This document shows positions 1 through 36,861 of a DNA stretch of 36,861 bases, one piece after another. The notes beneath the pieces are model-generated. The model saw nothing but the letters and a program-made list of their open reading frames with translations, ran no database searches and was not told the origin of the DNA. Source of the stretch: Pseudidiomarina aestuarii. Its GTDB lineage: Bacteria; Pseudomonadota; Gammaproteobacteria; Enterobacterales; Alteromonadaceae. The stretch covers positions 1 through 36,861 of the forward strand of contig PYVG01000010.1 of the NCBI GenBank assembly GCA_003030745.1, in the 5' to 3' direction. Each line of letters opens with the position of its first letter. The first letter of the stretch is position 1. Both the position numbers and the translations under genes were made by a program.

Positions 1-292
1 AGGCGAGGATATCGACTTCATTACTTTGCAGAAGGTTAAATAGCGCAGTGACGCTGTAGCGAGGAACCATTTCCAATTCAACGCCAAGTTCATCCGCAAA
101 AGCGCGGGCGAGGACATACTCCAAGCCCGCATCACGTTCTTGATCGAGGAAGTAAGTTGATGGACCGAGGAGCGTACCGACTCGCAGTACACCACGTTCT
201 TGAATGAGTTCGAGTTGGCTGTCTTGCGCTTGCGGCGCGCAACCAAGCAAAATCATCGCACTGATGATTAAGCTAAGCCAACGCGCCAGCAT
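1..292 (-). CDS. mltF: Membrane-bound lytic murein transglycosylase F-like protein, N-terminal part (cut by window edge)
   Basis: Only the first 97 codons lie in the window. The reading frame opens with a short hydrophobic leader ending in the lipobox LLGC (Cys18), so the product is a predicted lipoprotein. The mature part then reads ERGVLRVGTLLGPSTYFLD and GLEYVLARAFADELGVELE, the start of a periplasmic solute-binding (SBP_bac_3) domain as in MltF, whose lytic transglycosylase domain would follow beyond the edge. MltF cleaves peptidoglycan glycan strands to 1,6-anhydromuropeptides. The gene starts 2 bases after the guaA stop, so it is probably the last or a later gene of the guaB-guaA transcript. 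E. coli MltF is not a lipoprotein of this form. A plain solute-binding protein without the transglycosylase domain cannot be excluded from this fragment. Confidence 0.75.
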   Translation of the reverse strand, partial: MLARWLSLIISAMILLGCAPQAQDSQLELIQERGVLRVGTLLGPSTYFLDQERDAGLEYVLARAFADELGVELEMVPRYSVTALFNLLQSNEVDILA

Positions 293-294
293 GG

Positions 295-1869
295 CTATTC
301 CCACTCAATTGTAGCTGGCGGTTTACCCGAAATATCGTAAACCACTCGCGAGATCCCATCGATTTCATTGATGATTCGGTTGGATACTTTTTCTAGTAAG
401 TCGTAAGGCAAGTGTGCCCAACGCGCCGTCATAAAGTCAATGGTCTCCACCGCTCGCAAAGCAATGACCCAGTCATACTTACGCGCATCGCCCATCACAC
501 CGACCGAACGCACAGGTAAAAATACAGCAAAGGCTTGGCTGACCTGATGATACAGGCCGGCATTGCGAAGTTCTGTGATGAAAATATGGTCGGCACGACG
601 AAGCAGTTCGCAGTACTCTTTTTTCACCTCAGCCAACACGCGCACGCCAAGGCCAGGGCCTGGGAATGGGTGACGGTACAGCATGTCATACGGTAAACCG
701 AGTTCTAAGCCGATTTTGCGTACTTCGTCTTTAAACAACTCACGCAGCGGCTCAACCAAGCTCAACTTCATGTCAGCTGGCAAACCACCGACATTGTGGT
801 GCGATTTAATGACATGCGCTTTGCCGGTTTTGGAACCCGCAGACTCAATCACGTCTGGATAGATAGTGCCTTGCGCTAAGTAGCTAACGTCTTTAATACG
901 GCTGGCTTGCTCATCAAAAATATCGATAAATACACCACCGATAATTTTGCGCTTGGCTTCTGGGTCTTTCTCACCCGCTAAGGCGTCGAGGAACCGATCT
1001 TCGGCATCCACATGAACGATGTTCAGACCATAATGGTCGCCAAACATCTCCATCACCTGCTCCGCTTCTTGCCAACGCAGTAAGCCGTTGTCGACAAAGA
1101 CGCAGGTCAGTTGATCGCCAATAGCACGATGCAACAACATTGCCGTGACCGAGCTATCAACACCGCCGGATAGGCCTAATACAACCTTGCCAGAACCGAC
1201 TTGCTCACGAATACGCGCGACCGCGTCATCAATGATGTGCGCTGGTGTCCAGTTGCGCTCACATTCGCAAATTTCGACCACGAAATGTTCTAACATGCGC
1301 AAACCCTGACGCGTGTGCGTCACTTCTGGGTGGAACTGAACACCATAGAAATCGCGTTTGTCGTCAACCATCGCCGCAATTGGGCAAGTAGGCGTTTGTG
1401 CCGAAATACTGAAGCCTTCAGGCGCTTCAATCACCTTGTCACCGTGACTCATCCACACATCAAGAAGAGGATTACCATTCTCATGAACGGCGTCTTCAAT
1501 ATGGTGAAACAGTGGATTGGGCGCAATGCGTTCCACTTGTGCATAGCCAAATTCACGCTCTAAAGAGCCCTGAACTTTGCCGCCTAACTGGGCTGCCATG
1601 GTTTGCATGCCGTAGCAAATACCGAATACCGGAACACATGCTTCAAACACATAGTCAGGTGCGCGCGGTGAGCCCTTTTCTGTCACAGATTCAGGACCAC
1701 CAGAAAGGATTATGCCGTTCGGCGCAAACTCTTTAATATCGGCCTCGGAAACGTCCCATGCCCAGAGTTCACAGTAAACGCCCAACTCACGGACGCGACG
1801 GGCAATCAGCTGCGTATATTGCGAGCCGAAGTCGAGGATCAAAATTCGATGTGCATGAATATCTTGCAT
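295..1869 (-). CDS. guaA: GMP synthase (glutamine-hydrolysing)
   Basis: Converts XMP to GMP with ATP and glutamine, the last step of de novo guanine nucleotide synthesis in the cytosol. The 524-residue length matches the family (E. coli 525). An N-terminal class I glutamine amidotransferase domain holds the triad Cys85 (GICYGMQ), His180 and Glu182 (FHPEVTH). The ATP pyrophosphatase domain starts with the PP-loop SGGVDSS at residues 234-240. A dimerisation domain with RHPFPGPGL and the C-terminal PPATIEWE close the protein. The gene lies 6 bases downstream of guaB and 2 bases upstream of the mltF-like gene, so guaB, guaA and probably mltF form one operon. guaBA coupling is widespread in gammaproteobacteria. 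Confidence 0.98.
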
Positions 1870-1875
1870 GATGTC

Positions 1876-3345
1876 TTAACCCATCCGGTAGTTAGGTGCT
1901 TCTTTGGTAATTTGCACATCGTGCACGTGTGACTCGCCCATGCCAGCCGCGGTGACTTTGACAAATTGTGGTTTGGTGCGCATTTCTTTAATGTTGGCAC
2001 TACCCGTCAAACCCATTGCTGAGCGCAAGCCACCCATTTGCTGATGAATAATGGTAGCGATTGGGCCTTTGTAAGCAACGCGTCCTTCAATACCTTCTGG
2101 TACCAACTTCTCCGCTTCGTTTGTCGCTTGGAAATAGCGATCAGACGAACCATGACGCTGATTCATCGCACCAATACTGCCCATGCCACGATAGGATTTG
2201 TAATAGCGACCTTGATAAAGTTCGACTTCACCCGGTGATTCTTCCGTACCGGCTAGCATACTGCCAACCATGACACAGTCTGCACCGGCAGCGATGGCTT
2301 TGGCGATATCACCTGAGAATCGAATGCCACCGTCGGCAATCACTGGAATGTTAGAGCCTTTCAATGCATCAACTGCATCCGAAATAGCGGTGATTTGCGG
2401 CACGCCGCAACCGGTTACAATACGCGTGGTACAAATAGAGCCTGGACCGATACCAACCTTCACAGCGTCTACTCCGGCGTCAGCGAGTGCTTTGGCGCCA
2501 GCGCCTGTAGCTACATTGCCACCAATAATGGAGAGCTCTGGATAGCGCTTACGAGCCCATGCAACGCGGTCTAATACGCCCTGCGAATGACCATGCGAGG
2601 TATCAATTAACAAGACATCTATGCCTGCCTCGACCAACGCGTCAATGCGCTCGTCGGTGCCTGGACCAACGCCTACAGCAGCGCCTACACGCAGCCGACC
2701 TAATTCGTCTTTACACGCATTCGGCTTGTTTTCCGCTTTGGTGAAATCTTTCAGTGTGATCATGCCGCGCAAATGGAAGTCGTTATCGACCACCAGAATC
2801 TTTTCAATGCGATGCTGGTGCATGAGGCCCAAGATTTCCTCACTGCCCGCATTCTCTTTGACGGTCACTAATTTATCTTTCGGTGTCATGATGCTGCTGA
2901 CTCGCTTGCTGTCATCTTTTTCAGCACGCGTATCACGTCCGGTGATGATGCCGGCCAGTTCACCTGATTTTTCGACAACAGGGAAACCGTGGAAGCCATG
3001 TTCCAGTGCTAATGCACGAATTTCACCGAGAGTCGTGTCGGGTGACACCGTAATCGGATCAGAGACCACGCCGCTTTCGTATTTTTTCACGCGACGAACG
3101 TGCGCTGCTTGTTCAGCAATCGTCATATTCTTGTGAATGAAGCCAATGCCCCCTTCTTGCGCGAGAGCAATAGCTAGCGCTGCTTCAGTGACCGTATCCA
3201 TAGCGGCTGAAACCATAGGAATATTGAGCTCGATGGTCCGCGTTAGACGCGTGCGCAGGTCGGCTGTATGGGGTAAAACGGTGGAGTGACCGGGGACGAG
3301 CAGAACGTCGTCAAAGGTTAGTGCTTCTTGGGCAATTCGTAGCAT
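1876..3345 (-). CDS. guaB: Inosine-5'-monophosphate dehydrogenase
   Basis: Oxidises IMP to XMP with NAD+, the committed step to guanine nucleotides. The 489-residue length fits (E. coli 488). The TIM barrel is interrupted by two CBS domains at about residues 92-204 ([15 protein letters not shown], then [12 protein letters not shown]). The catalytic Cys305 sits in [11 protein letters not shown], and the flap and C-terminal region include [10 protein letters not shown] and a potassium-site-type sequence. The chosen ATG matches the usual [18 protein letters not shown] start. It is the first gene of guaB-guaA-(mltF) and is divergent from xseA, with about 100 bases between the two start codons. 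A sigma70-like promoter is visible in that gap. Confidence 0.98.
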
Positions 3346-3382
3346 GGCAACATCTCACTAGCTGACTTAATGTTGCGGGAGG

Positions 3383-3411
3383 ATTTTACTCGAAAAGCCC
3401 TTTTCAGTAAA
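3383..3411 (-). promoter_or_regulatory. Putative guaB promoter with a palindrome in its spacer
   Basis: On the minus strand TTTACT (3411-3406) and TAAAAT (3388-3383) are separated by exactly 17 bases, 38 bases upstream of the guaB ATG. The spacer contains the perfect inverted repeat GAAAAG-cc-CTTTTC (3392-3405), a possible operator. It does not resemble the E. coli PurR site. A role in repression is inference only. Confidence 0.5.
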
Positions 3412-3446
3412 CTGATTTTTTGCTAACCGCCCCTACCGAGAGCAAC

Positions 3447-4793
3447 ATGCCATCTGCCACTGAACAACGTCAGGTTTTCACCGTCGCATCACTGAATGCA
3501 GAAGTCCGCCAAGTATTGGAACAGGGCTTCGGCATGGTCTGGCTGATGGGTGAAATTTCTAACTTCGCCGCACCCGGTTCTGGGCATTGGTATTTGACGT
3601 TAAAGGACGAGCGCGCGCAGATTCGTGCTGCCATGTTCAGAAGCGCGAATCAACGTGTTCGCATTCGTCCACAAAACGGTATGCAAGTGCTGGTACGCGC
3701 TAAAATTACGGTTTATGAGCCACGTGGCGACTACCAACTCATTATTGAGCACATGGAAGATGCCGGCGCAGGGCTGCTACAACAGCAGTATGAGCAGTTG
3801 AAACAAAAGCTGCAGGCGGAAGGCCTCTTTGACCCTGCGGTGAAAAAGCCGTTACCCAGCGAAATTCGACGCGTCGGGGTGCTGACCTCGCCAACCGGTG
3901 CCGCTATTCGCGACGTCCTTGCCGTGCTAAAACGGCGCGACCCGAGTATCGAAGTAGTGATTTATCCCAGCGCGGTGCAAGGTCAAGCTGCCACCCAAGA
4001 GTTACTACGCATGTTGCAACGGGCGTGTGATCGCAACGAAGTCGATGTATTAATTGTCACGCGCGGCGGCGGCTCACTCGAAGATCTCTGGTGCTTTAAT
4101 GATGAGCAGTTGGCCTATGCGCTGCACTCTTGCCCGCTACCGACTATTAGTGCGGTGGGTCATGAAGTCGATTTCACCATTGCTGACTTTGTTTGTGACG
4201 TGCGCGCACCAACGCCTTCAGCAGCTGCCGAGTTAGTCAGTACTGACCAACGTGAGCGGCTGCGACACGCGCAGCAGTTCGAACAACGGTTGCAACAAGC
4301 CTGGCTGCGCTTCCGAACGTATCAGCAGCAAGCGCATCTGCACTTACATCGTCGTTTGCTTCAACAAGATCCGCAACGGCGTCTACACATGGATTCACAG
4401 CGTGCTGATGACCTGCAAGAGCGCTCCATTCGCGCGATGCAACGCATCATGCAAGGACAACGCCAGAACCAACTGAATTTGGTACAACGGTTGCAACGCG
4501 TGCATCCACAACGGCAACTTGAGCCATTGAAGCAGCATCAACAAAGCTTAGAGCAGCGGTTAGCCCGCGCTATCACCACGCGCATGAAAGAACGGCGGCA
4601 ACAATTTGCTGGGCTGTCACAGGCGTTACAAATGGTGAGTCCGCTACAAACCATTGCGCGTGGCTATGCAGTGGCACAAAAAGAAGATGGGCAAGTCATT
4701 CGCTCGCCAGCTGATGTGGAAACCGGTGAGTCATTTCAAGTTCGGGTGGCACAAGGCCAGTTTTCAGCAGTGAAAACGGAACCCACTAAGTAA
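3447..4793 (+). CDS. xseA: Exodeoxyribonuclease VII large subunit
   Basis: Catalytic and DNA-binding subunit of ExoVII, which degrades single-stranded DNA from both ends. It needs the small subunit XseB, encoded far away at 26188. The N-terminal OB-fold carries the hallmark [20 protein letters not shown]. The central nuclease domain has [35 protein letters not shown] and [13 protein letters not shown] long glutamine- and arginine-rich coiled coil follows to the C-terminal tail with ARGYAVA. I chose ATG 3447 (448 residues) over the in-frame TTG at 3420, because family members start directly before the FTVxxLN segment and a GAGAG ribosome-binding sequence lies 5' of it. The 3' end overlaps the convergent AEC permease gene by 8 bases. 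Confidence 0.95.
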
Positions 4794-5719
4794 TTCGGGC
4801 GAGTTGGTTTACCAGCCAGAACCATAACGGCAGGGTGAGAAAGCAGAACACAATGCCATAACCGACAATGGCCGCAGCTAACGTCGGCGCGAGTCCTGCC
4901 ATAATTGCTAATGCCCCAGCTGAAATCATCGCAGGCATCGCTGCCTCTAGTAGTGTCACCTGAACCACCAGTTGGTCGAGACCAAAAGGCCATAGTAATC
5001 CCAGTACTACCAGTGGAGTGAGCACTAACTTAATCACGAGCGCGCCAAGCAATGGCCCACGATCTTCCTGCGGCAAGCGAAACTTCAACTGAAAGCCGAC
5101 GGCGACCATAATGACCGGAACCAGCGTCACCGCCAATGAATCAATAAAACGTTGAACTGCCGCATGGTAGTCAATAGAGCGACACAGAAGCGCCACAATT
5201 AATGCAATGAACGGCGGGAAGGTGACGATTTTCTTGGTTAGCTGCCAAGCGCTCGGACGACGCGCCTCGCCACCGGGATCGGCGCTATACACCGCCGCTA
5301 TAATGGTCGCGTAAATAGATAGAATTAAGAAGGAACCCAGTTGATCATACAACAGCGCAAACGGAATCCCTGCAGGACCGAAAAAGGCTTCGATCATTGG
5401 AAAACCGACAAATGAGGTATTCCCCCAAAGGCACAATAATCAGCATGGCGCCCGTTGTTGAACGCGACCACTGAAAGCGGCGACTGCACCACAGCAACAA
5501 CGGCACCGTCAAAGCTAGTAATAACCAAGGTACCACCGCAGGAATGACCAGCGCGGTGGATAACTCTAATAGAGGAATTTTTTGTAGGACTAACGCAGGT
5601 AATGCCACGTAAATAACGTAGGCATTGAGGATCTGGCCCGTATTTTGTGGGAATTGCCGGCTGCGTTGTAGCAGTAAACCTATCAACAAATAACCGGCAA
5701 TAAATAAGAAATTAGCCAT
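4786..5719 (-). pseudogene. AEC (auxin efflux carrier) family permease, interrupted by a frameshift
   Basis: Two overlapping frames encode one protein. Residues from 5719 down to about 5427 (start MANFLFIAGYLLIG, good AGAGAGGATC upstream) give the N-terminal transmembrane half up to MLIIVPLG. The continuation NTSFVGFPMIEAFFG and the C-terminal half run in another frame to the TAG at 4786. The break falls in a run of five C (five G on the coding strand) at 5422-5426. Removing one base gives a continuous 310-residue, roughly ten-helix protein of normal AEC length with the conserved GNTSFVGFP. AEC members export or import small organic anions; the substrate here is unknown. It could be a real recent mutation, a heterogeneous site or a sequencing error. 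The rest of the frame is undamaged, so any inactivation would be very recent. Confidence 0.85.
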
Positions 5720-5749
5720 GATCCTCTCTAATGTGCCAGGTCAACGGCT

Positions 5750-6694
5750 TTAGAAGCGGTGTTCAATCCCGATAGCTACATAGCTTTGGTCAGCATTGAT
5801 GGTTTCTAAGTCACGACCAGTGTACCAAGCAAAGACTTTGGTGCTTTTACTAAATTTATAATCTGCACCAAACGCCAGTGAATTATCACGCCCATCTTCA
5901 AAGTCCATCATTTGGTACTGAACCTTCGCGACGAACTTACCAAATGGACGTTGTGCACTGACCACATAACCATCGGCTTGCGCAGTACCATCGACTTGCT
6001 CTTGATCTTGCCACATTAGACCAACCATGGTCTCTCCGACGTTGGTATAACCAACCGCACGAATAATGTCATAGCCTTCGACTTTCGAGTCCATACCTGC
6101 TGCAAGATAGTAACTGGTATCGTCTAAGTCTTCGTCACCATAAGTCACCGCCATCGAAATACCATCATCAACGGCGTCGTCTTCACTGACTACGTAGCTC
6201 GCCGCAACAGCAAATTGATTCCATTTTGGCGAGTAGTACGACAACGTATTTTTCGTGCGATTCTCGCCTTCAAATAAGGCTTTCACGTCAGCCTCATAAT
6301 CACTAAACGCGTCGATATCACCTTGCAGTGTTTTCAACACGGTATCACGACGGCCAATGGTCACTTCACCGAAGTTACCGCGTAAGCCAATATACTGATT
6401 CCGCGACTTCAAATTATCATCGCTACCCAAATCAGCAACATCCACTTGCCATTCTAATTGGTAAATGACTTCAAGTGTGTCGGTTAACTGCGCGCCCCCC
6501 TTCACACCAATGCGTGAAGCATTGCTAACAACTTCGCTATCGCTGCCCGCACCGTCATCTGACTGTTGCAGCGAAACATTGATACGACCATAGAAGTCAA
6601 AGGTAGGTTCGTCTGCTGCAGATACAGCAGTATAGGGTGCAGACAAAAGCAATGCACCAGCGACAAAAAATGTGTTCTTAAATGAGTTGATCAT
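5750..6694 (-). CDS. Outer-membrane general porin (16-stranded type), predicted Pho-regulated
   Basis: Predicted trimeric beta-barrel porin of the OmpC/PhoE-like gram-negative class. A signal peptide (MINSFKN, hydrophobic core, cleavage near AVSAADEP) is followed by FDFYGRINVSL, then SRIGVKGG, GLRGNFGEVTIGRRDT with a putative constriction loop L3, and many alternating beta strands, ending in the C-terminal Phe of EHRF used for barrel assembly. The mature protein is rich in Asp and Glu. An in-frame ATG 9 bases upstream (6703) is an alternative start. The gene is the last of the central minus-strand block, 165 bases after the TPR gene, and has its own Pho-type promoter. A GCTCG-gta-CGAGC stem lies in the leader (6720-6732). 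Anion selectivity, as in E. coli PhoE, is suggested by regulation but not shown by residues. Confidence 0.88.
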   Translation of the reverse strand: MINSFKNTFFVAGALLLSAPYTAVSAADEPTFDFYGRINVSLQQSDDGAGSDSEVVSNASRIGVKGGAQLTDTLEVIYQLEWQVDVADLGSDDNLKSRNQYIGLRGNFGEVTIGRRDTVLKTLQGDIDAFSDYEADVKALFEGENRTKNTLSYYSPKWNQFAVAASYVVSEDDAVDDGISMAVTYGDEDLDDTSYYLAAGMDSKVEGYDIIRAVGYTNVGETMVGLMWQDQEQVDGTAQADGYVVSAQRPFGKFVAKVQYQMMDFEDGRDNSLAFGADYKFSKSTKVFAWYTGRDLETINADQSYVAIGIEHRF

Positions 6695-6763
6695 GTGCGC
6701 CATCCGATAATTATATGCTGCTCGGTACGAGCGCGCCTAGCGACACGCTCATCTTGGTTGCAT

Positions 6764-6797
6764 ATGGTATGGCACTTTTATGACAGCTTCATGACTC
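6764..6797 (-). promoter_or_regulatory. Putative PhoB-activated promoter of the porin gene
   Basis: On the minus strand GAGTCAT-gaag-CTGTCAT (6797-6780) gives two Pho-box repeats 11 bp apart; the second is perfect and the first has two mismatches to CTGTCAT. After exactly 10 bases comes the -10-like TACCAT (6769-6764). The next 11-bp register, GTGCCAT at 6775-6769, is a weaker third repeat. There is no good -35 box, as expected for a PhoB-dependent promoter. It lies about 70-103 bases upstream of the porin ATG. Confidence 0.68.
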
Positions 6798-6859
6798 TAT
6801 GAATCTTTTTTGTCATTTACATTTCAGTTTTACGTCACTTTCATTGCAAATTATTGATT

Positions 6860-8125
6860 TTATGATGAAGATTTACGCAATTCAGTCAACCGGTCGCGCT
6901 GCTCTTTTTCTGAGCTGGTATAGCGTTCCCACTGATTCGCTGTGCGTCGGACATCATCAAATTGCTTCGCTTGCGCAAATGCTCGGAGTGCTTCGTTGAA
7001 ATTTTCTAAATTCAACTCCGCCATACCAATTACTAAATGCATATTGCCCGGTTGTTCCACACCACCTTTTTCTAAGGCTCGGCGGGCCGCACGAATGGCT
7101 TCTTGGTTGCGCTCTGCATTAATCAGCACCTGGGCGCGTTGCGCATCAAGCTCGCCGTCTTCACTCAGTTCAGCCGCAGCTTCTAATGCAGCAACCGCTT
7201 TATCAGTTTCGCGCGCGGCAACCCAGCTTTGTGCCAACATTTTCAGGTTACGTAAGTTACGCTCAATTTTACCTTCTTCAAGTCCACGCTCGAGCACCTT
7301 ACCGGCTTTGTACGGAACATCACTGAAGAAGTAGCTTTGCGCGAGATTCATCAGGTCGCTGCCCTTCGTCAAGAAACCTTGCTGGTAGGCTGCTTCTAAT
7401 AACGCCAACTGCTTAGCTTCTTGACCCAGCTGACCATAGACGCCAGCCAATTGAATCCAATACTCAGGCTTATTAAACGCTTTCACCATGGTTGCTAGCA
7501 CATCAGCAACCGCTTCGGTGTTACCCAATTCAAAGTGAATCGCACGTTGCAACAGGTACCAGTTTTCGTCACCGTAATTACCCTCGGCTTCTACTTTCTC
7601 GATAGCAGCAGTAATCGGCGCTAACGCCTCTGCATAGCTTTCTTGCTGATACAAGGCTTGTGCTTTTAAGACCAAGGCTTTGGTTTGCTCGGCATCACCG
7701 ACCAGCGCTTGCCAGCGGTCTAAGAATGCCAGGGTGTCATCATAACGACCCTCACCCAGAGCCAACTGCGCTAAGCTGAATAAAGTGTTTTGTTGCAATG
7801 ACTCTGGAATCGGATCTTCATCGACTACTTTGCTGAAGTAGTGAATAGCTCGCTCAATGTTGTCTTGACCGTAATACATGTAGCCATAGAAGTTCCATAA
7901 CATGGCGCGTTCATAGCTATTCATGCTGCTGATCTTGGCCTCTACATTTTGCAATGCAGCAATACCCGCAGGAACGTCACCGGCATCAGCCAGCTCTTGA
8001 GCGCGTGCCAACTGGCTATACACTTGCTCACGCAAAGCCGGTGTGCGTTTGCGCTCTTGCGACTCAGCAACCTGCAACGACGTTGCAAATAACACCAATG
8101 CGATTAAAAATAAGTGACGTTTCAT
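6860..8125 (-). CDS. Periplasmic TPR protein of the TonB2-type system
   Basis: 421 residues with a signal peptide (MKRHLFLIALVLFATSLQVA, cleavage near 20-22) and then an all-helical tetratricopeptide-repeat array through most of the protein. Examples are MLWNFYGYMYYGQDNIERAI, TLFSLAQLALGEGRYDDTL and NMHLVIGMAELNLENFNEAL. It is the last gene of the six-gene operon, 15 bases after tonB2. The same order (DUF3450, ttpC, exbB, exbD, tonB, TPR) is known from Vibrio TonB2 loci (VC1548-VC1543 in V. cholerae), where the TPR protein is a periplasmic accessory. I infer a scaffold role for the TonB complex or its receptor. No terminator is visible between it and the porin gene, so some read-through into the porin is possible. 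Confidence 0.88.
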   Translation of the reverse strand: MKRHLFLIALVLFATSLQVAESQERKRTPALREQVYSQLARAQELADAGDVPAGIAALQNVEAKISSMNSYERAMLWNFYGYMYYGQDNIERAIHYFSKVVDEDPIPESLQQNTLFSLAQLALGEGRYDDTLAFLDRWQALVGDAEQTKALVLKAQALYQQESYAEALAPITAAIEKVEAEGNYGDENWYLLQRAIHFELGNTEAVADVLATMVKAFNKPEYWIQLAGVYGQLGQEAKQLALLEAAYQQGFLTKGSDLMNLAQSYFFSDVPYKAGKVLERGLEEGKIERNLRNLKMLAQSWVAARETDKAVAALEAAAELSEDGELDAQRAQVLINAERNQEAIRAARRALEKGGVEQPGNMHLVIGMAELNLENFNEALRAFAQAKQFDDVRRTANQWERYTSSEKEQRDRLTELRKSSS

Positions 8126-8140
8126 GAGGCGATCCTCTGG

Positions 8141-8749
8141 TTAACCATCTATCTCGAAGGTAATGCGGTTTTGCACGCCTTCCACTTCCACCGCATCGCC
8201 ATTGACAACGCGTGGCTTGTATTTGAACTTCAACACCGCATCCATGGCAGCTTGATCAAAGATACTTTCCGGCTCCGCTTCAACCACACGCGGGTCACGA
8301 ACCGTGCCTTGGCGTGTGACCGTAAACTCGACCACGACATAGCCTTCGATACCGCGCTGTAATGCCCGACGCGGGTAAGCGGCTTGTACTTTAACAATCG
8401 GCAAATATTCACCATCACTGGTATCTAAACCGAGACCACCCGACAAGTTCGTATCGGCTTGAACCGTGGCACTGAAGTCAAAGCCCGCGGCATCACTAGT
8501 TTCGGCTACCGTATCTGACTGCGGTTGCGGTAAATCAGGTGGCGGCTCTTCTGGCTCCGGCGGACGCTCGGGTTTGCGTTCCTTTTCCTGCACCACCTCT
8601 TCGGGCTTCACGCGCACAAAGTCGAGAACACTGCCACGGGGCGGGTCAGTCATTGCACCCTCACCACCTGTGATCAGTGATTGCATTAGATAAAACAAAC
8701 CTAATGTAACGACTAGTGCGACGGCTAAAGCGGCAAAGAATCTCATCAT
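8141..8749 (-). CDS. tonB2: TonB2-type energy transducer
   Basis: 202-residue TonB-family protein that carries inner-membrane proton-motive energy to an outer-membrane receptor. One N-terminal transmembrane anchor (residues 3-26) is followed by a proline- and glutamate-rich periplasmic linker (about 49-78, with KPERPPEPEEPPPDLPQP) and a C-terminal TonB domain (about 115-202). That domain carries the YP motif (Tyr125-Pro126), RRALQRGIEGYVVVEFTV and FKYKPRVVNG. It is shorter than E. coli TonB (239), as usual for TonB2 types, and lacks the SHLS-like anchor motif in recognisable form. It starts 2 bases after exbD2. The likely client is the TonB-dependent receptor at 13374-16010, predicted to be under the same control. 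Other receptors elsewhere in the genome could also use it. Confidence 0.94.
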   Translation of the reverse strand: MMRFFAALAVALVVTLGLFYLMQSLITGGEGAMTDPPRGSVLDFVRVKPEEVVQEKERKPERPPEPEEPPPDLPQPQSDTVAETSDAAGFDFSATVQADTNLSGGLGLDTSDGEYLPIVKVQAAYPRRALQRGIEGYVVVEFTVTRQGTVRDPRVVEAEPESIFDQAAMDAVLKFKYKPRVVNGDAVEVEGVQNRITFEIDG

Positions 8750-8751
8750 AA

Positions 8752-9159
8752 CTAGTCTTCTTGCGTTGCAATGGAGACGTCGAATACACCGGCTGCGCGC
8801 GCTGCATCCATAACTTTGATCAAGGTTTCAGTTGTGGCTTTTTTATCGGCTTGAATGACCACAGAACCTTGCGGGTTTTCCGCATACAAACGTTCAATGT
8901 TGGCTTGCACCGCACGCGCATCGACCTGACGTTTGTTGATCCAGATTTCGCCGGTATCGCTGATCGCAACCAAGATATTGGCGCGGTCTTTCTGCACAGC
9001 GGTAGACGCCTCTGGACGGTTCACATCAATACCCGCCTCTTTCACAAAGCTCGCGGTCACGATAAAGAAGATCAGCATGATAAAAACAACGTCCAACATG
9101 GGCGTCATATCAATGGCTGTTTCTTCTTCATCAATCAAATTCGCAAAATGCTGTTTCAT
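8752..9159 (-). CDS. exbD2: ExbD-family proton channel subunit
   Basis: 135 residues, topology of one transmembrane helix plus a periplasmic domain. The helix DMTPMLDVVFIMLIFFIVT holds Asp23, equivalent to the proton-carrying Asp25 of E. coli ExbD. The periplasmic part shows the ExbD fold (NILVAISDTGEIWIN, GSVVIQADKKATTETLIKVMDAA). With ExbB2 it forms the proton-driven motor for TonB2. It lies 27 bases downstream of exbB2 and 2 bases upstream of tonB2. TolR is a related family, but the operon with tonB favours ExbD. Confidence 0.95.
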   Translation of the reverse strand: MKQHFANLIDEEETAIDMTPMLDVVFIMLIFFIVTASFVKEAGIDVNRPEASTAVQKDRANILVAISDTGEIWINKRQVDARAVQANIERLYAENPQGSVVIQADKKATTETLIKVMDAARAAGVFDVSIATQED

Positions 9160-9186
9160 CGGGTGAGACTCCTCATCCTTACCGAA

Positions 9187-9711
9187 TTAGTGTTCGAGCA
9201 GTAAGCGTTCTTCGAGCTTCAATCGCTCGCGCTTCGCTGTACGTTGCAACCAAGTGGTCGCGAAAACTCCGGATAGTGCGCCGACCATGCCTGCCATGGT
9301 TGGAATCGTAGCTTTGGATACGCCAGCCGCCATCGACCGTGCATTCCCAGTACCCGATACCGCCATCACGTCAAACACTTCAATCATGCCGGTCACGGTG
9401 CCCATCAAACCTAACAACGGACACAGAGCAACAAGTGCTTGCAGAACCGGTAAATTCCCACCGAGTGCAATAGCTGTGCGGGAAATCATCGCCTGCCGAA
9501 TTTGTTCGGCATTCCACGACGATTTATCGGCTCGTGCTTGCCAAGTGCTGCGAACATATTTGACGCGCTCGCGATGGCCTTTGACGTAGTAAAAGACGCG
9601 TTCCAGAATCATCAACCACATCACAAAAATCAGTACCCCGATGATCAGTAGTACCTGACCACCGGTTTCAATAAAGTCCTGAATAGCGCTGTAAAAGTCG
9701 ATCATGAACAC
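9187..9711 (-). CDS. exbB2: ExbB-family proton channel subunit
   Basis: 174-residue MotA/TolQ/ExbB protein with three predicted helices: GGQVLLIIGVLIFVMWLMIL (about 17-36), the PVLQALVALCPLLGLMGTVTG segment, and the GVSKATIPTMAGMVGALSGVFA segment. The family motif GLMGTVTGMIEVF is intact. It forms the pentameric scaffold around ExbD. It starts 2 bases after ttpC. ATG 9711 and the in-frame ATG 9705 are both possible starts. It is distinct from the longer ExbB-like TtpC upstream; having both is typical of TonB2-type loci. Confidence 0.94.
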   Translation of the reverse strand: MFMIDFYSAIQDFIETGGQVLLIIGVLIFVMWLMILERVFYYVKGHRERVKYVRSTWQARADKSSWNAEQIRQAMISRTAIALGGNLPVLQALVALCPLLGLMGTVTGMIEVFDVMAVSGTGNARSMAAGVSKATIPTMAGMVGALSGVFATTWLQRTAKRERLKLEERLLLEH

Positions 9712-9713
9712 AA

Positions 9714-11078
9714 TTAGTGCCCCCGCTCAGAACGCTCCGCAATAATTCCCGAAGCCTGCTCTTGCAATACATGCACGATGTTCTTGCTACGCGTGTTGAG
9801 CGTTGCGAACAACAACGTCATCGGAATTGCTACCACCAAACCAAGGACGGTCGTTACCAAGGCTTGCGAAATACCGCCTGCCATCAGTTTCGGGTCGCCC
9901 GTACCAAATAAGGTAATGGCTTGGAAGGTGTTGATCATGCCCGTTACGGTACCCAAGAGACCCAACAGCGGTGCAACAACCGAGATGATCTTGATGAAGG
10001 TTAGGTTGCGCGTGATCTTAGGAACTTCGCGCAAAATCGCTTCACTCAATTTCAATTCCAGCGTTTCGGTGTCGACTTGTGGATACTTGTCTTGAACCTG
10101 CATGACGCGACCCAACGGGTTGTCATCACGGGCTGTGGTGTCTTTCAACTGCTTGCGAACTTTGCCACCCATCAGAGTCAAGGTAACGAAGCGCTCCAGT
10201 GCAATCAGCAAACCAATCAGGCCAAGTGCCAAAATGACGTAGCCAACGGTTCCACCTTGGTCAACGCGCTCGCCCAAGTCCGGTGCTTGCACTAACAAGC
10301 CAAGAATCGAGCCACCCGTCGGATCCAGTCCGAACTGCACTAAGCCATTAGACTCAGTCTGCACAGCTTCAGCGGTGTCTAAAAAGCGCGATGCTGGCTG
10401 GCGAATCAGTTCAGCAACCGTGTCCGTACCTGGAACGAGCTCCAAGTACCTGCCATCAGCAACCATGTTGAACGTGCCGACACGAACCACTTCTTTCTCT
10501 ACTTTCTCGCCATTCGCCAAGGTCACCTGAGTATTAAACTCACTGACTTTGCCTGACTCGGTCATTTCTTGTTGCAATGCAAACCAGACCGACTCAATTT
10601 CTTCAATGGATGCAAGCTTCGAACTCGAACCCATCTTTTGTGCGAGTTCGCTGAGGTTCTCGCTACGACCCGGGAATTCCACAGAAACGTAGGAGTTTTG
10701 CAATTTACCGCTGGTGTCACCCGCGACTTGCTGAAGTACACCAAAAAGTTCACGCAACGAGCCCATGCGCTGTGTCAACGCATCGGTCAAATTGCCAAGT
10801 TCAACTTCATTTTGCTCGAACTGCGTTTCTAAACGCTCACTCAACTGCTCTAAACGATCACGCTCATCAATGGCTTCGCGCAGGATGCGCTGTTGCTCAT
10901 CGGCTTCGGCACGGAAGCGCGCTTCACGTTCTTTATTTTCTTCTGACTGAGCAAACTGCCCTTGCTGCAACTGGCGCAACAGTTCATCCAAATCAACCGG
11001 CTCTTGCGGTGCTGCGGATACCGATGACATCATGACAACCGCGAAAGCAATAAGTAATGTTTGTAACCCTTTCATCAT
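9714..11078 (-). CDS. ttpC: TtpC-like TonB2 system inner-membrane component (coiled coil plus ExbB domain)
   Basis: 454 residues. A signal sequence (cleavage near SVSAAP, residue 22) is followed by a periplasmic coiled coil (about 25-120, rich in Glu, Arg and Gln) and a periplasmic beta-rich segment to about 275. Then come a transmembrane helix (GYVILALGLIGLLIALERF, 279-297) and a MotA/TolQ/ExbB domain (about 340-445) with PLLGLLGTVTGMINTF and GGISQALVTTVLGLVVAIP. In Vibrio, TtpC is needed with ExbB2, ExbD2 and TonB2 for siderophore uptake. Its start codon overlaps the DUF3450 stop in a TAATG junction, implying translational coupling. Plain ExbB is excluded by the length and the periplasmic N-terminal half. 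Confidence 0.92.
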   Translation of the reverse strand: MMKGLQTLLIAFAVVMMSSVSAAPQEPVDLDELLRQLQQGQFAQSEENKEREARFRAEADEQQRILREAIDERDRLEQLSERLETQFEQNEVELGNLTDALTQRMGSLRELFGVLQQVAGDTSGKLQNSYVSVEFPGRSENLSELAQKMGSSSKLASIEEIESVWFALQQEMTESGKVSEFNTQVTLANGEKVEKEVVRVGTFNMVADGRYLELVPGTDTVAELIRQPASRFLDTAEAVQTESNGLVQFGLDPTGGSILGLLVQAPDLGERVDQGGTVGYVILALGLIGLLIALERFVTLTLMGGKVRKQLKDTTARDDNPLGRVMQVQDKYPQVDTETLELKLSEAILREVPKITRNLTFIKIISVVAPLLGLLGTVTGMINTFQAITLFGTGDPKLMAGGISQALVTTVLGLVVAIPMTLLFATLNTRSKNIVHVLQEQASGIIAERSERGH

Positions 11079-11854
11079 TATTCTCCCGCAGCTGAATCAG
11101 CAGTAAAAATTGGCAACATGAGTAAGTCTGGTGCTAACTGCTTACGAGCGATACGCAATGCTTCTTGTACGTCACGACCATAGCTACCATCCAGTGGCTG
11201 CCATTCACGTTGTTGTTGATTCCAAACGCCCATGGTGCCGCCATCACGCGTGCGGTAAATGAACACGGTACGGCCCACACGCAAGAACTCGACGTCTTGC
11301 TCTTGGCCATCAACGTCCATAGCACCGTTGTACGCTTCAATGTTGCGGCCGTAATCGGCTTCAATTTGGTAGGCTTCCATCACGCGACGGAATTTCTCAG
11401 ATACATCCACATCAGCGCGGTCCATCAAGTCACGGAGGTTCGCGACGCGATCTTTGCGCTCATTAGGTAAAAATGGGACATCCAGACGAACAAAAGCGTC
11501 GAGACTATCGATCATGCGTAACATCAGTGGCGTGATTTGACGTTCAACCACGCTGACTTCGTCAATCGACGAGTTTAATTCAGCTTTCTCGATGTCTTGA
11601 CTGTCCAACTGCTTTTGCAACTGTTGCGTATAGACGTTGAGTCCATCAATTTGACGAGAAATTTGTTTGTACTGTTGAATCCGCTCTTGAATGGAATCGG
11701 CAATATCTTCCACTTTGAGTTGCGAGCTTTTCGCAGATTGGTTGATGGTGCTGGCAGCATCCACAACCGGTTCGAGGGACTGATCTTGCGCGAATACTGT
11801 TGCTGTTGAAAACAGCGTCAGCACCAGCACAGAAGGAATAGACACAAGCCGCAT
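11078..11854 (-). CDS. DUF3450 periplasmic coiled-coil protein
   Basis: 258 residues: signal peptide (MRLVSIPSVLVLTLFSTATVFA, cleavage after 22), then a long coiled coil (about 35-105: SIQERIQQYKQISRQIDGLN, YTQQLQKQLDSQDIEKAELN). A C-terminal globular part carries FLPNERKDRVANLRDLMD, FLRVGRTVFIYRTRDGG and the family-typical Trp and Leu residues. This is the DUF3450 family, which in gammaproteobacteria heads TonB2-type loci. No molecular function is established that I know of. The position, the secretion signal and the coiled coil suggest a periplasmic partner of TtpC. It is the first gene of the six-gene operon and stands behind a Pho-type promoter. Confidence 0.9.
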   Translation of the reverse strand: MRLVSIPSVLVLTLFSTATVFAQDQSLEPVVDAASTINQSAKSSQLKVEDIADSIQERIQQYKQISRQIDGLNVYTQQLQKQLDSQDIEKAELNSSIDEVSVVERQITPLMLRMIDSLDAFVRLDVPFLPNERKDRVANLRDLMDRADVDVSEKFRRVMEAYQIEADYGRNIEAYNGAMDVDGQEQDVEFLRVGRTVFIYRTRDGGTMGVWNQQQREWQPLDGSYGRDVQEALRIARKQLAPDLLMLPIFTADSAAGE

Positions 11855-11891
11855 GGCAACACCCTACATATCGTGATGAATGATGGATTGC

Positions 11892-11925
11892 ACAATACGG
11901 CAATTGTGTGACAGCTTGGTGACTG
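11892..11925 (-). promoter_or_regulatory. Putative PhoB-activated promoter of the DUF3450-ttpC-exbB2-exbD2-tonB2-TPR operon
   Basis: On the minus strand CAGTCAC-caag-CTGTCAC (11925-11908) forms an 18-bp Pho box with one mismatch to CTGTCAY-N4-CTGTCAY. It is followed by exactly 10 bases and TATTGT (11897-11892) as the -10. The predicted start of transcription is near 11885, about 30 bases before the ATG at 11854. This is the best single Pho box of the window by consensus. Confidence 0.75.
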
Positions 11926-11940
11926 CTTTATTTCAGTTAT

Positions 11941-11955
11941 GTGTCAATGTGACAC
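11941..11955. promoter_or_regulatory. Palindrome GTGTCA-ATG-TGACAC upstream of the TonB operon Pho box
   Basis: A perfect 6-bp inverted repeat with a 3-base centre lies between the mechanosensitive channel stop (11977) and the Pho box. On either strand it is not followed by a good U tract in a sensible place, so a terminator is less likely than a protein-binding site. It would centre at about -63 relative to the predicted start. Its arms resemble single Pho half sites but they point at each other. Function unknown. Confidence 0.35.
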
Positions 11956-11976
11956 TTTTATGCTGTTTTAATGTCT

Positions 11977-13254
11977 TTATGATTGTTTTTGTTCGGATTT
12001 TTCGGTTTCACGCTGCGCACTAAAGGCTTCACCTAAAGTGCGCATGTCGACGCCACTAGGATGTTGGAATACCCGTAAACCGAACTCACTCACAATGGCA
12101 TACAAATGGTCAAAAATGTCAGATTGAATCTGCTCATACTCGGTCCATTTGATGGTGTTGGTGAAACAATACACCTCGAGTGGTAAGCCGTCCGCGGTTG
12201 GGTTTAACTGCCGCACCATCAATGTCATGTCTTGATGAATGTGCGGATGACTTTTCAGATACTCGAGAACATAAGCGCGGAAGGTTCCTATGTTCGAAAT
12301 CCGTCGGGTGTTCACGGGCTCTTTGCCAGCATCTTTGAGCTCTTGGTTCCAAGCGTCAATCTCTTCTTGCTTGGTTTTCAAGTAATCCTGCAATAGTCGA
12401 AAACGGCGCAGTTTGTCGCGCTCTTCGGTGCTGAGGAAGTGAATCGACTGTTGATCCAGGAACAGGCTGCGCTTAATTCGGCGCCCACCGGACTCTTGCA
12501 TACCGCGCCAGTTTTTAAAGGGATCGGAGATAAACCGCTTGGTTGGAATAAAGGTGATGGTTTTATCCCAGTTCTGCACTTTCACTTGGTGCAACGCGAT
12601 ATCAATGACATCACCATCGGCATTGAGGTTCGGCATTTCGACCCAATCACCTACCCGAATAATGTCATTTGAGGTGATTTGCACACTCGCGACCAGTGAC
12701 AGCAACGTATCTTGGAACACCAACATGACCACGGCGGCCATGGCACCTAAACCAGAGAGGAGTATAACCGGCGACTTATCAATCAGCGCGGCAATGACCA
12801 AAATAGCTGCAATGGCATAAATGCCAATCTTAACCACTTGGATATACCCCTTAATCGGCCGCAGATGTGCGTCTTCGCCGCGTTCATAAAAGGTATTGAT
12901 GACCGTCAATACACCACTAATCGAGCGGGCAACAGTCAAGATAATGAATGCGATGGAGACGTTATCAACAACAATTGCCACTGTTTCCGCTAAGTTCGGA
13001 ACTTCGATAATCCAGTGGGAGATAACCAACGCAGGAACAACGTTGGCTAGGCGCGCAATGACATTTCGCTCGAACAATTGGCGATCTTTACCAACCGGAG
13101 TGAATGACAGGATTCGCAGGGCACCGCGCAGCAGTATCTTTTTGACGATAAAGTTGGCGACCCAAGCGCCAACCAACAGTACTGCCAAATAAGCGAGCGT
13201 TTCCATATCGGGTCGCTCACTGAGCCAAGCTTGTACTTGCGCTATTGAATCCAT
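11977..13254 (-). CDS. ybdG: YbdG-type (MscS superfamily) mechanosensitive ion channel
   Basis: 425 residues, closely similar in layout to E. coli YbdG (415), a miniconductance channel that helps survival of osmotic downshock. Several N-terminal transmembrane helices (about 20-40, 68-84, 95-118, 136-158) precede the pore helix GLGAMAAVVMLVFQDTLLSL (168-187). The beta domain follows with GDWVEMPNLNADGDVIDI and VQNWDKTITFIPT, and then the C-terminal domain with SGGRRIKRSLFLD, SNIGTFRAYV, HQDMTLMVRQLNP and TEYEQIQSDIFDHLYAIV. It lies between the receptor operon and the TonB operon on the same strand. The receptor operon ends in a terminator in front of it and no Pho box precedes it, so it is probably transcribed on its own. 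Confidence 0.92.
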   Translation of the reverse strand: MDSIAQVQAWLSERPDMETLAYLAVLLVGAWVANFIVKKILLRGALRILSFTPVGKDRQLFERNVIARLANVVPALVISHWIIEVPNLAETVAIVVDNVSIAFIILTVARSISGVLTVINTFYERGEDAHLRPIKGYIQVVKIGIYAIAAILVIAALIDKSPVILLSGLGAMAAVVMLVFQDTLLSLVASVQITSNDIIRVGDWVEMPNLNADGDVIDIALHQVKVQNWDKTITFIPTKRFISDPFKNWRGMQESGGRRIKRSLFLDQQSIHFLSTEERDKLRRFRLLQDYLKTKQEEIDAWNQELKDAGKEPVNTRRISNIGTFRAYVLEYLKSHPHIHQDMTLMVRQLNPTADGLPLEVYCFTNTIKWTEYEQIQSDIFDHLYAIVSEFGLRVFQHPSGVDMRTLGEAFSAQRETEKSEQKQS

Positions 13255-13327
13255 GCTTTTCTCACCTGCTGTTACTGAGGTTGTTTCCTGCAGACACGAT
13301 AAACCAAGAGTCGCAAGGGCTCAACAT

Positions 13328-13354
13328 GAAAAAGGGAGCCGTGTGGCTCCCTTT
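13328..13354 (-). terminator. Rho-independent terminator after the TonB-dependent receptor gene
   Basis: Perfect 10-bp stem AAAGGGAGCC / GGCTCCCTTT (13331-13340 and 13345-13354) with a 4-base loop. On the minus strand the stem is followed by a run of T (13333-13329). It lies 20 bases after the receptor stop codon and upstream of the mechanosensitive channel gene. Confidence 0.9.
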
Positions 13355-13373
13355 CAACTAACTACATTCCTAA

Positions 13374-16010
13374 TTAAAAGGAGTAGCTGTATTCCACACT
13401 CACGCCAGTGCCGACTGAACGTTCTTGAATGGTGATGCCATCTTGTACAATGGAGACATCGTCACCCAGTAAATTCTGAACTTTCAGTTTTACATTGGAG
13501 TTAAAGTCAGGATACCAAGTATAAACTAAGTCTAAGCTATGGAATGGTTGCTCGAACGCGTCGCCAATACCCAACTCACCTTGTTTCACACCAGCGAAGG
13601 CAATCCGCTCGCCCGCAACGTTGTAAATCAATGATGCACTATGCTCGCCATCCAAAGAGTCGTAACCGAACTGCAGGTTAGCAACGTACTTAGAATGGCC
13701 GGTCATGCGACGAGTGTTATTGGTCAATTCGACGTTACCCGTATTCGCGATGCTGATTTCCGAATCCGATAACGTCAAGTTACCGCTTACGAACAAACCA
13801 TCACGCAATCCAGTCAAGTCTTTCAAGAACTCAAATTCAACGCCGTAAACTTCACCGGCTTGATCGTTCAAGAAAGTAATAACGCGGTCTGAATCGGTAC
13901 CTTTGGCTTCAACGGCTTCAATCGGGTTCGCTAGATCTTTATAGAACAAACCAACCGAGTAGTTTTCGCCAGCTGGCAGGTACCATTCCCAACGCATGTC
14001 AAAGTTATCAATATCAGTGGTCGACAAGTTACTGTTACCACGGACCTTGAAGTTGGTGATTGGGTCAACGAACAAGACTTCAGTCAACTCACGCAGGTCT
14101 GGACGCACCACGGTGCTACCGTAACCAAAACGTAACTGCATTTCGTCGTTCAATTGATAAGTCAACGCAATACTACCGTAGATGTCATCTTCAATGCGTC
14201 CAGCTTCTGCAACATCACCAATCACTGTCATGTTACGTATGTCGAGCTGTGCCGCTACTTGCGTGTACTGCTCCCAACGCAAGCCACCGCTCACCCGCCA
14301 ATCATTATTCAGATTGATGTTGAGCAAACCATAGCCCGCTTCAACCTGCTGTGCGGCAAGGTAGTTCGGGTCCGTTGCTGTCGGTGCACCGAACAATTGA
14401 AAGCCGAAATCTTCATCGATTAGGTTGCTATCGCTGAACAGCTCATCATAGCCAACGCCCTGCAACGCATCATTGGCGACTGTTTCAGCCGAAATCGCGA
14501 AGCGACGTGAAAACGATGAACGTGCCTTCTTCGAGAGCTGACCACCGCCCTGAACCAACACTTCAACAGAATCAAAATACAAAGGCAGTTCAACATCGAC
14601 TCGCCAATCTTGTGCGTCATCTTGCAGCTCTTGGTACTGCAGCGTTGTGGCTGAACGCGTTTGTTGGAACGCTAAGTCACCAACACCATCGCCTAAATCA
14701 CGGTTGCTAATTTGACGATAGAACACTTCGCCTGGCGCATAGCGATTAGCTTCAGACTCTGCATACTGCCAATCCACCGCGATATTCCACAACTCAGGGA
14801 AGAAGTGTGAACCACGCACTTGATTGGTCAATAATTCACGCTCTTCGTAGCGAATGTCTGTATCGAAGAATGACAAATTACTTTCAGTAATTGAGTTTGC
14901 AGTCTCAATACCACCCTGCTCTACGCGGTCTTGCGTATTGCGCAGGAATATCGTTGATGTTTCTACTTTATGGTAATCACCGTATTGCAAGCCGAAATTT
15001 AAAATACCACTGAGTTCAACCGTCTGCGCGGTGACTCGTGAAGCGGCATCTTGAATCACAACGGATTGGCCATCGGCAATACCGAGAACTTTCTCAGTTT
15101 CTTCGCTATTTGACCAACTGTTGTCATAGTCAACGCCAGCGAGAAAACCAAAAGTCCAATCGTCGTAGATATTGAAGCTATCACCAAAACTCACTGAGCC
15201 TTTGACATCTGGGCTCAGGCTTTTGGTATAAACTTCGTTCTGCGTATTCAATGAGGCTGCCAGGCTGCGGTTGATCGCTTGCGCGTCAGCAATGGAAATA
15301 CCATCCACATTCGCAATATTCGCAGCATTGATGTTTTCTTGATAGCGCGCCAAAGCTGAGGCCATCGCACCCGATAACGCACGTGAGCCGTCGTCGGTGC
15401 CTTTCCAGTCACTACCGCCGCCTGCATAGGTCAAGCCATCGTCACTGAAGTTGGAATCCCAACCCGTGCCAATCGATACTTCAAAAACTTGGTCGGAAGG
15501 AATAGAAACGGTGCGAATGTCGACGTTACCACCACCAAAGTTTGCTGGCATATCCGGCGAGTACGACTTCTGTACTGACATACTCTCAATAATGCTCGCT
15601 GGGAACATATCGAGTGGAATGACGTTTCGAGTCGGATCGGGCGAAGGCACAGACGCGCCGTTGAGCTGCGTACTCGAGTATCGTTCACCTAAACCACGAA
15701 CATAGATAAACTTGCCATCTACCAACGTAAGGCCGGTGACACGGCGTAATGCAGAGGCGGCATCACTGTCGCCAGTCCGCGAAATTTGTTCGGCACCCAA
15801 AATGTCGGCAACGAAAGCCTGAGCTTTACGTTCTTCGACAACTGCTGCGGCCGATCCTTGTAACCGCGTGCCTGTAGTGACCACTTCTTCAATGGTTTCA
15901 GCGCTTGCGGCGTCTGTAGCTGCTTCTTGAGCAACCGCAAGCTGGGTAGAGAGTGCTATTGCAACAGCAATCCCAACCTTGCTTTTGGTTAAAACGGCAT
16001 GCTTTTTCAT
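13374..16010 (-). CDS. TonB-dependent outer-membrane receptor, predicted Pho-regulated
   Basis: 878 residues. Signal peptide (cleavage near QLAVAQEA, residue 27), a TonB box-like IEEVVTT (40-46), then the plug domain (about 55-170) with SDAASALRRVTGLTLVDGK, YVRGLGERYSSTQLNGA and SPDPTRNVIPLDMFP. A 22-strand barrel follows, ending in VEYSYSF with the C-terminal Phe. The plug matches a class of large receptors common in Alteromonadales and Bacteroidetes whose substrates are mostly unassigned. There is no N-terminal signalling or carboxypeptidase-like extension. It is downstream of, and co-oriented with, the Asp-rich lipoprotein gene, with 75 bases between, and ends at a strong terminator. The shared Pho-type promoter suggests uptake of a phosphorus-containing ligand. 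That is inference; iron chelates or others cannot be excluded. Confidence 0.93.
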   Translation of the reverse strand: MKKHAVLTKSKVGIAVAIALSTQLAVAQEAATDAASAETIEEVVTTGTRLQGSAAAVVEERKAQAFVADILGAEQISRTGDSDAASALRRVTGLTLVDGKFIYVRGLGERYSSTQLNGASVPSPDPTRNVIPLDMFPASIIESMSVQKSYSPDMPANFGGGNVDIRTVSIPSDQVFEVSIGTGWDSNFSDDGLTYAGGGSDWKGTDDGSRALSGAMASALARYQENINAANIANVDGISIADAQAINRSLAASLNTQNEVYTKSLSPDVKGSVSFGDSFNIYDDWTFGFLAGVDYDNSWSNSEETEKVLGIADGQSVVIQDAASRVTAQTVELSGILNFGLQYGDYHKVETSTIFLRNTQDRVEQGGIETANSITESNLSFFDTDIRYEERELLTNQVRGSHFFPELWNIAVDWQYAESEANRYAPGEVFYRQISNRDLGDGVGDLAFQQTRSATTLQYQELQDDAQDWRVDVELPLYFDSVEVLVQGGGQLSKKARSSFSRRFAISAETVANDALQGVGYDELFSDSNLIDEDFGFQLFGAPTATDPNYLAAQQVEAGYGLLNINLNNDWRVSGGLRWEQYTQVAAQLDIRNMTVIGDVAEAGRIEDDIYGSIALTYQLNDEMQLRFGYGSTVVRPDLRELTEVLFVDPITNFKVRGNSNLSTTDIDNFDMRWEWYLPAGENYSVGLFYKDLANPIEAVEAKGTDSDRVITFLNDQAGEVYGVEFEFLKDLTGLRDGLFVSGNLTLSDSEISIANTGNVELTNNTRRMTGHSKYVANLQFGYDSLDGEHSASLIYNVAGERIAFAGVKQGELGIGDAFEQPFHSLDLVYTWYPDFNSNVKLKVQNLLGDDVSIVQDGITIQERSVGTGVSVEYSYSF

Positions 16011-16029
16011 GAGAGACTCCGTATGCGTA

Positions 16030-16091
16030 GACTAATCTTGATGATTCAAAGAGATTGCACGTCCGTGTGCAGAATATTCATTTGATTAGTC
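16030..16091 (-). repeat. Inverted repeat bracketing the lipoprotein-receptor intercistronic gap
   Basis: GACTAATC (16030-16037) and GATTAGTC (16084-16091) are perfect 8-bp complements. They flank a 46-base segment with an inner TGCAC-gtccgt-GTGCA stem (16056-16071). The outer arm overlaps the lipoprotein stop codon. There is no U tract, so it is more likely an RNA-stability or partial attenuation structure than a terminator. Confidence 0.4.
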
Positions 16092-17564
16092 GCGCAGACC
16101 GACTGTCCAGCCGTTAGTCCAATCGTCGTCTTCACTTACTGCACCGATAAAATCAACATCATCAAAGAATGGGTCGATGGTGCTCAAATCAGATTTAGGT
16201 GTGACGGTTACTTCAGCGCCTGAAGCGTCAGTGATAGTGCTTGCAGTAACATAACCTGAGCTTAACACTGTCGCCATTTCATCCAGCGTCACGTTCGTTG
16301 GATAGCTTTGGAACCAATCTTGTGTTGGTTGGTCAGCGAAGTTTTCGCTACAAGCAATGATGGAGTTTTCAATCGACAAATCGCCTGCTTGCGCCGCTGC
16401 TAAGGTGGTTGCTTGGTCAATTTCCAAACACTCGCCGCGCGCATCGGTAATCAAGAAGTTATACAAAGCACCACGAGTACCTTCACGGAGCAACACACCT
16501 TCAGACTCGTCTGAACCGTCAGTCGCCGTCAATGAACCGATTGAGGTGAAGTTTGCGATAATTGGGTTAGAGAATGGCGTTGCGTCGTTGTTACCGCTAT
16601 TACCGTCTGCCTCAATGGCACGGTTTGCGCGGTCATCCGCATGCTTCACTAAGATATATTGAATTTTACCTTGCCAGCCGTCAGCCCAGTCTAACGAGTC
16701 ATCGTCGTTACCAGTCAGAACCACGTTTTTCACGTTAGCAGCGCCACCGAAGAACTCGATGCCGTCGTCCAAGTTGTTGTGAACTTGGATGTACTCAAGT
16801 GTAGTACCAGAACCTACTGCGTTGAACGTGATACCGTTCAATTCGTTGTCTAAAGAAACTTCATAACCAGCGTATTTAACTAAAGCATAGCGAATTGAAC
16901 CTGAGTTATCTTCGTTGTCGTCGCCACCATAGAAACCTGCGCCGCCTTCACCTTGAAGTACACAGTTCGCCAAATCGCTTTGATCACATTTGTTCGAAAT
17001 TCCGAAGCCGTTGATCACCAAGCCACCCCACAAACCACGAGCGTTCGGGTTGGTTATTTGGTTGTCGAGTTCTTGCACAGAAGTGAATGTGATTGGGGCA
17101 TTACGGTTGCCGTTCGCTTCGATGTTCGCGCCGCGAGCGATACGAACGAATGAATCGCCATCTTCAAACGCTAGGGTTGCGCCAGCATCGATAGTCAATG
17201 TTGGACCTTCACGGTTCACATCAGCTGTTGCTTCAACGTTTTCACCAATGTACAAACCATTTGGGAAAATATGTGCGCCACCTGGCAATTCTACCAAGCG
17301 GATGTCAGTTACTATCGGTTCTTCTGGAGTAGAGAAGCTGCGTGGATAAACACAATCAGCACCAATCTTCTCACCTTGTACGCTGGTGCCATCAACTTCA
17401 TACGAAGCACAGTTGTTGGTCGCGCCGCCGCCACCCGAGTTATTGGTGGAGTTATCGACTGAGTTGTCGATAGAGGTCGGAGTCAAGTTGATGTCGCCAC
17501 CACAGCCAGCGAGGAATAATGCTGCGGTTACAGCGCTCAGAGCAAAAATATTCGTGCGTTTCAT
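16086..17564 (-). CDS. Asp-rich, predicted parallel beta-helix surface lipoprotein paired with the TonB-dependent receptor
   Basis: 492 residues from ATG 17564 (GGAG 7-9 bases upstream; an upstream in-frame ATG at 17726 would run through the promoter and is rejected). A lipobox LAGC puts the lipidated Cys at 21. The next residues are Gly-Gly, not Asp, which favours the outer membrane. A Ser/Asn/Gly-rich tether (about 24-50) follows. The body has many short hydrophobic strands separated by turns of Gly, Asn and Asp (ANIEANGNRNAPITFTSVQ, RGLWGGLVINGFG, LEYIQVHNNLDDGIEFFGG, VVLTGNDDDSLDWADGW), suggesting a right-handed beta-helix. Six further Cys (52, 71, 193, 201, 379, 405) could form three disulfides. 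Asp clusters could bind calcium. I do not recognise an enzyme. It is the first gene of a two-gene operon with the receptor, behind a tandem Pho box. Confidence 0.85.
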   Translation of the reverse strand: MKRTNIFALSAVTAALFLAGCGGDINLTPTSIDNSVDNSTNNSGGGGATNNCASYEVDGTSVQGEKIGADCVYPRSFSTPEEPIVTDIRLVELPGGAHIFPNGLYIGENVEATADVNREGPTLTIDAGATLAFEDGDSFVRIARGANIEANGNRNAPITFTSVQELDNQITNPNARGLWGGLVINGFGISNKCDQSDLANCVLQGEGGAGFYGGDDNEDNSGSIRYALVKYAGYEVSLDNELNGITFNAVGSGTTLEYIQVHNNLDDGIEFFGGAANVKNVVLTGNDDDSLDWADGWQGKIQYILVKHADDRANRAIEADGNSGNNDATPFSNPIIANFTSIGSLTATDGSDESEGVLLREGTRGALYNFLITDARGECLEIDQATTLAAAQAGDLSIENSIIACSENFADQPTQDWFQSYPTNVTLDEMATVLSSGYVTASTITDASGAEVTVTPKSDLSTIDPFFDDVDFIGAVSEDDDWTNGWTVGLRD

Positions 17565-17613
17565 ATCGGTCTCCGTTGAGAAAGTAAGACGTATGTAAAA
17601 AGTTACGCGGTGA

Positions 17614-17669
17614 ACTTTAAGTGGGTTATGTGACAGCGGGGTGACACCGATATGAATGCTTTGTGACAA
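17614..17669 (-). promoter_or_regulatory. Putative tandem PhoB promoter of the lipoprotein-receptor operon
   Basis: On the minus strand the proximal Pho box is GTGTCAC-cccg-CTGTCAC (17647-17630). Exactly 10 bases later comes TAAAGT (17619-17614), a -10 candidate. Continuing upstream in 11-bp steps are CATTCAT (17658-17652) and TTGTCAC (17669-17663), so four repeat units are in one helical register, as in strong multi-box Pho promoters. The predicted start of transcription is about 45 bases upstream of the lipoprotein ATG. Confidence 0.75.
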
Positions 17670-17687
17670 CTCGCTACGACGAGTTGT
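17666..17687. promoter_or_regulatory. Inverted repeat ACAACTCG-N6-CGAGTTGT in the divergent control region
   Basis: A perfect 8-bp inverted repeat with a 6-base centre. It overlaps the most distal Pho unit and lies 58 bases before the histidine kinase ATG. The position suits an operator shared by the two divergent transcripts. No protein family is recognised for it. Confidence 0.4.
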
Positions 17688-17693
17688 TATTGC

Positions 17694-17710
17694 GGATTCA
17701 CGCTGAATCC
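17694..17710. promoter_or_regulatory. Inverted repeat GGATTCA-cgc-TGAATCC upstream of the histidine kinase gene
   Basis: A perfect 7-bp inverted repeat with a 3-base centre, 34 bases before the kinase start codon. A further small stem CGCAA-gccta-TTGCG (17722-17736) reaches the ribosome-binding region. There is no T run, so a protein site or a leader hairpin is likelier than a terminator. Confidence 0.35.
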
Positions 17711-17744
17711 AGTACCTTTTGCGCAAGCCTATTGCGAGATATTC

Positions 17745-19487
17745 ATGACCACCACCAGTATTTCCAAGTCACTGTTGACCAGCGTTCTCTCTGTCTACTT
17801 TGTATTGACAGTGTTAGTGACGGCTGTCCAAGTGGTTGGTGAATATTACGATACCCAAGAGTTGTTGGTTGAAGAGCTACGCAACCAACAAGCGACCTTT
17901 AGTAACTCTCTGGGGCGTTCATTGTGGGAATACAACTACCCACAAATTGATGCCATTGCGCAGGGGTTGATCAGTATTCCCGCTATATCCGGCGTCGTCA
18001 TTCGTGATGATACCGGTGCAGTGCTGGCAAATCTCGGCCGTACAGGACCATTAAGCATACTCCCACAAGAGCCAATGGAGAGTTACACGTTGGCTGAACG
18101 AGAAGGACTCTTCGGCTACTTTTCTACCTTGGTGTTTGAGTTCTCGGGCAATTCGACACAAGTAGGTGATGTGACGCTCTTCTCAACGCGGGATATAGCC
18201 ATTGACCGAATCAAGGTAACTTTGTATTTCATCTTTGGCAGCGCGCTCGTGAAAAGTACTTTCCTGATTTTGTTGTTTAGCTTGGCGTTCAACCGCATGC
18301 TGAACCGACCGATGCTTGATTTGACCAACCAAATTCGTCAGTTCCGCCTCGAAGATTTACCGCGCTCAAAGATTCATTTGAAAAATCAACGGAATCGTGA
18401 GTTTACGATGATTGAGCAAGCCTATAACCAGCTGCTTGATAATTTGGCGGACTACCAAGCCGACCTCACCCGCACCCAACAACAGTTTGAACAGGTGAAT
18501 CGGCAGTTAGATGATCAGAACGCCATTCTCGAGCAAGAAGTTGCCCGTAAAACATCGAGCCTCAGCGGCGTATTGGTAGATTTAGAGCGCCGTAAATCCG
18601 AACTTGAAGCGCGACAAGAAAAGCTCGAACGGGAAATTCGTCAGCGGCAAGAAATTGAGCGCGACTTGCGGGAAACCAATACTCGTCTACAAAACTCATT
18701 ATCAGCATTGGAACGTGCGCAAACACAATTGATTGAATCTGAGAAAATGGCATCGCTCGGTGGTTTGGTTGCGGGTATCACGCATGATGTGAATACGCCT
18801 ATTGGGGTCAGTATTACTGCTGCGACTTTTATACGTGACCGCATTAATCAACTCCAACAAGCCTTAAAGGATAAGAACCTGACTCAAGCACAGCTCGCTG
18901 CCTTTCTTGATGAGAGTGATGAAGGACTGACGCTACTGGAGAACAATCTGACTCGAGCGTCTGATTTGATCGGTAGCTTTAAACAAGTTGCCGTCGACCA
19001 AACCTCTGAAGCCGTTCGAGAGATTAATTTGAAGAAATATCTTCAGGACGTCATTCAGGCATTACAGCCGCATTTTAAAAATTCAAAACATGTTATTCAG
19101 TTGGATATCGACTCAGCCATTACCATTCGCTGTCCCGCGGGAGCTATTGCTCAGATTTTTACTAACTTAATTCAAAACTCGCTGATTCATGGCTTTGAGA
19201 ATCAATCACGCGGGGAAATCACCATTCAAGCGCGACGCGATGGCGATAAGCTGCTCTTCAATTACTCGGATAACGGCAAAGGGTTGACTCAAGAACAACT
19301 CGAGAAGATTTTTGACCCATTCTTTACCACCCGCCGCCAACATGGTGGTACCGGATTAGGCACGCACATTGTGCGCAACTTGGTAACCCAAACACTAAAC
19401 GGTGTCATTCATGCAGACGCCGCCCCGGGCAAAGGACTGAAATATACGTTCGAGATGCCAATGCAATTCATCGACTCAACAAATTAA
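17745..19487 (+). CDS. Orphan membrane sensor histidine kinase
   Basis: 580 residues. Transmembrane helix 1 (about 10-30), a periplasmic sensor region (about 31-155), helix 2 (about 158-185), a HAMP-like stretch, then a long coiled coil (about 225-335, rich in Glu, Gln and Arg). The dimerisation/phosphoacceptor domain carries ASLGGLVAGITHDVNTPIG with His347. The ATPase domain has the N box IFTNLIQNSLIHG (471-483), G1 YSDNGKGL, F box DPFFTT and G2 GGTGLGTHI. No receiver domain is attached and no response regulator gene is in the window, so its partner is unknown. It runs divergently from the Pho-controlled lipoprotein operon with 180 bases between the start codons. rdgC follows 21 bases downstream. 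The ligand is unknown. It is not PhoR, which has a short N-terminus and a PAS domain. Confidence 0.9.
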   Translation: MTTTSISKSLLTSVLSVYFVLTVLVTAVQVVGEYYDTQELLVEELRNQQATFSNSLGRSLWEYNYPQIDAIAQGLISIPAISGVVIRDDTGAVLANLGRTGPLSILPQEPMESYTLAEREGLFGYFSTLVFEFSGNSTQVGDVTLFSTRDIAIDRIKVTLYFIFGSALVKSTFLILLFSLAFNRMLNRPMLDLTNQIRQFRLEDLPRSKIHLKNQRNREFTMIEQAYNQLLDNLADYQADLTRTQQQFEQVNRQLDDQNAILEQEVARKTSSLSGVLVDLERRKSELEARQEKLEREIRQRQEIERDLRETNTRLQNSLSALERAQTQLIESEKMASLGGLVAGITHDVNTPIGVSITAATFIRDRINQLQQALKDKNLTQAQLAAFLDESDEGLTLLENNLTRASDLIGSFKQVAVDQTSEAVREINLKKYLQDVIQALQPHFKNSKHVIQLDIDSAITIRCPAGAIAQIFTNLIQNSLIHGFENQSRGEITIQARRDGDKLLFNYSDNGKGLTQEQLEKIFDPFFTTRRQHGGTGLGTHIVRNLVTQTLNGVIHADAAPGKGLKYTFEMPMQFIDSTN

Positions 19488-19508
19488 CGAAGATAAATAA
19501 GGACTTTT

Positions 19509-20417
19509 ATGTGGTTTCGTAATCTGCGTATCTACACCCTTGCAGACGATTTCGTTTTGCCAGAAAACCTCGACTCGGCGCTCGAAGCTCAACAGTTTCA
19601 GCCTTGCGGTCGTCAAGAACTTGCCAGTTTTGGCTGGTCATCGCCATTTGGCGCCAACAACGATCAACTCGTGCTGCGCATTGGTGATCACTCGCTGTTT
19701 TGTGCGCGCAAAGAAGAGCGTGTGCTGCCTGCTGCCGTTATCAATGGCGAGCTGGAGCAGCAGTTACAGGTTATTGAAGCGGAGCAAGACCGTAAAGTGG
19801 CTGCTAAAGAAAAGCAGACCATGAAAGAGGACATCATTCATCGGTTGATGCCACAAGCGTTCACGAAGTTTTCCAGTACCTGGGGCATGATCAACATGCA
19901 GCATCGGATCGTGATTGTGGACGCCAGTACCGCCGCCAAAGCAGAAAACTTCCTAGCTTTGTTGCGTGGTTCGCTTGGCTCTTTGCCAGTAAAACCGTGG
20001 CTTAGTAGTGATTCCGCCGAATTATTCTTTACCCAGTGGTTGCGCGATTCTCAGATTCCCGGTGATTTTGATTTCGGTGACGAATTAGAACTCCGCGATA
20101 CCATTGATGAAGGCGGTGTGGTGCGGGCACGACAAATTGACCTCACCAGCACCGAAATCAAGAATCACCTCGAACATGGTAAGCAAGTCACCAAACTAGG
20201 CCTCATTTGGGCCGACCGTCTGAGCTTCGTCATGGAAGCCGACTGTTCGATTAAACGCTTAAAGCCAACCGACCGACTGACCGACGAACAAGAAAAGATT
20301 TCGAATATTTCGAGTGCTGAAAAAATCGATTCTGACTTTGCTTTGCTGTCCGGTGAACTCCATGAATTATTTCCTGCGCTGGTGAGTTTATTTCAGTCGC
20401 AAGAGGGTCTAGAGTAA
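19509..20417 (+). CDS. rdgC: Recombination-associated protein RdgC
   Basis: 302 residues, the family length (E. coli 303). RdgC forms a ring-shaped dimer around double-stranded DNA and inhibits RecA-driven strand exchange. Family sequences are intact: the start MWFRNLRIYTL, the FxPCGxQE segment, FGWSSPFG, CARKEERVLP, AFTKFSSTWGMI, LLRGSLGSLPVKP, ARQIDLTSTEIKNHLEHGK and the C-terminal DFALLSGELHELFPAL. It lies 21 bases after the histidine kinase stop and is probably on the same transcript, though a functional link to the kinase is not evident. Confidence 0.97.
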   Translation: MWFRNLRIYTLADDFVLPENLDSALEAQQFQPCGRQELASFGWSSPFGANNDQLVLRIGDHSLFCARKEERVLPAAVINGELEQQLQVIEAEQDRKVAAKEKQTMKEDIIHRLMPQAFTKFSSTWGMINMQHRIVIVDASTAAKAENFLALLRGSLGSLPVKPWLSSDSAELFFTQWLRDSQIPGDFDFGDELELRDTIDEGGVVRARQIDLTSTEIKNHLEHGKQVTKLGLIWADRLSFVMEADCSIKRLKPTDRLTDEQEKISNISSAEKIDSDFALLSGELHELFPALVSLFQSQEGLE

Positions 20418-20432
20418 GGACACTCCTTTTTT
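20416..20432 (+). terminator. Possible weak terminator after rdgC
   Basis: AAGGA-cac-TCCTT followed by a T run (20416-20432) directly after the rdgC stop. The stem is only 5 bp, so termination would be partial at best. It sits in the 36-base gap before the metallopeptidase gene. Confidence 0.35.
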
Positions 20433-20453
20433 CATCTACGGAATGAGCCAGTC

Positions 20454-22148
20454 ATGAAATTAACGAATAACAAAAATCTACTCGCTCTTGCGGTGCTCTC
20501 TGCTCTTACGGTCAGTGCCTGTAGCCAAGAGTCACAGCCACAATCCACCGCAACTGAAACGGTCGCAGCTGAGAGCTCGACGTATCAGCTATTGCCTGAT
20601 GCAGCAGATCGTCTTGACATTTATACCAATGTTGATTTGACGGCTGATCTCAGTCATTTGAGTGACAACCAGCGCACCATGATTGGTCTGTTGATTGATG
20701 CCTCTGAAATTATGGACCAATTGTTTTGGCGCCAAGCGTACCCGGGTGATCGCATGCAATTGTTGGGACAATTGGCTGATCCTAAGGTACGTAAATTCGC
20801 CATGATCAACTATGGTCCCTGGGATCGACTCGATAGTAATACCCCGTTCTTAACGAACGTTGAGCCGAAGCCTGCTGGTGCCAATTATTATCCAGCCGAT
20901 ATGTCGAAAGCAGAGTTCGAAGCTGCTGACTTCGCCGGCAAAGTTGATTTGTACACCCTAGTGCGTCGCAACGATGAAGGCGAGCTTTACAGCATTCCGT
21001 ACAATGAAGCCTTTGCCCCTGAACTACAGCGCGCTGCAGACTTACTCCGAGAAGCGGCCAACTTTGCCGATCATGAAGGCTTTGCAGACTATTTGCGGAT
21101 GCGCGCAGATGCACTGCTCAGCAATAAGTATCAGGCTTCCGATTATGCTTGGATGGATCTGATTGATAACCCGATTGACGTGATTATAGGTCCCATTGAG
21201 ACCTATGAAGATCAGTTATACGGCTACCGTGCCGGATTTGAATCGTACGTGCTGATCAAAGACATGGCATGGAGTGAGCGCCTCGCTAAATACGCAGAAT
21301 ACTTACCCGCGCTGCAACAAGGCTTGCCAGTCGACGAGGCGTACAAAGCGGAAGTCCCCGGCTCTGGTGCGCAATTGAATGCTTATGATGTGGTTTATTA
21401 CGCGGGCCATTCCAATGCCGGTAGTAAAACGATTGCTGTGAACCTGCCTAATGACGAGGAAGTTCAACTCGCCAAAGGCACACGCAGGTCGCAATTGAAG
21501 AACGCCATGCGCGCGAAGTTCGATGAAATTTTGGTGCCGATTGCCGATGAGTTAATCGTCCCTGAGCAACGCCAGCACATCACATTTGATGCTTTCTTTG
21601 CGAACACGATGTTTCATGAAGTTGCGCACGGTTTGGGGATTAAAAACTTAGTGGGTAGCGAAGGCACGGTTCGCGAAGCGCTGAAAGAGTTTGCTTCACC
21701 TTTGGAAGAAGGTAAGGCAGATATTCTTGGCTTGTACATGGTCACTCAGCTGCTTGAGCAAGGTGTTCTGGATGAAGGTCAGTTGGAAGACTATTACACC
21801 ACCTTCTTAGCGGGGATTTTCCGTTCAGTACGCTTTGGTGCCTCGAGTGCGCATGGTCGCGCCAACATGGTGCGGTTCAACTACTTTGCTGAAGCCGGTG
21901 CCTTTACACGCAATGACCAAGGTCAATATGCAGTCAATATGGATGCCATGCGCACCGCTATGAACGACCTGTCAGCCGATATCCTGACCTTACAGGGCGA
22001 CGGTAACTACGCCGGCGTGAGTGAGTTGTTCGATACCATGGGTAACGTGAATCCGCAGCTGCAAGCTGATTTAGATCGACTCTCCGCCGCGTCAATTCCG
22101 GTGGATATTACGTTCACACAAGGTAAGAAAGTTCTCGGTTTAGAATAA
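20454..22148 (+). CDS. M49 (dipeptidyl-peptidase III-like) zinc metallopeptidase lipoprotein
   Basis: 564 residues. A signal sequence ends in a lipobox-like TVSAC (Cys23), so it is a predicted envelope lipoprotein. The zinc site is HEVAH (His388, Glu389, His392) with the second motif LEEGKAD (Glu418-Glu419 to Asp423). This pair fits the M49 family, where the classical motif is HELLGH with a one-residue insertion and then EECRAD. Here the first motif is the shorter HExxH form. Substrate positions and the lipid anchor suggest cleavage of peptides in the periplasm or at the outer membrane. Database entries for such proteins sometimes carry a Nudix label, but I see no Nudix box. It follows rdgC by 36 bases and converges on trmN6 with 6 bases between. 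Confidence 0.85.
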   Translation: MKLTNNKNLLALAVLSALTVSACSQESQPQSTATETVAAESSTYQLLPDAADRLDIYTNVDLTADLSHLSDNQRTMIGLLIDASEIMDQLFWRQAYPGDRMQLLGQLADPKVRKFAMINYGPWDRLDSNTPFLTNVEPKPAGANYYPADMSKAEFEAADFAGKVDLYTLVRRNDEGELYSIPYNEAFAPELQRAADLLREAANFADHEGFADYLRMRADALLSNKYQASDYAWMDLIDNPIDVIIGPIETYEDQLYGYRAGFESYVLIKDMAWSERLAKYAEYLPALQQGLPVDEAYKAEVPGSGAQLNAYDVVYYAGHSNAGSKTIAVNLPNDEEVQLAKGTRRSQLKNAMRAKFDEILVPIADELIVPEQRQHITFDAFFANTMFHEVAHGLGIKNLVGSEGTVREALKEFASPLEEGKADILGLYMVTQLLEQGVLDEGQLEDYYTTFLAGIFRSVRFGASSAHGRANMVRFNYFAEAGAFTRNDQGQYAVNMDAMRTAMNDLSADILTLQGDGNYAGVSELFDTMGNVNPQLQADLDRLSAASIPVDITFTQGKKVLGLE

Positions 22149-22154
22149 GCTTGA

Positions 22155-22862
22155 TTAGGAACTTTGGTGCTCACCAGCGAGATAAAAGGCGCTGGTGAGT
22201 TGCCGAAACTCATTCGTATATTCACCGTCCGCAGTTCGAATCGACAACGACTCGTGTCTCCACTCAACGGTCTCATTCGTCCATTCCAGTAACACCAATT
22301 TTGCCGGTTTCCCAACAACCGTTGCCACCTCGCAACGGCGACGTAGTGACAACTCACTCGGTGTTTCTAATCGCGTTTCCATGGTTAATGGCAGTATCCA
22401 TGCAATCCGTCCTTGCGGACTCAACCATGTGGTCATGCGCGCCAACCATGCGGTTAAGGGTTGCTCCCCCTGCCGCGCTATACGTCGCTGCTCATGTTGG
22501 CTGGCTAATTGCTCGGTAAAATACGGTGGATTACAGACGATCAAATCGACGGGTTGTTGCGGTTGCCACTCGAAGCAATCGGCTTGTGCACACTGAACTT
22601 TTGCGGGCCACGGACTAGCGGCGATATTCTCTTGAGCTTGCTGAAACGCCTCTGAGTCGAGCTCAATGGCTTGGATTTGTGCCTGCTCAGAAGTGCGCTG
22701 AGCCATCATTAAAGCCAGGATGCCACAACCGGTACCGACATCCAGAATACGGCTAGTGGTTGGCTCTACGGCAACCCAGGAGCCTAAAAGCAAACTATCC
22801 GTACTAACTTTCATCGCACAGCGATCATCTTTCAGGTAAAATTGCCGACATTGAAAGCTCAT
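22155..22862 (-). CDS. trmN6: tRNA1(Val) (adenine(37)-N6)-methyltransferase
   Basis: 235 residues of the YfiC/TrmN6 family, which methylates N6 of A37 in tRNA1(Val) with S-adenosylmethionine. The start FQCRQFYLKDDRCAMKVSTD matches the family. Motif I is LDVGTGCGILALMMAQR, the acidic ribose contact is AIELDSEAFQQAQEN, and the catalytic motif is NPPY (VCNPPYF). The C-terminal region YTNEFRQLTSAFYL is also typical. It is divergent from srmB with 57 bases between the start codons. In E. coli srmB and yfiC are likewise adjacent and divergent, which supports the assignment. Confidence 0.95.
   Translation of the reverse strand: MSFQCRQFYLKDDRCAMKVSTDSLLLGSWVAVEPTTSRILDVGTGCGILALMMAQRTSEQAQIQAIELDSEAFQQAQENIAASPWPAKVQCAQADCFEWQPQQPVDLIVCNPPYFTEQLASQHEQRRIARQGEQPLTAWLARMTTWLSPQGRIAWILPLTMETRLETPSELSLRRRCEVATVVGKPAKLVLLEWTNETVEWRHESLSIRTADGEYTNEFRQLTSAFYLAGEHQSS
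22170..22199. repeat. Perfect inverted repeat within the 3' end of trmN6
   Basis: CTCACCAGCG (22170-22179) and CGCTGGTGAG (22190-22199) are exact complements around a 10-base loop. It lies where the metallopeptidase and trmN6 transcripts converge. No T run follows on either strand, so it could act as a 3'-end stabilising hairpin for one or both mRNAs rather than as an intrinsic terminator. Confidence 0.5.
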
Positions 22863-22919
22863 AATGAATCATTGCGCTCGGTCATCGTGGTTGTGCGCAC
22901 TAGTTTACAGGAAAATGTG

Positions 22920-24140
22920 ATGACACCCGACTGGGATGATCTTGAATTAGATGAAGCGTTGATTGACGTTTTACTTGGCGCTGAAATCAATAAACCTGCG
23001 AAGGTTCAACAGGCGGTCATTCCTGAAGCTTTAGCAGGTCATGATTTACTCGTGAACTCACCAACGGGCACCGGTAAAACACTCGCGTTTTTACTCCCGG
23101 CACTCCAGCATCTACTCGACTACCCACGCCGTCAGCCGGGCCCTGCCCGTGTGCTCATTTTGGCGCCGACTCGTGAACTTGCTCAACAAATCTGGGAACA
23201 AGCGGACGCCTTTACTGAAACGACTGAGTTGAAATCAATTCTCGTGACTGGTGGTGTCAATTACGGCAGCCAACATGAAACCCTAGAAGCGAGCCACGAC
23301 ATTCTGGTATCAACGCCGGGGCGCTTGCTCGATTTAATCAGTGCCGACCGCTGCAACCTCGAGCTGGTCGAATGTCTGATTATTGACGAAGCCGACCGCA
23401 TGTTGGATATGGGCTTTGCCACCGCGGTGAAACAACTCGTCAACGAAGCTCGTGGACTCAAGCAGACGCTGCTGTTCTCCGCCACCTTAGATTCCCCAGG
23501 CGTACGCTCTTTCTCAGCAGAGCTGCAAAAAGAGCCCATCACTTTAACCATTGAGCCTTCCAAGCGTGAGAAAGGAAAGATTCTGCAGCGCTGGTATCAA
23601 GCCGATACCTATGAGCACAAATTGCAATTGCTGATTCGTATTTTGCAGGATTTCCCCGGCCGTCGGGTTATTTTCGTGCGCACCCGTGAGCGCGTCGATA
23701 CCTTGGCTGGACAATTACAAAGCGCCGGTATTCTAAACCTCACCTTACGTGGTGATATGCCGCAAGATGAACGCCAAAAAATCATCGCACGCATGGAGAA
23801 GTTTGATAACAGCACCATGATTGCCACCGATGTCGCAGCACGTGGTCTCGATATCGATGATATTGAAGTGGTTATTAACTTTGATTTACCGAAACAGGCC
23901 GATGTGTATTTACACCGCATTGGGCGCACGGCGCGAGCGGGTAAAACTGGCACCGCAATTAATATTGTGGAAGCGCATGACGCGCAATTATTGAGCCGGA
24001 TTGAGCGTTATCAGAAAGCGAAGATTGACCGCCGGGTGATTGCGGAATTGAAGCCACAATATAAATTCCCCGGTGCGGCGAAGAAGAAAAAGGCGAAAAA
24101 GACGAAATCAAAAGCCAAATCAAAGGCGAAGAAACGTTAA
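22920..24140 (+). CDS. srmB: DEAD-box RNA helicase SrmB
   Basis: 406 residues from ATG 22920 (AGGA just upstream; the in-frame ATG at 22842 would overlap trmN6 and adds a non-conserved leader). SrmB aids early assembly of the 50S ribosomal subunit. Motifs in order: DDLELDEALIDVL and the Q motif region, Walker A SPTGTGKT, APTRELA, TGGV, TPGRLLD, DEAD (IIDEADRMLDMG), SAT (LFSATL), FVRTRERV, ATDVAARGLDI and HRIGRTARAG. A short lysine-rich tail (KKKKAKKTKSKAKSKAKKR) replaces the longer basic tail of E. coli SrmB and probably contacts RNA. Its stop overlaps the convergent VanZ-like gene by 4 bases. Confidence 0.95.
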   Translation: MTPDWDDLELDEALIDVLLGAEINKPAKVQQAVIPEALAGHDLLVNSPTGTGKTLAFLLPALQHLLDYPRRQPGPARVLILAPTRELAQQIWEQADAFTETTELKSILVTGGVNYGSQHETLEASHDILVSTPGRLLDLISADRCNLELVECLIIDEADRMLDMGFATAVKQLVNEARGLKQTLLFSATLDSPGVRSFSAELQKEPITLTIEPSKREKGKILQRWYQADTYEHKLQLLIRILQDFPGRRVIFVRTRERVDTLAGQLQSAGILNLTLRGDMPQDERQKIIARMEKFDNSTMIATDVAARGLDIDDIEVVINFDLPKQADVYLHRIGRTARAGKTGTAINIVEAHDAQLLSRIERYQKAKIDRRVIAELKPQYKFPGAAKKKKAKKTKSKAKSKAKKR

Positions 24141-24508
24141 CTCGTTTCTTCACTTTTGCGCTTTGATTTTTTCCGGTGATGACGCCACAGCGCCCATTGA
24201 TAGTAAGTCGCGGCACCGGCGGCGTCTGCTACCAAATCCCAACCGCTCGATGACCGATACGGCATCAATCCTTGGATATATTCAATCGCAAGACCATAGC
24301 CAGTTAGAATCATGACGGCTAGCCACCAAGGAATGGGAAAGGCACGATGAAAGGTCCAGGCCAAAATAAAGAATGCCACGAAGTGCACCACTTTATCCAA
24401 ATGTTCAAAACGTGGTACCGCGTTCGCTTGGATTTGCACCAAAAAAGCAACCGACAACCCGATCAACACGAATAAAAACAACAACCGAGCGAACCATCGC
24501 TTTGCCAT
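24137..24508 (-). CDS. VanZ-like family membrane protein
   Basis: 123 residues, three to four predicted transmembrane helices: residues 8-27, a second after DKVVHFVAFFILAW, and a third at MILTGYGLAIEYIQG. The motifs DKVVHFVAFF, GYGLAIEYIQGLMPYRSSSGWD and DLVADAAGA are those of the VanZ-like domain. The C-terminus is basic and cytoplasmic. VanZ itself gives low-level teicoplanin resistance, but most chromosomal homologues have no known role and no resistance is implied. It starts 29 bases after the thiI stop on the same strand and may share its transcript. Confidence 0.85.
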   Translation of the reverse strand: MAKRWFARLLFLFVLIGLSVAFLVQIQANAVPRFEHLDKVVHFVAFFILAWTFHRAFPIPWWLAVMILTGYGLAIEYIQGLMPYRSSSGWDLVADAAGAATYYQWALWRHHRKKSKRKSEETS

Positions 24509-24537
24509 GACACCTTCCTTGCAGCGTACTGCACCCT

Positions 24538-26025
24538 TTAAGAATGAAGCTGAACCTTCAAGACCGCAACGTTTGAGTAACCTTGCTCTTGCAAGTATAA
24601 AGCTTGTAACTGACTCATCACACCTTGCTCACAATACAGCAGATAAGTTTTTTGCCTATCTAATTCAGCAAAGCGACGGGCTAATTTAAAAAACGGTATA
24701 TGTTGAACCGGAGCGCCCACTTGCTGCTCATCTAAAGGCTTCGCCTCTTGCTGGTCAGCACTGCGGATATCAATAACCTCGGCGTTCTGTGGCACTGAAT
24801 CGACCGTTTCCACCGCGCTCACTTGACTCGCCAGTTGCTCACCGAGTGAGTTTACTTCAACCACATTAGCAGCCAATACCTGACGTTCAATTAAGCTGTT
24901 ATCCAGCGTCGATTCCGCTTCCAGAACCGCTTGTTTGCCAGCCTTTACATTCGGCTTCACTGAAATCACACCACAATATTCTGGCATACTTCTCGCTAAA
25001 TCCGCCGTGCCAATTTGTTGCGCAATGTTAATAATCTCTTGTTTGTCCATGGTAATGAGCGGACGCAGCACTAACTTCTCAGTAGCTTCGTCAATCACGC
25101 TCAAATTACTCAAAGTTTGACTGGATACTTGGCCGAGCGCCTCACCAGTGACCAATGCGGATACGTTTAAACGATCTGCAACGATCTCGGCCGCCCGCAG
25201 CATTTGTCGTTTTAGCACCACGCCCATCAAACCTGTGTCGACCCGCTCTAAAATTTCTTCCACTACAGGTGCGAAGTCGATACTCACAAATTTCAGCGGA
25301 TGCGATGCGGCATAGCGTTGCCACAAATAATGAGCCGTTTGACGCACGCCGGTTTCATGCTGCGCACCGCCCAAATTGAAAAAGCAAAAATGGGTACGAG
25401 CGCCGCGTCGCAATAACTGGAAACTGGCAACGCTGGAGTCAAAGCCCCCCGACAACAAGCTAACGACCGTCTCTTGGGTTGGAATTGGGAATCCGCCAAG
25501 TCCAGCTAGCTTGTCGCCAAAAACTCGTACGGTCTCACCATCAATTTCAAGCCGAATATCGACTTCTGGCTGTTTCAAATTTACCCGTGCACTAGGCACT
25601 GCCGCCAATAATTGTGCACCTACACATTTCGCCACATCTTGTGAGCTAAAATCATGTTCGCCTTTGCGATTCACACGCACTGCAAACGACCGGTTAGCAA
25701 TGTTGTGACCCCAGGTTGCAACGGCCAACTCGGCAATAGTCTCGAGCGACTCGAGCGGTTGTTCGAATGATTGACTGAACCAAGCGATGCCTGGTACATC
25801 CTGCAATAGCCGCACGAGCTGCTGTTCAATGTTCGCAGACTGTTCAGTGGTAGCCACATCGGTGGCAATGATTTCAATGCGATCCCAACACCACGTCACT
25901 GTGACGGGCAGTTTTTGCTGGCGCAAGATACTTTTCAAATTATTGACTAAAACTTTGCCGTAACGCTTACGAACGCCCTTACTTTTAATGGTGATCTCAG
26001 CGTGGAGCCGGATAATAAATTTCAT
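24538..26025 (-). CDS. thiI: tRNA 4-thiouridine synthase / thiamine thiazole sulfur carrier enzyme ThiI
   Basis: 495 residues from the family start MKFIIRLHAEITIKSK (an in-frame start at 26070 adds 15 unlike residues). ThiI activates U8 of tRNA with ATP and passes sulfur from IscS to make 4-thiouridine, and thiolates ThiS for thiamine thiazole. It has an N-terminal ferredoxin-like and THUMP part (to about 165), the PP-loop LSGGFDSSVAS (SGGFDSS at 192-198), the conserved Cys351 in MPEYCGVIS, and a C-terminal rhodanese domain (about 390-495) with the persulfide Cys465 in LLYCEQGVMS. All three catalytic elements are intact, as in E. coli. thiL, another thiamine gene, lies further right in a separate operon. 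Confidence 0.96.
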   Translation of the reverse strand: MKFIIRLHAEITIKSKGVRKRYGKVLVNNLKSILRQQKLPVTVTWCWDRIEIIATDVATTEQSANIEQQLVRLLQDVPGIAWFSQSFEQPLESLETIAELAVATWGHNIANRSFAVRVNRKGEHDFSSQDVAKCVGAQLLAAVPSARVNLKQPEVDIRLEIDGETVRVFGDKLAGLGGFPIPTQETVVSLLSGGFDSSVASFQLLRRGARTHFCFFNLGGAQHETGVRQTAHYLWQRYAASHPLKFVSIDFAPVVEEILERVDTGLMGVVLKRQMLRAAEIVADRLNVSALVTGEALGQVSSQTLSNLSVIDEATEKLVLRPLITMDKQEIINIAQQIGTADLARSMPEYCGVISVKPNVKAGKQAVLEAESTLDNSLIERQVLAANVVEVNSLGEQLASQVSAVETVDSVPQNAEVIDIRSADQQEAKPLDEQQVGAPVQHIPFFKLARRFAELDRQKTYLLYCEQGVMSQLQALYLQEQGYSNVAVLKVQLHS

Positions 26026-26111
26026 GATAGTGAGGTACTCTTTCTCGCATTGACTCTGTTTCACGCCCAAAATCCCTTACACCGGCGCAAAAGGGCGGTA
26101 TTATAGCGGAT

Positions 26112-26140
26112 TTGACCGAGTCACGGAATCGCGGTAATTT
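26112..26140 (+). promoter_or_regulatory. Putative promoter of xseB-ispA-dxs
   Basis: TTGACC (26112-26117), 17 bases, TAATTT (26135-26140), about 48 bases before the xseB ATG, which has a good AGGGGA site. A second candidate, TTACAC-16-TATTAT (26077-26104), lies upstream. The 162-base gap to thiI must also hold the thiI promoter on the other strand, which I could not place. Confidence 0.45.
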
Positions 26141-26187
26141 GTGCGCCTTACAGCGCCTCACGCTAACGAATATAGGGGATATCCCGA

Positions 26188-26472
26188 ATGGCAGACACTC
26201 CAGCAGAAACGACCCAACAGCAAGCCGACGAACTTACCTTTGAGCAGGCCATGCAGCAGCTTGAACAGATTGTTGCTCAGCTAGAGCAAGGTGATATGCC
26301 ATTAGAGGGCGCGTTACAGCAGTTTGAGCGTGCTATTGCGCTGTCACGAGTGAGCCAGAAAAAACTGCAGCAAGCCGAGCAAAAAGTCAGCCTGTTGTTG
26401 CAACAGCAACAGGGCGAGACACTCGAGCCTTTTGCAGAATCGTCACGTTCCAGCCAAGAGGATGACGTGTGA
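26188..26472 (+). CDS. xseB: Exodeoxyribonuclease VII small subunit
   Basis: 94 residues, slightly longer than E. coli XseB (80) because of a Thr/Gln-rich N-terminal extension and a Ser/Glu-rich tail. The helical hairpin core is intact: LTFEQAMQQLEQIVAQLEQG, then MPLEGALQQFERAIAL and LQQAEQKV. Several small subunits wrap around the coiled coil of one XseA (gene at 3447). The strong AGGGGATAT upstream supports the ATG. Its stop overlaps the GTG start of ispA by 4 bases (GTGA), so the two are translationally coupled. The order xseB-ispA-dxs is the same in E. coli. Confidence 0.96.
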   Translation: MADTPAETTQQQADELTFEQAMQQLEQIVAQLEQGDMPLEGALQQFERAIALSRVSQKKLQQAEQKVSLLLQQQQGETLEPFAESSRSSQEDDV

Positions 26473-27356
26473 CCTTAAACGCTGTACTTGCAGCAGCCAG
26501 AGAGCGTGTCGATAGTTTTTTAACACGCTCCTTAGAACGGTCAGACCGCCCTGCTGAAACTCTCAATCAAGCCATGCAATACGCGTTGCTATTGGGTGGT
26601 AAACGGGTGCGACCATTTTTGACGTACCAAGTCGGCCAGCTCTGTCACGCCGACGAGACCGTGCTAGATCACGCAGCCGCCGCCGTAGAATGTATTCATG
26701 CTTACTCGCTCATCCACGACGATTTACCGGCGATGGATAACGATACATTGCGGCGCGGACAGCCCACCTGCCACATAGCCTTTGATGAGGCGACCGCAAT
26801 TCTTGCGGGTGATGCCTTACAATCACTCGCCTTCGAAATACTCAGTACCCCGGGTTTAGCCGTCTCAGCAAATTCGCAACTGTTGATGGTCAACGCGTTA
26901 GCCGCTGCCAGTGGTGACCGCGGAATGTGTGCAGGCCAAGCATTGGATTTGGATGCTACAGCCAAACAGCTCATCGAAGCTGAATTAGCGCGTGTTCACC
27001 GCCATAAAACAGGTGCCCTCATTCGTTGTGCGGTAACTCTTGGAGTGCTCGCCGGTGATGCAGACGCACAACAATGGCGCACAGATTTTGAGTCTTTCGC
27101 GGATTACTTAGGCTTAGCCTTTCAGGTTCAAGACGACATTCTCGACGTCACTGGCAGCACCACTGCACTCGGTAAGTCTCAAGGCAGTGATCGGGCAGCA
27201 AACAAAGCGACGTATGTAAGTGTATTAGGATTAGCCGGAGCACAAGAGTGCTTACATAATCTGCACCAGAAAGCACTTCATGCCCTGCGCAGAATCCCTT
27301 ACAATACCCACACATTGGAAAGCTTTGCAGAAGCTTTATTAAATCGGGATCATTAA
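26469..27356 (+). CDS. ispA: Farnesyl diphosphate synthase (geranyltranstransferase)
   Basis: Condenses isopentenyl diphosphate with dimethylallyl and then geranyl diphosphate to give farnesyl diphosphate for ubiquinone and undecaprenyl phosphate. 295 residues (E. coli 299). The first aspartate-rich motif is DDLPAMDND (84-92) followed by LRRGQPT, and the second is [11 protein letters not shown] (about 218-228). [18 protein letters not shown] and [15 protein letters not shown] are also family marks. Translation begins at GTG inside the end of xseB, with a 4-base overlap. dxs follows 4 bases after the stop. Confidence 0.96.
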
Positions 27357-27360
27357 CGAT

Positions 27361-29241
27361 ATGACAGAATCTGGCAGTCATCCAGCAACGCAATACCCTC
27401 TGTTGGATGCAATTGACGTCCCAGCCGATCTACGTGAACTTTCAGAGCGACAGCTCCCACAAGTTTGCGCTGAGGTACGTGAATTTCTGTTAAATTCCGT
27501 TAGTCGTAGTAGTGGCCATTTGGCATCAGGTTTAGGTACCGTCGAACTGACTGTTGCATTGCATTATGTGTACACCACACCCTATGACCAATTAGTCTGG
27601 GACGTTGGTCATCAAGCGTATCCCCATAAAATTTTGACCGGCCGTAAGGCACAATTGCACACCATTCGTCAAAAAGATGGCTTGCACCCGTTCCCATGGC
27701 GTGAAGAGAGCGAGTACGACACTCTATGTGTAGGTCACTCGAGTACCTCTATTAGTGCTGCGCTTGGGATGGCGATTGCCGCTGAGCGCGAGCAGACGCA
27801 GCAAAAAGTCGTCGCTATTATCGGTGACGGCGCAATGACTGCAGGCATGGCATTTGAAGCCCTCAATCACGCCGGCGACATCGACCCGAATTTACTGGTG
27901 ATTTTGAACGACAACGACATGTCTATCTCAGAGAATGTTGGTGCGTTGAATAATCACCTTGCGCGCTTACTGTCCGGAAAGGTTTATACCTCTATTCGAG
28001 AGGGCGGTAAGAAGCTCCTGCAAGGTATGCCTGGTATTCACCATTTAGCCAGTCGCGCCGAAGAGCATATGAAAGGCATGGTTGCACCAGGAACCATTTT
28101 TGAAGAGTTGGGCTTTAATTACATTGGTCCAATTGATGGTCACGACGTCAACTTGTTGGTCGACACCTTGCGCAACATGCGCAAGTTGAAAGGTCCACAA
28201 TTTCTCCATGTGGTGACACGCAAAGGCAAAGGCTACGAGCCGGCCGAAAAAGACCCGATTGGCTACCATGGCGTGCCGAAGTTTGACCCTGCTATTTCTT
28301 CACTACCTAGCAAGAAAGCGGCGACACCCTCTTACTCTCAGGTATTTGGCGATTGGTTGTGTGAAATGGCAACCCATGATTCCAAGCTCATGGCAGTCAC
28401 ACCTGCTATGCGCGAAGGCTCGGGTATGGTTCAGTTCTCTCAACGTTTCCCTGAACAATACTTTGACGTCGCTATTGCCGAACAACATGCGGTCACTTTT
28501 GCGGCAGGTTTAGCAATTGGTGGTTATCGACCCGTAGTCGCTATCTATTCGACCTTTCTGCAACGCGCGTATGATCAGTTGATCCACGATGTTGCGCTAC
28601 AAAACTTGCCCGTACTGTTTGCTATTGATCGTGCGGGAATTGTCGGTGCTGACGGCCCAACACACCAAGGCGCTTACGATTTAAGTTACCTACGCTGTAT
28701 ACCCAACATGGTAGTTATGGCGCCAAGCGACGAGAACGAATGTCGCAACATGCTATTCACCGGGTATCAACTGGGTCAGCCGGCAGCCGTTCGTTATCCA
28801 CGTGGCAACGGCAGTGGCTGTGAATTGGATGCTGAGTTACAAGCTCTAGAAATTGGTAAAGCACGCACCGTGCGAACCGGTAAGAAAATCGCTATTGCTA
28901 GCTTTGGGACCTGCCTTGCAGATGTCATGCCGTGTGCCGAAGAACTCGACGCAACTGTAATCGATATGCGTTTTGTGAAACCCCTCGACACCGCTTGCTT
29001 AGAGGCTCTTGCCAAAGACCATTCGTTGTTGGTTAGTGTTGAAGATAATGCCATTGCTGGGGGCGCGGGAAGCGCCATTGCGGAATACCTGCAAGCGCAA
29101 CAAATCAACCTACCATTGTTGCAATGCGGCTTGCCAGATAGCTTTATTAAACATGGAACACAAGACGAGATTCGCGCCGAGCTCGGACTTGATAGCGCAG
29201 GCTTACTGAAACGTATTCAAGAGCGCGTAGCCAAGATGTAA
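27361..29241 (+). CDS. dxs: 1-deoxy-D-xylulose-5-phosphate synthase
   Basis: First enzyme of the MEP isoprenoid route: joins pyruvate and glyceraldehyde 3-phosphate with thiamine diphosphate. It also feeds thiamine and pyridoxal synthesis. 626 residues (E. coli 620). His53 in [10 protein letters not shown], the TPP motif [18 protein letters not shown] (from 155) to NDNDMSIS, and the pyrimidine-binding [15 protein letters not shown] with the catalytic Glu are present. [23 protein letters not shown] and the C-terminal transketolase domain ([20 protein letters not shown]) complete it. It is the last gene of xseB-ispA-dxs. The 3' end overlaps the convergent pgpA by 39 bases, a long overlap for two conserved genes. 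Confidence 0.98.
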
Positions 29242-29697
29242 GGTTGCGCCGGCGGCAACGCCAGCCAAAATGTCGTCAATCATAATGCCCAGCCCGCCGT
29301 GTAAATTGCGGTCGCACCAGCCTATCGGGCCAGGTTTGACGATATCGAAGAATCGAAACAAAGCGAATGCTAGTAACACATTCCACCAGGTTAACGGTAA
29401 CGCCACCATAGCAATCAGAATGCCGCACACTTCATCCCAGACAATTGCCGGATGGTCATGAACACCCAATGCATTTGCGGTATATCGACAAATCCAAACA
29501 CCGACCACAGAGAAAAGAAGCGTTACTGCTGCATAGTTGAGTAAACTCAACTGCGTATGTAACAACCAGAGTAACGGTAATGCAGCGAGAGTCCCAAAAG
29601 TGCCTGGAGCAACGCGTGCCAAACCGCTACCAAAGCCCAAAGCAAGAAAGTGGACTGGGTTGACGAGCAGGCGCGGATATACCTTAGGATTCTCCAT
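29203..29697 (-). CDS. pgpA: Phosphatidylglycerophosphatase A
   Basis: Inner-membrane enzyme that dephosphorylates phosphatidylglycerophosphate to phosphatidylglycerol. About 164 residues from the ATG at 29697, preceded by AGAGG at good spacing. ATG 29700 and ATG 29718 are alternatives, all within the 3' end of thi[53 protein letters not shown] and [13 protein letters not shown] are the family's conserved stretches, and the Asp- and Glu-bearing ones form the predicted active site. Several hydrophobic helices fit a membrane protein. It is the last gene of ribH-nusB-thiL-pgpA. Its 3' end overlaps dxs by 39 bases. Confidence 0.94.
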
Positions 29698-30691
29698 CAT
29701 CGCCTCTTTCGTTGCCATTGGCGAAATGCTGATATCCCTGTTTACCTGCTGGCAACTGCCACGGCTCACCATCTAGCTCGAGTACCACACGGTTGACCTC
29801 ACTGGTGATGCGCCCAATACAACTCGGTTTCGTTGCCGAATGCGCCACTAAGGTATCAAACAATCCACGCTGGCTCTCTGGAACGGTAAAACATAACTCG
29901 TAATCATCGCCGCTGGTCAGCGCTAAGGCCAATGCTTGTTCTTGATACAAACTCTCGGTCATTGACAACGACAAAGGTAATTCATCAAGACTCAGTCGTG
30001 CACCCACACGAGAAGCTTTCAAAATGTGGCCGAGATCACTTAGCAGGCCATCCGAGATATCAATTGCACTGCTGGCAATGCCTCGTAGTGACTGCCCCAG
30101 AGCGACTCGCGGTGTTGGAAAGAAGAGTCGTTCACAAACCTTGCGATAATGTGGATCTGAAATAGCCAAACGCTTTTGTTGCACCGCTAACGCGAGTCCA
30201 GCGTCACCGAGTGCGTGGGATACATAAATCCAATCGCCGGGCTTAGCGCCGCTGCGCAATAAGCCTTTGCCTTTAGGAACCACACCGTGCGCCGTGACCG
30301 TAATCGTTAAAGGCCCACGCGTGGTATCGCCACCAATTAAGCTACAGTCGTAATACTCACTCATTTCCTTGAGACCCGTCGAAAAGCTCGTCAGCCACTC
30401 CTCATTAATTTCTGGAAGAGTCAACGCTAGGCTAAACCAACGTGGTTCAGCGCCCATGGCAGCGAGATCACTGAGGTTTACCGCAAGAATTTTATGGCCG
30501 ATGGCGCGAGCAGGCGTGTTGGCATCAAAGTGTACGCCAGCAACCATGGTGTCGGTAACAATGACTAGGTCTTCGGTCGGGTCAATCGACACGATCGCAC
30601 CGTCGTCGCCTACGCTGACTTGAACGTCATCTCGTTGAGCGAAGCGGTGCGTAAAATAGGTTTCGATGACATCGAATTCGCCGAATGCCAT
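29684..30691 (-). CDS. thiL: Thiamine-monophosphate kinase
   Basis: Phosphorylates thiamine monophosphate to the active diphosphate. 335 residues from ATG 30691 (MAFGEFDVIETYF, as in E. coli MACGEFSLIARYF). A TTG two codons upstream is not needed. The AIR-synthase-type fold has GDDGAIVSI, TDTMVAGVHF, HKILAVNLSDLAAMGAEPRW, LIGGDTTRGPLTITVTAHG, the ATP-binding RSGAKPGDWIYVSH, SSAIDISDGLLSDLGHI and SGDDYELCFTV. It lies 12 bases after nusB and overlaps pgpA by about 14 bases, a conserved arrangement. Confidence 0.97.
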   Translation of the reverse strand: MAFGEFDVIETYFTHRFAQRDDVQVSVGDDGAIVSIDPTEDLVIVTDTMVAGVHFDANTPARAIGHKILAVNLSDLAAMGAEPRWFSLALTLPEINEEWLTSFSTGLKEMSEYYDCSLIGGDTTRGPLTITVTAHGVVPKGKGLLRSGAKPGDWIYVSHALGDAGLALAVQQKRLAISDPHYRKVCERLFFPTPRVALGQSLRGIASSAIDISDGLLSDLGHILKASRVGARLSLDELPLSLSMTESLYQEQALALALTSGDDYELCFTVPESQRGLFDTLVAHSATKPSCIGRITSEVNRVVLELDGEPWQLPAGKQGYQHFANGNERGDDGES

Positions 30692-30703
30692 AGTCAAATC
30701 AAC

Positions 30704-31123
30704 TTACTGGCGAGCAGGACGCAATGCGTCGATGGCTTTATCCAGCACACCATTCACAAAGCGATGACTGTCGTCAGCACCGAAAGCTTTAGCAAGCTCA
30801 ATGGCTTCGTTAATTGCGACTTTATAAGGAACGTCGAGGCGGTCACGCAGTTCAAAGCACGCTAGGCGCAAGACTGCACGTTCGACATGGTCGAGATCTT
30901 TAGCTGGGCGATCTAAATAAGGCGTCATCGCATCATCAAGGCTTTTGGACTGCCCTGCAACACCACGAACTAAAGCCAAAAAGTAATCGACATCAATTTT
31001 TGAGGTATCGTTGTCCGTCAAAAACTGTGCTTCGATATCGGTCATGCTGTTCTGTGACAATTGCCAGGAGTAAATTGCTTGAACGGCAAGTTTACGGGCT
31101 TTGCGACGTGCTGCTGGTTTCAT
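30704..31123 (-). CDS. nusB: Transcription antitermination factor NusB
   Basis: 139 residues (E. coli 139), all-helical RNA-binding protein that joins NusE (S10) on boxA RNA for rRNA antitermination. [21 protein letters not shown] begins with the basic RNA-binding arm. [37 protein letters not shown] and RFVNGVLDK are the family motifs. It lies between ribH (11 bases upstream) and thiL, the usual gammaproteobacterial order. Confidence 0.98.
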
Positions 31124-31134
31124 TCAATAACCTC

Positions 31135-31599
31135 TTATAACTGCTTTAACACGTTGATCATTTCCAACGTACTTAAGGCAGCTTCTGAACCTTTGTTGCC
31201 GGCTTTGGTGCCGCTACGCTCGATTGCTTGTTCAATGGTATCGGTCGTCAATACGCCGTTCGCAATCGGTATATCAAATTCCAGTCCAACCCGCGTCAAA
31301 CCGCTGTTACACTCGCCTGCAACGAAGTCAAAATGGGGAGTAGCACCACGAATGACTGCGCCTAAGGCAATAATGCCGTCGAACTGGTCGGTCGCGGCTA
31401 ATTTTTTGGTGGCTAGAGGAATTTCATAAGCACCAGGTACTTTTACCACAGTGATATTGTCTGCGCTGACTTGACCATAAAGCTTCAGCGTATTCAGTGC
31501 GCCTTCCAGCAAACTGTCGACCACAAAATGGTTAAAGCGAGCGACGACAATCGCAATTTTTGCGCTATTTGCGGCAATACCGCCTTCAATAACTTTCAT
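31135..31599 (-). CDS. ribH: 6,7-dimethyl-8-ribityllumazine synthase
   Basis: Penultimate enzyme of riboflavin synthesis: condenses the ribityl-aminouracil with 3,4-dihydroxybutanone 4-phosphate; forms an icosahedral or pentameric assembly. 154 residues from ATG 31599, with AGAGGA 8 bases upstream (an in-frame ATG at 31641 adds 14 unlike residues). The stretches [57 protein letters not shown] with the catalytic His in the TPHFD stretch, [20 protein letters not shown] and [15 protein letters not shown] are intact. First gene of ribH-nusB-thiL-pgpA. I see no RFN (FMN) riboswitch before it. The acyltransferase gene ends only 51 bases upstream on the same strand without a visible terminator, so some transcription may come from there. 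Confidence 0.97.
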
Positions 31600-31650
31600 G
31601 GATGAATTCCTCTTAACGAAACGGGCGCGATAATAGCACAAATTTTTGCT

Positions 31651-32256
31651 TCAGGCATGTTGTGGATTTTTGCCTTGTGCGTGAGCGACAGCTGCTTTAA
31701 CGCGTTCTAATTCAGTATCAATATCACCGGTGATAAGAAGAGCCGGTGTGATCTCCAAAACCTTGCGGCTGAAGTCCAATGCAATAGGGATAACGGGTAC
31801 GCCAGTAGTTTTGGCAATATGCAAAAAGCCCTTTTTCCATTCCGTGACTTTCTTGCGAGTGCCTTCTGGCGAGAGCGCTAGCACCAGTTCTGAACGTAGT
31901 TTGAATTGCTCCACCATTTCACCGACCACCCCTTGGGCTGAGCGGCGATCCACTGGAATTCCTCCTAACCAACGCAACAAATCATTGACTGGAAATCTGA
32001 AAATAGTGTGTTTGCCGAGATAAGAAAGTTTTAAACCCAGAGCCAACATCACAAACACGCCAATAAAAAAGTCCCAGTTACTGGTGTGCGGGGCAACAGG
32101 AATGATGGCTTGACGGGTGCGCGGCAATTCGCCTTCAATACGCCAGCCACCTAAGACGCGCAATCCAACACGCCCTATCCAGCGACTAAAAGCATTTCCG
32201 CGCGTCGGAAAATCTCCCTGCAAGTGTGCAGGGATCATCGTGTGCTGTGCTGTCAT
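31651..32256 (-). CDS. PlsC-like lysophospholipid acyltransferase family protein
   Basis: 201 residues. The H-x4-D catalytic motif is HTSNWD (His57, Asp62). The second block is FRFPVNDLLRWLGGIPVDRR, the third is SPEGTRKK (Glu131-Gly-Thr-Arg134), and the fourth is TGVPVIPIALDF. These are the four blocks of 1-acyl-glycerol-3-phosphate acyltransferases, but the protein is shorter than PlsC (245) and belongs to a side branch whose acceptor lipid is unknown. A hydrophobic stretch (FIGVFVMLALGL) suggests membrane association. It starts within the end of the DUF3014 gene (4-base ATGA overlap), so the two are coupled, probably with yaaA upstream. Confidence 0.85.
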   Translation of the reverse strand: MTAQHTMIPAHLQGDFPTRGNAFSRWIGRVGLRVLGGWRIEGELPRTRQAIIPVAPHTSNWDFFIGVFVMLALGLKLSYLGKHTIFRFPVNDLLRWLGGIPVDRRSAQGVVGEMVEQFKLRSELVLALSPEGTRKKVTEWKKGFLHIAKTTGVPVIPIALDFSRKVLEITPALLITGDIDTELERVKAAVAHAQGKNPQHA

Positions 32257-33107
32257 TGTGCTGCTAGAAGCTCCGCTTTCAGACTTTCCAACTTCAGCTT
32301 CACGCGCCGAATGTTATCAGGACCCATGCGCAACATTTGCTTTTGCGCGTCTGGCAAGCTTTCCAATTCAGGGTCTGCATAACGATACATGACCTTATCG
32401 TCATTAAGTTCAATGACCGTGCCTACTGACGGTGTCGCCAGCAGCATATCAATGGCTTCCATTAAAACTGTTTCTGGTTCCGCATCAGGGTAGCCAATTT
32501 CGCCTAATGCTTGTTTTACCAGCGGCTCGTAGCGATCCAGTCCTTGTACTAAAACTGCACTATCAAGGCTCACAAACCAATCGACAACCGTGTTGTAACG
32601 ATCAAAGCTGCGCGGATCGACATAGATTTTGCCGTTCTGCTCAAGTACGCGGAAGCGGCTCTGTGGTCCTTCAATAATAGCTTTATCACGAATCACCACA
32701 CCGTTACGCAGATTATCAACAAACACGGTGGCATCCCGCACAAGTTGCTCACTACGTAAAGGCTCAACGGACTGCTCAGCGGTTTCCAAATACCCTAGAA
32801 CCTCGGTAGTACTTTCGCCAAGCGCGGGTAATTCCACCTCTGATTCAGGTTCAACCAGTGGCTCCGACTCAAGCTCAACCGTTGGCATTGGTTCTGGCTC
32901 ATCAATAACCTCTGGTTCTGGCTCAGGTTCTGGCTCTTCGGTTTCCACCGCAACAGGAATATCAACAGGCTTCGGAGTCGGTTCTGATTGTTGTGACCAG
33001 AGCCAACCCACAACAGCAACAGCGATTGCTAGAACAACGATCACGGTCAAGATGAGTTTGCCGCGACCACTTTCTTCTTCGATTCTATCGTGTTGATGTT
33101 CCGCCAT
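32253..33107 (-). CDS. DUF3014 domain protein, membrane-anchored
   Basis: 284 residues. A short cytoplasmic N-terminus, one transmembrane helix (about 18-37, KLILTVIVVLAIAVAVVGWL), then a low-complexity Glu/Pro linker (about 41-95, repeated EPEP units) and a periplasmic globular domain (about 100-284). This domain contains SFDRYNTVVDWFVSLD, LDRYEPLVKQALGEIGYPD and VMYRYADPELESLPDAQKQM, which I recognise as DUF3014. The extended linker resembles those that let a periplasmic domain reach across the envelope, but no function is known. Gene order is yaaA, DUF3014 (11 bases later), acyltransferase (overlapping). Confidence 0.82.
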   Translation of the reverse strand: MAEHQHDRIEEESGRGKLILTVIVVLAIAVAVVGWLWSQQSEPTPKPVDIPVAVETEEPEPEPEPEVIDEPEPMPTVELESEPLVEPESEVELPALGESTTEVLGYLETAEQSVEPLRSEQLVRDATVFVDNLRNGVVIRDKAIIEGPQSRFRVLEQNGKIYVDPRSFDRYNTVVDWFVSLDSAVLVQGLDRYEPLVKQALGEIGYPDAEPETVLMEAIDMLLATPSVGTVIELNDDKVMYRYADPELESLPDAQKQMLRMGPDNIRRVKLKLESLKAELLAAQ

Positions 33108-33118
33108 GCGCTTACTCC

Positions 33119-33898
33119 TTATTGATCAGCCTCAGAACGCAGGAATACCAATTCTGTTGCTGTAGATTCTGCCGAGCTAAATCGATAACCAGCAGCATTA
33201 AACTTCTGCAAATCGGCTATCGATTTTGGCTTATTGTTCATCATAAATCGCGCCATCATGCCACGTGCTTTCTTCGCCCAGAAGCTGATGACCTTGTACT
33301 CGCCGTTTTTCTCATCTTTGAACACAGGGGTGATGATGTCGGCGTTCAGTTTCTTGTTTTGTACACTACTAAAATATTCATTAGACGCAAGATTAACTAG
33401 TATAGTTGATCCGCATTGCTCAAGATCCTTATTTAGCATCTCGGTAATACTGTCGCCCCAAAACTCGTATAGGTTTTTGCCTAGCGAGGTCTCGAGCTTA
33501 GTGCCCATCTCTAATCGATACGGTTGCATTAAATCTAAAGGTCTTAGTACACCATATAGACCTGACAAGATGCGTAAATGTTCCTGAGCATATGCAATTG
33601 CTTCGGCATCAAGCTTTTCTGCTGACAAACCAGCGTATACGTCACCATCAAATGCATAGATGGCCTGCCGTGCATTATCAAGGTCAAATGGCGTCTGCCA
33701 CTCTGCAAATCGGGCAGCATTTAAACCGGCCAATTTGTCACTAATCGACATTAAACTGCCGAGCTGTTGCGGCGATAATTCGCGCGCGACATCTACTAAC
33801 GCAGTTGCATCATCAAGTAATCGCGGCTGCGTGAACTCTTTGGTGGGAAGTTCACTCTCATAGTCCAAATTCTTGGCTGGAGAAATAACTGCTAACAT
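33119..33898 (-). CDS. yaaA: Peroxide stress protein YaaA (DUF328)
   Basis: 259 residues (E. coli 258). The family start MLAVISPAKNLDYES, then LMSISDKLAGLNAARF, AIYAFDGDVYAGL, HLRILSGLYGVLRPLDLMQPYRLEMGT, the NLASNEYF stretch and FKDEKNGEYKVISFWAKKARGMMARF are intact. In E. coli YaaA lowers intracellular unincorporated iron during peroxide stress and is OxyR-controlled; its fold binds DNA. The gene stands after the secF terminator and probably heads yaaA-DUF3014-acyltransferase. I see no clear OxyR site. Confidence 0.96.
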   Translation of the reverse strand: MLAVISPAKNLDYESELPTKEFTQPRLLDDATALVDVARELSPQQLGSLMSISDKLAGLNAARFAEWQTPFDLDNARQAIYAFDGDVYAGLSAEKLDAEAIAYAQEHLRILSGLYGVLRPLDLMQPYRLEMGTKLETSLGKNLYEFWGDSITEMLNKDLEQCGSTILVNLASNEYFSSVQNKKLNADIITPVFKDEKNGEYKVISFWAKKARGMMARFMMNNKPKSIADLQKFNAAGYRFSSAESTATELVFLRSEADQ

Positions 33899-33916
33899 CC
33901 AATTCTCTCCTTATCG

Positions 33917-33949
33917 TGAAAATAAATATGGCCTTCAATGAAGGCCATA
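33917..33949 (-). terminator. Rho-independent terminator of the yajC-secD-secF operon
   Basis: A perfect 10-bp stem TATGGCCTTC / GAAGGCCATA (33927-33936 and 33940-33949) has a 3-base loop. On the minus strand it is followed by a T-rich tract (TTTATTTTC, 33926-33918). It lies 22 bases beyond the secF stop. Confidence 0.88.
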
Positions 33950-33971
33950 CTGGATAAACTGTTTGCTTCGC

Positions 33972-34919
33972 CTATGGCATCGGTTCGAGGTCTTCGCCCT
34001 CTTTTTCCACTTCTGGTGGCATCAGATCTTCTCGACTAATACCCAACGCGTGCGCTAAACCGCTCGCAATGAAGATGGACGAGTAAGTACCGATAAAGAT
34101 ACCGAACAGCAACGCTGTTGCGAAACCGTGAATCAATTGGCCACCTAAGAAGAATAGCGCGAGTAATACCAGCACCGTGGTCAACGAGGTAATAACCGTT
34201 CGACTTAGGGTGTCGGTAATAGCTCCGTCGATAATCTCTTCTGGAGTGCCTTTACGATACTTACGGAAGTTTTCGCGAATTCGGTCACACACGACGACCG
34301 TATCGTTAATGGAATAACCGATTACTGCGAGCAAAGCTGCCAATACAGTTAAATCAAATTCCAACCCTAAGACTGAAAATAGACCCAATGTCAGAATAAC
34401 GTCATGAGCCAAAGCCCCAACTGCACCCAGCGCCAAGCGCCATTCGAACCGAACCGCTATGTACAGCAAGATACAAATTAATGCGGTCAGCATGGCCAAG
34501 CCACCCTGCTCAGTTAATTCGTCGCCCACTTGTGGACCAACGAATTCGATCCGACGCATTTCAATGGTGCCATCACTCGACTCTTGTAGTGCCCGCAAAA
34601 CTTGATCGCCTAGCTCCTGCGCTTTCACACCTTCGCGAGGTTCTATCCGAATTAACACATCTTCTTGGGTTCCGAAGTTTTGGACGACAGCATCGCCAAA
34701 ACCACGTTCCGTTAATACTACTCGAACTGCAGACAAATCCGCTGGACGATCGTAACCGACTTCAATAACGGTACCGCCGGTAAAATCGAGACCCCAATTC
34801 AACTGGTTGATACTCAAGGAAGCAATCGAACCAATGAGTAAAATGGCACTAAAAATCCACGACACGAAGCGGTACTTCATGAATGGCAGAGCATTTTCCG
34901 TTTTGACTAATTCACGCAT
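33972..34919 (-). CDS. secF: Protein translocase subunit SecF
   Basis: 315 residues (E. coli 323), six predicted transmembrane helices with a large periplasmic loop between the first two. SecDF uses the proton gradient to pull secreted proteins across the inner membrane at SecYEG. Helix 1 is followed by NWGLDFTGGTVIEVGY; the loop ends at RIEFVGPQVGDELTEQG. FEWRLALGAVGALAHDVILTLG, VIGYSINDTVVVCDRIRENFRKYRKGT and ISRED near the C-terminus are family marks. The Asp and Asn residues in the IGYSINDT helix form the presumed proton path. It starts 9 bases after secD and ends at a strong terminator. Confidence 0.97.
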   Translation of the reverse strand: MRELVKTENALPFMKYRFVSWIFSAILLIGSIASLSINQLNWGLDFTGGTVIEVGYDRPADLSAVRVVLTERGFGDAVVQNFGTQEDVLIRIEPREGVKAQELGDQVLRALQESSDGTIEMRRIEFVGPQVGDELTEQGGLAMLTALICILLYIAVRFEWRLALGAVGALAHDVILTLGLFSVLGLEFDLTVLAALLAVIGYSINDTVVVCDRIRENFRKYRKGTPEEIIDGAITDTLSRTVITSLTTVLVLLALFFLGGQLIHGFATALLFGIFIGTYSSIFIASGLAHALGISREDLMPPEVEKEGEDLEPMP

Positions 34920-34928
34920 CTGCTTCTC

Positions 34929-36776
34929 CTACACCGACAACTTATCGATTCGTTTGCCACCCCAAATTGCATTCACGACTGCTCGTGTACCTACAATTGA
35001 AGTGAACATTGAGGTCAAAATACCAATTGCCAACGTAACCGCGAACCCTTTCACCGGTCCGGTCCCGACAGCGAACAATATGATCGCTGCAATCAGAGTC
35101 GTAATGTTGGCATCTGCAATGGTAGACAATGCACTGTCATAACCGTGATGAATAGCTTGTTGCGGACTGCGCTTCGCCTTAATTTCTTCGCGTATTCGCT
35201 CGAAAATAAGGACATTGGCATCCACCGCCATACCGACCGTCAGAACAATACCTGCCATGCCCGGCAACGTGAGCGTCGCACCAGGTATCATCGACATCAC
35301 ACCGATAATCAGTACCACGTTGGCACACAGCGCCATATTCGCGACGAGACCGAACTTGCGGTAGTAAATCACCATGAAGATGATCACCATGATGAAGCCC
35401 GCCACGATAGCTTGAATACCCATCTGGACGTTCTCGGCGCCAAGGCTCGGGCCTATGGTGCGCTCTTCAACAATTTGAATCGGTGCAATCAAAGCACCTG
35501 CTCGGAGCAACAACGATAAGTTCTGAGCTTCTTGCTGAGAACCAATACCGGTGATGCGGAAAGCACTACCAAGCCGCGCCTGAATGGTTGCAACGTTGAT
35601 GACTTCTTCTTGGCGCTCAAAGATGATTTTACCTTCTTCATCACGCTCACCTGTGGCTTTAAACTCGATAAACAAAGTTGCCATCGGACGACCGATATTA
35701 TCTCGAGTGGCCAGTGACATTTTGTCACCACCTGCACCATCGAGCGTAATATTGACTTGCGGGCGTTGGTTCTCATCAAAACTAGATGAGGCGTTGACGA
35801 TATGGTCACCGGTCAAAATTACATCTTGCTTCAACAGTACGTTGCCGCCATTGCGATTCGGGTAAAGTTCACTACCGAATGGAACACGTCCTGCTTCAGC
35901 ATCAAACACACTGTTTTCTGTATCTTGAAAACGAAATTCAAGTGTAGCTGTAGCGCCAAGAATTTCTTTGGCGCGCGCCGTATCTTGGACGCCTGGAAGT
36001 TGTACCACGATGCGGTCAGAACCTTGGCGCTGGACGACAGGTTCGGCAACACCAAGTTCATTCACTCGGTTGCGCAGAATCGTCACGTTCTGTGAAATCG
36101 CATAATCTTGCGTTTCACGAATTTTATCGTCCGTCATGCGCAAGCGAATGGTCTGCGTCGCTTCATCATCGATCAAGGTGTAGCCTTGATACTGATTATT
36201 GAGGAACGACTCTGCCGCCGCATAGTCTTCCGCAGAGCGCATCTCAATCACGACATCGTTGCCATCGCGATTGACACCACTGTAACGAATTCGCTCTTCA
36301 CGCAAATCTGTGCGAACCGTATCCCGCATCTGGTCGAGAATTTTGCGCATCGCCTCACCCATGTCGACTTCCATGAGAAAGTGCACACCACCACGCAAAT
36401 CCAAGCCTAACTTCATCGGCGATGCACCCAGGCTCTCGAGCCAATCTGGCGTCGCTGCTGCAAGGTTTAACGCAACGAAGTAATCGGTACCCAACTCGCG
36501 CAAAATAACATCGCGAGCTTTCAACTGATCACTGTCACTGAAAAGGCGCACGAGCACTTGCTCTTCTTCAAGCGTAATCCCTTTCATCTCGATGTCGGCT
36601 GTTTGCAGCGCTGACTCCACTCGACCCAGAGTTTCCGTATTCACGGTTACTGTGCGTCCAGCAGATACTTGCACTGCGTAGTCTTCACCATACAAGTTCG
36701 GTAGCGCATACAGCGCCGCAAACGCGATGATGAAAACCACCATTAGGTTTTTCCAGAGCGGAAACTTATTCAACAC
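34929..36776 (-). CDS. secD: Protein translocase subunit SecD
   Basis: 615 residues (E. coli 615). Helix 1 (about 8-28), then a long periplasmic region with the P1 head and base, containing [48 protein letters not shown] and GATATLEFR. Five C-terminal helices follow with [50 protein letters not shown] with the conserved Asp in the VGMAVDANV helix, and [29 protein letters not shown]. Partner of SecF; both are co-transcribed with yajC. Confidence 0.98.
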
Positions 36777-36795
36777 AACAGATCCTTAGCTCTAA

Positions 36796-36861
36796 TTACA
36801 GAGACTTCATGGTTCCTTTCGGCAGTACCGCAGTGACTGCTGATTTTTGCACGGTCACTTC
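36796..36861 (-). CDS. yajC: Sec translocase accessory protein YajC, C-terminal end (cut by window edge)
   Basis: The last 21 codons of a minus-strand frame read ...VQKSAVTAVLPKGTMKSL and then TAA, closely matching the C-terminus of E. coli YajC (AAVLPKGTMKAL). YajC is a small single-helix inner-membrane protein that associates with SecDF. It ends 19 bases before the secD start, in the usual yajC-secD-secF order. The N-terminal part lies beyond the window. Confidence 0.9.
   Translation of the reverse strand, partial: EVTVQKSAVTAVLPKGTMKSL

Follow-up and report, generated by a model that had tools for sequence, protein, structure and literature searches.

A predicted PhoB-controlled outer-membrane acquisition system with a TonB2-type motor in Pseudidiomarina aestuarii

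The window analysed, the whole 36,861-nucleotide stretch from Pseudidiomarina aestuarii, carries on its minus strand a cluster headed by the gene for a surface lipoprotein (16086-17564; 492 residues, lipobox LAGC, ElpS-like, precomputed Pfam PF28492), next to which lies that of its CC0171-like partner, an 878-residue TonB-dependent receptor with plug and barrel (13374-16010). Six further genes form a motor operon in the TonB2-type order, namely ttpB (DUF3450; 11078-11854; PF11932, 294 bits; named as in PMC6957404), ttpC (9714-11078), whose product combines a MotA/ExbB domain with an N-terminal part that resembles DUF3450 weakly and stays under the Pfam cut-off, exbB2 (9187-9711), exbD2 (8752-9159), tonB2 (8141-8749; TIGR01352 over cut-off) and, last, the TPR protein gene ttpD (6860-8125). 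A general porin gene follows (Porin_4/Porin_1; 5750-6703; PF13609, 118.5 bits). The gene list of the initial annotation missed an MscS-type mechanosensitive channel gene (11977-13254) between the receptor and the motor operon. No Rfam element reaches its gathering score in the window, and a terminator scan of the window found 16 candidates against 14.1 in shuffled sequence.

PhoB binds to 11-bp repeats arranged in tandem, and promoters of this kind rely on it, not on a -35 element, to recruit RNA polymerase. The initial annotation had proposed that three minus-strand promoters of the cluster share this layout, and all three sites read as it described, each with two direct repeats in 11-bp phase and a -10 hexamer 10 bp downstream. 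The porin promoter (6797-6764) reads GAGTCAT-GAAG-CTGTCAT, 10 bp, TACCAT, the motor-operon promoter (11925-11892) CAGTCAC-CAAG-CTGTCAC, 10 bp, TATTGT, and the lipoprotein promoter (17647-17614) has the core GTGTCACCCCGCTGTCAC (GTGTCAC-CCCG-CTGTCAC), 10 bp and TAAAGT, preceded by an additional in-phase TTGTCAC-AAAG-CATTCAT unit that starts at 17669, so that the element as a whole spans 17614-17669. A 14-position consensus finds five placements scoring at least 12 in the window, four of them in the three promoters and one intragenic (27841), and two of the three promoter sites reach 13; first-order random sequences average 0.8 placements at 12 and never reach 13. A scan of the window with a PhoB weight matrix ranks the same sites first: with a 34-bp matrix whose training set consisted solely of pstS/pstC promoters from 13 related genomes, they are the window's top three independent places, the lipoprotein site leading at 19.7, followed by the porin at 12.4 and the motor operon at 11.4 (a second register, which overlaps this one and begins 11 bp upstream at 11936, is slightly higher at 11.8), and the next unrelated place scores -0.3. 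All four window places at or above 11 (three independent) lie within these promoters, against six in total in 200 dinucleotide-preserving shuffles, i.e. 0.03 per window. The training genomes are Idiomarinaceae, and the matrix may under-score other families. Training sites were selected by a consensus box and, for the first matrix, also by a -10 at the assumed distance, with 5 of the 13 pstC stretches excluded for want of a box matching at 11 of 14 positions; the ranking is unchanged when the 18-bp box is the sole selection criterion, with the -10 disregarded, or when the nearest relative's pstS site is excluded.

The boxes are retained in relatives; their absence there was one of the outcomes that, according to the initial annotation, would have refuted the proposal. 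Counting boxes that score at least 8, a cut-off fixed after the window scores were known and to be set against a best control of 3.5, one precedes the first motor gene in 42 of 44 loci (L017, at 4.8, and L043 fall below), the lipoprotein gene in 16 of 19 (below in L019, L035 and L042) and the porin gene in 29 of 33 (below in L023, L026, L028 and L030), compared with none of 302 control upstream stretches. Where the ElpS-type lipoprotein gene is located elsewhere in Idiomarinaceae genomes, a box of 10.5-28.3 precedes it in 7/7. The MscS-type gene has its own Pho box in none of 22 loci, and the channel is probably not a functional part of the system. Among sampled genomes of the order the motor-operon box occurs in 23 of 25; it is present in 0/36 distant and 0/15 paralogous motor operons (L173 and L174 had no DUF3450 match in this promoter comparison). 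In a motor tree with a box threshold of 5, from which L118, L127, L156, L157 and L158 were removed as repeats of loci already included, the motor clade has support of 100/99 and a box in 43 of its 44 rows, and two changes, a gain and a borderline loss, account for Pho control. Sequence comparison thus gives Pho control in the clade one origin, and PhoB-type control of the three units in the window is a prediction close to certain.

This control is also reflected in gene neighbourhood. The motor operon adjoins phoBR/pst in several genera: in Rheinheimera phoBR, the receptor pair, motor, porin and phoU-pst are contiguous, and in L251 the motor, pair, porin, phoBR and pstS share one locus. The nearest relative, another P. 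aestuarii genome, encodes PhoB/PhoR (PhoB matching TIGR02154 at 362 bits, cut-off 296), and a strict pattern search allowing at most one mismatch finds nine places in its 2.6 Mb, seven of them inside a 36-kb island that holds the cluster, two Oar-like receptors (Pho boxes 28.6 and 14.1) and pstS/pstC. The remaining two precede a PhoA-type phosphatase and a hydantoinase-like gene.

Most discussion of TonB motors concerns iron, vitamin B12 and glycans. The reading of the cluster as an ordinary TonB2 system for iron/siderophores, whose Pho-like sites would be there by chance, draws on Vibrio vulnificus, whose TonB2 operon (ttpB2-ttpC2-exbB2-exbD2-tonB2-ttpD2) has the identical six genes in the same order, and is reported, in the part of the source available, to carry a putative Fur box and to be induced by iron depletion (PMC6957404). 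However, the window motor has a Pho-type box where that of Vibrio has a putative Fur box, and its clade is separate from the sampled Vibrio homologues in the tree. By a crude 19-mer score against a Fur-box consensus, the best match before ttpB is 11/19 in the window, and the best in L001-L044 range from 10 to 12, no more than random sequence yields; on this ground, together with the boxes conserved at three promoters and the linkage to phoBR/pst, we reject the iron reading as very improbable. Phosphate-starvation-type control is conserved in relatives, and phosphorus scavenging is therefore likelier than iron; the system probably scavenges phosphorus compounds.

Whether the motor is dedicated to its neighbouring receptor is a separate matter. 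The lipoprotein is present in 25/25 sampled genomes having the motor clade, yet of the 119 genomes sampled from the order only 19 match its profile, counts that ignore kinship. This association argues against a Pho-controlled motor that acts as common energy supply for all phosphate-starvation receptors, ElpS-type pair and Oar-like alike, although the two further Pho-boxed receptors in the P. aestuarii island, and the distance of the ElpS-type pair from the motor in several Idiomarinaceae genomes, speak for such sharing. At 24 of the 44 nearest loci, some of them on short contigs, no lipoprotein was seen alongside the motor. We consider a common supply unlikely, but this motor may serve the two Oar-like receptors of the same regulon instead or as well. 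Thirteen of the 19 profile-matching genomes are without the motor clade (one by a weak partial match), and only 3 of the 12 with a full match have a Pho box of at least 8, so the pair can work otherwise. The link between lipoprotein box and motor is weak at this threshold (15/25 with the motor vs 3/12 without, Fisher p 0.08) and clearer at 5 (21/25 vs 4/12, p 0.006).

The pair itself, a lipobox-bearing lipoprotein next to a TonB-dependent receptor, looks like ElpS-CC0171 of Caulobacter crescentus, in which a surface lipoprotein gene likewise adjoins a TonB-dependent receptor gene, a likeness drawn from homologues in relatives and their gene order: in L226 and L238 the pair is followed by T2SSC, secretin and T2SSE by Pfam, the published gspC-gspD-gspE order. 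In contrast, the window pair is flanked by a TonB2-type motor and a porin, each with a Pho box, and not by type II secretion genes, none of which was found among the 30 window proteins scanned, its neighbours included. A SusD-like lipoprotein of the SusCD/PusCD type was rejected, as there is no Pfam match, and sequence search found no PDB relatives of lipoprotein or receptor. One source names a lipoprotein homologue 'Right handed beta helix', and this name, with a published report for the Flavobacterium protein FII (PMC8115612), suggests that the window lipoprotein may be a beta-helix. Its invariant acidic residues include D266, D267, E270, D288, D289, D292, E318 and D320. The available text on Caulobacter states that ElpS is induced by phosphate and not iron starvation (the iron part as 'data not shown'), whereas the cc0171 receptor gene is constitutive and intracellular phosphate unchanged, and mentions no motor (PMC2996285). 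By analogy with these relatives, phosphate control and a surface position of the window lipoprotein are supported.

TonB-dependent receptors normally import, whereas for the Oar receptor of Myxococcus a role in export or display has reportedly been proposed. The window receptor could similarly export or display the surface lipoprotein as a secreted phosphorus-mobilising factor rather than take in a nutrient. In the Caulobacter work, as far as its accessible sections go, ElpS reaches the surface by a route independent of the type II system, is subsequently released and accompanies higher alkaline phosphatase activity, all of which would suit such a role, as would the type II secretion genes that adjoin the pair in relatives, but ElpS is still produced after cc0171 deletion, a statement that concerns production and not surface display (PMC2996285). 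The authors of the Flavobacterium study, in the excerpt available, take low-phosphate receptors to import organic phosphorus (PMC8115612). We regard export or display as improbable, and infer import of a phosphorus compound.

Parts of this arrangement have precedents. In Flavobacterium johnsoniae a low-phosphate set (receptors, the lipoproteins FI, FII and FIII, and PusCD) likewise places receptor and lipoprotein in the phoBR cluster and is induced by phosphate depletion, FI-FIII having a reported 31-36% identity to ElpS over 50-54% of length; this is a different phylum, PusD is SusD-like while the window lipoprotein is not by Pfam, and the available portion of the report describes no motor operon (PMC8115612). 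The Pseudomonas aeruginosa exbB2-exbD2-tonB4 genes of the PUMA3/sigma-VreI region are likewise an uncharacterised putative TonB system within a phosphate-starvation regulon and adjoin a putative outer-membrane porin, but they are regulated by sigma-VreI and accompanied by a type II and a two-partner secretion system, and no ttpB/ttpC/ttpD or ElpS-type pair is named in the extracts of the two sources (PMC7035377, PMC4971064). The initial annotation had called a Pho-controlled TonB motor with its own receptor unusual; with Caulobacter, Flavobacterium and P. aeruginosa supplying precedents for parts, the system stands less alone than that. Term matching in open-licence literature, mostly titles and the openings of abstracts, recognised no description of a PhoB-controlled DUF3450/TtpC operon.

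The promoters, their conservation, the motor gene order and the phoBR/pst link in several genomes, as established by comparison of relatives, are consistent with a PhoB-activated outer-membrane acquisition system of pair, TonB2-type motor and porin for a phosphorus-containing ligand, to which we assign a probability of roughly 0.62. When phosphate is scarce, PhoB on the tandem 11-bp repeats would recruit RNA polymerase and switch on three units: the ElpS-type surface lipoprotein with its receptor, the complete TtpB-TtpC-ExbB-ExbD-TonB-TtpD motor, and the general porin, which would let in free phosphate. At the cell surface the lipoprotein would capture, and perhaps trim, a polymer or ester that contains phosphorus, the receptor would take in the phosphorus-containing ligand powered by the motor, and periplasmic phosphatases would free phosphate for PstSCAB. 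A bolder proposal, which we put at somewhat below even odds, is that this TonB-motor clade is a dedicated phosphorus energiser, which PhoB captured once and which has stayed next to phoBR-pst in some of the Alteromonadales and related groups, with the ElpS-type pair importing intact phosphorus macromolecules. A PhoB-controlled motor clade would offer a testable route for organic-phosphorus uptake across the outer membrane in marine bacteria, and the cluster a defined gene set for learning the role of ElpS-type lipoproteins and a means of spotting phosphorus-specific receptors in metagenomes.

On the minus strand of the window a lipoprotein is paired with a TonB-dependent receptor; an MscS-type channel, a TonB2-type motor operon of six genes (DUF3450/ttpB, ttpC, exbB, exbD, tonB and TPR/ttpD) and a porin lie on this strand too. 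Of the 17 window proteins with counterparts in a locus of P. aestuarii KYW314 (L001), 16 are 91-100% identical to them, the seventeenth being a split gene. A Mem_trans (PF03547) transporter gene (4786-5719, minus strand) is divided between two ORFs, 5345-5719 and 4786-5436, that overlap and are read in different frames; this could reflect a frameshift, a sequencing error or a decaying gene. The motor gene order is identical to that of the Vibrio vulnificus TonB2 operon, for which a putative Fur box and induction by iron depletion are reported (PMC6957404).

The initial annotation had proposed PhoB-type promoters ahead of the porin (6764-6797), the motor (11892-11925) and the lipoprotein (17614-17669). 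We built a 34-bp weight matrix from the pstS/pstC promoters of 13 Idiomarinaceae genomes (21 training sites), excluding the window sites and their orthologous promoters, and its three best independent places on either strand of the window are precisely these promoters, the next unrelated place scoring -0.3. This ranking is unchanged when training sites are picked by the 18-bp box alone or when the nearest relative's pstS site is omitted, and over 200 shuffles of the window a score of 11 was reached at 6 places in total. Conservation in relatives, suggested in the same annotation as a check, is also evident: in 80 related loci scanned at a threshold of 8, a box precedes ttpB in 42 of the 44 near-group loci (Idiomarinaceae, Alteromonadaceae, Thalassotalea, Rheinheimera and one unplaced metagenome bin) and in 0/36 distant loci (Vibrio, Photobacterium and metagenome bins), the lipoprotein gene in 16/19 and the porin gene in 29/33. 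Control stretches upstream of ten other genes, some operon-internal, have none (0/302, top score 3.5), and 0.9% of random 370-bp pieces from loci of at least 15 kb score 8 or more, genuine sites counted in. A second TonB2-like operon, present in 15 of the near-group genomes, lacks the box in 15/15. The lipoprotein gene is divergent to a histidine kinase gene (17745-19487, plus strand) that adjoins rdgC and has no Pho box in any of 34 loci; its product has a HATPase domain and a weak, sub-threshold CHASE5 match, and a HisKA match was looked for and not found. This kinase-rdgC pair adjoins the motor in Idiomarinaceae loci and phoB in two others (L255, L256).

In a ttpB tree of 95 rows, labelled for a box at a score of at least 5, a single clade (support 100/99) holds 43 box-bearing rows and L017 (score 4.8); the label requires two changes, and 0/500 label shuffles need so few. 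Some ttpB is present in 166 of 295 sampled genomes of the order, at 51-60% identity in 25, where a box precedes it in 23; the next match falls to 45%, and none of the five next-best genomes has a box before ttpB. The lipoprotein accompanies this motor clade in 25/25 genomes (6, 8 and 11 from separate surveys). In a sample of 119 genomes from the order, the lipoprotein is present in 19, including all six with the motor clade (hypergeometric p 8e-6, kinship not corrected). A distant DUF3450-TtpC-ExbD-TonB operon (L258, ttpB match only 19% identical), whose locus also has an ElpS-type lipoprotein and a receptor, with Pho-like boxes scoring 13-14, may have come under PhoB control independently, as a second such event.

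The window lipoprotein carries a lipobox and has 3306 homologues among 7994 candidates scored, with PF28492 on all 120 homologues among the matches listed, query included; a phylum-wide sample of 398 genomes has it in 52. In other proteobacteria the order is lipoprotein, receptor, gspC-gspD-gspE, equal to that reported for Caulobacter, where elpS (cc0170) and cc0171 precede type II secretion genes and ElpS is surface-exposed and produced on phosphate starvation (PMC2996285). Flavobacterium FI-FIII, with 31-36% identity to ElpS over 50-54% coverage, are reported to be strongly induced with their adjoining receptors by phosphate depletion (PMC8115612). Because of this gene order in relatives and these published responses, the window pair looks like ElpS-CC0171. 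In seven Idiomarinaceae genomes an ElpS-type lipoprotein (41-45% identity to the window's) lies elsewhere in the genome, and a box is ahead of it in 7/7 (scores 10.5-28.3). Two domain copies are common among ElpS-type lipoproteins (frames of about 900-965 residues), and four genomes (G544, G578, G579 and G644; loci L297, L311, L299 and L298) encode three in tandem, within open reading frames some 1,400 residues long. The invariant acidic residues of the window lipoprotein family would, at a guess, suit a metal-bridged or catalytic site. In Thalassotalea (L156:11349-12419 and L036) a metallo-beta-lactamase-fold hydrolase (PF12706) between receptor and motor is possibly a phosphodiesterase, hinting at the ligand.

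The P. aestuarii genome matches the strict pattern, with no more than 1 mismatch, at 9 places. Seven of these fall inside 36 kb, ahead of the lipoprotein, ttpB, the porin, two Oar-like receptors, pstS and pstC, in an island that also houses phoB-phoR and an Exo_endo_phos protein; of the remaining two, one precedes a PhoA-type phosphatase and the other a hydantoinase-like gene. Allowing up to 2 mismatches raises the count to 23, versus 6 for the reversed pattern. The Oar-like TonB receptors (L146:6790-13822; boxes 28.6 and 14.1), which have carboxypeptidase-regulatory domains, adjoin the Exo_endo_phos protein immediately ahead of phoBR, an arrangement possibly serving nucleic-acid phosphorus uptake, and a hydantoinase/carbamoylase-family amidase (L150:3266-4576) lies downstream of a Pho-like box (14.8). 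Porin and transporter lead directly to phoB-phoR and then pstS in 3 of 4 Idiomarina loci inspected; in the fourth (L025) one gene intervenes and the locus stops after phoR. Rheinheimera lutimaris has phoR-phoB, receptor-lipoprotein, motor, porin, phoU and pstB-pstA-pstC contiguously, and L251 unites motor, receptor pair, porin, phoBR and pstS. In 7 of the 12 motor-bearing genomes checked, ttpB has phoB no more than 21 kb away, versus 1/12 with phoB near the lipoprotein in genomes that carry the lipoprotein without this motor; contig breaks may mask links.

Phosphate-linked TonB components have precedents in P. aeruginosa exbB2-exbD2-tonB4, a phosphate-regulated putative TonB system described as uncharacterised (PMC7035377, PMC4971064), and in Caulobacter TonB receptors described as under PhoB control (PMC11208175). 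In the literature searched we recognised no earlier report of a PhoB-controlled TonB2-type motor clade tied to an ElpS-type pair. What seems new is that PhoB-type control of such a clade is direct, ancestral and conserved, and that the clade is linked to that pair and in several genomes also to phoBR-pst. PhoB would most likely turn on the lipoprotein for surface capture, the receptor for passage, the motor for energy and the porin for diffusion, all jointly with Pst, in a system whose import step and ligand we infer.
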